A stretch of 57,355 nucleotides of DNA from Pelagibacteraceae bacterium AG-430-I06 (GCA_003209895.1 QCOH01000007.1:1-57355), one strand, 5' to 3'; positions 1 through 57,355 are shown, numbered from the stretch's first letter. The notes: generated by a model from the letters alone, not told the origin. Numbers and translations: made by a program.

Positions 1-222
1 GACCGTAAAGATATTAGTTTCACCACAGCCGGATTTATTAATTTGATGAAAAGAGACGTCAAATTCAACAATTTGACAGTAAACAATGAAAAATTAAATA
101 ATAGTAGCATAAATGAAGTACAGGAGTCTTTTAAGGATTACGTTATTAAAGAGTCTTCTTTGGGTTTTCTAAATTTTTTTAAAATTAAAAAATTTTTAAA
201 AAATTTATCAGAAATTCAATAG
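1..222 (+). CDS. C-terminal fragment of an unrecognised protein
   Basis: An open frame enters from the left edge and stops with TAG, leaving 73 residues. The visible part starts DRKDISFTTAGFINLMKRD and ends in a basic helical tail. The pattern of a polar beta-like strand followed by GFINLM loosely resembles the end of large AsmA/YhdP-type envelope proteins, but this is a weak impression and the family is not established. It converges on fumC, with only five bases between the two stops. The N-terminus lies outside the window. Confidence 0.55.
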   Translation, partial: DRKDISFTTAGFINLMKRDVKFNNLTVNNEKLNNSSINEVQESFKDYVIKESSLGFLNFFKIKKFLKNLSEIQ

Positions 223-227
223 ATAAT

Positions 228-1619
228 TTAATTGCCTGGTCTTGTCATTTTTTTCGGATTTACGATCCTATCAAATTCTTTTTCAGAAATAAGACCAGTT
301 TTTATAGCCTCTTCTTTTAATCCTGTGCCGTTCTTATGGGCTTGTTTAGCAATTTTAGCCGCATTATCATATCCAAGTTTTGGAGATAGAGCCGTCACCA
401 ACATCAAAGAGTTTTCTAAAAGAGATCCTATTCTTTTTTTATTTGCTTTAAGACCTTTAATACAAAAATTAGAAAATGCTTTAGAAGAGTCTGCCATTAT
501 ATTTATTGATTGTAATATGTTGTGTATTATTAATGGTTTAAAAACATTCAACTCAAAATGACCGTGAGAACCTGCCATTGTGATCCCGTTATGATTTCCA
601 ATTACCTTAACACAAACCATTGTCACCGCTTCACATTGTGTGGGATTTATTTTTCCAGGCATTATAGAAGAGCCCGGTTCATTTTCAGGTAATATTAATT
701 CTCCATAACCAGCCCTGGGTCCTGAACCAAGAAATCTAATATCATTTGCAATTTTCATCAGACAAACAGCTGTAGTATTCATAGTTCCTGAAAAGTTTAC
801 AATAGGATCGTGGGATGCCAAGGCTGCAAATTTATTTTTAGACGGTTTAAAAGGAAGCTTTGTAATTTTTCTAATTTCTTTTACAATTTTTTTATCAAAA
901 CCTTTTTTTGTATTCAAACCAGTACCGACAGCAGTTCCTCCTTGAGCTAAAAAGTATATTTCATTAAGGGCTTTTTCAATTCTTTCTATGCATTTTTTTA
1001 ATTGAGAGTGATAACCAGAAAATTCTTGACCTAAGGTTAGTGGGGTTGCATCTTGAAGATGTGTTCTTCCTAATTTAACTATATTACTAAATTTTTTTAC
1101 TTTCTTATAAAGTTCTTTTTCAAGTAATTTTAGTGATGGTAATAGTTTATCTCTAGTCTTCATCGCTATAGCTATATGCATAGCTGTTGGAAAAACATCA
1201 TTGGTAGACTGTGATTTATTTACATGATCATTTGGATGAACAGGTTTTTTAGTACCCATCTTACCACCCATCATCTGAATAGCTCTGTTAGCTATGACTT
1301 CATTGACGTTCATATTTGTTTGCGTGCCAGATCCTGTTTGCCAAACTTTAAGAGGAAAGTGGTTATTTAGCTTCCCCTTAATTACCTCGTCTGATGCCCT
1401 TACAATATATTTGCTTATCCTTTTTTCCAAATCTCTGTTTTTTGCGTTTACTATTGCCGCAGCTTTTTTAACAATAGCAATAGATTGTATTAGTATTGGT
1501 CTTACTAGAAAATCTCCTATATCAAAATATTTGTTCGATCTTTGTGTTGAAGCTCCCCAATACTTATCACCAGGAACTTTAATCTTACCTATAGAATCGA
1601 ATTCAGTTCTATATTTCAT
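228..1619 (-). CDS. fumC: Class II fumarate hydratase
   Basis: This enzyme interconverts fumarate and malate in the TCA cycle and needs no iron-sulfur cluster. The 463 residues match the usual class II length. The superfamily signature [15 protein letters not shown] is present near residue 315, and [12 protein letters not shown] and [15 protein letters not shown] match the other two active-site regions of the fumarase/aspartase fold. The start ATG at 1619 aligns with the family N-terminus (YRTEFDSIG, then WGASTQRS). The gene stands alone on the minus strand and is divergent from the MazG-like gene. Homotetramer and cytosolic location are expected from the family. Confidence 0.97.
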
Positions 1620-1686
1620 TATTGTATCAAAGATATATTAAGCATGTTTAATTGTAAATAATTTACAAAATGACTGTGGAGATTTT

Positions 1687-2058
1687 ATGACAAACTTTAG
1701 TGATGTTAAAAAATTTATGGAAACTTTTGGTCAAGAAGTTAAGAAAAAAGCTGAGTTTCCTTCAGACAAAATAACCAAACTTAGATACGATTTGATCAAA
1801 GAAGAATTGGATGAGTTCGAAGAAGCTTTGAAAGCAAAAGACCTAAAAGAAGTAGCCGATTCGCTCACAGATATTTTGTATGTAACTTATGGTGCTGGTC
1901 ATGCTTTTGGAATAGATCTAGACAAATGTTTTGACGAAGTACAAAGGTCAAATATGAGTAAGCTAGATGAAGATGGAAAGCCCATCTATAATGAAAATGG
2001 TAAAGTTATGAAGGGACCTAAATATTTTGAGCCTAATTTAAAAAAATTCATTGAATAA
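1687..2058 (+). CDS. MazG-like nucleoside triphosphate pyrophosphohydrolase
   Basis: A 123-residue all-alpha protein. Residues 32-60 carry the metal-binding pattern of the MazG/PRA-PH superfamily: LIKEELDEFEEAL, then a conserved Asp in ADSLTDILYVTYG. The C-terminal stretch DEDGKPIYNENGKVMKGPKY is typical of the subgroup annotated as PRA-PH-like or NTP pyrophosphohydrolase. The family cleaves NTPs or related nucleotides to NMP plus pyrophosphate and is often a housecleaning enzyme; the substrate here cannot be read from sequence. It is monocistronic between two minus-strand genes. Confidence 0.8.
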   Translation: MTNFSDVKKFMETFGQEVKKKAEFPSDKITKLRYDLIKEELDEFEEALKAKDLKEVADSLTDILYVTYGAGHAFGIDLDKCFDEVQRSNMSKLDEDGKPIYNENGKVMKGPKYFEPNLKKFIE

Positions 2059-2095
2059 ATTAACGTAATGTTATCACTAATAAAATTCTTAAAAA

Positions 2096-2785
2096 CTATA
2101 TTTTTTTATTATAAATTTTTTCATATAAATTGTCCTGAAAATGAAACGAAGGGTAAGTGAATTTCTTTACAAGTCTAAAATTATGTTTCCTTAAAAAAAA
2201 TTCAACTTTTTTGTGTGAGAAGTCTTGGTATTGATTAAAAAATAGTTTTTCGATTAAAATAAATCTTACCTTATTTTTGATAATATTTATCGACCCGTTT
2301 AATACATTTAATTCATATCCTTCTGCATCAATTTTTAACAAACAATCCTTCAAATCCTTATTTTTAAATACCGTATCAAGTTTATTTATTTTAACTTCAT
2401 ACTTATCTTCATAATTTTTAGATGCACCTAATAGAAGCTTTTTAAAAGATAAAAAAAATGTTTTTTTATATTTTTTAAAAGTAGATGAATATGACATTTT
2501 GTTTATATAAATATTTTTTCTAGTATCGTTATTCCCCAGACCAATATTAAAAAACTTTATCTTTTTATTATTTTTAAAATTTTTATGAAGAATATCGTAA
2601 ATATTTTTTTGTGGTTCAAAGCAATAAATTTTTTTAATTTTTTTTAACTTTAATAAAAAAGTCAAAAACTCACCTTTATGGGAACCAACATCAATAAAAT
2701 ATTGTATTTCAAATTTTTTTATAAAATTAGTTATTCTGGTATAATGTATCGGATTAAGTAGATTGAATATTAATTCAAATTTCAT
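2096..2785 (-). CDS. FkbM-family SAM-dependent methyltransferase
   Basis: A 229-residue Rossmann methyltransferase. The SAM-binding motif I is visible as FIDVGSHKGEFLTFLLK near residue 30, an acidic strand end follows in YCFEPQ, and the FkbM hallmark LKIDAEGYELNVLNG lies near residue 150. FkbM proteins usually methylate sugar hydroxyls in polysaccharides or natural products, which fits the sugar genes downstream of ssrA. The protein is unusually rich in Lys, Phe and Asn. Its ATG lies five bases from a 13-bp copy of the tmRNA 3' end (2791-2803), so the gene abuts a possible integration scar. Confidence 0.85.
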   Translation of the reverse strand: MKFELIFNLLNPIHYTRITNFIKKFEIQYFIDVGSHKGEFLTFLLKLKKIKKIYCFEPQKNIYDILHKNFKNNKKIKFFNIGLGNNDTRKNIYINKMSYSSTFKKYKKTFFLSFKKLLLGASKNYEDKYEVKINKLDTVFKNKDLKDCLLKIDAEGYELNVLNGSINIIKNKVRFILIEKLFFNQYQDFSHKKVEFFLRKHNFRLVKKFTYPSFHFQDNLYEKIYNKKI

Positions 2786-2790
2786 ATTTT

Positions 2791-2803
2791 AGGGGCGTTC
2801 TGT
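2791..2803 (+). repeat. 13-bp direct repeat of the ssrA 3' end (outer copy)
   Basis: The sequence aggggcgttctgt is identical to 3927-3939, where it forms the 3' end of the tmRNA coding piece. The two copies lie 1136 bp apart in the same orientation and bracket the MORN gene and a small membrane-protein gene. Similarity stops after 13 bp. A short duplicated 3' end of a stable RNA is what site-specific integration leaves behind, but no integrase is present, so the att-site reading is inference. Confidence 0.5.
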
Positions 2804-2850
2804 ATCCCGCACACGGTCAAAGAACTCCTTAAAGTATAACTTTTTTAAAC

Positions 2851-2871
2851 AGTTCGTAGTTAGTTCGTAGT
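2851..2871 (+). repeat. Short tandem repeat of 11 bp
   Basis: The unit agttcgtagtt at 2851-2861 is followed immediately by agttcgtagta at 2862-2872, a near-perfect tandem duplication. It lies in the 150-bp gap between the ssrA-end repeat and the MORN gene. The function is unknown; it may be part of the upstream region of the MORN gene or of a recombination scar. Confidence 0.4.
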
Positions 2872-2935
2872 AATTGAGCAGTATTTTGTTTCGATATTGC
2901 TTTTGTGGTTCATAGTTTTGGGCTAGAATGAACTT

Positions 2936-3382
2936 ATGAAAAAATTATCTCTATACGTTTTTCTGCTTTTGATGTGGTGCAACGTTGGTTTTGCTGCGTG
3001 CCTTTCTGGTAATTGCAAAAATGGACAAGGAACTTTCAAATGGGAAGGTAATGATTCTAGTACTGGAGACACATACGTTGGGGAATGGAAAAATTCTAAA
3101 AGACACGGAAAAGGAACTTACACATGGAATCAATTTCCAAAACAAGAATATGTTGGGGAATGGAAAAAAAATAAAATGCATGGACGAGGAATTTACACTT
3201 GGCACAAAAAAAGACAAATATTTATTGGAGAGTGGCGAGATGGTTTAATGGTGACCGGAGGAGGGACAGCGTTCGAACGAAGTGTTCAATTAAAACAACT
3301 GGTCAAAATGCATAAAGATGGAATTATTTCTAAAGCCGAATTCGACCAAGCATTGCTAAGACAAAAGAATAAAAAAAAATAA
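2936..3382 (+). CDS. Exported MORN-repeat protein with SHOCT-like tail
   Basis: A 148-residue protein. Residues 1-20 form a signal peptide (MKKLSLYVFLLLMWCNVGFA); a Cys at position 21 or 22 makes a lipoprotein conceivable, but the lipobox is poor. Three or four MORN-type units follow, each with the pattern YVGEWKNxKxHGKGTYTW. The last 35 residues (LVKMHKDGIISKAEFDQALL) resemble a SHOCT domain, a short helical module with the pattern hydrophobic-x2-G-I-I-S-x2-E-F. MORN repeats in bacterial envelope proteins mostly serve as binding surfaces; no enzymatic residues are seen. The gene is isolated between the two copies of the 13-bp repeat. Confidence 0.75.
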   Translation: MKKLSLYVFLLLMWCNVGFAACLSGNCKNGQGTFKWEGNDSSTGDTYVGEWKNSKRHGKGTYTWNQFPKQEYVGEWKKNKMHGRGIYTWHKKRQIFIGEWRDGLMVTGGGTAFERSVQLKQLVKMHKDGIISKAEFDQALLRQKNKKK

Positions 3383-3421
3383 AGCTTGATAAAAGAAAAA
3401 GTACTTTCAGATTTTTTTATG

Positions 3422-3844
3422 TTAATAAGCAGGTTGTCGTAAAGCAGGATCAGGAATTGGGTCCGGACCAAAAATCGAGCTCACAATTATGAAAGCCCAG
3501 ACAAACGCTGCAAAGATCATAGTTCCTAAATAAACTACATAAGGTATATTAGCTTCATATTTTTTAAAAGTTTTCACTGCGGGTAATGTTAATATCAAAC
3601 CTAAAACTGTTAATGAAAGAGTAAAAGAAAATAATGCGTTATACAAAATTGCAATTAAGTTTGGGTGAGTTACAGCAATTATTTTGTTTTTAACACTTTG
3701 ATTTGGTTGTAGTGTTAGAAAACCTCCGAATGCACCAATCATTTGCCAAAGTTTAAATGCTTCCGTATCTTCAAATTTTATATTTTTCTTTTTAACGTTT
3801 CCAAGCAATCCTAAAGTCATCGCTTTTAAAAACAAATTATACAT
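3422..3844 (-). CDS. Small inner-membrane protein of unknown function
   Basis: A 140-residue protein with two strong hydrophobic segments, at about 65-88 (LYNALFSFTLSLTVLGLILTL) and about 100-123 (YVVYLGTMIFAAFVWAFIIVS). The N-terminus is a soluble or amphipathic stretch with KKKNIKFEDTEAFKLWQMIG, and the end is proline-rich. I do not recognise a family. It lies between the MORN gene (convergent) and ssrA (same strand, upstream), inside the segment bracketed by the 13-bp repeats. Confidence 0.65.
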   Translation of the reverse strand: MYNLFLKAMTLGLLGNVKKKNIKFEDTEAFKLWQMIGAFGGFLTLQPNQSVKNKIIAVTHPNLIAILYNALFSFTLSLTVLGLILTLPAVKTFKKYEANIPYVVYLGTMIFAAFVWAFIIVSSIFGPDPIPDPALRQPAY

Positions 3845-3926
3845 TTCAAAAAACTAACGGAATATAAATAAAAATTCAATATAAATAAAATGGTTCACTG
3901 TAAATTTTTTAAAATATAAGTAAGAA

Positions 3927-3939
3927 AGGGGCGTTCTGT
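3927..3939 (+). repeat. 13-bp direct repeat at the ssrA 3' end (inner copy)
   Basis: The sequence aggggcgttctgt, read on the minus strand as acagaacgcccct, forms the 3' terminus of the tmRNA coding piece and pairs with upstream ggggc to close a hairpin. It is duplicated exactly at 2791-2803. This copy has a structural role in the RNA, so it is probably the ancestral one. Confidence 0.5.
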
Positions 3940-4187
3940 TGCCAGGTGCCCCAAACCCCGTTTACTTAATTAACAAGTTAATTAAGCAGCAAGTGCAAAT
4001 TTATTATTTGCATTTATAATTAGCCCGTTACGTCGGAACTATCTCGAACGAAAGAACAGCCTTTAGACACTCGTCGATTCTAATTCACCCCCGATAGAAA
4101 ATTATGGTGGAGGTGGTGGGTACTGCCCCCACGTCCGCAATGTTTATTACGAAATTCGTTTATCGTTATAGTTGGTAAACCAACATT
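3928..4187 (-). ncRNA. ssrA: tmRNA, circularly permuted two-piece form
   Basis: Read on the minus strand. The acceptor piece comes first: a T arm (GTGGG-GGCAGTA-CCCAC) and acceptor strand CACCTCC followed by ACCA, ending at 4105. After about 12 spacer bases the coding piece starts at 4092 with GGGGGTG, which pairs with CACCTCC (one G-U pair) to form the tRNA-like acceptor stem. The tag frame at 4011-3982 reads ANNKFALAA then TAA, ending in the LAA degron expected for ssrA. The 3' end carries CACCTGGCAACAGAA, characteristic of alphaproteobacterial coding pieces. The permuted order is the known alphaproteobacterial arrangement; the loop is processed out. The 5' limit of the acceptor piece is approximate. 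Confidence 0.93.
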
Positions 4188-4193
4188 ATTATT

Positions 4194-5804
4194 TTACATT
4201 ATTTTATACAAAAATAAATCAGTTTTACATTTAACACAGTCACGAACTAATATACCCGAATTTATTTGGTATTTTGATATAATGTATTTAGCACCCATTT
4301 TTTTTGCTTCTGAAAAATTTAATTTAACATCGTCTTTATCATTTACAAACGCATACACTCTGCTGCCCCAGTTGTCGTAATAATTCTTTAGTGTTTCGTT
4401 TATATTCAACTCTTTTTCTATAATTTTTCTGAATTTTATTTTATAACTATTTGGATATAATGTATGATAACCATCAATTACATTTATATCATTCATTACA
4501 GCTACCATCGGATCTAAGCTAACTGACAAAACTCTATTATCCTTTACTATTTTCTTAATTTCTAAATATTTTTCAGAAGTATAGTAACCTTTGAAAGTAT
4601 AAACATTTTGGTAAGCAGATTTGTCATCGTTTAGAATAAATTTTTTAATAAATGGAACTGCAGAGGAATTTATTTGAAAAGAAATTAAAGACAATATTGA
4701 AAAAAATATAATTATATTTCTAAATTTACTTAAATTTAACAAGTAAAGAGCAATAAGAGAAAATAAGAATGGAACATAAATAAATATCCAGCTGAATCTA
4801 TATGCTTTTAATAAAACTAAATTATTTTTTAAACTTTCAAAAATTTGCAGGTCAAAAATAAAAACTAAAAAATACAGAATAAATATTAAAAATGTAAAAT
4901 TTTTAATAACTTTTTCTTTTGATATGATAGAAAAAAAAATAAGTGGTATTAATAAAATATTATATGGCAGATTTGCAAAGACTGTCCAATTTAGACCTGT
5001 TGGAAATCTAAATATATTTTTAAATATATTTAAAAAATTTTCAAAAATACCGGGACTTTCTTTAAAAAAATAATCTCTATGAAATACAATATCTCCAAAT
5101 ATTAAAAAAACTAAGTTAATACTTGTAATGATAGCAGGAATAAAAAAAATTACTAAAACTTTACAAATATGTATAAAGTTTTTTTTTACCACATTTAAAT
5201 TTATTATACTTAAAGTAATTAATAATAAAACGGGAGATAAAATCGAGCCCACTAAATCTGTATTTGCACCAAAAAAAATCAATATGAAATAATGTTTGAA
5301 GCGTAAACTTTTTTTGTACATGCATAAGTAAACAAGATAAGGGAATATAGCCACACCAAAACCCTCTAAAGCATTAGAATTTAAAGAGGCAAAAATACAA
5401 GCAGATAATGCACAGAAAAAAATATTGCTGGAAATTTTTTTAGCTAAAATGAAAAAAGAGACATAACTAGTTATTCTTATTAAAAAATGTAATAACCAAA
5501 AACTTAACTCAGTATTTAGTACTGCATAAAAAAGTGAATAAGGTTTATAAAGTTCCTTAAAATAATTTCCTTCAATTACACCTCCAAGAAATTTATTAAA
5601 AGCATTTGGGTCGCCCCCAAGATATTCTCCGATAACTTTATTGTATACAACGCCAGCATCTAATTTGTCGTGATAAAACAAAGTAATATCTCCAAAAATT
5701 AATAGTGGAAACAAGTAATTTAAAATTAGAATTGATATAAAAATTATATGATATGTTTTATTAGAAGCAGAGAAAGGACTATTTGCTTTGTATTTAAGGT
5801 TCAT
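4194..5804 (-). CDS. Polytopic membrane protein, GT-C/YfhO-like
   Basis: A 536-residue protein with about ten to twelve hydrophobic segments between residues 15 and 385, followed by a soluble C-terminal domain of about 140 residues. The first extramembrane loop contains FYHDKLDAGVVYNKVIGEYL, with the acidic residues expected in the first loop of GT-C glycosyltransferases. The C-terminal part (SLDPMVAVMNDINVIDGYHT) recalls DUF6044/YfhO-like proteins of surface-polysaccharide clusters. A role in transferring lipid-linked sugars is inference. It ends immediately before the tmRNA acceptor piece on the same strand and is divergent from the CDP-glucose dehydratase gene. Codon use is extremely AT-rich. 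Confidence 0.65.
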   Translation of the reverse strand: MNLKYKANSPFSASNKTYHIIFISILILNYLFPLLIFGDITLFYHDKLDAGVVYNKVIGEYLGGDPNAFNKFLGGVIEGNYFKELYKPYSLFYAVLNTELSFWLLHFLIRITSYVSFFILAKKISSNIFFCALSACIFASLNSNALEGFGVAIFPYLVYLCMYKKSLRFKHYFILIFFGANTDLVGSILSPVLLLITLSIINLNVVKKNFIHICKVLVIFFIPAIITSINLVFLIFGDIVFHRDYFFKESPGIFENFLNIFKNIFRFPTGLNWTVFANLPYNILLIPLIFFSIISKEKVIKNFTFLIFILYFLVFIFDLQIFESLKNNLVLLKAYRFSWIFIYVPFLFSLIALYLLNLSKFRNIIIFFSILSLISFQINSSAVPFIKKFILNDDKSAYQNVYTFKGYYTSEKYLEIKKIVKDNRVLSVSLDPMVAVMNDINVIDGYHTLYPNSYKIKFRKIIEKELNINETLKNYYDNWGSRVYAFVNDKDDVKLNFSEAKKMGAKYIISKYQINSGILVRDCVKCKTDLFLYKIM

Positions 5805-5877
5805 TTTTAAGTAATTTTAATTTATAAACTATTAATTATAATACAATAAAAGTAGCTTGATATCTAACATCTGATTT

Positions 5878-6936
5878 ATGGAACTAACAAAATTTTGGAA
5901 AGGTAAAAAAGTTTTTGTAACTGGACATACAGGTTTTAAAGGTAGTTGGTTATGTATATTTTTAAGTTATTTAGGTGCTAATGTTACTGGATATTCATTA
6001 AAACCAAAATTTAAAAAAAATCTATATGATCTAGCGAATGTTAAAAAGATACTTAAAAAATCAATTATTGCAGATGTAAGAGATTATAATAAATTATTTA
6101 AAGAAATTAAAAATTCTAAAGCATCTATTTTATTTCATTTAGCAGCCCAGCCTCTTGTTAGACAATCTTATAATGACCCCAAAGAAACTTTTGACACAAA
6201 TTTTACGGGGTCACTAAATATTTTAGAATGTATTAAAAATATAAAAAATATTAAAACTTCAGTTATTATTACTACTGATAAAGTTTACGATATTAAAAAA
6301 AATAAAATATTTAAAGAAACAGACCAACTCGGTGGTTATGACCCCTATAGCTCATCAAAAGTGTGTGTTGAGTTTATGTTCGAGTCCTATGTAAAATCAT
6401 TTTTTAAAAATAACGCCAATCAAATATTAGCCACCGTAAGAGCCGGAAATGTTATTGGTGGTGGAGATTATTCTCCAGATCGACTAATACCTGATATTTA
6501 CAGGGGATTATCAAAAAAAAAACTTTATTTACGTAACCCATTAGCCGTCAGACCTTGGCAACATGTTTTGGAACCGGTGAGCGGATACTTAATTTTGGCA
6601 GAGAAGATTCATACACCAAAAATAAAAAAACTTAAACAGAACTGGAATTTTGGCCCAAATATCTCAAGCTGTAAGTCGGTTAAATATATTTTTAATTACT
6701 TTAGAAAAGAATTAAAAATAAATTTAATTACAAAAAAAATTGAAAAAAATATAAAAAAACCAGAAACAAGTATTTTAAGATTGAGCAACTTCAAGGCAAG
6801 AAAATTTATTAAATGGAAGCCAAAATGGTCCTTAAACAAATCTCTAGACAAAATCTTAGAATGGAATAAAAAGATTAAATATAAAAAACCACTTGATGTA
6901 TGCAAAGAACAAATTGTAGAATTTTTAAGATCTTAA
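5878..6936 (+). CDS. rfbG: CDP-glucose 4,6-dehydratase
   Basis: A 352-residue extended SDR enzyme that converts CDP-D-glucose to CDP-4-keto-6-deoxy-D-glucose using bound NAD. The N-terminal FWKGKKVFVTGHTGFKGSWL is the typical RfbG nucleotide-binding start (TGxxGxxG with KGSWL), LAAQPLVRQSY follows, and the catalytic Tyr-Lys pair is in DPYSSSKVCVE. TVRAGNVIGGGDYSPDRLIPD and RPWQHVLEP are also family-specific. It is the first gene of a three-gene plus-strand operon with the DegT-type dehydratase and the ThDP enzyme. No glucose-1-phosphate cytidylyltransferase (rfbF) is in the window, so the CDP-glucose supply must be encoded elsewhere. Confidence 0.93.
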   Translation: MELTKFWKGKKVFVTGHTGFKGSWLCIFLSYLGANVTGYSLKPKFKKNLYDLANVKKILKKSIIADVRDYNKLFKEIKNSKASILFHLAAQPLVRQSYNDPKETFDTNFTGSLNILECIKNIKNIKTSVIITTDKVYDIKKNKIFKETDQLGGYDPYSSSKVCVEFMFESYVKSFFKNNANQILATVRAGNVIGGGDYSPDRLIPDIYRGLSKKKLYLRNPLAVRPWQHVLEPVSGYLILAEKIHTPKIKKLKQNWNFGPNISSCKSVKYIFNYFRKELKINLITKKIEKNIKKPETSILRLSNFKARKFIKWKPKWSLNKSLDKILEWNKKIKYKKPLDVCKEQIVEFLRS

Positions 6937-6957
6937 ATAAATTAAAAAGAGAGAAAA

Positions 6958-8157
6958 ATGATTAATAAAATTTCTTACGGGAAAAATGTTTATGACAATA
7001 GAGAAATAAAAGCTGTTATAAAAACATTAAAAAAATCAACTCAGATGGGAAAATCAGTAAATTTATTTGAAAATAAAATTGCAAAATTATTTTCAAAAAA
7101 ATATGGACTAATGGTAAATTCAGGATCTTCTGCATTAACATTAGCTTTCAAAGTTTTAAATTTTCCAAATAATAGTGAAATTATTACACCCAGTCTTAAC
7201 TTTGGAACTGCTGTTTCATCAATAATGTTGGCTAATTTAAAATCAGTTTTTGTTGATTGTGAAGTTGAAACGCTTCAAATAGATGTAAACAAAATTGAAA
7301 AAAAAATAACAAAAAAGACTAAAGCATTACTCATTCCAAATTTAATAGGAAATATCCCTGATTGGAAGAAAATTAGGCAACTAGCCACTAAATATAAATT
7401 AGTTGTAATAGAAGATTCTGCAGATACTCTAGGTGCAAAGTTTAGCAACAAACCTACTGGAAAATATAGCGATATATCAATTACAAGTTTTTATGGATCA
7501 CATGTTATTAGTTGCGCAGGCAATGGAGGAATCCTGACAACTAATAATAAAAATTTTTATGAAAAAGCCAAAGTATTAAGAAGCTGGGGCAGAATGTCTT
7601 CACTAATTAAAGACTCAGAAAATATAAAAAAAAGGCTAAGTATAAAACTTAAAGGTTTTGATTATGACAGAAAATTTGTATTTTCCGAGGCTGGTTATAA
7701 TTTCGAACCATCAGAAATAGGCGCTTCTTTTGGTTTAGAGCAGCTTAAAAAATTTGTTCATTTTAGTAAAGTTAGAAACAGAAATTTTGAACTTCATCTA
7801 AATTTTTTTAAAAATTTAAAAAAATACTTTATCACCCCTAAAGTAAGTAAAAATATTAAGACAAACTTTTTAGCATATCCAATAATTTTAAAAAATGGCT
7901 TAAAATTTTCTCGAAAAGAATTTCAAATACACTTAGAAAAAAATAAAATACAAACAAGACCGATATTTTCTGGAAATATTTTACGTCACCCAGCGTTTAG
8001 CAAATTAGTTTCAAGCACAAATAGATTAAATAACTTTAAAAATTCTGATTTTATAATGAAATATGGTCTATTAATCGGGTGCCACCAAGGACTATCGATT
8101 AAAGATATCTCATATATTCATAAAACTATTTTAAATTTTAAAAAAATTACAAAATGA
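6958..8157 (+). CDS. PLP-dependent sugar 3-dehydratase (RfbH/ColD-like, DegT fold)
   Basis: A 399-residue DegT/DnrJ/EryC1-fold protein. In aminotransferases of this fold a Lys binds PLP; here the aligned motif TSFYGSHVISCAGNGG has His at about residue 182, the hallmark of the 3-dehydratases RfbH/AscC (E1) and ColD. PLP contacts GSSALTLAF and EDSADTLGAKF are present. The [2Fe-2S] cysteines that E1 enzymes carry shortly after RxWGR are absent: this protein reads LRSWGRMSSLIKDSE. That favours a ColD-like, iron-sulfur-free mechanism (loss of the C3 hydroxyl by way of a glutamate-derived amine). It follows rfbG by 21 bases and its TGA overlaps the next ATG, so the three genes are translationally linked. 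Confidence 0.82.
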   Translation: MINKISYGKNVYDNREIKAVIKTLKKSTQMGKSVNLFENKIAKLFSKKYGLMVNSGSSALTLAFKVLNFPNNSEIITPSLNFGTAVSSIMLANLKSVFVDCEVETLQIDVNKIEKKITKKTKALLIPNLIGNIPDWKKIRQLATKYKLVVIEDSADTLGAKFSNKPTGKYSDISITSFYGSHVISCAGNGGILTTNNKNFYEKAKVLRSWGRMSSLIKDSENIKKRLSIKLKGFDYDRKFVFSEAGYNFEPSEIGASFGLEQLKKFVHFSKVRNRNFELHLNFFKNLKKYFITPKVSKNIKTNFLAYPIILKNGLKFSRKEFQIHLEKNKIQTRPIFSGNILRHPAFSKLVSSTNRLNNFKNSDFIMKYGLLIGCHQGLSIKDISYIHKTILNFKKITK

Positions 8158-9953
8158 ACTTATCAGATTATATATTAAAATTTTTAATTTCTAAAAAAAT
8201 TGATAATGTATTCCTTATAACAGGCGGGGCCATATCTTTCTTGGTAGACTCGTTTTCTAGAACAAAAAAAATTAAGTACACATGTGTAGCTCACGAACAA
8301 GCAGCCGCAATGATGGCTGATGCTTATTCTAGAATGGGGCCAAATTTATCATGCACAATGGTTACATCAGGACCAGGTGCCACAAATTTAATTACGGGTA
8401 TAGCATGTTCTTGGTTTGACTCCATACCAGCAATCCATATAACGGGACAAGTAAATAGTTATGAAAAGCAAGGTGCTCAAAAAGGAACAAAAAAAACAAG
8501 ACAGGTAGGTTTTCAAGAAACTGATATCGTTTCAATTACAAAACCAATAACAAAATTTTCTTACCAATTAAAAAACCCAAACGAAATAAAATATATTCTT
8601 GAAAAAGCATCATTTTTAGCTCAAGAAGGAAGACCAGGACCAGTGGTCATAGATATCCCAATGGACTTTCAAAAAGCTGATATAAACCCAAAAAAATTAA
8701 AATCTTTTAAATTTAAAAAACCAAAAATTCATAAAAATCTAAATAAAAATTTAATAAAACTAAATAAGTTAATAAAAAAATCAGAAAGGCCAGTAATCTT
8801 ATTGGGTGGGGGAATTAAAATATCAAAAAGCGAGAATAAATTAGAAAATTTTTTAAAAAAATTTAACTTACCAATTGTAACCACATGGAGCGGTGTAGAT
8901 TTAGTTGATCACAATAAATCAAATTATATTGGAAATGTCGGAGTTTATGGTAGTAGGGCGGCTAATTTCGCAGTTCAAAACTCTGATTTACTTTTATGTC
9001 TAGGCAGTCGTTTGGATACAAGAATCACTGGCGGAGTACCCAAAACATTTGCTCGAAACGCTAAAGTAATATCTGTAGATATTGATAAAAACGAACTATC
9101 AAAACAAAGGGGTTTAAAATTATTTTTGAAAATTAATTCAAATTTATCTGATTTTTTTATCAATTATAATGCGAAGCATAAAAAATTAAAATTTTCAAAC
9201 TTAGATTGGTTAAAAAAATGTGTTTACTGGAAGAGCAAATATCCAATTATAAAAAAAGATTATTTTAAACAAAAAAAATATACAAATGTTTACGCCTTTT
9301 TCTATCACTTATCAAAACTATTGAAAAAAAACTCTACTATAATAGCTGATGATGGAGGACATTTGACCTGGGCATTACAGGCTTTAAAAGTAAAAAAGGG
9401 TCAAAAATTTTTTTCTGCATTTGGTAATTCCCCAATGGGATATGCATTTCCAGCTTCTATTGGAGCCTCTTTAGCTCAAAAAAAATCAAAAGTTATTTGT
9501 ATAGATGGAGATGGAAGTATTCAGATAAACATTCAGGAAATGCAAACTCTTAAATCTAACAATCTACCTGTTAAAATTATAGTTATTAATAATAATGGTT
9601 ATGGAATAATTAAACAGTTCCAAGCACTCTATTTAAACAAAAGATATGAAGCTTCAATTCCAAAAAAAGGGGTAACAAACCCAGATTTTAAAAAGATTAC
9701 CAGAGCATATGGAATAAATTATAATGTAATAAATAAAAACTCCGATATAGCAAAGGTACTTAAAAAAACACTAAATACAAACAAGCCAGAATTTATAGAA
9801 GTAATGATTAAACCGGATCAAAAAATTATACCAAAACTACAGTTTGGTAATCCTATTGAAGATTTATCACCTCTTTTATCCAGGAAAGAGTTCGCAGAGA
9901 ACATGCTGGTAAAAACAGTTAATCGTAGTAAAAAAATTTTCGAAGCTAACTAA
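8154..9953 (+). CDS. ThDP-dependent acetolactate-synthase-like enzyme of the sugar cluster
   Basis: A 599-residue three-domain ThDP enzyme. The cofactor-activating Glu is in CVAHEQAAAMMADAYSR (E48), the middle domain holds LLGGGI and LGSRLDTRITGG, and the ThDP-Mg motif GDGSIQ...INNNGYG lies at about 449-480. It resembles acetolactate synthase large subunits, but a true ilvB with regulatory subunit is present at 18334. Its overlap with the sugar dehydratase gene argues that it works on a nucleotide sugar. The best-known parallel is YerE of yersiniose synthesis, a ThDP enzyme that adds a two-carbon unit from pyruvate to CDP-3,6-dideoxy-4-ketohexose. That reaction is inference; other decarboxylating or ligating roles are possible. 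Confidence 0.75.
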   Translation: MNLSDYILKFLISKKIDNVFLITGGAISFLVDSFSRTKKIKYTCVAHEQAAAMMADAYSRMGPNLSCTMVTSGPGATNLITGIACSWFDSIPAIHITGQVNSYEKQGAQKGTKKTRQVGFQETDIVSITKPITKFSYQLKNPNEIKYILEKASFLAQEGRPGPVVIDIPMDFQKADINPKKLKSFKFKKPKIHKNLNKNLIKLNKLIKKSERPVILLGGGIKISKSENKLENFLKKFNLPIVTTWSGVDLVDHNKSNYIGNVGVYGSRAANFAVQNSDLLLCLGSRLDTRITGGVPKTFARNAKVISVDIDKNELSKQRGLKLFLKINSNLSDFFINYNAKHKKLKFSNLDWLKKCVYWKSKYPIIKKDYFKQKKYTNVYAFFYHLSKLLKKNSTIIADDGGHLTWALQALKVKKGQKFFSAFGNSPMGYAFPASIGASLAQKKSKVICIDGDGSIQINIQEMQTLKSNNLPVKIIVINNNGYGIIKQFQALYLNKRYEASIPKKGVTNPDFKKITRAYGINYNVINKNSDIAKVLKKTLNTNKPEFIEVMIKPDQKIIPKLQFGNPIEDLSPLLSRKEFAENMLVKTVNRSKKIFEAN

Positions 9954-10993
9954 TTTTTAAAATATTTTATCGTTTCAGCAAAACCTTCTTTGCATGTTAT
10001 CTTAGGAGTCCACCCTAAAAGTTTTAATTTTTTTATAGAGGGCTTTTTATAAAAAAAGTTATTTCTCTTCTTAGAATTTTTCATAATTTTAATTTTTAAC
10101 TTTTTTATTTTAGAATATTTAAGAATAGTTTTTGCAAGATCCTTAACAGAAAGCATTTGGGATGGATTGGACACATTATAAATTTCATTTTTCTTACCTT
10201 TAAGAATTACAGTTAGTATTCCAGTAATAGCATCAGAAATATAACAAAAAGATCTTTTAGTTTTCCCGTCACCTTTAATTATTAAGTTTTTGTTCCTCAA
10301 AATGTTATGAACTAAGTCCGAATGTATTCTTCCGTCATTTAGTTTCATTTCAGGTCCATAAGTGTGAAATAATCTTACTGAATTAGTAAAAATATTATAT
10401 TTATTCGACCAGCTAATGAGCGCATTTTCTGCAAATTTTTTTGAAATTCCGTAATTAGAAGATAATTTTGACGGATTAAGATCGCCCAAACTATTTTCAT
10501 CAAATATATGTTTTTTACTAAACCTCATATCGCCATAAACTTCTCCACTACTTAACAATAAAAATTTATTTATTTTTTGTTTAATTGAAAAATTTAAAAG
10601 ATTTATAGTCCCAATAGCATTGGTTAATAAAACTTCTGTAGGTTTTTTGGAATATTCGACAGGTGATGTTATACTTGCCGCATGAAGTAAAATATCTGGT
10701 TTAATTTTTAAATTTATCTTCTTATTTAAATCAACCTTAAATACTTTAATTATCTTATTTTTTTCTAATTTTTTTAAATAATTGTTTCTTTTATTTCTTC
10801 TAATTCCATAAAAATAAATTCTATATTTTTTTTTCTTCATTACTTTGTACAAATAGTAAATGAATGAGGAAGAAACAAAACCGTTACAGCCAGTCACTAA
10901 AATCTTTTTATTTCTAAGTTTATGAAAAGGTAGCTTAGAGTTTAAAACATTTTTTATAATTTTATCTTCTACAGTTTGTTTTAATACTTTCAT
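9950..10993 (-). CDS. NAD(P)-dependent sugar epimerase/dehydratase/reductase (extended SDR)
   Basis: A 347-residue extended SDR. The nucleotide-binding motif reads ILVTGCNGFVSSSFI, so the third glycine of TGxxGxxG is serine. HAASITSPVEYSKKP, LLSSGEVYGD and the catalytic pair in NYGISKKFAENAL are intact, and SVRLFHTYGPEM and RSFCYISDAI match UDP-glucuronate decarboxylase-like and dTDP-glucose dehydratase-like members. The N-terminal extension of about 30 residues is also seen in sugar-cluster members. It converges on the ThDP gene with a 4-bp overlap of the 3' ends. A reductase or epimerase acting on the product of the CDP-sugar operon is plausible but unproven. Confidence 0.8.
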   Translation of the reverse strand: MKVLKQTVEDKIIKNVLNSKLPFHKLRNKKILVTGCNGFVSSSFIYYLYKVMKKKKYRIYFYGIRRNKRNNYLKKLEKNKIIKVFKVDLNKKINLKIKPDILLHAASITSPVEYSKKPTEVLLTNAIGTINLLNFSIKQKINKFLLLSSGEVYGDMRFSKKHIFDENSLGDLNPSKLSSNYGISKKFAENALISWSNKYNIFTNSVRLFHTYGPEMKLNDGRIHSDLVHNILRNKNLIIKGDGKTKRSFCYISDAITGILTVILKGKKNEIYNVSNPSQMLSVKDLAKTILKYSKIKKLKIKIMKNSKKRNNFFYKKPSIKKLKLLGWTPKITCKEGFAETIKYFKN

Positions 10994-11003
10994 AAAAAAT
11001 TAA

Positions 11004-11945
11004 TTATTTTTCAAAATTAATTCTTTCCTCTTCTATAACTATTGGAGCCTTCCTAAATTTAATGTTTATTGACCCGATGTACTCGGCAAGTATTCCAAGA
11101 AAAATAAAAATGAAAGAGAAGAAAACAGAGATTAAAATTATGATCGGAGCCACTCCTGTTGTAAAATTATCCCAGAAAATTATTTTGTACATGGTATAAA
11201 AAATTCCAATTGAGAAAGAAATTATTGAAAATATAAAGGCAAAAATTGAAATAATTCTCAATGGTGTTTTGGTGTAAGATGTGAATGCAGTACTTGCTAG
11301 ATCTAAAAGAGTATAAAGATCATTTTTTGTTTTACCAGATTTTCTTACTTCGTGTGTATAATGAACTTTTTTTACTTTCAATGAAATGTCTGCAACTATC
11401 CCTCTTAAATAGGGTTCCGGTGTATTAAACTGCTTAAAAATTTCAATAACTTTTCTATCATAAAGACCAAAGCCCATAAAACCCTCATACAAATCTATAT
11501 CAGAAAACTTATTAACTAATTTGTAGAAAACTTTTCTTATAAAAAACGAAAGTTTGCTGCCCTCACTCCCTTTTTTTATTCCAATGACTGTTTTGTAACC
11601 CTCTTCCCAGAAACGAAGAAAATCTTCAATTAAATTTGGTGGATCCTGTAAGTCAGCTACTATTAATATCGCAGCCTCGCCTTTTGATTGCTGAAGGGCC
11701 CAATAAGGAGATGCCCACTGCCCAAAATTACGTGTATTAAAAATTAATTTAACATTTTTGTCTTTTTTGGCAATTTCTCTTAAAAATTCTCTGGTTTTAT
11801 CATTAGATTTATTGTCAATAAATATATGCTCGTAAGAATAGTGTTCTTTTTTTGAAAACAGGGTTTTTACTGCTGTATAAATTTTATCAACATTTGCCTC
11901 CTCATTTAAACATGGAGTCACTATACTTATTAATTTTTTATCCAT
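11004..11945 (-). CDS. Family 2 glycosyltransferase, GtrB/ArnC-like
   Basis: A 313-residue protein with an N-terminal GT-A domain (ISIVTPCLNEEANVDKIY, then FIDNKSNDKTREF) and the catalytic-metal region VADLQDPPNLIEDF. Two C-terminal membrane helices lie at about 228-250 and 262-290. This layout is that of polyprenyl-phosphate sugar transferases such as GtrB, ArnC and DPM1-like enzymes, which charge undecaprenyl phosphate with a sugar for transfer across the membrane. It lies ten bases from the SDR gene and is probably co-transcribed upstream of it. The sugar is unknown. Confidence 0.88.
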   Translation of the reverse strand: MDKKLISIVTPCLNEEANVDKIYTAVKTLFSKKEHYSYEHIFIDNKSNDKTREFLREIAKKDKNVKLIFNTRNFGQWASPYWALQQSKGEAAILIVADLQDPPNLIEDFLRFWEEGYKTVIGIKKGSEGSKLSFFIRKVFYKLVNKFSDIDLYEGFMGFGLYDRKVIEIFKQFNTPEPYLRGIVADISLKVKKVHYTHEVRKSGKTKNDLYTLLDLASTAFTSYTKTPLRIISIFAFIFSIISFSIGIFYTMYKIIFWDNFTTGVAPIIILISVFFSFIFIFLGILAEYIGSINIKFRKAPIVIEEERINFEK

Positions 11946-11999
11946 AAATTTATTGTATAATATATTTTGATATAATTAATATCATTATAATCTTTATAC

Positions 12000-12947
12000 A
12001 TGAAATTAACTAAAGAACAAAAACAAGAAATTGCAGATCAACAGTCTCAAAAAAATGTAACTAAAAGAGTGACTTCTCCCGAACTTGAGAAAATACTCTA
12101 CGATGCACTTCCTGTTCTTGACCATGGTTTTGTTAGAGTAGTTGATTATATGGGTGATGATACCTCGATAGTTCAATCCGCCAGGGTATCATATGGTAAG
12201 GGAACCAAAAAAGTTTCAACGGATAGTGGATTAATAAAATATTTGATGAGGCATAGACACAGCACTCCTTTTGAGATGTGCGAAATAAAATATCATGTAA
12301 AACTTCCAATATTTGTTGCAAGACAATGGATTAGACACAGAACTGCAAATGTTAACGAGTACTCTGCAAGATACTCTATTTTAGATAAAGAATTTTATAT
12401 TCCAGACAAACAGCACCTTGCAGCTCAATCAGAGAGTAATCGTCAGGGAAGAGGAAATTTAATTAATGGTAAACAAGCAGATGAGATTTTAAACATGCTT
12501 AAGGAAGATGCTCAAAAAAATTATGACGACTATGAAAAAATGTTAAACCAAAAATATGATGGAACAATTATCGATGAAAAAAAACAAGGTTTAGCCAGAG
12601 AGCTTGCACGAATGAATCTTACACTAAATGCTTATACACAATGGTACTGGAAAACTGACTTATTAAACCTACTTAATTTTCTCTCATTAAGAGCCGACAG
12701 TCATGCGCAATACGAAATTAGAGCTTACGCAGACGTAATGGCAGATTCTTTAAAGAGATGGGTTCCGATTACTTATGATGCTTTTATGGATTATAGGGTT
12801 GGCGCTATGGAGCTTTCTTCCAAAGGAAAAGTAATAGTTAAAAAAATGATGAAGGGAGAAAATTGTAAATACGAAGACTCTGGATTATCTAAAAGAGAGT
12901 GGAATGAATTGATGGGTTCTTTAGGGTTTACTGAACGTCTTGTATAA
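12000..12947 (+). CDS. thyX: FAD-dependent thymidylate synthase
   Basis: ThyX makes dTMP from dUMP with methylene-tetrahydrofolate and NADPH using FAD, in place of ThyA. The 315 residues include the ThyX motif [15 protein letters not shown] at about 112-126, preceded by the second RH-rich element [19 protein letters not shown]. The C-terminal half has [11 protein letters not shown], which belongs to the nucleotide-binding helix. The start ATG is at 12000. The gene converges on mrp with a 20-bp overlap of the coding ends. Confidence 0.96.
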
Positions 12948-13752
12948 TTTTATCCGCTATACTAGAAAATATCTTGGATATCTCATGATCAGATTTTTTA
13001 TAAGTAAGAGGCAATCCTAAATCTGCAGATTCTCTAAGATCAGTATTTAATGGAATTTTTCCTAAAAATTTTTTATTAAAATCTTTGGCAACTTTTTCAA
13101 CACCACCTTCCCCAAAGATATTATATTTTTTTCCATCATCGCCTTTAAAAAAACTCATATTATCTACAAGACCAAAAATTTTAATTTTAGTCTTGTCAAA
13201 CATTTGAATACCTCTTTGAACATCCATTAACGCTAATTCTTGTGGTGTTGAAACAATTATGGCACCATCAATTTTAACATCTTGAGCAAATGTAAGCTGG
13301 GTGTCTCCTGTACCCGGCGGCATATCAATTATTAAAAAATCTAAATCTTTCCATGCAACTTTTTCGGTGAGCGTTTTTATTGCACTAATCACCATTGGAC
13401 CTCTCCAGATCATAGGTGTTTTTTCATCGACCAAAAACCCAAGGGACATAAATTGTGCACCATATTTTTCTATAGGAAATAAAAATTTTCCATCAGTTTT
13501 AGGTTTTTCATTAAGCCCAATCATTTTTGGTAAAGAGGGGCCGTAAATGTCAGCATCTAATAAACCAACTCTCCTACCTTTATTTTGAAGAGCAAAAGTT
13601 AAATTCATAGCAAAAGTAGATTTACCAACACCACCTTTGGCACTAGATACCATTAATGTAAATTTTGTCCCTTTTATCGGGTTTTTCTTAAAATTTTTCG
13701 GTTTGGTTTTTTCTTTTAAACTTTGGCTTATTTTGGCTTCATTATCTGACAT
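12928..13752 (-). CDS. mrp: Mrp/ApbC-type P-loop iron-sulfur carrier ATPase
   Basis: A 274-residue MinD-fold ATPase with a deviant Walker [18 protein letters not shown], near residue 33. [15 protein letters not shown] and [15 protein letters not shown] are Mrp-specific. Family members transfer Fe-S clusters to apoproteins. Two departures from the textbook protein are visible: there is no N-terminal DUF59/MIP18 domain, only about 30 basic residues, and the usual CxxC after NMS is replaced by [20 protein letters not shown]. From memory, some other alphaproteobacterial Mrp proteins also lack this CxxC. Its 3' end overlaps thyX. Confidence 0.88.
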
Positions 13753-13806
13753 TATATCGCTTTATCATAACTTGTTTTTATTTAAAAAGTCACTATATAA
13801 AGTGTG

Positions 13807-14925
13807 ATGTCATCAAAAGAAGATATTTTGATCTTAAAAAATGAGTCTCCTTGGGGTTCTAATCCCGGAGGAGGTGGAGATGGAAACGGTAACGGATCTG
13901 GGCAAAGACGACAACCACCAAACATTGATGACTTAATAAGAAAGGCCCAAGGTTCAGTTGGAAAAATTTTTCCCGGAGGCAAAGGTAGCAGCAAACCAAT
14001 TTACATAGGTATTTTAGTTTTATTAATATTATGGGGTTTAAGCGGTCTATACAGAGTTTTGCCGGATGAACAAGGGGTAGTTTTAAGATTTGGAAAATTT
14101 ATTAAGACAACACAACCCGGACTAAATTATCACATTCCTTTCCCAGTCGAAAGTGTTCTAACACCAAAAGTTACAAAAGTTAATCGTATCGATGTTGGAT
14201 TTAGATCCGAAAGCGATAGCGGAAGATCTTCTGGGGTTGGAGACGTTTCCGAAGAAAGTTTGATGCTAACAGGTGATGAAAATATCGTTGACATCGATTA
14301 TTCAGTTTTTTGGGTAATAAAAGATGCAGGAAAGTTTCTCTTCAATATTCAAAGTCCACTTGAAACTGTAAAAGCTGCATCCGAAACAGCGATGAGAGAA
14401 GTGATAGCAAAAAGTAAAATTCAATCAATTTTAACAGAAGGAAGATCTAAAATTGAAAATGAAGTTCAAGATATTACTCAGGAAATTTTAGATGAATATG
14501 GCTCCGGTATTCAAGTGACACAAGTTCAAACTCAAAAAGCTGATCCCCCTAACCAGGTTATTGATGCATTTAGAGATGTACAAGCAGCAAGAGCAGATAG
14601 AGAAAGATCAAAAAACGAAGCAGAAGCATATGCGAACGATGTAATTCCTAGAGCGCGTGGTGAAGCAGAAAAGATTCTTCAGCAAGCAGAAGCATATAAA
14701 AAAGAGGTAGTAGCTAAAGCCGAAGGTGAAGCCAGCAGATTCTTAGCAATTTATAATGAGTACAAAGACGCTAAACAGGTTACACAAGAAAGAATGTATT
14801 TAGAAACAATGGAAAAAGTTTTAGCAGATATTGACAAAGTAATAATTGATAAAAATTCTGGATCAGGCGTAGTGCCATACCTTCCGCTTCCAGAAATTAA
14901 AAAGAAAACTCAGGCAGGAAACTAA
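13807..14925 (+). CDS. hflK: HflK, SPFH/band-7 membrane protein
   Basis: HflK and HflC form a membrane complex that surrounds and modulates the FtsH protease. This protein of about 372 residues has a Gly/Asn/Pro-rich cytoplasmic N-terminus (GSNPGGGGDGNGNGSG), one membrane helix (IYIGILVLLILWGLSGLYRV) and a band-7 domain starting VLPDEQGVVLRFGKF. A long coiled coil rich in Ala, Glu and Arg follows (ARADRERSKNEAEAYAND). A GTG directly precedes the ATG at 13807; I chose the ATG. The stop TAA overlaps the hflC ATG by one base, showing translational coupling. Confidence 0.95.
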   Translation: MSSKEDILILKNESPWGSNPGGGGDGNGNGSGQRRQPPNIDDLIRKAQGSVGKIFPGGKGSSKPIYIGILVLLILWGLSGLYRVLPDEQGVVLRFGKFIKTTQPGLNYHIPFPVESVLTPKVTKVNRIDVGFRSESDSGRSSGVGDVSEESLMLTGDENIVDIDYSVFWVIKDAGKFLFNIQSPLETVKAASETAMREVIAKSKIQSILTEGRSKIENEVQDITQEILDEYGSGIQVTQVQTQKADPPNQVIDAFRDVQAARADRERSKNEAEAYANDVIPRARGEAEKILQQAEAYKKEVVAKAEGEASRFLAIYNEYKDAKQVTQERMYLETMEKVLADIDKVIIDKNSGSGVVPYLPLPEIKKKTQAGN

Positions 14926-15791
14926 TGAAAAAATTTTTTATTCCACTTTTCATAATCATTGGTGCTATCGTATATAATACATTATTTGTAGTTCAAGAAA
15001 TTAACCAAGCAATTGTTCTACAGTTTGGTGATCCAAAAAAGATCATCACTAAACCAGGTTTAAATTTTAAAATACCCTTTATACAAAACGTAGTATTTCT
15101 AGATAGAAGAGTTTTAAATTTAGATAACCCACCAGAAGAAGTTATTGCTGCAGATCAAAAAAGGTTAATAGTTGACGCATTTGCTAGATTCAAAATTGTT
15201 GATCCGCTAAAGTTTTATATATCAGTTGGAAATGAAAGAGTAGCAAGATCAAGATTGGCTACGATCATAAACTCAAGAATAAGAAGTGTTTTAGGTACAC
15301 AAGAGTTAGCAACTTTACTTTCAACAGATAGAGCAGTTCACATGGGTACAATTCAGAACGACGTTAATACAGAAGCTCAAAATTTCGGGATTACAATAGT
15401 TGATGTAAGAATTAAGAGAGCTGATTTACCACCAGCTAATAGTGAAGCAATTTATGCAAGAATGCAAACAGAGAGACAGAGGGAAGCAAAAGAATTTAGA
15501 GCACAAGGAGCAGAGATGGCTGCAAAAATTACCTCAACAGCAGATAAAGAAGTTACAGTCATATTGGCTAACGCAAATAAAGAATCCGAAATTATGAGAG
15601 GTGAGGGAGACGGTAAACGAAATAAAATTTTTGCATCTGCTTTTGGAAAAGACCCAGAATTTTTTGGTTTTTATAGAGCCATGCAATCTTACGAAAAAGC
15701 TTTAATTGGTGGTGATACATCAATGATTTTATCTCCTGACAGCGATTTCTTTAAATTTTTCGGAAAAACTGGGGCTTCAAAAAAACAATAA
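14925..15791 (+). CDS. hflC: HflC, SPFH/band-7 membrane protein
   Basis: Partner of HflK. The 288 residues begin with a membrane anchor (FFIPLFIIIGAIVYNTLFVV), then a band-7 domain (EINQAIVLQFGDPKKIITKP, FLDRRVLNLDNPPEEV). A charged coiled coil with the HflC hallmark IYARMQTERQREAKEFRAQG follows at about 180-200. The end contains YEKALIGGDTSMILSPDSDFF, typical of HflC. It is coupled to hflK and is followed 10 bases later by the DUF2065 gene. Confidence 0.96.
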   Translation: MKKFFIPLFIIIGAIVYNTLFVVQEINQAIVLQFGDPKKIITKPGLNFKIPFIQNVVFLDRRVLNLDNPPEEVIAADQKRLIVDAFARFKIVDPLKFYISVGNERVARSRLATIINSRIRSVLGTQELATLLSTDRAVHMGTIQNDVNTEAQNFGITIVDVRIKRADLPPANSEAIYARMQTERQREAKEFRAQGAEMAAKITSTADKEVTVILANANKESEIMRGEGDGKRNKIFASAFGKDPEFFGFYRAMQSYEKALIGGDTSMILSPDSDFFKFFGKTGASKKQ

Positions 15792-15801
15792 AATATAGGG
15801 C

Positions 15802-15987
15802 ATGAGAGAAATCATCATTGCCATTGGTTTAGTTTTATTTATTGAGGGACTTCTTTGCGCCTTGTTTCCGTCAAAAATCAAGAATATGTCTAAAATAATA
15901 GAGAAAATGCCCGTAAGCAATCTAAGATCAACTGGTATAGTTTTTGCTTTAATAGGTTTTATATTAATTTGGTATATAAAAAGATAA
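15802..15987 (+). CDS. DUF2065 small membrane protein
   Basis: A 61-residue protein with two membrane helices (IIIAIGLVLFIEGLLCALFP and STGIVFALIGFILIWYIK) joined by a basic linker. This is the DUF2065 architecture, and the position directly downstream of hflC and before a DegP-type protease is conserved in many proteobacteria. Its function is unknown; context suggests a link to FtsH-HflKC membrane proteostasis. The stop TAA overlaps the degP ATG by one base. Confidence 0.85.
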   Translation: MREIIIAIGLVLFIEGLLCALFPSKIKNMSKIIEKMPVSNLRSTGIVFALIGFILIWYIKR

Positions 15988-17408
15988 TGAGATCGTATTT
16001 AAAAAAATTTGTAGTATTTTTTATTTTTTTTAATCTTATTTTTTTTAATTTAGAAAGTAGAGCCAAAAATGCACCAAGTTCATTTGCTGATTTAGCAGAA
16101 AAATTGATGCCTTCGGTTGTAAATATTTCTACGACGCAAACAATTCAAACTCAATCATCACCTTTTCCATTCCAATTTCCACCAGGATCACCTTTTGAGG
16201 ATATGTTTAAAGAATTTCAAAGACCATCTGAAAGAAAAGCAAATTCTTTAGGATCAGGATTTGTTATAAAAAAAGATGGAACGGTTATTACTAATAATCA
16301 TGTTATAGCTAATGCTGACGATATAATAGTTAGAGTTAACAATAAAGAGTACCAAGCAAAAGTTGTTGGAGCTGATCCATATGCAGATGTTGCGGTTTTA
16401 AAAATTGATTCAGCCGAGTCTTTTAAACCAGTTCAGTTTGGTAATTCAGATAATGCAAGGGTAGGAGATTGGGTAGTTGCTATTGGTAATCCTTTTGGTT
16501 TGGGCGGAACAGTTACATCTGGAATTATATCTGCAAGAAATAGAGATGTTGGTCTTACACGTTATGATGATTTTATTCAGACCGATGCATCTATCAATCA
16601 AGGAAATTCAGGAGGTCCGCTATTTAATTTAGACGGTAAAGTAATTGGAATTAATACTGCTATTATTGCTCCTGGGCAAACAGGATCAATCGGAATAGGT
16701 TTTGCGATACCTTCAAATGCAGCATCAAATATAATTGATCAACTAATAAAATATGGAGAAACTAAAAGAGGATGGCTTGGTGTAAGAATTCAACAGGTTA
16801 CAAAAGAAATAGCAGAGATACAAAAGCTTGAAGAACCTAAGGGAGCATTAATTGCTGGGGTCTCTGAAGGAAGTCCTGCAGAAAAATCAGGAATTAAACC
16901 AGGAGATATTATTTTGGAATTTGACGGTAAAAAAATAAAAACAATGAGAAATCTTCCCAAAATTGTTGCAAACACAGAAGTTGGAAAAAATGTTCAGATT
17001 AAAGTATGGAGAAATAAAAAGTTAATGACTAAGCGCCTAACACTTGGAAGACTAGAATCTTCAAAAGACTTTTTAGCAGAAAATAAAAAATTGGATAAAC
17101 CGAAGCAAACCGAAATAGAGAATTTGAAAATTTCTGTAAGAGATTTAGCAGCTGAAGATTTAACAGAAAGAAAACTTGATAAAAATTTTAAAGGAGCTTT
17201 AGTAACAGATATTTCACCAAAAAGCCCCCTTTCATTTCTTATAAGTCCTGGAGATATAATAGTAGAACTTCAAGGTGAGGCCATAAAAAATGCTAAAGAC
17301 TTAGAAAAAATATCAAAAAGAATCAGCAATAATTCTAAAAAAACTCTTTTGATTAGATTCATTAACAAAAGAAATCAACCAAGTTACGGTACTGTTAAAA
17401 TTAAATAA
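15987..17408 (+). CDS. degP: DegP/Do-type periplasmic serine protease
   Basis: Periplasmic protease-chaperone of about 473 residues. An N-terminal signal peptide (LKKFVVFFIFFNLIFFNLES then RAKNA) precedes a trypsin-like domain with the triad His in TNNHVIANADD, Asp in PYADVAVLKI and Ser in NQGNSGGPLF. Two PDZ domains follow, at about 270-355 (GWLGVRIQQVT, AEKSGIKPGDIILEF) and in the last 90 residues. A TTG 18 bases upstream is in frame, but the ATG at 15987 fits the signal peptide and is coupled to the preceding stop. It belongs to the hflK-hflC-DUF2065 operon. Confidence 0.95.
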   Translation: MRSYLKKFVVFFIFFNLIFFNLESRAKNAPSSFADLAEKLMPSVVNISTTQTIQTQSSPFPFQFPPGSPFEDMFKEFQRPSERKANSLGSGFVIKKDGTVITNNHVIANADDIIVRVNNKEYQAKVVGADPYADVAVLKIDSAESFKPVQFGNSDNARVGDWVVAIGNPFGLGGTVTSGIISARNRDVGLTRYDDFIQTDASINQGNSGGPLFNLDGKVIGINTAIIAPGQTGSIGIGFAIPSNAASNIIDQLIKYGETKRGWLGVRIQQVTKEIAEIQKLEEPKGALIAGVSEGSPAEKSGIKPGDIILEFDGKKIKTMRNLPKIVANTEVGKNVQIKVWRNKKLMTKRLTLGRLESSKDFLAENKKLDKPKQTEIENLKISVRDLAAEDLTERKLDKNFKGALVTDISPKSPLSFLISPGDIIVELQGEAIKNAKDLEKISKRISNNSKKTLLIRFINKRNQPSYGTVKIK

Positions 17409-17409
17409 G

Positions 17410-18303
17410 TTGCTAAAAAAAAATAAAAAAAAAATAATATTATTATTTGGACCAACTGCATCTGGTAAATCGAAACTAGCAGTTGATATTGCAAAAAAAT
17501 TCAATTGTGAAATAATTAATGCTGATAGTATGCAGGTATATAAAGAGGTTAAAATCTTATCTGCAAGACCTGAAAATACTTCTATCAAGCATCACTTGTA
17601 TGGCTGTGTTTCTGTAAAGAATAGATTTTCGACGGGCTTGTGGATTAAAAAAGCAGTAAAAAAAATTAATCAAATACACAAAAAAGGAAAAATAGCGCTA
17701 GTAGTTGGAGGAACTGGTTTGTATTTTAAAGCTTTGACAGAAGGTTTTTCTGAAATACCCGGTATACCAAAACCAAACAAAAATTTTGAATTTAATAAAA
17801 GTTATGCGGTTAAATATCCAAAAATATTTAAAGGTGTTTCACTAAATGATAAGCAAAGAGTGCAAAGAGCTTTTTTAGTATACAAACACACAGGCAAACC
17901 TTTGTGGCTTTGGCAAAAAAAAAATAAAAAATTTTTTAAATCTAGTGATTTTATTAAAATATATCTTCAACCTTCTAAATTAGAAATTGATGAAAGAATA
18001 AAAGAAAGGTTTACAGATATGTTGAGAAAAGGAGCTATTCGTGAAGCAAAAAAATTTATTAAAATTAATCCAAGTTCAATGAACTCATCAAATTTTATAA
18101 TTGGGCTTAAAGAAATATCCCTTTTTTTAAATGGAGAACTATCAATAGAAAAACTAAAGGAGAAAGTATCTATAAGATCAAGACAATACGCCAAGAGGCA
18201 ATTTACCTGGCAGAGAGGTCAGATGAAGCACTGGAAAGGATTTGGCGATACCAATTATCTTGATTTACGGAAAAAAGTTATAAGTTATTTATCTAAAACT
18301 TGA
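17410..18303 (+). CDS. miaA: tRNA dimethylallyltransferase
   Basis: MiaA adds the isopentenyl group to A37 of tRNAs that read UNN codons. The 297 residues start at a TTG two bases after degP; the P-loop LLFGPTASGKSKLAVDIA is 11 residues in, which fixes the start closely. NADSMQVYKEVKILSARP and VVGGTGLYFKALTEG are diagnostic. The end contains RSRQYAKRQFTWQRGQ, the family's tRNA-contact motif. An A9 run at about 17917 lies within the frame without disrupting it. Confidence 0.95.
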   Translation: MLKKNKKKIILLFGPTASGKSKLAVDIAKKFNCEIINADSMQVYKEVKILSARPENTSIKHHLYGCVSVKNRFSTGLWIKKAVKKINQIHKKGKIALVVGGTGLYFKALTEGFSEIPGIPKPNKNFEFNKSYAVKYPKIFKGVSLNDKQRVQRAFLVYKHTGKPLWLWQKKNKKFFKSSDFIKIYLQPSKLEIDERIKERFTDMLRKGAIREAKKFIKINPSSMNSSNFIIGLKEISLFLNGELSIEKLKEKVSIRSRQYAKRQFTWQRGQMKHWKGFGDTNYLDLRKKVISYLSKT

Positions 18304-18333
18304 CCCAAAATTTACCTAAGATAGATTACATTT

Positions 18334-20097
18334 ATGGGTAAATTATTTTCAGGTGCAGAAATTGTTTTTAAGGTTTTAGAACACCACAAAGTTGAGCATA
18401 TTTTTGGATACCCTGGTGGCGCGGTACTTCCAATTTATGATGAGTTAAAAAATCATAAAACAATAAAACATATTTTAGCTCGTCACGAACAAGGAGCGGG
18501 ACACGCGGCTGAGGGTTATGCTCGTTCTTCAGGAAAACCTGGAGTGATGCTTGTAACATCTGGTCCAGGCGCAACTAATGCGGTTACCGCTTTAACCGAT
18601 GCTTACATGGACTCAGTTCCAATTGTTTGTATAAGTGGACAGGTTCCAACTCATTTGATAGGAACTGATGCATTTCAAGAATGTGATACAACTGGAATTA
18701 CAAGGCCATGTACCAAACATAATTGGTTAGTAAAGGATATAAAAGATTTAGCGAGAGTGATGGATCTTGCCTTCGATGTTGCCACAACTGGAAGACCGGG
18801 ACCAGTTTTAGTTGATATTCCAAAAGATATTCAATTTAAAAAAACAGAATTTGTTTTAAAAAATAAAAAAAATAAAAAATTAAATGGAAAATCAAATGGT
18901 AAGATTGGTAATTCAGATCTTGATAAGATAATCCAAATGATGAAAAAGTCTTCTAAACCAGTTTTTTATACTGGTGGAGGAGTAATTAATTCAGGACCAG
19001 AAGCAAGCAAGTTGTTAAGAGAACTTGTATCGTTAACGGGGTTCCCAATAACATCTACACTTCAAGGACTAGGAGCTTACCCAGGAGATGATCCTATGTT
19101 TCTTGGGATGCTTGGTATGCACGGAACCTATGAAGCAAATAATGCAATGTACAATTGTGATTTGATGATAAATATTGGAGCAAGATTTGATGACAGGATA
19201 ACTGGTAAGGTCGATGAGTTTTCACCCAAATCAAAAAAAATTCATGTAGATATTGATCCATCCTCTATTGGAAAAAATATAAAAGTAAATTTAGCAGTTA
19301 TTAGCGATGTAGTAAATTTTTTAAAATCTTTAAATAAAAGGTTTAAAGAAAAAAATAAAGATTTTTTAAATTCAAATAAGTCTAATACATCAAAATGGTG
19401 GAAAGATATCGATAAATGGAGACAAAAAAAATCTTTAAGTTTTAAAAACAGTAATCAAGTCATTAAACCACAACATGCTGTAAAAAGATTGTATGAATTA
19501 TCTAAACACAAAGATGCTTATATAACTACTGAGGTCGGCCAACATCAAATGTGGGCAGCTCAGCATTATAAGTTTAATAAACCTAATAGATGGATGACGT
19601 CTGGTGGACTTGGAACAATGGGTTACGGTCTTCCAGCAGCAGTAGGTGTGCAAGTTGCCAATCCAGATAAATTAGTTATTGATATAGCGGGTGAAGCATC
19701 TGTTTTAATGACAATGCAAGAGATGTCAACAGCAGTTCAATATAATCTTCCTATAAAGATATTTATTTTGAATAATCAATACATGGGCATGGTTAGGCAG
19801 TGGCAAGAGCTTCTTCACGAAAAAAATTATTCTGAAAGCTATACTGCAGCATTACCAGATTTTGTCAAACTCGCAGAAGCTTACGGATGTGTTGGTATAC
19901 AGGCAAAAAAACCGGATGAATTAGATGATAAAATTAATGAAATGTTAAATGTAAACAAACCTGTTATTTTTGATTGTTTAGTTGATCCAAATGAAAATTG
20001 TTTTCCTATGATACCCTCGGGAAAGCCACACAATCAGATGCTTCTTGGACCAGAGGACGAAGAAGAAATTTCCAGCGAAGGAAAGGTCCTAGTTTAA
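18334..20097 (+). CDS. ilvB: Acetolactate synthase, catalytic subunit
   Basis: First step of valine, leucine and isoleucine synthesis: ThDP/FAD-dependent condensation of pyruvate with pyruvate or 2-ketobutyrate. The 587 residues contain the catalytic Glu in LARHEQGAGHAAEGYARSSG, the FAD-domain motif GMLGMHGTYEANNAM, and the ThDP region DIAGEASVLMTMQEMS followed by ILNNQYMGMVRQWQ. The GEA form in place of GDG is common in alphaproteobacterial AHAS, from memory. ilvN follows with no gap (TAA then ATG) and ilvC comes next, so the three form an operon. Confidence 0.97.
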   Translation: MGKLFSGAEIVFKVLEHHKVEHIFGYPGGAVLPIYDELKNHKTIKHILARHEQGAGHAAEGYARSSGKPGVMLVTSGPGATNAVTALTDAYMDSVPIVCISGQVPTHLIGTDAFQECDTTGITRPCTKHNWLVKDIKDLARVMDLAFDVATTGRPGPVLVDIPKDIQFKKTEFVLKNKKNKKLNGKSNGKIGNSDLDKIIQMMKKSSKPVFYTGGGVINSGPEASKLLRELVSLTGFPITSTLQGLGAYPGDDPMFLGMLGMHGTYEANNAMYNCDLMINIGARFDDRITGKVDEFSPKSKKIHVDIDPSSIGKNIKVNLAVISDVVNFLKSLNKRFKEKNKDFLNSNKSNTSKWWKDIDKWRQKKSLSFKNSNQVIKPQHAVKRLYELSKHKDAYITTEVGQHQMWAAQHYKFNKPNRWMTSGGLGTMGYGLPAAVGVQVANPDKLVIDIAGEASVLMTMQEMSTAVQYNLPIKIFILNNQYMGMVRQWQELLHEKNYSESYTAALPDFVKLAEAYGCVGIQAKKPDELDDKINEMLNVNKPVIFDCLVDPNENCFPMIPSGKPHNQMLLGPEDEEEISSEGKVLV

Positions 20098-20647
20098 ATG
20101 AAAGCTCCTAAATCAGCGTATAGTGCCGCTACAAAAACAGGCAAAGTAGAAAAACATATAATGGTCATTTGGGTTGATAATGAAGCCGGTGTATTAGCCA
20201 GAGTAGTAGGTTTATTTTCTGGCAGAGGTTATAATATTGAGTCACTGGCAGTTGCAGAAATTGATAAAAAACAAAAACTTTCAAGAATTACACTTGTAAC
20301 GTCGGGCTCACCCGAAGTGATATCCCAAATAAAAAAACAGCTTGAAAAACTTGTACCAGTTCACAAAGTAGCTGATTTTATGAGAAATGATCCGAAAATC
20401 ATATTTAGAGATATGGCTTTACTTAAAGTAATATCTAATGAAAAAAAAAAGAAGCAAAGCTAAGAGATTATGTAAAAAATTTGACTCAGTTATTCTTGAC
20501 AAAAGCAATAAATCAATAGTTATTCAAGTTACGGCTTTAAGAAGAGACATTGATAAACTAGTGAGTGATTTAAAACCACTAGGTCTAGCCAGCGTCTCTA
20601 GAACAGGTGCGGTTGCAATGACAAGGGGAGCAGAAATTTTTAAATAA
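20098..20647 (+). pseudogene. ilvN: Acetolactate synthase regulatory subunit, frameshifted at A10
   Basis: The frame from 20098 encodes an ACT domain (IMVIWVDNEAGVLARVVGLF, GYNIESLAV) and continues to LLKVISNEKK, then runs through ten A residues (20441-20450) into a TAA at 20461. The rest of the family sequence continues in the +1 frame: KRSKAKRLCKKFDSVILD through SRTGAVAMTRGAEIFK, ending at 20647. With nine As the two halves join into one protein of about 182 residues that aligns to the family without a gap. So this is one gene with a one-base insertion in a homopolymer. Possible explanations are a sequencing error, a recent mutation, or transcriptional slippage on A10 restoring some full-length subunit. 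The flanking operon looks intact. Confidence 0.88.
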
Positions 20648-20663
20648 TACAGGAGAATAAAAA

Positions 20664-21683
20664 ATGAAAATGTTTTATGAAAAAGATGCGAATGTTAATT
20701 TAATAAAAGACAAAAAAGTAGCTATTTTTGGATATGGAAGTCAGGGCCACGCCCATGCTCTAAATTTAAAAGACAGTGGTGTAAAAAATGTTGTTGTTGC
20801 ATTAAGAGAGGGATCATCAAGTATAAAAAAAGCTGAAAGCGAAGGATTAAAAGTAATGCCTTTATCAGATGCAGCTGCTTGGGCTGATGTTGTAATGGTT
20901 TTAACTCCCGATGAACTCCAAGCATCTATTTATAAAAATCATATAGAGCAAAGAATGAGACAAGGAACAAGTCTAGCTTTCGCACATGGTTTAAATATTC
21001 ATTTTAATTTAATTAATTCAAGGAAAGATTTAGATGTTTTTATGGTTGCACCAAAAGGACCCGGACATTTAGTTAGAAGTGAATATCAACGAGGAGGTGG
21101 AGTACCTTGTTTGATGGCAGTTCATAAAGACAGTTCTGGAAAAGCAAGAGATCTTGCTATGTCTTATGCTTGTGCTGTTGGAGGGGGAAGATCGGGAATT
21201 ATAGAGACAACTTTTAAAGATGAATGTGAGACTGATTTATTTGGTGAACAAACTGTTTTATGCGGAGGTTTAGTAGAGCTTATAAAAAACGGTTTTGAAA
21301 CTTTAACCGAAGCTGGTTACCCGCCTGAGATGGCTTACTTTGAGACTCTTCATGAGGTTAAATTAATTGTTGACTTAATTTATGAAGGTGGAATTGCAAA
21401 TATGAATTACTCAATCTCTAATACCGCAGAATATGGAGAGTATGTATCAGGAAAAAAAATAGTTGATTCTAAAACAAAAGAAAGAATGAAAGAGGTTTTA
21501 AAAGACATTCAATCTGGTAAATTTACAAAACAATGGATGGATGAGTGCAAAGGTGGTCAAAAAAACTTTTTAAAAATGAGGGAAGAATTGGCAAAGCACC
21601 CAATTGAAAAAGTAGGAAAAAAACTAAGAGACCTAATGCCCTGGATTGGAAAGAACAAACTGGTTGATAAATCTAAGAATTAA
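20664..21683 (+). CDS. ilvC: Ketol-acid reductoisomerase (NADP+)
   Basis: Second step of branched-chain amino acid synthesis. The 339-residue class I enzyme has the Rossmann motif [21 protein letters not shown] near residue 18. The phosphate-binding loop region follows ([16 protein letters not shown]), then the substrate loop [20 protein letters not shown] and the metal-binding residues in [18 protein letters not shown] and [14 protein letters not shown]. The ribosome-binding site is good (aggag, 8 bases upstream of ATG). It is preceded by ilvN and followed by a 97-bp gap before leuA. Confidence 0.97.
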
Positions 21684-21780
21684 CCCAATCTGGTTCCTAA
21701 ATTAATTATTTTATAAAAATTATTTTGCAAATTAGCGTATTAATTGTATTATATTAATTACCTAAAAATTACAAAAGATA

Positions 21781-24382
<2,602 letters not shown>

Positions 24383-24400
24383 TTTTTTGGTTTTTAGAAT

Positions 24401-25261
24401 ATGTCTACAAGCCGAGATGATTTTGGAATAGCAATTCGTTCGGCTCTATTACAAAGAGGAGCCAAACAGAAATTTTCTCTTTTTGTTTTAATTTTAGTAT
24501 CTATCGCAGTATTTTCCCTAGACACCTTAAATTTAAAACCCATTAAAGTCTTAAGAAGTTTTATAAATGATGGCGTTTATAGAATTTCAGCAATTTCTTC
24601 TTCACCAATTAAATTTACATCTGCAACAAAGAGTTTTTTAACAGATCATATTTTTTTGTATAAAGAAAATGAAAAATTAAAAATAGAGTTGGAGGAACTA
24701 AAAAAACAAAAGTTGAAAACATCTTTTTTAGAAACTGAAAACAGAAAATTACAGGAAGTTGTTCAATTAGATAAAAAATCAGTATTCATTACATTAGGTG
24801 CAAAAGTGATGATGGATAAAAATAGCCCATATTTAAATTCAGCCATTATAAACAAAGGGAGTAATTCAAAAATTAAATTAGGTATGGCAGTTTTGAGCAA
24901 AGGGCATTTAGTGGGTAGAATTGTTGAGGTAAACTATATTTCATCAAGGATTCTTTTTTTAAATGATTTAAATAGCAGAATACCCGTAGTTATTTCTCCT
25001 GATGGTGATCAGGCTATACTCTCTGGATCTGGAAGAGAAAAGCCAATTCTTGAATACTTACCTGAGAATTTCACTGTAGAAGACAATCAAATGGTTTATA
25101 CGTCAGGAAAAGATGGTGTTTTAATTTCTGGTATTTCTATCGGTGAAGTTAATGAAGATCTTGAGGAAAAACGTATCGAAGTAAAGTTATTTTCTGATCC
25201 AAATCAAATATTTTTTGTAAATGTAGTTTTAGGCCAATCTACAGATGTAGAGGAAATGTAA
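24401..25261 (+). CDS. mreC: Rod-shape determining protein MreC
   Basis: A 286-residue bitopic periplasmic protein. A membrane helix at about 24-45 (FSLFVLILVSIAVFSLDTLN) is followed by a coiled coil (ENEKLKIELEELKKQKLKT) and the beta-rich MreC domain with SPYLNSAIINKGSNSKIKLG and the VLSKGHLVGRIVEVN motif. MreC links MreB to PBP2 and activates it. mreD starts two bases after its stop. Confidence 0.93.
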   Translation: MSTSRDDFGIAIRSALLQRGAKQKFSLFVLILVSIAVFSLDTLNLKPIKVLRSFINDGVYRISAISSSPIKFTSATKSFLTDHIFLYKENEKLKIELEELKKQKLKTSFLETENRKLQEVVQLDKKSVFITLGAKVMMDKNSPYLNSAIINKGSNSKIKLGMAVLSKGHLVGRIVEVNYISSRILFLNDLNSRIPVVISPDGDQAILSGSGREKPILEYLPENFTVEDNQMVYTSGKDGVLISGISIGEVNEDLEEKRIEVKLFSDPNQIFFVNVVLGQSTDVEEM

Positions 25262-25262
25262 A

Positions 25263-25778
25263 ATGGCAATAAATGTTAAAACTTTTAAAGAGGGTTTTTT
25301 ACGTTCATTACCATTATTGTTACTTATCTATATTTGTATTTCAGAATTTCATACGCAATTTTATTACTGGAATATTTTTTCTTTTAACTTACAATTTATA
25401 ATAATTTATTATTGGATATTAAGAGATCCTTCAATATTAGGTTACGGTTTTATTTTTTTATGCGGATTGATTAATGATGTAATATTGAGTTTCCCGCTTG
25501 GGACAAGCGCGCTTTCCTTTTTATTTGTTTCTTTAGTAGCCGCATATGTTAGAAACGCTACTGTAAGAAGTACGTTGTTCACAGACTGGTTTACATTTAT
25601 TTTTGGAGTTTTAATTGGTAATTTTATTACATATTTTTTAATAAAGAATTTTTCGGAAATGAAAATAGAATATCAAAGTATGCTTTTTAACTCTCTATTT
25701 ACATTTATTTTATATCCAGCATTTTGGGGAATTTTTGAACTTTATAAAAAATTAATAAATTTAAAAACTTATGATTAG
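25263..25778 (+). CDS. mreD: Rod-shape determining protein MreD
   Basis: A 171-residue protein with five or six membrane helices (for example SLPLLLLIYICISEFHTQF, FIIIYYWILRDPSILGYGF and GLINDVILSFPLGTSALSFL). The DP.....G...GL..D pattern is typical of MreD. It overlaps the start of mrdA by 8 bases. The identification rests on hydropathy, this pattern and the operon position; sequence similarity within this family is low. Confidence 0.88.
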   Translation: MAINVKTFKEGFLRSLPLLLLIYICISEFHTQFYYWNIFSFNLQFIIIYYWILRDPSILGYGFIFLCGLINDVILSFPLGTSALSFLFVSLVAAYVRNATVRSTLFTDWFTFIFGVLIGNFITYFLIKNFSEMKIEYQSMLFNSLFTFILYPAFWGIFELYKKLINLKTYD

Positions 25779-27705
25779 ATCTGGTGGAGAAAGCAAAATA
25801 ACTTTACTTGGTAGACGAATGTTTATAATTTCTGCCGCTAAAGCTGTAATTGTTTGTGGAATTGTTACAAGGTTAATTTCTCTTCAAATTACCGAAGGAA
25901 AAAAATATAAAACTTTATCTGATAAAAATAGGTTTAGAGAGTGGAAGTTTTCACCTCCTCGTGGTTTAATCAAAGATTATTTTGGAAAGGAAATAGCATC
26001 CAACAGGCAAGTTTACCAGTTACACATAGTACCAGAAAATTCTGAAAATCTAGAACTTTTGTTTTTCAGATTAAAAACTATTTTAAATCTTTCAGAAAAT
26101 AAAATTCAAAGCTTAAGAAAAAAAATTAAATCACAAAAACCCTGGGATCCCGTAATAATTTCAGATAATTTAAATTGGTCTGATTTTTCAAAAATTAATT
26201 TATTTTTACATGAATTACAGGGAGTTGAACCAGTAGTGTCAATTGCAAGATTATATACCGAACCATCTTCAGCACACGTTGTGGGTTATGTTTCAAAAGT
26301 TAGTAAAAAAGATTTACAAAATAAAGAATATTTACAAAAAAAAATCGCTACAGGAACTAGAGTAGGTAAAACTGGACTTGAAAATATTTTAGACCCCAAG
26401 GTTATAGGTGATGTTGGGTACAAAAGATATGAAGTAAATGCCTATGGAAAAAGAATCAAAGAAATATCTATTGATCCTGGTAAAGCTGGAGAAAATTTTA
26501 GAACAACACTTGATTTAGATGTTCAAAAACTTGCATCTAGTTTGTTAGCAAATAAATCAGGTTCTGTATGTGTAATGGATATTTATAAAGGTGATATTAT
26601 TTCTATGGTTTCCTCTCCATTATTTGACTCGAATAAATTTGTTCATGGCATTAGCCAAAAAGATTGGAACAGTTTAATGAGTCATAGAGATAAACCTTTA
26701 ATAAATAAGGCTGTATCTGGCCTTTATCCCCCAGGATCTACGATAAAACTTTTATCAGCAATTAGTGCATTAGAAAATGATGTGTTCAATCCAAAAACCG
26801 TTATTCAGTGCAAAGGACATATAGAGTTGTATGGAGAAAAATATCATTGTTGGAAAAAAAAAGGGCATGGCTATCTTGATATGAGAGAAGGCATGAAACA
26901 GTCATGCGATGTTTACTTTTATGAGGTTGCAAGAAAACTAGGAATTGATCGTCTAGCAGAAACAGCAAAAAAATTTGGTCTTGGACAAGCTGTTTTGGAA
27001 AATCTAATTGAGGAAAAAAGAGGAGTAGTTCCTGATACAAGTTGGAAAAAAAAGTATATTGGAAAAAATTGGTATTTAGGTGAGACACTCCATGCTGGTA
27101 TTGGACAAGGTTATTGGCAAACCTCTCCATTACAATTATGTTTAATGATGTCCCAAATTGCAAACGGTGGTTATAAAATTAAGCCTAGAATAATTTTAAA
27201 AAAAGAAGAAGACAGAACTTTTGATAATTTAAAACAGTTTATTCAAGATAAAAAAATATTTTCAGAAGATGTAGTTAGTCTATATGACTTTATATCAAAA
27301 TTTAAATATAAAAGTTTATTTAGAAATCCAGAGAATATTAAATTTGTGCAAGATGCACTATTTGGAGCAACGAATGAGCCAAGAGGAACTTCTTATAGTT
27401 CAAGATTAAAAAATGATAAGTTTGTCTTTGCTGGAAAAACAGGAACATCACAGGTAAAAAGATTTACAGAAAAACAAAGAGAACTTGAGGTAAAAAATGA
27501 GGACCTTCCTTATGAAGACAGAGACCACGCATTATTTGTAGCTTTTGCACCATATATTGAGCCACGATATTCAATAAGCGTTTTAGTAGAGCACGGAGGA
27601 TCAGGAAGCAAGAGCGCTGCACCAATTGCAAAACAAGTAATCAAAAAAGTTTTAGAAAAACATAATCAAAGAGAGTTAATATCAGAAAAAGGAGAGTCAG
27701 TTTAA
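25771..27705 (+). CDS. mrdA: Penicillin-binding protein 2 (elongasome transpeptidase)
   Basis: A 644-residue class B PBP that crosslinks lateral-wall peptidoglycan. One N-terminal membrane helix (FIISAAKAVIVCGIVTRLIS) leads into the pedestal (RFREWKFSPPRGLIKDYFGK). The transpeptidase domain has the catalytic Ser in LYPPGSTIKLLSAISALE at about residue 320, SxN-like SCDVYFYEVARKLG, and the KTG motif in FAGKTGTSQVKRF. HAGIGQGYWQTSPLQL is also family-typical. It overlaps mreD upstream and rodA downstream by one base. Confidence 0.96.
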   Translation: MIRSGGESKITLLGRRMFIISAAKAVIVCGIVTRLISLQITEGKKYKTLSDKNRFREWKFSPPRGLIKDYFGKEIASNRQVYQLHIVPENSENLELLFFRLKTILNLSENKIQSLRKKIKSQKPWDPVIISDNLNWSDFSKINLFLHELQGVEPVVSIARLYTEPSSAHVVGYVSKVSKKDLQNKEYLQKKIATGTRVGKTGLENILDPKVIGDVGYKRYEVNAYGKRIKEISIDPGKAGENFRTTLDLDVQKLASSLLANKSGSVCVMDIYKGDIISMVSSPLFDSNKFVHGISQKDWNSLMSHRDKPLINKAVSGLYPPGSTIKLLSAISALENDVFNPKTVIQCKGHIELYGEKYHCWKKKGHGYLDMREGMKQSCDVYFYEVARKLGIDRLAETAKKFGLGQAVLENLIEEKRGVVPDTSWKKKYIGKNWYLGETLHAGIGQGYWQTSPLQLCLMMSQIANGGYKIKPRIILKKEEDRTFDNLKQFIQDKKIFSEDVVSLYDFISKFKYKSLFRNPENIKFVQDALFGATNEPRGTSYSSRLKNDKFVFAGKTGTSQVKRFTEKQRELEVKNEDLPYEDRDHALFVAFAPYIEPRYSISVLVEHGGSGSKSAAPIAKQVIKKVLEKHNQRELISEKGESV

Positions 27706-28829
27706 TGTTTAGACCTGGCTCAATTCAATCGCATTTATCATTCAGGGATAAAATTTTATCATTAGATTTAGTTTTATTTTTTTCAGTTTTAATTCTTGGT
27801 ATAATAAGTTTTTTTGCGATGTACTCTACAGATGCTGGAAAGTTTGATTATCATACTAAAAGTCACATTATTAGATTTATAGTATTTTTTACGTTGTTTA
27901 TTATCATTTCTTTTTTGAAAATAAATTATTGGTATAATTCAAGTACATATTTTTACCTTTTGATACTTATACTTCTTGTCTTAGTGAAGTTTTTTGGTTT
28001 AAGTTCTTCAGGTTCACAAAGGTGGCTCAATCTTTATTTTATAAATCTTCAGCCCTCTGAATTAATGAAAATTGCTTTAATTTTATTTTTATCAAAGTAT
28101 TATCATAGAATTTCGTCTTCTGATGTAAACAGACTCAAGTATCTTCTAAGCCCATTAGTTGCATTAATTTTTCCGATAATATTAGTGATCACACAACCCG
28201 ATCTTGGAACAGCTTTTTTGATAGCCGCTGGCGGAGTAATAGTCATTTGGCTAGCAGGAGTTAAAATGAAATTTTTTGCTTATTTATCTGTAGTTTTTTT
28301 ATCTTTAGCACCAGTAGCTATCTCTTTTTTAAAGCCATACCAAAAATCAAGGATACTAACCTTTCTTGACCCAAGCAGGGATCCTTTGGGGGCTGGTTAT
28401 CAAATTACCCAATCTAAAATTGCAATAGGTTCAGGAGGTTTTTTTGGCAAAGGATTTTTAAATGGATCACAAAGTTACCTTGATTATTTACCAGAAAAAC
28501 ATACCGATTTTATTTTTACGTTATTTTCTGAAGAATTTGGATTTTTTGGCTCTATTTTAATTTTAGCACTTTACGTGATAATTACCTGGCGAATAGTCCA
28601 AATTGGGAATTTAACCAGAGATGCCTTTGCGAAACTATATTGTTTTAGTTTCGCCACTGCATTTTTTATATATGTGGTTGTAAATATGTGTATGGTTTTA
28701 GGGCTAATTCCGATTGTAGGGGCCCCTTTACCAATACTTTCATATGGAGGATCATCAATGTTGGCTATAATGATAGGCTTGGGAATTGTGATGAGTTGTA
28801 AAATACATAAAGATGAACCCATAGGATAA
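27705..28829 (+). CDS. rodA: RodA, SEDS peptidoglycan glycosyltransferase
   Basis: A 374-residue SEDS protein with about ten membrane helices that polymerises lipid II together with PBP2. GSQRWLNLYFINLQPSELMK contains the family signature, and ITQPDLGTAFLIAAGGVIV and LPEKHTDFIFTLFSEEFGF hold the conserved Asp/Glu residues of the catalytic cavity. The C-terminal GAPLPILSYGGSSMLAIMIG is the classic FtsW/RodA end. The ATG overlaps the mrdA stop by one base. Confidence 0.96.
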   Translation: MFRPGSIQSHLSFRDKILSLDLVLFFSVLILGIISFFAMYSTDAGKFDYHTKSHIIRFIVFFTLFIIISFLKINYWYNSSTYFYLLILILLVLVKFFGLSSSGSQRWLNLYFINLQPSELMKIALILFLSKYYHRISSSDVNRLKYLLSPLVALIFPIILVITQPDLGTAFLIAAGGVIVIWLAGVKMKFFAYLSVVFLSLAPVAISFLKPYQKSRILTFLDPSRDPLGAGYQITQSKIAIGSGGFFGKGFLNGSQSYLDYLPEKHTDFIFTLFSEEFGFFGSILILALYVIITWRIVQIGNLTRDAFAKLYCFSFATAFFIYVVVNMCMVLGLIPIVGAPLPILSYGGSSMLAIMIGLGIVMSCKIHKDEPIG

Positions 28830-28840
28830 TACAACTTAAT

Positions 28841-28874
28841 CTAGTAAATTTTTTAAAAATTAATATTTTACTAG
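28841..28874. other. Inverted repeat after rodA
   Basis: The arms ctagtaaa (28841-28848) and tttactag (28867-28874) are perfect complements around an AT-rich 18-base loop that can pair further. No T-run follows on either strand, so a classical intrinsic terminator is not supported. It may be a weak 3' stabilising hairpin or an operator between rodA and the bactofilin gene. Confidence 0.35.
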
Positions 28875-28908
28875 TTGCAATCTTACTCAGAATTTGTTGA
28901 AATAAAGT

Positions 28909-29379
28909 ATGTTTGGAAGTAAAAAACCTTCGGCACCTAGACCATTAAACGACTCTGGAAGGTCTCTGATAAGCGAAACTTTTTCACTAGAGGGAACTTT
29001 GCGGACTTCAGGGGCAATCGATATTGCAGGGTTAATCAAAGGTCCTGTTTATACAAATGATTTAATTATTAAAGAAACCGGTTCAGTAGTTGGCCCAATT
29101 GAAACAGATAAAATTGAAATTTACGGTCATCTTGAAGGAAAAATTGTAGCAAAAACAATAGTTATTGGTAGCTCGGCAGTTGTAAAAGGCGATATTTTAT
29201 TTAGTGAGAGCTTGAAAACTGAAGAGGGTGCGGATATTACCGGATATATTAAAAAAACTGAGAGCACAAGTCTAGAGGCTGCTCAAGATGAATTTAGATT
29301 AGATTCCATTGAGGCAAAAGAACTCAAAGACAAAGAAAAGACTAAAAAGGGAAGACCAAAAATAGTTGCTAGTAACTAG
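28909..29379 (+). CDS. Bactofilin family cytoskeletal protein
   Basis: A 156-residue protein with a central right-handed beta-helix (DUF583) at about 20-125. It shows recurring hydrophobic/Gly six-residue steps such as GTLRTSGAIDIAGLIKGPVY and VGPIETDKIEIYGHLEGKIV. Short disordered N- and C-terminal tails are present, the C-tail strongly charged. Bactofilins self-assemble without nucleotide and localise cell-wall enzymes or curvature machinery. Its place right after the Mre/Rod block supports a role in cell shape. The gap of 79 bp carries the inverted repeat noted at 28841. Confidence 0.92.
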   Translation: MFGSKKPSAPRPLNDSGRSLISETFSLEGTLRTSGAIDIAGLIKGPVYTNDLIIKETGSVVGPIETDKIEIYGHLEGKIVAKTIVIGSSAVVKGDILFSESLKTEEGADITGYIKKTESTSLEAAQDEFRLDSIEAKELKDKEKTKKGRPKIVASN

Positions 29380-29438
29380 CCTAAAAAAGTACAATCTAAC
29401 ACAGTTGAAACATTTATTATTTATTTTATAAGACTAGT

Positions 29439-30686
29439 ATGTCTGAAAAATCCTGTTCATCTGTTGGAATTATTGGTGGAGGAATACAGGGCGTCTGTAT
29501 TGGCCTTCAGCTGCTTAAAAAAAATATCCCAGCGACTATATTTGACCGTAATGATCCTGGCATGATGGCATCTTACGGCAATGCAGGTCATTTTTCTCCG
29601 TATGCAGTATTACAATTAAATAGGCCAGATATTTTATATGATATTCCAAAGATGCTTTTAAGTTCATTTGGTCCATTAGCACTCAAATGGAACTATATCC
29701 CTAAAATGTTACCGTGGATTTTTAGATATTTAAAAAATTGTAATAAAAAATCTATGTTACATACTGCAAGATCAATGAACCAGATTCTAAGTCTTTCAAT
29801 GGATGCTTATGAAGAAATCTTTCAGGAAATAGATACAACAAATTTAGTTGATCAAAAGGGGATTATTTATATTTGGACAAATAAAAATTTAAAAAGTAGA
29901 GAATTAGAAATTAAAGTAAGGAATGAATTAGGTGTTAAGCAAAAAATTTTAAACGTTAAAGAAATTTTAGATTTAGAGCCTAATCTTAAACCAGTTTTTT
30001 CTGGTGGTTGCTTTTATGACTATGCCTATCACGCGAGAGATCCTCATGGAATTATAAAAAAAATATTTGAACTATTCTTGAAAAGAGGAGGAAAGTTTAT
30101 TAAACAAGATGTAATATCAGTACATCAATCCCAAAAAGATCAAACACTTATAAAAACAGATAATGGAGAATACAAATTTGAAAAATCAGTTATTGCATGC
30201 GGGGCGTATTCAAAGAAATTAACCGATCAACTTGGAGAAAAAATTCCTCTCGATACCGAAAGAGGTTATCATGTTCATTTTAAAGGCATGGAAAATTTAT
30301 TAAGAAGACCAGTAATTTTTTTAGATAGGGGTTTTGGTATGACGCCAATGAATCAAGGCCTTAGGGCAGTAGGTACTGTAGAGTTAGGTGGGTTAAAGAA
30401 TCCCTTATCAAAAAAAAGGATTCAATATATTGTAAACTGCGCTAAGGAACTTTTACCACAACTTGGAGATCATGAAGATGAGTGGATAGGCTTTAGACCA
30501 ACACTACCTGACTTTCTTCCAGTAATTGGTCCTTCAAAAAATAACCAAAATATTATTTATGCTTTTGGACATCAACATTTAGGTTGGACACTTGGAGCAA
30601 TTACAGGAAAAATCGTTTCAGGAGTTTTGGCTAATGAAAAGACCAATTTAGATTTATCTCCCTATAACTCAGCAAGATTTAACTAA
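29439..30686 (+). CDS. DadA-like FAD-dependent amino-acid dehydrogenase
   Basis: A 415-residue DAO-superfamily flavoprotein. The FAD-binding start is SVGIIGGGIQGVCIGLQLLKK, followed by MASYGNAGHFSPYAV, which matches the D-amino-acid dehydrogenase DadA subgroup. ERGYHVHFKG and the C-terminal GHQHLGWTLGAITGKIVSGV are also DadA-like. The family oxidises D-amino acids or related secondary amines and passes electrons to the membrane. The substrate cannot be told from the sequence; the nearby methylamine-type oxidases make an N-methylated or D-amino acid plausible. Confidence 0.85.
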   Translation: MSEKSCSSVGIIGGGIQGVCIGLQLLKKNIPATIFDRNDPGMMASYGNAGHFSPYAVLQLNRPDILYDIPKMLLSSFGPLALKWNYIPKMLPWIFRYLKNCNKKSMLHTARSMNQILSLSMDAYEEIFQEIDTTNLVDQKGIIYIWTNKNLKSRELEIKVRNELGVKQKILNVKEILDLEPNLKPVFSGGCFYDYAYHARDPHGIIKKIFELFLKRGGKFIKQDVISVHQSQKDQTLIKTDNGEYKFEKSVIACGAYSKKLTDQLGEKIPLDTERGYHVHFKGMENLLRRPVIFLDRGFGMTPMNQGLRAVGTVELGGLKNPLSKKRIQYIVNCAKELLPQLGDHEDEWIGFRPTLPDFLPVIGPSKNNQNIIYAFGHQHLGWTLGAITGKIVSGVLANEKTNLDLSPYNSARFN

Positions 30687-30806
30687 ATTTTCAGATATCA
30701 ATCCTCAAAAAGATAGGAAATTAGGGAAAACTGCAGGTTGTATTTATTATCAAAAAATCTGTATATTTATGCAGAATTTTGTGTTTGATTCGTTTTGGAG
30801 ATAATA

Positions 30807-31142
30807 ATGAGGAAGATTACAAGTTTAATTTTATTTGGTTTTTTATTATCAGGTTGCTATGCATCCTCTCTAACCTACGTGGGTACGGGAGCAGGGCTAG
30901 TACAAGGTAAATCCGTTCAATCTATAGCTACTCAAGCCGCAAGTATTGCAATAAAAAATGAAACAGGAAAAAGCCCACTAGAACATGTTTTAACTCCCAA
31001 ACAGCTTAAAACCTATGAAACAAAAAAAGCGAAATTAAATCCTTGCGTGCAAACTCCAGAGTTGTGTTCTAAAATAAACCTTAGAGTCGCAGTAATAAAT
31101 AATATTTTAAAATCTAAAACAACGCCCTCAAAAAGCAATTAA
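30807..31142 (+). CDS. Small lipoprotein, paralogue of the next gene
   Basis: About 111 residues from the ATG at 30807; an in-frame upstream TTG would add four residues. The lipobox in SLILFGFLLSGCYASSLTYV marks a lipoprotein with Cys at about residue 18. A conserved middle part VGTGAGLVQGKSVQSIATQA and TGKSPLEHVL align with the neighbour at 31249. The tail contains two further Cys (NPCVQTPELCSK) that may form a disulfide. I recognise no named family. The two genes look like a tandem duplication. Confidence 0.75.
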   Translation: MRKITSLILFGFLLSGCYASSLTYVGTGAGLVQGKSVQSIATQAASIAIKNETGKSPLEHVLTPKQLKTYETKKAKLNPCVQTPELCSKINLRVAVINNILKSKTTPSKSN

Positions 31143-31248
31143 ATTTAATCCACACCCAATCAATAATTTTAAAAATTTACTAAAACTTAATAGTAATTTG
31201 TAATATTAAGTCATTATTTTTAATTAAAGAATCAACTAGTTTGTTTTT

Positions 31249-31659
31249 ATGAGAAAAAGAGCTTTATTTTTAATTTTAAGCAGCATTCTTTTAACAGGAT
31301 GTTTTGCTGAGTCTATGACTTTAGTTCAGTCGGGATTTGGAGCATCCCAGGGTAGAGCTCTTCAATCTACTATATCTCCAGCAATAAGTTTTAGCGTTAA
31401 ACACACCACAGGTAAATTTCCAGTAGAGCACATCATTATGAGAGAAAAACAAAGAATAGCAAAGAAAGCGTCAGATTTTGAAAAGGCAATTATCCAAACA
31501 ACTAAAGAAAAAGTAGAAATGTCTAAAGAGAAGTTTACACCTGTTAAAAAAAATATTGAAAATCAGGTTACTAGACTGAATGATCAATTAATAAAAGTTA
31601 AAACCTTTACCGTTAAGAATTTTAAGCACAAACCTAGGTTTTCCTACAAGACTAGATAA
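31249..31659 (+). CDS. Small lipoprotein, paralogue of the previous gene
   Basis: A 136-residue protein with a clear lipobox (FLILSSILLTGCFAESMTLV, Cys at about 18). SGFGASQGRALQSTISPAIS and HTTGKFPVEHIIM align with GTGAGLVQGKSVQSIATQAA and NETGKSPLEHVLT of the neighbour. Instead of the Cys pair, its C-terminal half is a charged, helical, Lys-rich tail (KEKVEMSKEKFTPVKKNIEN). It is anchored in the envelope; its function is unknown. Confidence 0.75.
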   Translation: MRKRALFLILSSILLTGCFAESMTLVQSGFGASQGRALQSTISPAISFSVKHTTGKFPVEHIIMREKQRIAKKASDFEKAIIQTTKEKVEMSKEKFTPVKKNIENQVTRLNDQLIKVKTFTVKNFKHKPRFSYKTR

Positions 31660-31705
31660 ATAATAATCATTTTAAAATAAGAGGATTTGTCATATTCTAA
31701 GACAT

Positions 31706-34138
31706 ATGAAATCAAAAGCCAAAGTAGTAGTGATCGGTGGCGGTGTGGTTGGCGTTAGCGCCCTATATCATTTAGCCAAAAAAGGCTGGTCTGACTCAGT
31801 GTTAGTAGAGAGAAAAGAATTAACTTCGGGTTCAACTTGGCATGCAGCTGGTCTTCTTCCACTTTTTAATATGAGTTACTCAGTTGGACAGCTACATAGA
31901 TACGCAGTTCAACTATACAAATCTTTAGAAAAAGAAACCGGTAAGAAAGTTGGTTTTAGCGTTGTATCAAATATACGTTTAGCACAAACAAAAGATCGTA
32001 TGGACGAGTATCATCAGTATGCTGGTGTCGCCAAAACTATTGGAGTGAATGTAAAATTTTTAAAACCAGAACAGGTTAAAGAAATTTGGCCTTTATGTAA
32101 TATTGAGGGATTAGTTGGTGCAATACAACATCCTGAAGATGGATATATTCAGCCAGCTGACCTAACCCAAGCTATGGCAACAGGTGCGAGAAATCGGGGA
32201 GCAGAAATTTATAGAAATACAACAGTTGTTGGAATTAAAAAAACTAAAGATGGATGGACAGTAGAAACTGACAAAGGAAGTATTTCTTGTGAACATGTAA
32301 TTTCTTGTAGTGGTAATTTTGCTAGACAAACAGGGGAAATGGTTGGAATTGAAATTCCTGCTATTCCAGTCGAACATCAGTATATTGTAACAGAACCTCA
32401 TCCAGAGCTTCAGAAAAGAAAAAAAGACGGCAAACCTGAAATGGGGGTATTAAGAGATAGTGATAATGCTTGGTATATGAGAGAAGAAGCCGGCGGATTT
32501 ATTTTAGGACCTTACGAGAAGGGTGCACCCTGTTGTTACGTTAATGGCCCATCTAAAGATAGTGAATATGAATTATTTCAAGAAGATCTAGACCGTTTAG
32601 CACCCCATATTGAAGGTGCAATTAAAAGGGTTCCAGCGTTTGCAGAAGTTGGAGTTAAAAAAGTTTATAATGGCGCTATTTGCTACACTCCGGATGGAAA
32701 TCCAATTGTAGGACCAGCTCCGGGGCTTAAAAATTTTTGGATAAACGATGGACATAGTTTCGGAATAACTGCTGCTGGTGGAGCTGGTTGGCAATTAGCA
32801 GAGTGGATAATCGATGGTGAACCAACAATTGATATGCTTGGAGTAGATCCAAGAAGGTACGGAACATACGTAACAAAATCTTATTTAATAAAAAAAAATG
32901 AAGAGGCATACGCTAATGTATTTACAGTCCATTATCCCGACGAAGAAAGAGAAGCGGGACGACCACTTAGACAAGCTCCTTGTTATGACCGTTTGAAAAA
33001 ATTAGGGGCAGTATTCGGACAAAAATTTGGATGGGAAAGAGCAAATTTCTTTGCAACAGATGGAGAAAAACAAGAGGACGATTGGTCATTTAGAAGATCA
33101 AAATGGTTTAAGAGTGTTGAAAAAGAATGCAAGAATGTAAAAGAAAATGTTGGATTATTAGATATGACTGCTTTTGGAAAATGTAGAATTAAGGGTCCAG
33201 GAGCGGAAGAATTTTTAGACAAGCTTGTTGCAAATAAACTTCCAAAAAAAATTGGAAGAATTAATCTATGTCACGCCTTAAATACAAAAGGTGGCGTGCA
33301 CTCAGAATTTACAATAATGAGAGAGGCAGAAGATAGTTTTTATTTAGTCTCAGCAGGAGCTTTTCAATGTTTAGATCATGATTGGATACATAAATGGATG
33401 CCAAAAGATGGTTCGGTCCAATATGAAAATTTAACAAATAGTATGGGCGTTCTAGTTGTTTCGGGGCCCAAAGCAAGAAAGCTTATGCAAAAAGTTTCAA
33501 AAACAGACTTTTCTAATGAAAAGTTTAAATGGTTAAGTGCACAAAATATAAATATTGGATTGGCGCCATGTAATGCCATGAGAGTAAATTTTGTAGGTGA
33601 ATTAGGTTGGGAACTTCATCATCCAATTGAATACCAAAATCATATTTTTGATAAGCTTATGGAGGCAGGGAAAGAATTTAATCTTAAACCTTACGGTATT
33701 AGGGCGATGAATAGTTTAAGAGTTGAAAAATCTTACAAGTTAGTAGGTACAGAACTTTCAATTGAATATGCCCCATACGAGTCAGGTTTAGATAGATTTA
33801 TTCACCCTAATAAAGGAGATTTCATTGGACGTGCGGCACTGGATCAATGGAGAGCAAAAGGTTTTTCAAATAAATTAGTTACTATGGAAATTCATGGAGT
33901 TTCAGATGCGGACGTACTTGGAAACAATCCTATTTATGAAAATGGATCTGTAATTGGTAGAGCAACTGGAGGAGACTACGGATTTAGATTAAAAAAATCG
34001 ATTGCCCTGGGCATGGTTAAACCAGAATACGCAAAAGTTGGACAAAAACTTAAAATAGATATATTAGGTAAAATGCATGAAGTTTCTATTATCGAAGACT
34101 CCCCATACGACTCAGAAAATAAATTACTTAGAGCCTAA
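31706..34138 (+). CDS. dmgdh: Dimethylglycine dehydrogenase (FAD/folate)
   Basis: An 810-residue two-module enzyme that oxidatively demethylates dimethylglycine to sarcosine. The N-terminal DAO module starts VVVIGGGVVGVSALYHLAKK, then GSTWHAAGLLP with the His that carries covalent FAD in this family. The C-terminal module from about 440 is GCV_T-like (KENVGLLDMTAFGKCRIKGP, NFVGELGWELHHPIEYQNHI) and transfers the methylene group to tetrahydrofolate. The gene is followed directly (TAA then ATG) by etfB, etfA and ETF-QO, its electron-acceptor chain. Sarcosine dehydrogenase is the main alternative; with a full sarcosine oxidase nearby, dimethylglycine is the more likely substrate. Confidence 0.88.
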   Translation: MKSKAKVVVIGGGVVGVSALYHLAKKGWSDSVLVERKELTSGSTWHAAGLLPLFNMSYSVGQLHRYAVQLYKSLEKETGKKVGFSVVSNIRLAQTKDRMDEYHQYAGVAKTIGVNVKFLKPEQVKEIWPLCNIEGLVGAIQHPEDGYIQPADLTQAMATGARNRGAEIYRNTTVVGIKKTKDGWTVETDKGSISCEHVISCSGNFARQTGEMVGIEIPAIPVEHQYIVTEPHPELQKRKKDGKPEMGVLRDSDNAWYMREEAGGFILGPYEKGAPCCYVNGPSKDSEYELFQEDLDRLAPHIEGAIKRVPAFAEVGVKKVYNGAICYTPDGNPIVGPAPGLKNFWINDGHSFGITAAGGAGWQLAEWIIDGEPTIDMLGVDPRRYGTYVTKSYLIKKNEEAYANVFTVHYPDEEREAGRPLRQAPCYDRLKKLGAVFGQKFGWERANFFATDGEKQEDDWSFRRSKWFKSVEKECKNVKENVGLLDMTAFGKCRIKGPGAEEFLDKLVANKLPKKIGRINLCHALNTKGGVHSEFTIMREAEDSFYLVSAGAFQCLDHDWIHKWMPKDGSVQYENLTNSMGVLVVSGPKARKLMQKVSKTDFSNEKFKWLSAQNINIGLAPCNAMRVNFVGELGWELHHPIEYQNHIFDKLMEAGKEFNLKPYGIRAMNSLRVEKSYKLVGTELSIEYAPYESGLDRFIHPNKGDFIGRAALDQWRAKGFSNKLVTMEIHGVSDADVLGNNPIYENGSVIGRATGGDYGFRLKKSIALGMVKPEYAKVGQKLKIDILGKMHEVSIIEDSPYDSENKLLRA

Positions 34139-34888
34139 ATGAAAATCTTAGTAGCCGTTAAAAGAGTTATTGATTACAACGTCCAAATAAGAGTTAAAGA
34201 AGATGGCTCTGGAGTTCATACTGACAATGTAAAAATGTCAACTAATCCACCAGATGATAATGCTACTGAGGAGTCAGTAAAACTAAAAGAGTCTGGAAAA
34301 GTCAAAGAGGTTGTTGCAGTTACAATTGGTGAAGAAAAAGCACAAGAAACTGTTCGTAAAGCTTTAGCAGTTGGTGCAGATAGAGGAATACATGTTAAAG
34401 CAGACAGCTATATCGAACCCTTAGGAATTGCTAAAATTTTGAAAAAAGTTGTAGAAAAAGAAAAACCAGACATGGTTTTCTTAGGCAAACAAGCAATCGA
34501 TGATGATTGTAATCAAACAGGTCAGATGTTAGCTGCCATGTTGAATTGGCCACAAGCTACCTTTAGTTCAAAAGTTTCTCTTAAAGATAAAAGCATGGAA
34601 ATAGTTAGAGAAATTGACGAGGGCCTAGAGACAATTGAAGTAAATTTACCAGCAGTGGTTACTTGTGATTTAAGACTTAATGAACCTAGATATGCCTCTC
34701 TACCAAATATTATGAAAGCCAAAAAGAAACCAATCGAACAAATGGCTGCTAAAGATTTAGGTGTAGACATTGCAAATAGAGTTCAGCAATTAAAAGTAGA
34801 AGAACCACCAAAAAGAAAAGCAGGAATTAAAGTTGCGAATGTGGCTGAACTAGTAAGTAAACTCAAAAACGAGGCGAAGGTAATTTAA
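34139..34888 (+). CDS. etfB: Electron transfer flavoprotein, beta subunit
   Basis: A 249-residue ETF beta chain. It starts [20 protein letters not shown], and the signature segment around [20 protein letters not shown] and [20 protein letters not shown] is diagnostic of FixA/EtfB. With EtfA it binds FAD and AMP and carries electrons from dehydrogenases such as dimethylglycine dehydrogenase to ETF-QO. Its stop overlaps the etfA ATG by one base. Confidence 0.97.
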
Positions 34889-35841
34889 TGTCAGTACTAT
34901 TAATAGCAGAGCACGATAATAAAACACTTAAACCATTTACTTTGAACGCAATAAGCGCAGCGTCAAAAATAGATGCTGAGGTACATGTATTAGTTGCAGG
35001 TAGTGGATGTGAAAGTGTTGCCAAAGAAGCTGCTATAATTCCTTTAGTAAAAAAAGTTTTATACTGCGATTCCCATAATTACCAAAATTATTTACCAGAA
35101 AATTTAGCTCCTTTAGTAACTAAGAATGCAGATAAATATGATCACATTGTTGCATCAGCAAATACTTTTGGAAAAAACTTTATGCCAAGAGTTGCTGCTG
35201 CGTTAGACACCTCTCAAGTAAGCGATGTAATAAAAGTTAATTCACCTGATACTTTTGTAAGACCGATTTATGCAGGTAACGCTTTTGCGACAGTAAAAAG
35301 CAATGACAAAAAAAGATGTGTAACAATTAGACCAACTTCATTTGAACCTGCACCTAAAACAGGAGGCACTGCACAAGTCGAAAAAGTAGATGCAGCTGAC
35401 GTTCCTAACTTTTCAAAATTTATTAAAAGAGAGGAAACAAAATCAGAAAGACCTGAATTAGGTACAGCTAGAATAGTAGTATCTGGCGGAAGAGGATTAG
35501 AAAGTGGAGAAAACTTTAAACTCATTACAGATATTGCTGACAAACTTAATGCAGCGGTTGGTGCATCACGTGCAGCAGTTGATGCAGGTTATATAAGTAA
35601 TGACCATCAAGTTGGTCAAACAGGAAAAGTTGTTGTACCGGATTTATATATTGCAGTTGGTATTTCAGGAGCAATTCAGCACCTAGCTGGTATGAAAGAG
35701 AGCAAAATAATTGTCGCAATTAACAAAGATGGTGAAGCTCCTATTTTTAGTATCGCTGATTATGGTTTAGAAGCAGACTTATTTAAAGCTCTTCCTGAAT
35801 TTTTATCTGAGTTAAACAAACTCAACACTATCCAAAAATAA
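34888..35841 (+). CDS. etfA: Electron transfer flavoprotein, alpha subunit
   Basis: A 317-residue ETF alpha chain. The FAD-binding C-terminal domain has RIVVSGGRGLESGENFKLI, GASRAAVDAGYISNDHQVGQ and the signature VPDLYIAVGISGAIQHLAGM followed by AINKDGEAPIFSIADYGLEA. It pairs with EtfB, and the order etfB-etfA-ETF-QO behind dimethylglycine dehydrogenase forms a complete electron path to the quinone pool. Confidence 0.97.
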   Translation: MSVLLIAEHDNKTLKPFTLNAISAASKIDAEVHVLVAGSGCESVAKEAAIIPLVKKVLYCDSHNYQNYLPENLAPLVTKNADKYDHIVASANTFGKNFMPRVAAALDTSQVSDVIKVNSPDTFVRPIYAGNAFATVKSNDKKRCVTIRPTSFEPAPKTGGTAQVEKVDAADVPNFSKFIKREETKSERPELGTARIVVSGGRGLESGENFKLITDIADKLNAAVGASRAAVDAGYISNDHQVGQTGKVVVPDLYIAVGISGAIQHLAGMKESKIIVAINKDGEAPIFSIADYGLEADLFKALPEFLSELNKLNTIQK

Positions 35842-35862
35842 TTAGTTTGATATAGTCCCTGC

Positions 35863-37470
35863 ATGGCTCGAGAAGCAATGCAATATGATGTGGTTATAGT
35901 TGGTGCTGGACCATCAGGTTTGTCTACTGCAATTAAATTAAAACAATTAGATCCTAAATTAAACGTGTGTATTTTAGAAAAAGGATCTGAAGTGGGAGCT
36001 CACATTTTAAGCGGAAACGTTTTAGAGACAAGAGCTCTTGATGAATTATTGCCGAAATGGAAAGATCAGGGAGCTCCAATAAAAACAAAAGTCACAAAAG
36101 AAAAATTTTTATTTTTAGGAAAAAAATCATCATTAAGTTGGCCTACTTGGCTTTTACCAGCGGTTCAAAAAAATCATAATAATTATATTGTTAGTCTCGC
36201 TAATCTCTGTAGATGGTTAGCAGAGCAAGCTGAAAAGTTAGGTGTCGAAATTTTTCCAGGATTTCCAGCAAGTGAAGTTCTTTATAATCAAGACGGTTCT
36301 GTAAAAGGTGTAGCAACTCTTGATATGGGTTTGGATAAAGAGGGAAATAAAAAAGATGGATACCAAGAAGGGATGGAACTTCATGCAAAAGTTACAGTAT
36401 TCTCTGAAGGATGCAGGGGGCATTTGGGAAAACAATTAATTAAAAAATTTAATTTAGATGAAGGAAAAAATCCTCAACAATACGGTATTGGCCTTAAAGA
36501 AATTTGGGAAGTTAGTGAGGAACAACATAAGGAAGGACTAGTAATGCACACTGCAGGCTGGCCTTTGGATAGCAAAACATATGGTGGAAGTTTTATTTAT
36601 CACGCTGAAAATAAACAAATTTATCTTGGTTATGTTATTGGTCTTGATTACCAAAACCCACACCTATCTCCATTCGATGAGTTTCAAAGATTTAAAACAC
36701 ATAAGGCAATAAGAAAAATGTTTGAAGGTGGAAAAAGAATTTCTTTTGGAGCAAGAGCTTTAATTGAAGGTGGTCTTCAAAGTTTACCTAAAATGTATAT
36801 GCCTGGAGCATTACTAGTTGGTTGTGATGCAGGAACCTTAAATATGCCTAAGATTAAAGGAACTCACACAGCAATGAAAAGCGGGATGATTGCTGCAGAA
36901 ACTATTGTTGAACATATTAAAAATAAAAGAAAATTATCTTTGTATGGAGAATTATTTAAAAAAAGTTGGGTATACCAAGAACTTCACGCAGCTAGAAATG
37001 TTAAACCAAGTTTTAGTTGGGGTTTATTACTTGGAATTATCTTTACAGGTATTGACCAAATTCTATTTAGAGGAAAGTTACCTTTCACGTTAAAGCACAA
37101 ACATGCAGATCATGAGTCACTTAAACCAGCGGGCCAAATGCCCAAAATTGATTATCCGAAACCTGATGGTAAACTTACGTTTGATAAAACTAGCTCTGTA
37201 TATCTAACAGGTACAAATCATACTGAAAACCAACCAGTGCATTTACAGTTGAAAAATAAATACCTACCAATCCAATACACTCTTAAAGAATATGATGAGC
37301 CAGCTCAAAGATATTGTCCAGTTGGAGTTTATGAAATCCAACAAAATCAATTTGTTATCAATTCACAAAATTGTATTCACTGTAAAACTTGTGATATTAA
37401 GGAGCCTTCTCAAAATATTAATTGGGTTGTCCCAGAAGGTGGCGGCGGTCCAAAATACGGCAACATGTAA
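35863..37470 (+). CDS. Electron transfer flavoprotein-ubiquinone oxidoreductase
   Basis: A 535-residue membrane-associated FAD/[4Fe-4S] protein that passes electrons from ETF to ubiquinone. VVIVGAGPSGLSTAIKLKQL is the FAD site, and GCDAGTLNMPKIKGTHTAMK is conserved in the family. The cluster ligands are CPVGVYE plus NCIHCKTCDIKEPSQNINWV near the end, finishing with PEGGGGPKYGNM. It is separated from etfA by 21 bases. Its stop overlaps the ATG of the EamA transporter gene. Confidence 0.96.
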   Translation: MAREAMQYDVVIVGAGPSGLSTAIKLKQLDPKLNVCILEKGSEVGAHILSGNVLETRALDELLPKWKDQGAPIKTKVTKEKFLFLGKKSSLSWPTWLLPAVQKNHNNYIVSLANLCRWLAEQAEKLGVEIFPGFPASEVLYNQDGSVKGVATLDMGLDKEGNKKDGYQEGMELHAKVTVFSEGCRGHLGKQLIKKFNLDEGKNPQQYGIGLKEIWEVSEEQHKEGLVMHTAGWPLDSKTYGGSFIYHAENKQIYLGYVIGLDYQNPHLSPFDEFQRFKTHKAIRKMFEGGKRISFGARALIEGGLQSLPKMYMPGALLVGCDAGTLNMPKIKGTHTAMKSGMIAAETIVEHIKNKRKLSLYGELFKKSWVYQELHAARNVKPSFSWGLLLGIIFTGIDQILFRGKLPFTLKHKHADHESLKPAGQMPKIDYPKPDGKLTFDKTSSVYLTGTNHTENQPVHLQLKNKYLPIQYTLKEYDEPAQRYCPVGVYEIQQNQFVINSQNCIHCKTCDIKEPSQNINWVVPEGGGGPKYGNM

Positions 37471-38363
37471 TGCCAAAAAATAAAGTTAGCTCAGCTATGT
37501 TTTTTGTATTGTTAGCTGGGTTGATCTGGTCTTTTGGGCCTTTGGTTGTAAGAAATATCAATAATGCTGAATTAATTCCATGGCAATACTCTTTAATAAG
37601 GGGATCTGCGATCTTTTTAATTTTAAATATCTATTTATTTTTAAATGAAGGAAGTAAATTTACAAGCAACTATCATAGAATTGGTTTCTCCGGACTAATC
37701 GGAGGGGCATGTCTTGGTATTGCTAATATTACTTTCGTATTTTCAATAACCTCAACTACAGCTGCGGTTACTTTAATGATGCTAGGAGCGATGCCTTTTG
37801 TTGCGGCTTTATTAGCTTATATTTTTTTAGGAGAAAAAATTTCAGTTAAAACATTTGCTGCTATGATAATAGCAGCTACAGGGATAATTTTCATTTCCTT
37901 TGACAGTAAAGAGACTGGAACTTTGTTCGGTTTGATCAATGGATTGATATCATCATCAGCCTTTGCAGGATTTACTGTTTCTCTTAGATGGAGAAAAAAA
38001 GTTCCAAAACTTACAACAGTATCTTTAGGAGGAATTATTGCAGCGAGCTTTTCACTTTTAGTTTTAATTTTTTATGAGAGTAACATTTTAATATCATTTA
38101 AAAATACTTCTCTATCAGCTTTACATGGCTTTTTAGTTTGCTCAGCACTAATATTATATTCAGCAAATGCGAAATATTTACCAGCGGCTGACCTAACGCT
38201 ACTTTCTCTTACAGAAGTTCTTGGTGGAATATTTTGGGTATGGCTTCCACTATTTGGAATTAATGAAGTCCCAAGCTCAAATACATTAATTGGTGGAATG
38301 ATTATAGTTATTGCAATCGTGTTTTACGGTTTTAATACCAGGCGATACAGATTCAGATATTAA
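37470..38363 (+). CDS. EamA/DMT-family transporter
   Basis: A 297-residue protein with ten predicted membrane helices in two EamA halves (LLAGLIWSFGPLVVRNIN, then LGGIIAASFSLLVLIFYES). VTLMMLGAMPFVAALLAYIF matches the conserved fourth helix. The chosen ATG at 37470 overlaps the previous stop; the frame is open further upstream, but that stretch lies inside the ETF-QO gene. DMT proteins export or import small metabolites; the substrate is unknown. It converges with the SDR gene with a 4-bp overlap. Confidence 0.85.
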   Translation: MPKNKVSSAMFFVLLAGLIWSFGPLVVRNINNAELIPWQYSLIRGSAIFLILNIYLFLNEGSKFTSNYHRIGFSGLIGGACLGIANITFVFSITSTTAAVTLMMLGAMPFVAALLAYIFLGEKISVKTFAAMIIAATGIIFISFDSKETGTLFGLINGLISSSAFAGFTVSLRWRKKVPKLTTVSLGGIIAASFSLLVLIFYESNILISFKNTSLSALHGFLVCSALILYSANAKYLPAADLTLLSLTEVLGGIFWVWLPLFGINEVPSSNTLIGGMIIVIAIVFYGFNTRRYRFRY

Positions 38364-39019
38364 TTTAAATTGGCAATTTTCTCAAGTTCGTCTGACTCAA
38401 AAATTGTTTCATCTAAGTTATTTTTTGAAATATAAAGCATTGCTTTAACAACATTTTCAACTTTTATAGGCTTATATTTTTTCAAATTTCCAAAAGCAAA
38501 AAAAGTAAGTGTATTCATTATAGGTGTAAAAATTACTTCACCGAGTCTAAATGATTTTCTACCCCCAACCAACAATGATGGCCTAATAATTATAAGCTTA
38601 GGAAAATTTAAATTTTTTAACTCTTCCTCGACCTGCCCTTTATTTTTTAAATAGTTGCTAATTGCATTAGCATTAGCACCAATACTTGAAACATAAATAA
38701 AAGAATTTATAGAATTTGCTTTTGCAATTCTTGCTACCTCGATAGGAATATCGTGCTCAATTCTTCTATATTCATTTTTATCAGGCGAATCTTTTTTTGT
38801 AGTACCGATACAAAAGTAACAATCATTTCCTTTAATATTATCTTTATATTGATGTAGATTATTAAAATCAGTTTTAATAATCTCTACCTTTGGATTATTA
38901 ACTTCTGGTATTGATCTAACAAAAATAATAATTTTACTATAAATATTATTGAAAAGTATTTTTTTAAACAGTTCGTTACCAATAAAACCTGATGAACCAA
39001 ATATAATTGCAGTTTTCAT
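38360..39019 (-). CDS. Atypical SDR, NAD(P)H-binding (HTATIP2-like)
   Basis: A 219-residue Rossmann protein with TAIIFGSSGFIGNELFKKIL (GxxGxxG) at the start. YFCIGTTKKDSPDKNEYRRI and SFIYVSSIGANANAISNYLK match the atypical SDRs related to TIP30/HTATIP2 and YbjT-like proteins. The Lys in NYLKNKGQVEEEL fits the Y-x3-K position. It is short for an epimerase. The function is unknown; members are thought to act as NADPH-binding reductases or regulators. Confidence 0.75.
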   Translation of the reverse strand: MKTAIIFGSSGFIGNELFKKILFNNIYSKIIIFVRSIPEVNNPKVEIIKTDFNNLHQYKDNIKGNDCYFCIGTTKKDSPDKNEYRRIEHDIPIEVARIAKANSINSFIYVSSIGANANAISNYLKNKGQVEEELKNLNFPKLIIIRPSLLVGGRKSFRLGEVIFTPIMNTLTFFAFGNLKKYKPIKVENVVKAMLYISKNNLDETIFESDELEKIANLN

Positions 39020-39044
39020 TTATAAATTTTGAAGAGTTTAGAAT

Positions 39045-39767
39045 TTATATTTCCCAATCAAATCTTGGAAAAGTATCGAATAATTTTACAACTTTTTCTG
39101 ACCATTGATTACAAACTTTGGCGTAGTCTTCGTCTGTTGTATTTAAACATTTTAAGGAGGTAATTTTGTTTGTATCTTTTTTGTAAATAGCAAAATCTAT
39201 CGGAGGTCCCACAGTCAAATCACTTTTTAAAGTCGAGTCCATTGAAATTAAAGCACATCTTGAAGCATCACCTATTTTCACACTCGGCGTTATTACTCTG
39301 TCAAGAATTGGTTTTCCATACTTAACCTCGCCAATTACTAAATATGGTTTGCTATCAGCTGGTCTAATAAAATTTCCCTGCGGATAAACTAAATAAATTT
39401 CTTGAGGTTGACCTTTAATTTGGCCGCCAACAATAAACGTCGCTCCAAGAGTAAGAATGTCTGTGTTAACCCCATCTGGCGATGAATGTTTAATGTTTAA
39501 TTTCCCTAAATATGTTGCAATCTGCTCAAAATCCTTACATGTATTTAGGTTTGGACCCGCCTTATTTTTTAAATCTTTCTCTATAGATTTATACACTGCC
39601 TGAGAGGTACCTAAATTCCCTGAAGTTACTATGAATATCGTTCTATCATCAACATCATGAGTGAACATCTTAGAATAGATATTTACATTATCCATACCAG
39701 CATTTGTTCTTGAGTCGGAGGCAAATACTAAACCCTCTCTAGTTTTTATTCCGATACAATATGTCAT
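39045..39767 (-). CDS. Anbu-type proteasome-like peptidase
   Basis: A 240-residue Ntn-hydrolase with the Anbu start MTYCIGIKTREGLVFASDSR, where Thr2 becomes the nucleophile after Met removal; TNAGMDNVNIYSKMF follows. TLGATFIVGGQIKGQPQEIY and VGPPIDFAIYKKD are also Anbu-like. Anbu is a proteasome beta-subunit relative that forms open helical or ring assemblies and is usually encoded with a circularly permuted ATP-grasp protein, an alpha-E protein and a transglutaminase-like protein. Here the ATP-grasp gene is present divergently at 39880, but the other two partners are not in the window. Confidence 0.87.
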   Translation of the reverse strand: MTYCIGIKTREGLVFASDSRTNAGMDNVNIYSKMFTHDVDDRTIFIVTSGNLGTSQAVYKSIEKDLKNKAGPNLNTCKDFEQIATYLGKLNIKHSSPDGVNTDILTLGATFIVGGQIKGQPQEIYLVYPQGNFIRPADSKPYLVIGEVKYGKPILDRVITPSVKIGDASRCALISMDSTLKSDLTVGPPIDFAIYKKDTNKITSLKCLNTTDEDYAKVCNQWSEKVVKLFDTFPRFDWEI

Positions 39768-39879
39768 GATAGAATACTTAATTAAAAAATGTTAAATATT
39801 CAAATTAATTATTACATGTCAGCTATCTAATTAATGCAATTGCTTGTAACGTTAAATTGTAAACAATGAAGGAATGTTA

Positions 39880-41322
39880 ATGGCTTCACTATGGGATAAA
39901 TATGATTCCGATACCACCTATGATGAATATCTAGGTGAAGATAATAAGCTTAGAAAACAAGCTAAGGTAATCTCAAATATACTTGAAAGAATTGGTAGTA
40001 AAAAACTTCAAGAGATCGAAAAAAATTGTGCAAGCACAATAAGTGCGAGAGGAATTAATTTTCGTGTTTATTCATCGGGAAAAAAAGCTCAAGAAAAAAA
40101 GTGGCCGCTCGATATAATCCCAAGAATTATTCCAAAAAAAGATTGGTCTAAAGTATCAAAAGGATTATTACAAAGAGTCAAGGCTCTTAATCTTTTCATT
40201 GACGATGTCTATAACGATAAAAAGATATTTAAAGACAACGTTATTCCAAGAGAACTGGTTTTTAACTCTCCTTATTATTTAAAAGAGTGCAATGGTTTTT
40301 CACCAAAACATAAAGCGTGGTCAAATATTTCTGGTATAGATTTAATTAGAAATATCAAAGGAGACTTTTTGGTCTTAGAGGACAATTTAAGAGTTCCTTC
40401 AGGGATTTCATATATGCTTGAAAATAGAATGGTTATGCGTGATGTATTCCCTGAATTATTTACTAGATATAAAGTTTCAGATATTCATCAATACCCAAAC
40501 AAACTTTACAACTGCATGCTTGAGTGTATTCCAAAAAAAACTAAAGATCCTCACATGTGTGTTTTAACTCCAGGAAGAGCCAACTCTGCATATTTTGAAC
40601 ACAGATTTTTATCGGAACAAATGGGTATAGCTCTCGTAGAAGGTAAAGATTTATTTGTTGAGAAAGATGTTGTTTACATGAAAACTGTTAGAGGAAAATT
40701 AAAAGTTGATTGTATCTACAGAAGACTTGATGACACATTTTTAGACCCCAAGGCCTTTTACAAAGGATCTTTAATTGGAGTTCCAGGATTATTTAAAGCT
40801 TGGAGAAAAGGTAACGTAGGAATTTTAAATGCACCAGGAACAGGAATAGCCGATGATAAAGCAATTTATTCTTACGTTGATAAAATGATAGTTTATTATT
40901 TAGGTGAGCAACCGAAAATACAACAAGTTGAAACCTTACTGTGTAGCGAAAAAGTACATAGAGAACATGTAATAGAAAATATTTCTAAGTTTGTTGTAAA
41001 ACCAACAAATGGTTCTGGTGGCAATGGTATTTTAATTGGACCACATGCTTCAAAAAAAAACAGAGAGGCAATGAAAAAAAATATTTTAAAAAACCCTAGA
41101 AATTATATAGCACAACCTCTAGAAATTCTTTCAACAACACCAACAATCACAGAAAACAGTATTGAACCGAGACATTTGGATTTAAGACCATTTATTTTAA
41201 GCGGAAAATCAACTTGGGTTACCACAGGTGGATTAACAAGGGTGGCATTAAAAAAAGGAAGTACAATTGTAAATAGTTCACAAGGTGGTGGATCTAAAGA
41301 TACAATGATAATTGATATGTAG
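39880..41322 (+). CDS. Circularly permuted ATP-grasp protein (Anbu partner)
   Basis: A protein of about 480 residues of the DUF404/DUF407 circularly permuted ATP-grasp type. RGINFRVYSSGKKAQEKKWP, LFIDDVYNDKKI, DLIRNIKGDFLVLEDNLRVP and SGISYMLENRMVMRDVFPEL are family-typical. KFVVKPTNGSGGNGILIGPH supplies the ATP-grasp Lys/Gly loop, and the C-terminus VNSSQGGGSKDT is complete. A first ATG at 39874 sits right on the ribosome-binding site (gaagga), so I prefer the second at 39880. It is probably a peptide-ligase-like enzyme; the substrate is not established. It is divergent from the Anbu gene with 112 bases between. Confidence 0.87.
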   Translation: MASLWDKYDSDTTYDEYLGEDNKLRKQAKVISNILERIGSKKLQEIEKNCASTISARGINFRVYSSGKKAQEKKWPLDIIPRIIPKKDWSKVSKGLLQRVKALNLFIDDVYNDKKIFKDNVIPRELVFNSPYYLKECNGFSPKHKAWSNISGIDLIRNIKGDFLVLEDNLRVPSGISYMLENRMVMRDVFPELFTRYKVSDIHQYPNKLYNCMLECIPKKTKDPHMCVLTPGRANSAYFEHRFLSEQMGIALVEGKDLFVEKDVVYMKTVRGKLKVDCIYRRLDDTFLDPKAFYKGSLIGVPGLFKAWRKGNVGILNAPGTGIADDKAIYSYVDKMIVYYLGEQPKIQQVETLLCSEKVHREHVIENISKFVVKPTNGSGGNGILIGPHASKKNREAMKKNILKNPRNYIAQPLEILSTTPTITENSIEPRHLDLRPFILSGKSTWVTTGGLTRVALKKGSTIVNSSQGGGSKDTMIIDM

Positions 41323-41414
41323 ATCTAAAAGTCTTGGCCAGCAACTTCTACCCTTCACTTCTTAACGTTATACAATACTTTTTTTTCAATCTGAAACCAT
41401 ATTTTGCTTCTATA

Positions 41415-41434
41415 TGTGATCAAATTGTGATCAA
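41415..41434 (+). repeat. Left 20-bp direct repeat flanking the two-gene cassette
   Basis: The sequence tgtgatcaaattgtgatcaa here matches 43906-43925 at 19 of 20 positions; the only difference is T versus C at 41431/43922. It contains two copies of the palindrome tgatca. It ends 9 bases before the GTG start of the first cassette gene, so it could also act as an operator for it. The same-direction copies 2491 bp apart bracket exactly the two unfamiliar genes. Confidence 0.7.
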
Positions 41435-41443
41435 TTTATATTT

Positions 41444-42319
41444 GTGAAAATCAATAAAGGTCTGACGTATAAAGAGCACATTAATAGAACGGTTGATAAA
41501 AAATACTTAAATCAACAATTCAAAATATTTAAACATCACAAGAAAGCTGCAAATCAAAATTTAGAAAGATTTAAAAACGTTATCTCTAATAACAAAATTT
41601 CAAAAATCGATGTTGAATACCTTAAGTTTTTTTATGAGATGATACACAAAATTGATTATAACATAGCAGAGTTGGCAAAAGGTATACAAAAATTATCTAA
41701 GCCAAATAATCTAATGACCTCAATGTTTTTGTTTAGAGGACAATTAGAATTAGTTTTTTTTAATATTTTCCTTACACATAAATTAAAAATTTATCTAGAT
41801 AAAAAAAATTTTCAAAATTTAGTTAACTTAAGCTGTAGAGCAAACTTAGCTTCTGGAAGTGACAGTGTTAAATTAGATATGATTGCATCAGAAAGTTTTA
41901 TTTTATCAAAGATAATTAAAAAATTTAGAAATAAGAGAATACATATTAATGATTGTATTAGATTTTATAAAAAAACTGATTTTAATGAATTATTATTTTC
42001 AAAAGACCAATTATGGAAACAAATTGCAGAAAGCACGGATAAAAATTTTTTTAAATCAAGAGATATAAAAGTTGATGCAGAAATTGTTATCTCAGCCTAT
42101 GATAGATTATGTGAAGTTATTCATCCAACTGCTCTAATGATAAATGACTCTCAGGATAAAAGGACACTCCTTGATTATAAAGAAATTCTTCTCAAAATAT
42201 GCACTTCATTCTTTTTTTTAATTAATATTTATTGCTTCCCAATGAAAAATTATATTTTTAATGAAATAATCAATAATAGAGATGATATTATTGATGTTTT
42301 CAAAAAAGTATTAAAATAA
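41444..42319 (+). CDS. Unknown helical protein of the repeat-bounded cassette
   Basis: A 291-residue Lys/Asn/Ile-rich protein starting at GTG; no in-frame ATG exists upstream before a stop. No signal peptide is seen. One hydrophobic stretch at about 255-270 (CTSFFFLINIYCFPM) could be a membrane helix or a buried helix. SMFLFRGQLELVFFNIFLTH and YDRLCEVIHPTALMIND recall the helical arrangement of DUF5677/HEPN-like proteins, which have a conserved Arg helix and a later His-Pro motif. This is a weak resemblance only. It lies four bases before the nuclease-like gene in the same direction and probably forms a two-gene operon with it. Confidence 0.6.
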   Translation: MKINKGLTYKEHINRTVDKKYLNQQFKIFKHHKKAANQNLERFKNVISNNKISKIDVEYLKFFYEMIHKIDYNIAELAKGIQKLSKPNNLMTSMFLFRGQLELVFFNIFLTHKLKIYLDKKNFQNLVNLSCRANLASGSDSVKLDMIASESFILSKIIKKFRNKRIHINDCIRFYKKTDFNELLFSKDQLWKQIAESTDKNFFKSRDIKVDAEIVISAYDRLCEVIHPTALMINDSQDKRTLLDYKEILLKICTSFFFLINIYCFPMKNYIFNEIINNRDDIIDVFKKVLK

Positions 42320-42323
42320 AAAA

Positions 42324-43886
42324 GTGATAAAAACGAAGAATTATATCAGAGGGAAAAAGAAATTAGCTGAGTATAATGGATCCTATCCTTGGTTAACTAA
42401 AAAAAAGTTACATAGTTTTTGGAATGATCAATTAAGTCAATTAGCTTATATAGTTTGGCTTTTCTCAAAATTAAAAATAAAGAGTTTAAATGACTGTTAC
42501 TCTAAATTAAACTTAAATTCTTTAAGAAGATATGGCTTTGGAACTCATCAAAATCTTACATCGCCTGTTAAAATTACACAACAAATATTTAATGAAAAAG
42601 AAATTAAGCCTTGGTGTTTTAAAAAAAATCCACAAGGTTTATTTTATAATAAAAAAATAATTAAAGATTATTTTTTGTGGCTTTTTAAGATAAAAAAAAT
42701 AAAGACTAACGAGGATATCTATAAAAATATTAACACAAAAATTCTTGCTAAATATTCTGGAAGATCATTATGTGATTTGCCAAAAAATTATTATAAAACA
42801 ACAAATTTTAGACAAATAATAATAAAAACTTTTCCAGAGAAGAATCTTAAAGAGTGGTTATTTAATAATATTAGAAGAGGTTTTTGGAATAAAAAATCAA
42901 ATCTTATTCTATTATCAAAATTTATAGCAAAAAAACATAATTTCAGAAAACTTGATGATTGGTATAAACTTAATAATGAAATTTTGATAAATGATGGGTC
43001 CTTTCATTTAACTAAAATTTATCCTAATGCAATAAGTTTTTTAAAAAAAATATATCCTAAGAAAAAGTGGTTGCAGTGGAATTTCCCAAAAGTTACTGGT
43101 GTAGCTTGGAATTCAAAAAAGTTTCAAAAAGAATACATTGCTTACTTTGTTAAACAGAAAAAAATAAAGAAACCAACTGATTGGTACAAAATTGAAAGAG
43201 ATGATTTTAGAGATTCTAGAGGAGGATATGGTCTTTTAAAAAAAATTAAAACGGTACTTAAGATAGCTAAAATACACTATCCTAAATACAACTTTTTGGC
43301 TTGGAAATTTAAAAAAATAGAAAGAGGATTTTTTAATAAAAGAAAAAATGTTTTGATTTATATAAACTGGATTGAAAAAAAACTTTATATAAACAAAAAA
43401 AGAGACTGGTATAGTTTTGGTTACGAAAATTTTGAAAATAATAATGGGCACGCTTTACTCTCAAGATTTTCCCACTCTCCTTTAAAAATTTTACAATACT
43501 GCTACCCTAAATACCCGTGGTTAGTTGAAAAATTTGGGAAAACAAGCAAGTTTGAAATTCAACTGTTTAAAATAATAAAGAAACTTTTGAAAAATAATAA
43601 AGTAGTTCATAGGTATAGATCAAAAAAATGTAGATTTAAAAAATCAAACAGACCAATGGAACTTGATATTTTTTTACCAGAGTTCAACGTAGGTATAGAA
43701 TTTCAAGGTTCGCAGCATTACTTTGCTAAATGGGGAAAACATAATCTTAAAGATATTAAAAGTCGTGATAGGGAAAAAAAAAGAACTTTTAAAAAGAATG
43801 GAATTAAAGTTTTAGAGGTTACTTACAAATGGAAAGGCCAAGAAAAAGCTATTATCAATCTTTTAAAGAAAAATAAAATTATTTGA
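42324..43886 (+). CDS. Aromatic-repeat protein fused to a PD-(D/E)XK-like nuclease domain
   Basis: A 520-residue basic protein with a GTG start. About residues 21-397 hold five imperfect tandem units of about 75 residues with the shared pattern W-x-F....G-x-W/F-N-K...DWY.............YP-K-x-x-W. Examples are KKPTDWYKIERDDFRDS and NKKRDWYSFGYENFENN, each followed by a block ending near YPKYNF or YPKYPW. Residues from about 398 form a separate domain: ELDIFLPEFNVGIEFQGSQH at about 446-465, then DREKKRTFKKNGIKVLEVTY. That is the ExD...IExxGxQH layout of VSR/DUF559-like PD-(D/E)XK nucleases. The repeats may bind nucleic acid; this is inference. The gene ends 19 bases before the right direct repeat. 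Confidence 0.7.
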   Translation: MIKTKNYIRGKKKLAEYNGSYPWLTKKKLHSFWNDQLSQLAYIVWLFSKLKIKSLNDCYSKLNLNSLRRYGFGTHQNLTSPVKITQQIFNEKEIKPWCFKKNPQGLFYNKKIIKDYFLWLFKIKKIKTNEDIYKNINTKILAKYSGRSLCDLPKNYYKTTNFRQIIIKTFPEKNLKEWLFNNIRRGFWNKKSNLILLSKFIAKKHNFRKLDDWYKLNNEILINDGSFHLTKIYPNAISFLKKIYPKKKWLQWNFPKVTGVAWNSKKFQKEYIAYFVKQKKIKKPTDWYKIERDDFRDSRGGYGLLKKIKTVLKIAKIHYPKYNFLAWKFKKIERGFFNKRKNVLIYINWIEKKLYINKKRDWYSFGYENFENNNGHALLSRFSHSPLKILQYCYPKYPWLVEKFGKTSKFEIQLFKIIKKLLKNNKVVHRYRSKKCRFKKSNRPMELDIFLPEFNVGIEFQGSQHYFAKWGKHNLKDIKSRDREKKRTFKKNGIKVLEVTYKWKGQEKAIINLLKKNKII

Positions 43887-43905
43887 AATATTTTTGGCCT
43901 CCAGG

Positions 43906-43925
43906 TGTGATCAAATTGTGACCAA
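43906..43925 (+). repeat. Right 20-bp direct repeat flanking the two-gene cassette
   Basis: The sequence tgtgatcaaattgtgaccaa matches the left copy at 41415-41434 at 19 of 20 positions and in the same orientation. It lies 19 bases after the nuclease-like gene and 45 bases before the CCA end of the tRNA fragment. It is consistent with a target-site or attachment-site duplication or with recombination between repeats; no recombinase gene is present in the cassette. Confidence 0.7.
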
Positions 43926-43970
43926 ATAAATAATTTTGGTTGTATTAAAATTAATTAACGTTGATTTCAT

Positions 43971-44015
43971 TGGTAGCGAGGGGCGGATTCGAACCGCCGA
44001 CCCCAGGCTTATGAG
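43971..44015 (-). tRNA. 3' half of a CAU-anticodon tRNA (fragment)
   Basis: On the minus strand the sequence begins with the anticodon loop CTCATAA (anticodon CAT) and runs through GCCTG and a variable region. The perfect T arm GGCGG-TTCGAAT-CCGCC, acceptor strand CCTCGCT, discriminator A and encoded CCA follow. Everything 5' of the anticodon loop is missing: the upstream bases are the coding end of the DUF2237 gene, with no AGCGAGG strand or D arm. It therefore cannot fold into a tRNA. Such 3' fragments are typical attachment-site remnants. Elongator tRNA-Met is the likely source; tRNA-Ile2 is possible. Confidence 0.8.
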
Positions 44016-44380
44016 AGATCTACCGCAAACTCTTTTAATTTTTCTATTTTTACTAATTCTAAAGTTTTTTCGTGAGTTGCTTTTAAATATATTGGGCATC
44101 CTTTTCCAGCTTCGAGCGCCCTTGCATACCAGCTAGCACAAACGCACCATTTATCTCCATCTTTTAGTCCAGGGAAACCAAATTCAGGATGAGGAGTAAT
44201 TAAATCATTACCAGCGTCTTTGCACCATTTCAAAAATTCATCATTTACCCTTACACAAACAGTATGAAGTCCACGATCGTTTTTGTCTGTATTACAACAA
44301 CCATCCCTAAACCATCCTGTTATTGGATCAGTTGAACAGCTTTCTAAATTCTCACCTAATACGTTTTTTTGTTTTTTCAT
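44009..44380 (-). CDS. DUF2237 family protein
   Basis: A 123-residue Cys-rich protein. LGENLESCSTDPITGWFRDG, CVRVNDEFLKWCKDAGNDLI and DKWCVCASWYARALEAGKGC are the standard DUF2237 blocks. The family's function is not known. The final codons read GTA GAT CTC TCA TAA, and CTCATAA is simultaneously the anticodon loop of the tRNA fragment. The last one or two residues and the stop may thus have come with the fragment. The ATG overlaps the soxG stop by one base, so it is the last gene of the sox transcript. Confidence 0.88.
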   Translation of the reverse strand: MKKQKNVLGENLESCSTDPITGWFRDGCCNTDKNDRGLHTVCVRVNDEFLKWCKDAGNDLITPHPEFGFPGLKDGDKWCVCASWYARALEAGKGCPIYLKATHEKTLELVKIEKLKEFAVDLS

Positions 44381-44898
44381 TACAAATTTATAACATCCTC
44401 CAAACGATTATTGAAGTGATCCTCAAAAGAGCTATGGCAAGTGACAAGATATTTATCTTTAAGATGATAAATACAACAATCGATTCTAGCAATTAAAGTT
44501 TGAGCCATAGTTGAAACAGGAAATTTTTTTGGACGAAGATCAAAGTGAGTTAACTTATTTAAATAATAGTTCTTATTATTACCAGTGAACTCATAATAAA
44601 GTGTATTAGAATAATTAGAAGCTAATATTTCCTCATTAAGATTCATTCTAGAAACTATTTTTATGATTTCTTTATCTGATTTTTTTTCTAAACATACCAA
44701 ACTCCATTGATCAAAGGATTGTTTTGAAAAAAGGAACTTATCATTTTTTACTATTCTTAAATTATCTAGTGGCGGAAGAAGAGATATTTCTCTATTAACT
44801 ATTTCAGCGAAGTTTCCATCACCTTTGCCTCTTAATAATATCTGTTGAAAATTCTGTTGTTCGATTAACATACCTTTTGCTGAAAAACTTCTCATCAT
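44380..44898 (-). CDS. soxG: Sarcosine oxidase, gamma subunit
   Basis: A 172-residue SoxG-like protein. Residues with FEFTGNNKNYY-type spacing (YYEFTGNNKNYYLNKLTHFD) and KKFPVSTMAQTLIARIDCCI match the conserved SoxG core, which resembles part of the folate-binding GCV_T fold. The C-terminus YLVTCHSSFEDHFNNRLEDV is typical. The gene overlaps soxA by four bases. It is part of the heterotetrameric sarcosine oxidase; its own role is structural or folate-related and not well known. Confidence 0.87.
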   Translation of the reverse strand: MMRSFSAKGMLIEQQNFQQILLRGKGDGNFAEIVNREISLLPPLDNLRIVKNDKFLFSKQSFDQWSLVCLEKKSDKEIIKIVSRMNLNEEILASNYSNTLYYEFTGNNKNYYLNKLTHFDLRPKKFPVSTMAQTLIARIDCCIYHLKDKYLVTCHSSFEDHFNNRLEDVINL

Positions 44899-47849
44899 AC
44901 TTTTAACCTTCGATTTTCTGGATCAATAAAATTTGGTTTAACTACCTCAACAGCTATAGTATTAAGATTACTTGTTGAAACAAAAAGTTGACTACCAATT
45001 TTTCTATTCCCTCCTTTAATTAAAGCCATAGCTATGGAATAGTTAAGTGTTGGGCTAAAATAACTTGAAGTAACTTGACCAAGCATTTGCACTGGTTTTT
45101 TTATTGGAGTTGAGATAGTTTCCTCTTCGATAACATGCTGACCTTCCTCTATTCCATAGCTTTTATCTATAGGAACAAGGCCTACCAACTGCTTTCTATC
45201 AGACTTTATAATATCACTCCTACTCAAAGATCTTTTACCTATAAAGTCATTTTTATTTTTTCCAATCATCCAATTTAAGTTTAGATCAATAGGCGTAACT
45301 GTACCGTCTGTATCTTGACCAACAATAATGTAACCTTTCTCTGCTCTTAGAAGGTGCATAGTTTCTGTTCCATAAGGAACCAATTCAATATCTCTGCTAA
45401 AATAAAATATTCTTTCCCAAAGTTTTAAAGCATGTTTAGGTGGTACGTAAATCTCATACCCTAATTCCCCAGTAAAGCTAGCTCTTAGAATCCTTATTTC
45501 GGTATCTAAGTAATCTATAAATTTAAAAGCCATGAAAGGAAAATTTTCATTGCTAAAATCTATATTCGGAAAAACTCTTTGAATGATTATTCTAGATTTA
45601 GGACCACTAAGATTAAAAGTTGCATATTGCTCAGTGATAGAATTCATATAAACATTCATATTTGGCCATTCTGTTTGAGCATATTCCTCCATATGAGATA
45701 ATACATTTGAAGCACCACCTGTTGTTGTAGTTGCTATAAAGTGTTGATCATTAATTTTACAAACTATCCCATCATCTTTAACCATACCATCCTCTCCCAG
45801 CATTAACCCGTATCTTCCTGACATAGATTTCATTCTAGTAAAATCATTTGTGTACATTAGGTTAATAAACTTAAGAGCATCTTTTCCTTTGATCTCTATT
45901 TTTCCAAGAGTGCTTCCGTCAAGAATACCAGCAGACTCTCTTACCTGTTTAGACTCCCTTTGCACTGCTTCGTGCATACTTTCATTTTCATATTTTTTAA
46001 AATACCAGGGCCTTTTCCACTGTCCTACATTTTCAAAAACAGCATTTTGTTTTTCATGCCAAGGATGAATAGGTGTTTTTCTAATTGGATCATAAAATTC
46101 GTAAACACCTCTCCCAGCTATTGCGGAAAAACTCACAGGGCTATAAGGAGGTCTGTAGGTTGTCGTTCCAACTTCAGAAACACTTTTTTTTAACAATTTT
46201 GAAGCGATCCCAAGAGCATTAATACTGCTTATTTTTCCTTGATCAGTGCCCATGCTATTGGTTGTAAACCTTTTGAGGTGTTCTATTCGATCAAAACCTT
46301 CACGAATAGCCTGTCTTAAATCTTTTGTTGTAACATCATTTTGTAGATCTATAAAAGATTTTGACCACAAAGATTTTTTTAAATTTTTTGTTTCCCAAAT
46401 TTCTTTAATAGAAAATTCTTTAGGTCCCAGAACTTCTATATTTGTTTTTATTTCATTACATCCATCTATAAAGCTTAGTTTTCTATTTATCTCTTCAACC
46501 AATTTTTTAAAATAAAAATTACCACTCACTGAACCTAAAGTAATCGTATTTTGAAAAGATTTTTCTGGCTTAAAAGTTAAAAATTTTTCGTCCCATTTAA
46601 CCAATCCTTTTGATTGTGTAAATAGGTGTATATCTGGATTTAATCCACCAGATATACAAAGCATTGATGTTTTTATTTTTAATAATTTATCTTTTTTTGA
46701 TCTTATAAATATTTTTTCAATTTGATTTTTTCCTTCGCAACCCTCTATTTCAGATTTTGGATAAAACGGAATATTAAAATTATTTATTAATTCTAATGTT
46801 TCTTTTTCAATTTTTTTAGGATCTCTTATATCAACATATGCTTTAGGTTTATATTTCATATCAACCAATGTTTTAAGAAGACTAAAGGTTGATGAATTGT
46901 TAGTAAAAATCACTGGGCTAGTATCAGCAACTACACCATATCTATGAATATATTTTTCAAATGATGCAGCAAGCATTACACCGGGTAGGTCATTATTTCT
47001 GAATGATAAAAATCGCTCTATATGTCCATTTGCTAGCACCGTATGTTTTGTTCTAATCTTATGCATAACAAGTTCAGGCTTACTATTATCAGGCGGAGTA
47101 CCAATTGATTTGTCCTCTATTGCTATAAGGTGATCTTTATAATTATAAGTTGTGACTGTAGTATTTTTTAAAATTTTTATATTGCTTGCACTTTTTAATA
47201 ACCACTCTGTTTTTTCTATCCAGTTGTTACTTTTTTGGTCATCTATAAATTTAATTTTATTAGAATTTCTTAATATACCTCCAAGATTATTATCTCTTTC
47301 TATTAACAAAACGTCCTGATCTGTTCCAGCTAATTTTTTTGCAGCCAGAAGACCAGCAAGACCACCACCTACAATTAATACGTCGACGTTATGATGAAGA
47401 TGAATACTTTTGGATTTGAATTCTCTAGGAGGTTTACCTAATCCCGCTGTTCTTCTTATTAAAGGTTCATAAATATTTTTCCAAAAACCCTTAGGACCCA
47501 TAAAGGTTTTATAATAAAAACCAGCAGAAAATATTGGTGATAAAATATTGTTTATTGATCCAAAATCTGTTTTAAGCGATGGCCATCGGTTTTGGCTTTT
47601 AACAATCATCCCATCATAGATTTTTTTTACTGTTGCTCTGACATTTGGTTCGTTGTGTTCATTAAGAATTTGGACAAGAGCATTTGGTTCCTCTATTCCG
47701 CAAGTATATATGCCTCTAGGCCTATGATATTTAAAACTTCTACCAACAATCTTCACTTCATTTCTTAGTAGTGCAGAAGCAATAGTATCTCCTTCATTCC
47801 CACCATATGTTTTTCCGTCAAATTTAAAATAAATTTTATTTTCACTCAT
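44895..47849 (-). CDS. soxA: Sarcosine oxidase, alpha subunit
   Basis: A 984-residue subunit. The N-terminal 2Fe-2S-ferredoxin-like fold (FKFDGKTYGGNEGDTIASAL, then RPRGIYTCGIEEPNALVQ) precedes an NAD-binding Rossmann module (VDVLIVGGGLAGLLAAKKLA). The C-terminal GCV_T folate module spans about residues 590-984 (SAGILDGSTLGKIEIKGKDA, FTGELGYEIYVPPKHALKLW). The complex oxidises sarcosine to glycine, hydrogen peroxide and methylene-tetrahydrofolate. It is preceded after six bases by an unusual 69-residue ORF instead of soxD itself. Confidence 0.95.
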   Translation of the reverse strand: MSENKIYFKFDGKTYGGNEGDTIASALLRNEVKIVGRSFKYHRPRGIYTCGIEEPNALVQILNEHNEPNVRATVKKIYDGMIVKSQNRWPSLKTDFGSINNILSPIFSAGFYYKTFMGPKGFWKNIYEPLIRRTAGLGKPPREFKSKSIHLHHNVDVLIVGGGLAGLLAAKKLAGTDQDVLLIERDNNLGGILRNSNKIKFIDDQKSNNWIEKTEWLLKSASNIKILKNTTVTTYNYKDHLIAIEDKSIGTPPDNSKPELVMHKIRTKHTVLANGHIERFLSFRNNDLPGVMLAASFEKYIHRYGVVADTSPVIFTNNSSTFSLLKTLVDMKYKPKAYVDIRDPKKIEKETLELINNFNIPFYPKSEIEGCEGKNQIEKIFIRSKKDKLLKIKTSMLCISGGLNPDIHLFTQSKGLVKWDEKFLTFKPEKSFQNTITLGSVSGNFYFKKLVEEINRKLSFIDGCNEIKTNIEVLGPKEFSIKEIWETKNLKKSLWSKSFIDLQNDVTTKDLRQAIREGFDRIEHLKRFTTNSMGTDQGKISSINALGIASKLLKKSVSEVGTTTYRPPYSPVSFSAIAGRGVYEFYDPIRKTPIHPWHEKQNAVFENVGQWKRPWYFKKYENESMHEAVQRESKQVRESAGILDGSTLGKIEIKGKDALKFINLMYTNDFTRMKSMSGRYGLMLGEDGMVKDDGIVCKINDQHFIATTTTGGASNVLSHMEEYAQTEWPNMNVYMNSITEQYATFNLSGPKSRIIIQRVFPNIDFSNENFPFMAFKFIDYLDTEIRILRASFTGELGYEIYVPPKHALKLWERIFYFSRDIELVPYGTETMHLLRAEKGYIIVGQDTDGTVTPIDLNLNWMIGKNKNDFIGKRSLSRSDIIKSDRKQLVGLVPIDKSYGIEEGQHVIEEETISTPIKKPVQMLGQVTSSYFSPTLNYSIAMALIKGGNRKIGSQLFVSTSNLNTIAVEVVKPNFIDPENRRLKV

Positions 47850-47854
47850 ATTTT

Positions 47855-48064
47855 TTAATTTAGTATTTTCTTTTTTTCCTTTTCATATTCGTATCCAGTT
47901 ATTACGCCATTTTTATATTGGTCCATGAGCTTTTTTAATTCATCAGAAACCTCATCACTTATGACTTTATTAGTCTCTATTTTATTAGATTTTTCTGCGT
48001 TTATATTTCCATAGAATAAAGAGAAAAAAAATGTGATTAAAAAAATAATTTTAATTTTTTTCAT
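47855..48064 (-). CDS. Small exported SHOCT-like protein inside the sox operon
   Basis: A 69-residue protein. A signal peptide (IIFLITFFFSLFYGNINA) is followed by a short polar linker and a helical C-terminal module, LKKLMDQYKNGVITGYEYEK. That module has the SHOCT-type pattern L..L...G.IT..E(Y/F)E. It overlaps the end of soxD by four bases (ATGA) and ends six bases before soxA, so it is translated within the operon. It is not one of the known sarcosine oxidase subunits. Its C-terminal module resembles the tail of the MORN protein at 2936. Its function is unknown. Confidence 0.7.
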   Translation of the reverse strand: MKKIKIIFLITFFFSLFYGNINAEKSNKIETNKVISDEVSDELKKLMDQYKNGVITGYEYEKEKKKILN

Positions 48065-48414
48065 GGTTTTTTCACAGTAAAATTTCCAGACCCTACGTCT
48101 GGTTCACCAGATGGAGATTTAAGTGAATTTTTAAATCCTTTAAGTGATGGAGGAGTTTCCCCCATTTTATAAACTTTTAGTATTTCATCTGTAGATGTGT
48201 TCCTTATTGCGTTAAACCATTTCTTACATCCATGTGAATGAACCCATCTTTCATAATATATCCCTTTAGGGTTTGAACGTATAAAAACATACTCCGACCA
48301 CTCTCTGTCACTTATACTCCCGGGATTTTTTGGTCGAGAAACATGGGCCTCACCACCATTTGTAAATTCTGATTGATCTCTCTTTCCACAATAAGGACAA
48401 TTTATTAAAAACAT
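48061..48414 (-). CDS. soxD: Sarcosine oxidase, delta subunit
   Basis: A 117-residue zinc-binding subunit starting FLINCPYCGKRDQSEFTNGG, with the CxxC metal site. GEAHVSRP, REWSEYVFIRSNPKGIYYER and WVHSHGCKKWFNAIRNT complete the family pattern, including the His and the third Cys. Full length for the family is about 90-110 residues; the C-terminal tail here is slightly extended. It starts one base after the soxB stop. Confidence 0.94.
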   Translation of the reverse strand: MFLINCPYCGKRDQSEFTNGGEAHVSRPKNPGSISDREWSEYVFIRSNPKGIYYERWVHSHGCKKWFNAIRNTSTDEILKVYKMGETPPSLKGFKNSLKSPSGEPDVGSGNFTVKKP

Positions 48415-48415
48415 T

Positions 48416-49666
48416 TCAGTGAGCTACAGCAGCTGCTCCGTGTTCGTCTACCAATCTACCGCTTACAAATCTTTCTAGTGTAAAAGGGGCATTTATAGAA
48501 TGAGGTTTATCTTTAGCTATGGTATGCGCAAAAACATTTGCACTTCCAGGCGTTGCTTTAAATCCTCCAGTACCCCAACCACAATTAAAATATAAGCCTT
48601 CGATATCACATTTACTAATTATAGGACTAGCGTCTGGACAAATATCAACAATGCCTCCCCACTGTCGCAGCATTTTCATTTTTCCAAATATTGGATAAAG
48701 TTCAATGATAGCTCTAATGGTATCTTCAACAATATTATAACCACCTCTTTGAGTATAAGAATTGTAACCATCTGTTCCTGCTCCAATTACTAGCTCACCC
48801 TTATCGGATTGGCTCACATAAGCGTGAACAGCATTTGACATTACAACAGTATTTATAATTGGTTTAATTGGTTCTGAAACTAATGCTTGAAGAGGTTTGC
48901 TTTGAAGAGGTAACTTTATCCCGGCTGTTTCTGCTAGAACACCTGTATGTCCTGATGCGACAACACCAATTCTTTTTGCTCTAATAATTCCTTTTGTAGT
49001 TTCAACACCATGAACTTTACCATTTTTAGTTACAATTTTTTTAACTTCACAATTTTGTATTATATCCACACCTAATTCATCAGCTCTCATTGCGTATCCC
49101 CATGCAACAGCATCATGACGTGCTGTACCAGCTCTTGGCTGATAAGAAGCTCCAAGAACAGGATACCTACAATTTTCTGTATTCATTATTGGAACAAGTT
49201 TTTTTATTTCTGTAGGGCTTACCCAATCAGAATCTATTCCATTAAGTTTGTTTGCACTTACCCTTCTTCTAATCTCCTTAACATCATGTTCGTTGTGAGC
49301 TAAGTTTAGAACTCCACGCTGGCTAAACATAACATTATAATTTAAATCCTGACTCAAATTTTCCCAAAGTTTTAATGAGTGATCGTAGAGATGTGCACTT
49401 TCATCCCAAAGGTAATTAGATCTTATAATTGTGGTATTACGACCTGTATTACCTCCGCCTAACCAACCTTTCTCAATCACAGCAATATTTTTTAAACCAT
49501 GTTCTTTTGCAAGATAATATGCGGTTCCAAGACCATGTCCTCCTCCTCCAACAATAATGACATCGTAAAATTTTCTAGGCTCGGGATTACGCCACATCTT
49601 TTTCCAGTTCTCATTATCTGAAAGAGAGTTTTTAATTATATTGAAGATAGAATATTTTTTTTTCAC
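48416..49666 (-). CDS. soxB: Sarcosine oxidase, beta subunit
   Basis: A 416-residue catalytic flavoprotein. [20 protein letters not shown] is the FAD site, then [20 protein letters not shown], and [20 protein letters not shown] carries the His expected for covalent FMN attachment. The C-terminal [20 protein letters not shown] is diagnostic. It is the first gene of the minus-strand operon soxB-soxD-small ORF-soxA-soxG-DUF2237. With dimethylglycine dehydrogenase at 31706 it completes dimethylglycine to glycine. Confidence 0.96.
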
Positions 49667-49707
49667 AATGAAAAATTAACAAAAAAAATTGATTTCATCT
49701 AGTATTT

Positions 49708-50172
49708 TTAAATTGAAGACCCTAGAGAAATTGGAGCTGAAACCATTGTGGTTAACCAACAATTTTGAAGTGGACCGCTTTTTAAATATTTTTCTACTTG
49801 CCACTTGAACATGTGATACTTTTTTTCACTATCCATGACGATTACTTCAAACATAACCACATTTTCGTCGGAGAAGATCTCATTAATTTTGTGATCTTTA
49901 TGGTTAAGAAGCATTTTGTAAGAATCACCTTTGAGCATTTCTTTGAATCTTTCTAATGGTCCGGTGAAAATTTTATTATTGGGATGGGCAAACTCCCACG
50001 TCTGTTCAATACCTTGGTCTTTATAACCAGAGTCATTTTTTTTTAGTCCGTCTAGTTGAATTTTAACAACTTTCATTGGAATGATATTTTCATTTGGTTT
50101 TAAAATTTCTGCAAAAGCTGGGCCCAAAATAAGGAAAAAAATACAAATGAGGGAATTTAAAATTCTAAACAT
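49708..50172 (-). CDS. Exported DUF4864-like protein
   Basis: A 154-residue protein with a signal peptide (LICIFFLILGPAFA). The mature part has PMKVVKIQLDGLKKNDSGYK, GIEQTWEFAHPNNKIFTGPL and FKEMLKGDSYKMLL, a pattern of the DUF4864 fold (related to NTF2-like proteins). The end KYLKSGPLQNCWLTTMVSAP fits a beta-sheet edge. No catalytic residues are evident; it is a periplasmic protein of unknown function. It lies downstream of metY beyond a strong hairpin. Confidence 0.7.
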   Translation of the reverse strand: MFRILNSLICIFFLILGPAFAEILKPNENIIPMKVVKIQLDGLKKNDSGYKDQGIEQTWEFAHPNNKIFTGPLERFKEMLKGDSYKMLLNHKDHKINEIFSDENVVMFEVIVMDSEKKYHMFKWQVEKYLKSGPLQNCWLTTMVSAPISLGSSI

Positions 50173-50197
50173 TTTACCTTTTTAAAACATTAAGTTA

Positions 50198-50224
50198 ATA
50201 CGTCAAGTCTACTACTTGACGTAT
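50198..50224. terminator. Hairpin between metY and the DUF4864-like gene
   Basis: The arms atacgtcaagt (50198-50208) and acttgacgtat (50214-50224) are perfect 11-bp complements around the loop ctact. It begins 16 bases past the metY stop. On the minus strand the following bases are only moderately T-rich, so it may act as a weak terminator or as a 3' end stabiliser. A two-way role is possible because the stem is symmetric, but no plus-strand gene ends here. Confidence 0.6.
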
Positions 50225-50239
50225 CAACAAAAATTTATC

Positions 50240-51532
50240 TTATGCAGCTAAAGCTTGTTTAATATCAGAAATGATATCGTCTGGGTGCTCTATACCAATA
50301 GAAAGCCTTACATAACCTGGTGTTACTCCAGCCTCAGCCAATTGCTTTTCATTTAGCTGACTGTGAGTCGTTGAAGCTGGATGAATAGCTAAACTTCTAG
50401 CATCACCAATGTTTGCAACATGGTAAAGAAGTTTTAGGTTATCAATAAATCTAGCTCCTAACTCTTTACTTCCTAAATCCATTCCAACCAAAGATCCATA
50501 GCCGCCTTTCATATATCTCTTAGCTCGATCTCTTATTTCGCCCTGGTGGTTTGTTGGATAGATAACATTCTTAACTTTTTTCTGTGTTTCTAAAAACTTC
50601 ACAACTTTCTCAGCATTTGCACAGTGTTGTTTCATTCTTAATGCAACAGTTTCTAATCCTTGAATGATTTGGAATGCGTTGAAAGGTGATAGTGGAGCAC
50701 CAAGGTCTCTTAAAAGAACAACTCTAGCTCTTACAGCAAAAGCAACATTTGCCCCTGTCATTTTAGGAACATCTCTTCCCCAGATTGCACCATTGTAACT
50801 TGGATCAGGCGTGTTAAACAAAGGCTGTCTCTTTGCATTTCTCACCCAATCAAAATTTCCGCCATCAACAATTATTCCTCCGATTGACGTTCCGTGCCCC
50901 CCAATATATTTTGTTAAAGAGTGCATAACTATAGCAGCACCATGTTCTAATGGTCTACAAATTACTGGAGCTGCAGTATTGTCAATGATTAAAGGTATTC
51001 CATGTTTCTTACCAATGTCAGCAACCTCTTTAATTGGAAAAACTCTAAGATACGGATTAGGACAAGACTCTCCGTAATAAGCTCTTGTCTTCTCATCAGT
51101 TAATTTTTCAAAGTTCTTAGGGTCTTTTGGATCAGCAAATCTAACTTCAATACCTTGCATGCTTAAAGTATTTTTAAATAAGTTTACCGTTCCACCATAT
51201 AGATCAGTCGAAGAGACAATGTTGTCCCCGGCTTGACAAACATTTTGTACACAAAATGCAGATGCAGCCTGACCCGATCCAACAGCAACAGCTGCTAAAC
51301 CACCTTCTAATGCAGCAACCCTTTTTTCAAGAATATCGCAAGTAGGATTATTTATTCTTGTATAAATATTTCCAAACTCTTTTAGTCCAAATAAATTTGC
51401 AGCTGTTTTTGCATCTTTAAATTGGTAAGAGGTAGTTTGATAAATTGGAACCGCTACAGCTGTTGTAGCCGGATCACTTCTATACTCTCCTCCATGCAAA
51501 CCTATTGTTTCAGGATTTTTAATTTTACTCAT
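50240..51532 (-). CDS. metY: O-acetylhomoserine sulfhydrylase
   Basis: A 430-residue PLP-dependent Cys/Met metabolism enzyme that makes homocysteine from O-acetylhomoserine and sulfide (or methionine from methanethiol). Diagnostic segments are PIYQTTSYQFKDAKTAANLF, VGSGQAASAFCVQNVCQAGD and the PLP-lysine motif VMHSLTKYIGGHGTSIGGII. RLSIGIEHPDDIISDIKQAL closes the family end. The ATG has a good GGAG ribosome-binding site at 51540-51543, which forms the end of the SAM-V riboswitch. Expression is thus repressed by S-adenosylmethionine at two levels (see 51541 and 51660). Confidence 0.95.
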   Translation of the reverse strand: MSKIKNPETIGLHGGEYRSDPATTAVAVPIYQTTSYQFKDAKTAANLFGLKEFGNIYTRINNPTCDILEKRVAALEGGLAAVAVGSGQAASAFCVQNVCQAGDNIVSSTDLYGGTVNLFKNTLSMQGIEVRFADPKDPKNFEKLTDEKTRAYYGESCPNPYLRVFPIKEVADIGKKHGIPLIIDNTAAPVICRPLEHGAAIVMHSLTKYIGGHGTSIGGIIVDGGNFDWVRNAKRQPLFNTPDPSYNGAIWGRDVPKMTGANVAFAVRARVVLLRDLGAPLSPFNAFQIIQGLETVALRMKQHCANAEKVVKFLETQKKVKNVIYPTNHQGEIRDRAKRYMKGGYGSLVGMDLGSKELGARFIDNLKLLYHVANIGDARSLAIHPASTTHSQLNEKQLAEAGVTPGYVRLSIGIEHPDDIISDIKQALAA

Positions 51533-51539
51533 TTTTCTT

Positions 51540-51598
51540 CTCCTTTTTTAGTACTTCGACAAAATGTCAGGCGTACAATACAGTTCAAATGCCTGGTT
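51540..51598 (-). promoter_or_regulatory. SAM-V riboswitch controlling metY translation
   Basis: On the minus strand ACCAGGCATTTGAACTGTAT leads into TGTACGCCTGACATTTTGTC and then GAAGTACTAAAAAAGGAG. CAGGC pairs with GCCTG, a small hairpin GACATTTTGTC sits next to it, and the GTAC before GCCTG pairs with the GTAC after GTCGAA to make the pseudoknot. The Shine-Dalgarno GGAG follows immediately, so ligand binding would hide it. This is the SAM-V class, described in marine bacteria including Pelagibacter and associated with metY and related sulfur genes. Confidence 0.9.
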
Positions 51599-51616
51599 TT
51601 AGTTTGAAACTATTTC

Positions 51617-51646
51617 AAAAAAAAACCACCGGCTAAAGCGGTGGTC
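51617..51646 (-). terminator. Intrinsic terminator downstream of the SAM-II aptamer
   Basis: On the minus strand ACCACC, loop GCTTTAGCC-type bases and GGTGGT form the stem, followed by a run of nine T. The upstream half CGCTTTAGC can alternatively pair with the 3' end of the SAM-II aptamer (GCTAAAGCG). This gives an antiterminator when SAM is absent and a terminator when SAM holds the aptamer folded. Confidence 0.85.
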
Positions 51647-51659
51647 TCGAAAGATTTAA

Positions 51660-51712
51660 CGCTTTAGCGGATTTTATAAAGCGCTCGCAATTTGTATTAA
51701 ATCAGCGCTACA
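51660..51712 (-). promoter_or_regulatory. SAM-II riboswitch controlling metY transcription
   Basis: On the minus strand the element reads TAGCGCTGATTTAA, an AT-rich loop, TTGCGAGCGCTTTATAAAAT and CCGCTAAAGCG. The two AGCGCT segments form P1; GCTGATTTAA and the terminal GCTAAAG match the conserved pseudoknot parts of SAM-II (class seen upstream of metX/metY in alphaproteobacteria and marine metagenomes). It is followed by an intrinsic terminator and then SAM-V, a tandem two-aptamer leader about 180 bases long. Confidence 0.9.
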
Positions 51713-51798
51713 ATCAAAATTATATTAGATTCAACGTCATAAAGTCAATACCAATTTGCTTCATTTTTTAAGGGGCAAAAATGATGTAAAGTATATTT

Positions 51799-52173
51799 AT
51801 GAGTAACAAATGGAATAGTGATTTAACTCCTGAGCAAAATTATATTTTAAAAGAGGAGGGTACAGAGCCTCCCGGGTCTAGCCAGTTAAATGAGGAAAAA
51901 AGAGAAGGTGATTATCATTGTGCAGGGTGTGGAGTAAAACTTTTTAGCTCAAACATGAAGTATGAAAGCGGTTCTGGTTGGCCATCTTTTTTCTCCTCTT
52001 TACCAGATGTATTTGAAACTAAAACGGATACTCACATTGGTTATGAAAGAACAGAATATCATTGCAAAAAATGTGGTGGACATCATGGACACATATTTGA
52101 TGACGGTCCTAAACCTACCGGTAAAAGGTTCTGCAATAATGGCCTTTGTTTAGTATTCAAGCCTAAAAAATAA
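51799..52173 (+). CDS. msrB: Methionine-R-sulfoxide reductase
   Basis: A 124-residue MsrB that repairs oxidised methionine. The zinc CxxC pairs are in YHCAGCGVKLFSSNMKYESG and EYHCKKCGGHHGHIFDDGPK. SGWPSFF is the substrate-binding stretch, and the active-site Cys lies in GKRFCNNGLCLVF (usually RYCINSxxL; here Asn-Gly replaces Asn-Ser). It is divergent from metY across the riboswitch region and overlaps the next minus-strand gene by 11 bases. Confidence 0.95.
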   Translation: MSNKWNSDLTPEQNYILKEEGTEPPGSSQLNEEKREGDYHCAGCGVKLFSSNMKYESGSGWPSFFSSLPDVFETKTDTHIGYERTEYHCKKCGGHHGHIFDDGPKPTGKRFCNNGLCLVFKPKK

Positions 52174-52504
52174 TAAAATAAAGGATAAAAAAAATAAGAG
52201 AATATTCCAAAATAGTCTTTAATTTTTTTAATTTCTCAGCACCAAACTTATTTTCTAAGTATCTTTTTGAAAAATAAAACATTAGATGAACTATAATTAC
52301 TGATATACCAATCCCAATTAAAGTTGCTTTCAAACTAAAATTTTTGTATCCGAAATAGCAAGCTAATACGAAGGTTATCCAAGAGACTTTAGAAATAAAG
52401 ACTTTAAATAAAAGCGCTGTTTTTTTACTAAAAATAGACTGTGTTCTTATAAAAGAGTAGGACCAAATAAGACCTAGCAGAAAGCTAAAATACTTTATAA
52501 TCAT
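52163..52504 (-). CDS. Small integral membrane protein, unknown
   Basis: A 113-residue protein with three or four hydrophobic segments (IIKYFSFLLGLIWSYSFI, VSWITFVLACYFGYKNF, ATLIGIGISVIIVHLMFYF and LEYSLIFFILYFIIF). It has no family that I recognise. It overlaps msrB at the 3' end and is divergent from ccdA with 23 bases between. Clear hydropathy and a full-length frame support it as a real gene. Confidence 0.6.
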   Translation of the reverse strand: MIIKYFSFLLGLIWSYSFIRTQSIFSKKTALLFKVFISKVSWITFVLACYFGYKNFSLKATLIGIGISVIIVHLMFYFSKRYLENKFGAEKLKKLKTILEYSLIFFILYFIIF

Positions 52505-52527
52505 ATTATTAATAGTATCATTAAATT

Positions 52528-53241
52528 ATGTTTATTAAATCATACATAGCATTCGGGGCAGGATTTATAAGTTTTTTATCACCCTGTGTATTACCTTTAA
52601 TACCTGGATACATTTCATATATATCCGGTCAAAACCTTGAGTCAATAATTCAGAAAAAACAAAAAATTTTAATAAAAACTATTATTTTCTCGTTAGGATT
52701 TTCTTTAGTCTTTATTTCTTTTGGTGCTACAGCTTCTTATCTAGGAAGTTTTCTTATTAATTATTCAGATATACTTAGAATAATTGCTGGAATTATAATA
52801 ATAATGTTCTCATTACAAATATTAGGTATTTTAAAATTAAATGTATTAAATAAAGAGAAAAGATTTTACACAAAAAATTATTCCAACAATTTATTTTTTC
52901 CATTTTTAGTTGGCACAGCCTTTGCATTTGGCTGGACGCCTTGTATTGGACCTGTTCTAGGTTCAATTTTAACAATTGCTGCTGTTGAAACAAGTATCAC
53001 ACAAGGAATTATACTTTTAAGTTTTTATTCTTTAGGTCTTGCAATACCATTTGTATTATCTGGTTATGGAATAACAAAATTTTTAAGTATTTCAAAAAAT
53101 TTAAAATCAAAAATAAGAATGATTTCATTGGTAGGTGGATCCATACTTTTAATTACAGGAATACTTATTCTTGCCAATGTTTTACAAATAGTTGGTTTTT
53201 ATCTACTTGAAATATTTCCGTTTTTAGAAAATTTTGGGTAA
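52528..53241 (+). CDS. ccdA: Cytochrome c biogenesis protein CcdA / DsbD transmembrane domain
   Basis: A 237-residue protein with six membrane helices. The redox Cys residues are in FISFLSPCVLPLIPGYISYI and FGWTPCIGPVLGSILTIAAV, the standard CcdA pair. It carries reducing equivalents from cytoplasmic thioredoxin to the periplasm for cytochrome c maturation or thiol repair. It converges on grxC with three bases between stops, another thiol-redox gene. Confidence 0.94.
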   Translation: MFIKSYIAFGAGFISFLSPCVLPLIPGYISYISGQNLESIIQKKQKILIKTIIFSLGFSLVFISFGATASYLGSFLINYSDILRIIAGIIIIMFSLQILGILKLNVLNKEKRFYTKNYSNNLFFPFLVGTAFAFGWTPCIGPVLGSILTIAAVETSITQGIILLSFYSLGLAIPFVLSGYGITKFLSISKNLKSKIRMISLVGGSILLITGILILANVLQIVGFYLLEIFPFLENFG

Positions 53242-53244
53242 TTA

Positions 53245-53499
53245 TTACGCTAACAGTTTATCTAACTCACCAGTTTTATTTGCTGCCTGTAGTTCTGCAT
53301 TACCACCAACATGGTGATCACCAATGAATATTTGTGGAACCGATGTTCTTCCACCACTTTTTTTTAACATTTCTTCTCTTTTGTCATCATCTTTCCAGAC
53401 ATCAATTTCTTCAAATGGTACATTTTTTGATTTAAGTAAAGCTTTTGCATAAACGCAATATGGGCAAGGATCACCAGTATACATGATTACTTTTTTCAT
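53245..53499 (-). CDS. grxC: Glutaredoxin 3
   Basis: An 84-residue glutaredoxin with the CPYC active site in MYTGDPCPYCVYAKALLKSK. The cis-Pro and glutathione-binding segment is SVPQIFIGDHHVGGNAELQA. The length and the VGGNAEL motif match GrxC, which reduces disulfides and glutathione mixed disulfides in the cytoplasm. It is separated by two bases from the DUF2805 gene, with which it is probably co-transcribed. Confidence 0.95.
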   Translation of the reverse strand: MKKVIMYTGDPCPYCVYAKALLKSKNVPFEEIDVWKDDDKREEMLKKSGGRTSVPQIFIGDHHVGGNAELQAANKTGELDKLLA

Positions 53500-53501
53500 A
53501 A

Positions 53502-53798
53502 TTAATATATATCACTTATCTTAATTTTTTCTCTCATTTTTTTTCTAGAAAGTTTAAATTTTTTTCTATGTTTAATACTTGTATTATGTACTCTTTTTCT
53601 CCAAAGTCTGAAGGAACTTGGCTTTAGATTTCTTCTCATTATCTTAATTACCTGGGACTCATTCTTTCCAGCTTTCTTTTCTATTTCCTCAAAAGTAATT
53701 CTATCTGCCCACGCTGCCCAAATTATCCAATCATCATTATATTTTTTTGGCTCTGGATTCTTTACTCTTGTTTCTGGAATTAAACTTCTTTTTTTCAT
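53502..53798 (-). CDS. DUF2805 / TIGR03643 family protein
   Basis: A 98-residue basic protein. DDWIIWAAWADRITFEEIEK and ESQVIKIMRRNLKPSSFRLW followed by RKRVHNTSIKHRKKF are the conserved blocks of this small family. The fold looks like a helix-turn-helix with a strongly basic tail, which would suit nucleic-acid binding, but the function is not known. The gene lies just upstream of grxC on the minus strand. Confidence 0.82.
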   Translation of the reverse strand: MKKRSLIPETRVKNPEPKKYNDDWIIWAAWADRITFEEIEKKAGKNESQVIKIMRRNLKPSSFRLWRKRVHNTSIKHRKKFKLSRKKMREKIKISDIY

Positions 53799-53820
53799 TA
53801 AAAAATATATAATTAAAAAA

Positions 53821-54429
53821 ATGTTTCCAGAAAATTATATACTATACATTCAATTATTGTTGTTCCTATTTATCACACCTGGACCACCAAGAGTTGTCAT
53901 TGTTTCTCATACAATAAATTATGGTCTCAAAAGATCTGTTTGGACAGCTGTTGGTGATGTAACAGCAAACACAGTTCAAGCAACTTTGGTAACTTTTGTG
54001 ATAGGTTCACTATTGATTGATAATCCTAAAATTTTTACCTATTTAAAATGGACTGGTATTTTATATATTCTCTACTTGGCATATGAAACTTTTAATATAA
54101 AAATTAAAAGCATTAGTTCAAAAAACTATTACCACAAAAGTATATTTTCTTTTTTTAAAGATGGATTTTTAGTTGCCGGATTAAGCCCTAAAGCTTTGTT
54201 GGTTTTTGCAACAATATTTATACAATTTATTAATTTTAACGAAAATGTATTTTCACAATTTTTAATCTTAACTCTCACTTGGGTAATTTTAGATTTCTCG
54301 ACATTAATGATTTATGGGTTGGCAGCAGGAAAAATCAGAGAGTGGCTAAAAGGAAATCCAAAATTTCTTAATACAATCTCAGCGTGTGTACTAATTGTTA
54401 TAGCGGTCATTGTTGCATTTAAAACATAA
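53821..54429 (+). CDS. LysE/RhtB-family exporter
   Basis: A 202-residue protein with five or six membrane helices. LLLFLFITPGPPRVVIVSHT is the LysE N-terminal motif (usually TPGPxxxxV), and GILYILYLAYETFNIKIKS and GFLVAGLSPKALLVFATIF match later conserved parts. Members export amino acids or their derivatives; the substrate is unknown. A ribosome-binding site is weak. Confidence 0.88.
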   Translation: MFPENYILYIQLLLFLFITPGPPRVVIVSHTINYGLKRSVWTAVGDVTANTVQATLVTFVIGSLLIDNPKIFTYLKWTGILYILYLAYETFNIKIKSISSKNYYHKSIFSFFKDGFLVAGLSPKALLVFATIFIQFINFNENVFSQFLILTLTWVILDFSTLMIYGLAAGKIREWLKGNPKFLNTISACVLIVIAVIVAFKT

Positions 54430-54513
54430 ATTTTTTCATCTTAACCTGTTGTTTAAAAAGTAAAAAGTTGCTTTAATAAAATTAAATTAATTAATTAATT
54501 AAATGGAGGAACA

Positions 54514-55755
54514 ATGAATAAAATAGCAAAACTATTTATTACATTAACTTCAGCTATTCTTTTTACACTAGCTACAATCTCTTCTGCTTTTTCAAAAGTC
54601 GAAGGTGATACTATTGTATTAGGTGCTGCAGTTTCTCTTACTGGAAAATACTCTTCCAACGGAGTACACACTCAAAATGGTTACAATCTTGCAGTTGAAA
54701 GATTGAATAAAATGGGTGGCGTAAAGGTCGGTGGAAAGTCATATAAATTTAAAATTATTTATTATGATGATGAGTCAAATCCGAAAAGAGCAGCTCAGTT
54801 AGCTGAAAGACTTATAAATCAGGATGGTGTAAAATATATGCTTGGGCCTTACAGTTCAGGTTTAACTAAAGCCATCGCACCAGTAACCGAGAAATATAAA
54901 ATTCCTATGGTTGAAGCAAATGGTGCATCAAGATCTTTATTTACAAAAGGTTATAAATATTTGTTCGCGGTATTATCGCCAGCAAACCAATACCTTGAAG
55001 TAGCGATTGATCTTGCAGTAGAAAAAAATGGTGGTAAGCCAGTAAAAATTGCACAAGCATTTGAACAAGATGCTTTCTCACAAGACGTGAGACTAGGTAT
55101 CTTAGATGCAGCAAAAAGAACTGGATCTGAAATCATTATAGATGACAAATTGCCAAAAGAGTTGAATGATATGAAAGCTACATTAGTTAAAGTTAAAGCT
55201 AAAAAACCTGATGTACTTGTTGTATCGGGTCACACAAAAGGTGCATTAACTGCAATCAGACAAATAGCTGAAATGAAAGTTGATGTTCCAATGTTAGCGA
55301 TGACGCATTGTGATGCTGCAAAACTTTCCAAACAACATGGAAAGAATTCAGAATATGCATTGTGTGCATCTCAGTGGCACAAAAACTTAAGCTATAAAGA
55401 TAAGTTTTTTGGTGGTGGAAAAAAGTATGACAAAGACTTTACAAAAAGATTTGGTTATGCTCCGCCTTACCAATCAGCTGAATCATCTGCGGCTTTAATC
55501 GTTTTCAAAGATGCTTTCGAAAGAGCAAATTCATTTGATGGTGATAAAGTTAGAGATGCTTTAAAAGCTACAGATATGCAAACTTTCTACGGAAATATTA
55601 AATTTGGTCCTGGCGGTCAAAACATTGCTAAGCCAATGATATTATTCCAAGTAAGATGTAAAGGCGATAAGTGTGAGAATAAAGTTGTTGCTCCAACAAA
55701 ATGGGCTTCAGACAAATTCTACCACCCAATCCCAAGTTGGTCTAAAAGAAGTTAA
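54514..55755 (+). CDS. Branched-chain amino acid/amide ABC transporter binding protein
   Basis: A 413-residue periplasmic binding protein of the LivK/urea-amide class. The signal peptide is KLFITLTSAILFTLATISSA cut near FSKVEG. The mature start DTIVLGAAVSLTGKYSSNGV, then YYDDESNPKRAAQLAERLIN and YMLGPYSSGLTKAIAPVTEK are typical of the type I fold. A strong ribosome-binding site (ggagga) fits high expression. It is followed by a hairpin and the permease gene. The substrate could be a branched-chain amino acid, amide or related compound; sequence alone does not decide. Confidence 0.92.
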   Translation: MNKIAKLFITLTSAILFTLATISSAFSKVEGDTIVLGAAVSLTGKYSSNGVHTQNGYNLAVERLNKMGGVKVGGKSYKFKIIYYDDESNPKRAAQLAERLINQDGVKYMLGPYSSGLTKAIAPVTEKYKIPMVEANGASRSLFTKGYKYLFAVLSPANQYLEVAIDLAVEKNGGKPVKIAQAFEQDAFSQDVRLGILDAAKRTGSEIIIDDKLPKELNDMKATLVKVKAKKPDVLVVSGHTKGALTAIRQIAEMKVDVPMLAMTHCDAAKLSKQHGKNSEYALCASQWHKNLSYKDKFFGGGKKYDKDFTKRFGYAPPYQSAESSAALIVFKDAFERANSFDGDKVRDALKATDMQTFYGNIKFGPGGQNIAKPMILFQVRCKGDKCENKVVAPTKWASDKFYHPIPSWSKRS

Positions 55756-55774
55756 TTTAGATCTATAAATTATT

Positions 55775-55805
55775 TGAAATGCCCTCTCTATATGGGGGCA
55801 TTTCT
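55775..55805 (+). terminator. Hairpin between the binding protein and permease genes
   Basis: The arms aaatgccctc (55777-55786) and gggggcattt (55794-55803) form a 10-bp stem with one G-U pair, followed by cttattt. Its place directly after the binding-protein stop suggests partial termination or 3' protection. This would give far more binding protein than permease mRNA, as is common in ABC transporter operons. Confidence 0.75.
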
Positions 55806-55825
55806 TATTTGAGGCAAAAAATTTT

Positions 55826-56719
55826 ATGGACTTTTTAATTTTTGAAGCACCTATCTTAATGGTCCAAGCCACATTGGATGGAATTCTAATTGGTATTCTT
55901 TTTGCATTGATAGCATACGGAATGGCTCTCCAGTGGGGAGTTATGAATATAATAAATATTGCCCAAGGTGATTTAGTTATCCTTGGTGGATATATAGCTT
56001 ACACCATGTATCTCGCTGGCATACATCCCGCATGGGGAGTGATTGTTTCACCAATAATAATGTTTTTTGTTGGTTGGGGACTTTATAAACTTGTAATTAA
56101 CAAAGTAGTCGACAGAGATCTTTTTATTTCTATTTTAGCAACATTTGGTATTGCAATTGTATTTCAACAACTAATGAATTTTATTTTTGGAGCAGACGTT
56201 GTTGTGGCTCAATCAGGATATGGAACAACGATGTTGTTTGATAACATTGTAACTTTACCTCACTCAACAATATTTTCGGCAGTAATAAGCGTTTTATACG
56301 CTATTGTTCTTGTTATTTATATGAGGAAATCTAAACTTGGAAGAGCAATAAGAGCTACCGCACAAAATGCAAGAGCAGCAAAAATTTTAGGAGTTGATAC
56401 TGAAAAAGTTTATGCAGCAACCTTTGGAATTAACGCTGCACTTTGTGGTGTCGCTGGGGCATTAATTGCAATTACGTTTACATTACATCCATACGTTGGG
56501 TTACCTTATACCGTTAGATCTTTCATGATTGTTATAGTTGCCGGTTTAGGAAATTTACCAGCGGTAGCCATTTCAGGTATGGGATTAGGAGTTTTTGAAG
56601 AATTTGCTGATTATATATTGGGAACGGAATTCAGAATTGGTTCAGTTTTCATGTTACTAGTTATAATTTTGGTTTTTAGAAGATTTAAACTTTCAAGAAA
56701 AAGGGAGTACTTAAAGTGA
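55826..56719 (+). CDS. LivH-type ABC transporter permease
   Basis: A 297-residue inner-membrane permease with eight or so helices. LIAYGMALQWGVMNIINIAQ and GDLVILGGYIAYTMYLAGIH form the LivH signature. RATAQNARAAKILGVDTEKV is the cytoplasmic loop that contacts the ATPase, and FMIVIVAGLGNLPAVAISGM is conserved. Its TGA overlaps the GTG of the next gene. The second permease and the ATPases are expected downstream, outside the window or after the hydrolase. Confidence 0.94.
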   Translation: MDFLIFEAPILMVQATLDGILIGILFALIAYGMALQWGVMNIINIAQGDLVILGGYIAYTMYLAGIHPAWGVIVSPIIMFFVGWGLYKLVINKVVDRDLFISILATFGIAIVFQQLMNFIFGADVVVAQSGYGTTMLFDNIVTLPHSTIFSAVISVLYAIVLVIYMRKSKLGRAIRATAQNARAAKILGVDTEKVYAATFGINAALCGVAGALIAITFTLHPYVGLPYTVRSFMIVIVAGLGNLPAVAISGMGLGVFEEFADYILGTEFRIGSVFMLLVIILVFRRFKLSRKREYLK

Positions 56720-57355
56720 GAAAAATACTCTTCATTATAATATTTTCTATTTTAATTAATCCACTCTATGCAGGACCTAAAGATAAAGTAAAAAAAAGTG
56801 GATTCATTTCAAAAAAAAATATTCATCCAATTAAAAATGATTTTAATATTAGCGATCCTAAAAACAAAATAATTTTGATTTATAATCACGGACAAAATGA
56901 AAATGATATGGCATTACAGTCATGTGCGTGGGTATCTATGCTAAGGAATCATGCTTCCCTTATAGATCAAGAAGTTAATGGAAAAAAAATAATGGTTTAC
57001 AATTTTTGTACCAATCACTTAGCTGGTGACATGTCACCAAAAAAAGATTGGTGGACCTTAAAAACTCCAGAAGTTTATAAAGGTAAACACAAACTAGATA
57101 AAAGGGTTGAAGCCAATCTTGATTTAATTAATAAATTTGTAAAAGCAGGTGTTCCAAGAAAACAAATTTTTATTACAGGACATTCTTGTGGAGGCAAGAC
57201 TACTTTGCTTTTTATGAGTAGATACCCCGACAAAGTAGGAGGAGGTATATCTTATATGCATGCTTGTTTTGGAAAGCTTTCACATAAATATAAAGTTAAA
57301 AAACTGGGTGTTGAAAAAGCAATGGAGAAATTTAGAAAAAAATGGAAAGGACCTC
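56716..57355 (+). CDS. Exported alpha/beta hydrolase (3' truncated by window end)
   Basis: An open frame of 213 codons from GTG runs off the right edge. Residues 1-19 are a signal peptide (RKILFIIIFSILINPLYA). The oxyanion region IILIYNHGQNENDMALQSC and the nucleophile elbow FITGHSCGGKTTLLF (GHSCGG, Ser nucleophile) mark an alpha/beta hydrolase of the dienelactone hydrolase/prolyl-oligopeptidase-like kind. The last visible part is SYMHACFGKLSHKYKVKK. Its overlap with the permease gene places it inside the transporter operon, suggesting it works on the imported substrate in the periplasm; this is inference. Confidence 0.8.
   Translation, partial: MRKILFIIIFSILINPLYAGPKDKVKKSGFISKKNIHPIKNDFNISDPKNKIILIYNHGQNENDMALQSCAWVSMLRNHASLIDQEVNGKKIMVYNFCTNHLAGDMSPKKDWWTLKTPEVYKGKHKLDKRVEANLDLINKFVKAGVPRKQIFITGHSCGGKTTLLFMSRYPDKVGGGISYMHACFGKLSHKYKVKKLGVEKAMEKFRKKWKGP

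Follow-up and report, generated by a model that had tools for sequence, protein, structure and literature searches.

A yersiniose-like branched-sugar cassette predicted in a SAR11 genome, with a sugar 3-dehydratase lacking the [2Fe-2S] cysteines

YerE-like sugar branching has been characterised from only a few cultured bacteria. The yersiniose A pathway of Yersinia pseudotuberculosis comprises RfbF, RfbG, E1/RfbH, YerE, and YerF. Of the decarboxylase subclasses, only the YerE-like enzymes have been described to use isolated ketones, and the chemistry of both YerE and ErwE has been reviewed (PMC12247030). A His in place of the PLP Lys is the hallmark of sugar 3-dehydratases, among which E1/RfbH (CDP-4-keto-6-deoxyglucose 3-dehydrase) requires four cysteines for its [2Fe-2S] cluster, whereas ColD (GDP-4-keto-6-deoxymannose 3-dehydratase) has none and uses hydrolysis and glutamate (PMC8987622). 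Gram-positives are known to have paired GT-A and GT-C enzymes working with undecaprenyl phosphate (PMC8035078).

The stretch analysed here (57,355 nucleotides; the window) is contig C7 of the SAR11 genome of Pelagibacteraceae bacterium AG-430-I06, which comprises 924,715 bases in 27 contigs and is 78% complete. A sequence-only reading had described consecutive genes for a CDP-glucose 4,6-dehydratase, a DegT dehydratase with His for Lys, and an acetolactate-synthase-like ThDP enzyme, and all three are present where it placed them. The relevant features are as follows.

228-1619, minus strand: fumC, left border of a hypervariable site; same border in genus relatives
1687-2058, plus strand: 123-aa gene, flanking the hypervariable site on the left together with fumC, as in genus relatives
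2936-3382: MORN-repeat-like small protein gene inside the variable interval
4194-5804, minus strand: DUF6044 membrane protein, possible GT-C transferase (PF19510, 148 bits), upstream of rfbG
5878-6936, plus strand: rfbG, CDP-glucose 4,6-dehydratase (TIGR02622, 414.7 bits against a cut-off of 278.45)
6958-8157, plus strand: predicted DegT-fold, PMP-dependent sugar 3-dehydratase with His182 for Lys and without the [2Fe-2S] cysteines (RfbH/ColD homology, motif, tree, AF2 model)
8154-9953, plus strand: predicted YerE-like ThDP carboligase (bit scores against PpYerE, JanthE, and AHAS; trees)
9950-10993, minus strand: extended SDR, candidate branch-ketone reductase with a putative YerF-like role (Epimerase family match)
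11004-11945, minus strand: predicted GtrB/ArnC/CsbB-type polyprenyl-phosphate glycosyltransferase (Glycos_transf_2, PgfS and ArnC models)
12000-12947, plus strand: thyX, flanking the hypervariable site on the right, as in genus relatives

Each of the three identities holds up. The rfbG product exceeds its family cut-off, the DegT protein carries an SFYGSH motif with His at the position of the PLP lysine, and the ThDP protein has three TPP_enzyme domains, in which the catalytic Glu48 and the ThDP-binding GDG (452-454) and NN (479-480) are all present. The genes had also been described as translationally coupled. This is strictly true only of the DegT/ThDP junction, a 4-base overlap (ATGA at 8154-8157), because rfbG and the DegT gene are 21 bases apart. 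The SDR and GtrB-like neighbours are likewise present, on the opposite strand at 9950-11945, and both recur beside the ThDP gene in relatives. The rfbG-DegT-ThDP arrangement is not due to chance, since it recurs in other SAR11 genomes.

The SAR11 locus shares with the Yersinia pathway a CDP-glucose 4,6-dehydratase, a His-type 3-dehydratase, and a YerE-like carboligase in an operon, with an SDR beside it. Unlike Yersinia, it has an Fe-S-free 3-dehydratase, rfbF at another locus, a GtrB-type transfer gene, and a SAR11 host, and no E3-type reductase domain was found in the genome. The proposed yersiniose-like logic is supported by the genes and their phylogeny, with the exception that the DegT protein is not an E1 of the Yersinia type, because the cluster cysteines are missing. 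The cassette probably makes a C-4 branched, yersiniose-like CDP-deoxysugar for the cell surface.

From the gene identities, motifs, phylogeny, gene order, and co-occurrence observed, we infer the reactions and their donor, and likewise the sequence of the final steps and the acceptor, as follows. RfbF, encoded on contig C4, would supply CDP-glucose, which RfbG would convert to CDP-4-keto-6-deoxyglucose. The DegT-type enzyme would use PMP to remove the hydroxyl at C-3, probably as ColD does, by hydrolysis followed by restoration of PMP with glutamate; on that assumption neither an Fe-S cluster nor an E3 reductase would be needed. The ThDP enzyme would decarboxylate a 2-oxoacid, most likely pyruvate, and add the acyl carbanion to the C-4 ketone, so that the product would be a tertiary alcohol bearing an acetyl branch. 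The SDR may reduce the branch ketone to yield the yersiniose-like sugar, the GtrB-type enzyme may load this sugar onto undecaprenyl phosphate, and the DUF6044 protein could pass the lipid-linked sugar to a periplasmic acceptor or surface polymer.

A search of the genome for rfbF located it outside the window, on contig C4 (9543-10253; TIGR02623, 286.7 bits, just short of the 300-bit cut-off, while the next-best family reaches 111). The C4 cluster around it (L040, 5110-16860) is surface-polysaccharide-like, holds three further DegT-family genes and several SDRs in addition to the rfbF of this genome, and ends near a pntA-like gene. In other SAR11 genomes the genes come together: rfbF-rfbG-DegT-ThDP-SDR-GtrB are collinear in G356 (L088) and L130, and the order rfbF-rfbG-DegT-ThDP is found in L102, L104, and L106. 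Whole-genome searches of the 16 SAR11 genomes with a close ThDP gene (56-72% identity, a set that includes genomes with the ThDP gene apart from rfbG and the dehydratase) detected rfbG over its cut-off in 13 and a 3-dehydratase gene in 13, namely 12 of the Fe-S-free DegT type and 1 of the E1 type. Similarly, rfbG is present in all 6 SAR11-order genomes whose ThDP protein is at least 60% identical, against 124 of 397 (31%) overall (Fisher p = 0.0009, without correction for relatedness). Related ThDP genes from beyond SAR11 (Clostridium, archaea, and Campylobacterota) are accompanied by rfbF, rfbG, and an Fe-S RfbH. In several SAR11 genomes the ThDP gene is separate from the rfb genes, with an SDR or near thyX, and so the enzyme need not always act with the rfb operon.

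Sister cassettes bear on the nature of the branch. Among the 12 SAR11 loci whose DegT genes are nearest to that of the window (at least 68% identity), the carboligase slot holds a YerE-like gene in 4, a split transketolase in 5, and neither in 3, one of which is on a 3.8-kb contig; no locus has both. The split transketolases are encoded as N and C halves in two genes (Pfam Transketolase_N and Transket_pyr) and lie beside DegT and SDR/GtrB genes in L083 (9833-11465), L084 (7364-9047), L089 (12104-13763), L091, L082, and L218. A 2025 review lists 13 split transketolases, every one from Streptomycetes, as presumed keto-sugar branching enzymes (PMC12247030). Because two unrelated types of ThDP enzyme share the slot, a C-C bond-forming step at this position is independently supported. 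Two genomes, G270 (AG-426-F15) and AG-917-A18, combine a transketolase at the DegT locus with a YerE-like gene and an SDR located elsewhere. In one of the 4 loci with a YerE-like gene (L085 of G224, 10588-14927), this gene is accompanied by genes for two aldolases, one of the HpcH/HpaI and one of the DmpG type, and for an acetaldehyde dehydrogenase. This set suggests ErwE-like use of 4-hydroxy-2-oxo acids (PMC12247030), a longer hydroxylated donor as in erwiniose. Because sister cassettes fill the slot with a split transketolase or with a YerE-like enzyme and adjoining 2-oxoacid aldolases, the branch appears to be modular.

The L085 gene set also raises the question of which donor the window enzyme uses. 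A longer or hydroxylated 2-oxoacid, used by an otherwise identical cassette, would give a longer branch, as in erwiniose or caryophyllose. The donor does vary among YerE-like enzymes, and ErwE does not use pyruvate (PMC12247030). However, the L085 enzyme belongs to another subclade, with 37% identity to that of the window, and no gene for donor synthesis, such as an aldolase, lies in the window cassette, so that a central 2-oxoacid is the simpler donor. We therefore regard the longer branch as unlikely, though the best placed of the alternatives, and favour pyruvate.

The most distinctive component is the DegT protein. Its best curated model is RfbH, at 279 bits and below the cut-off of 423. 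The four [2Fe-2S] cysteines are absent, the window protein having EDSADTLG and WGRMSSLIKDSENI where E1/RfbH has EDCCDALG and WGRDCYCAPGCDNTC, and they are also missing in every other examined member of its clade. In a 46-row tree this Fe-S-free clade (support 99/98; 24 rows from SAR11, two other Pseudomonadota genomes, and two Patescibacteria) is set apart from both the E1 clade (96/95) and ColD. An AF2 model (pLDDT 86) has E1 as its closest structure (TM 0.88), with ColD next, and its sole long low-confidence stretch is 210-246, where E1 carries the cluster cysteines. Thus, the window protein resembles E1/RfbH in operon place, closest structure, and predicted substrate, but differs from it in the loss of all four cluster cysteines and in its separate clade. 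It resembles ColD in having His for Lys and no Fe-S cysteines, making a reductase-free route with PMP and glutamate plausible; unlike ColD, it is paired with a CDP-glucose dehydratase rather than with a GDP-mannose pathway, and again falls in a clade of its own. FAD_binding_6, a part of E3-type reductases, was not found in the window genome or in seven other SAR11 genomes, all of them incomplete assemblies; as the Lake Baikal genome with the Fe-S enzyme is one of these, the absence speaks for neither mechanism. An ordinary aminotransferase was considered for the DegT protein and is ruled out by the His for Lys. In a Ryanbacteria genome (L118, 5839 onward), an RfbH-like protein reads WGREYWF in the cluster region; this member of the E1 clade has apparently lost the Fe-S site independently.

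It could be argued that the DegT protein is not a 3-dehydratase here and that the substrate of the ThDP enzyme is CDP-4-keto-6-deoxyglucose as such or some other keto sugar. In keeping with this, the clade lacks the Fe-S site, no characterised member was found in the literature, and the protein scores under the RfbH cut-off; moreover, only 27 of the 55 genomes having the DegT clade contain rfbG, wider members also occurring in genomes without it. Among the 12 genomes with the closest DegT genes, though, 9 have rfbG, and the His for Lys hallmark (PMC8987622) and the structural matches to E1 and ColD both point to 3-dehydration. Furthermore, an Fe-S enzyme of the E1 type takes the same place directly before the ThDP gene in G197 (Lake Baikal; L111, 2383-5501) and G196 (L232, 1492-4544). 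This exchange of E1-type and Fe-S-free enzymes at one position argues for the same reaction, and we judge that the protein is improbable as anything other than a 3-dehydratase.

The ThDP protein is closer to YerE-like enzymes than to acetohydroxyacid-forming ones. When solved structures were ranked by sequence, the first was 5ahk (352 bits), which is deposited as acetolactate synthase II large subunit and which we take to be PpYerE of Pseudomonas protegens. At the acceptor site, the AHAS Trp (W464 of AHAS II), present in 7 of the 8 AHAS rows of the alignment, is replaced by Phe in the window protein and PpYerE and by Thr in JanthE. This Trp favours 2-ketobutyrate in AHAS. The second structure was 8rph (317 bits), that of JanthE (PMC12188165), and AHAS structures scored at most 271. 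An earlier 67-row tree gave the same grouping, but long branches left its deep fork uncertain, and the tree was therefore rebuilt without them. In the resulting 43-row maximum-likelihood tree, a 100/100 branch separates seven AHAS sequences, including the window IlvB (18334-20097) and E. coli IlvI and IlvB, from the window protein, PpYerE, JanthE, and 33 relatives; the phylogeny that the sequence-only reading had proposed as a check thus places the protein with the YerE-like enzymes and not with AHAS. Like PpYerE and JanthE, the window protein has the active-site Trp replaced, and it aligns with them over nearly the full length. Unlike them, it belongs to a separate SAR11 subclade, and it differs from JanthE in its canonical GDG (CDG in JanthE) and in keeping an AHAS-type Arg that JanthE is without. 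No assayed enzyme of this clade was found in the literature.

A role for the protein in amino-acid synthesis, as a duplicated acetolactate synthase, is very improbable: the protein's general AHAS similarity (TIGR00118, 438.9 bits) falls below the cut-off of 538, the tree and the Trp to Phe change contradict it, ilvB, ilvC, and a small-subunit gene form a normal set at 18334-21683, no regulatory subunit adjoins the ThDP gene, and its relatives are found among sugar genes.

ThDP proteins of Patescibacteria (L114, 9995-11809, Roizmanbacteria; L117, Gottesmanbacteria) are 54-56% identical to the window protein and sister to the SAR11 clade, a kinship that likely reflects transfer between phyla. 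Plasmid and phage searches with the ThDP protein returned AHAS genes or unannotated matches at 35% identity or less. Other SAR11 YerE-like genes (L042, L043, L044, L045) adjoin RfaE/HldE-like genes rather than rfb genes, possibly indicating a different sugar acceptor. A conserved SAR11 cluster (L046, L047, L048, L050) combines a 37% ThDP relative with a B12-radical-SAM-like protein, a DegT protein, dehydrogenase E1-like subunits, and a heptose-kinase-like GHMP kinase.

The Fe-S-free dehydratase clade and the exchangeable slot mark the cassette as a variant and not another copy of the YerE pathway. It is quite possible, though we would stop short of calling it probable, that SAR11 has a modular branched-sugar system, in which an unrecognised third lineage of 3-dehydratases without Fe-S is joined to an exchangeable slot (YerE-like, split transketolase, or YerE-like with 2-oxoacid aldolases), such that related strains display different branched sugars. 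If so, the dehydratase without iron could reflect adaptation to sea water that is poor in this metal; an iron-saving replacement of this kind is a guess only. In SAR11, whose cells are among the most abundant in the ocean, an exchangeable cassette points to rare tertiary-alcohol surface sugars that could matter for phage binding and grazing. For CDP sugars, the Fe-S-free lineage offers an alternative to the E1/E3 radical route that can be put to the test. Split transketolases in the SAR11 slot extend a group reported only from Streptomycetes (PMC12247030) and are candidate ketone-accepting biocatalysts.

The genes predicted to act last also recur with the carboligase. An SDR lies between the carboligase and GtrB in several cassettes, and in G012 (L041) a relative 47% identical to the window SDR overlaps the ThDP gene by 1 base. 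The GtrB protein has a GT2 domain and C-terminal hydrophobic segments and matches the PgfS (176.6 bits) and ArnC (112 bits) models over nearly its full length, both under their equivalog cut-offs. GtrB genes are near ThDP or DegT genes in many relatives, and GtrB-type genes occur with ThDP genes in Patescibacteria, Bacteroidales, and one Campylobacterota genome as well (L178, plus a probable GtrA). The AF2 model of the DUF6044 protein is weak (pLDDT 60), so its top Foldseek matches, the GT-C enzymes AftA and STT3 with weak E-values, give only a hint of a GT-C transferase. A scan of viral contigs for DUF6044 gave no match. The cassette resembles the CsbB-GtcA-YfhO and YkoT-YkoS transmembrane glycosylation systems in having a GtrB-type GT-A enzyme and a multi-span protein with weak GT-C matches. 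Unlike those systems, it has CDP-deoxysugar genes attached, and no GtrA flippase was identified in it.

The interval from fumC to thyX (window 228-12947) is a hypervariable gene-exchange site in the genus. In the genus relatives compared, fumC and the 123-aa gene on the left (scored where a stretch reaches the fumC side) and thyX on the right enclose differing gene sets, many of them for surface carbohydrates. The site is distinct from the Pelagibacterales O-chain cluster, which sits beside rRNA genes and whose description does not mention the cassette genes in its main text (PMC11898729). In G003, DUF6044, GtrB, and rfbG occur together at the same site without the ThDP gene, and ThDP orthologues of other SAR11 genomes adjoin or lie near thyX (L103, L105, L112, L119).
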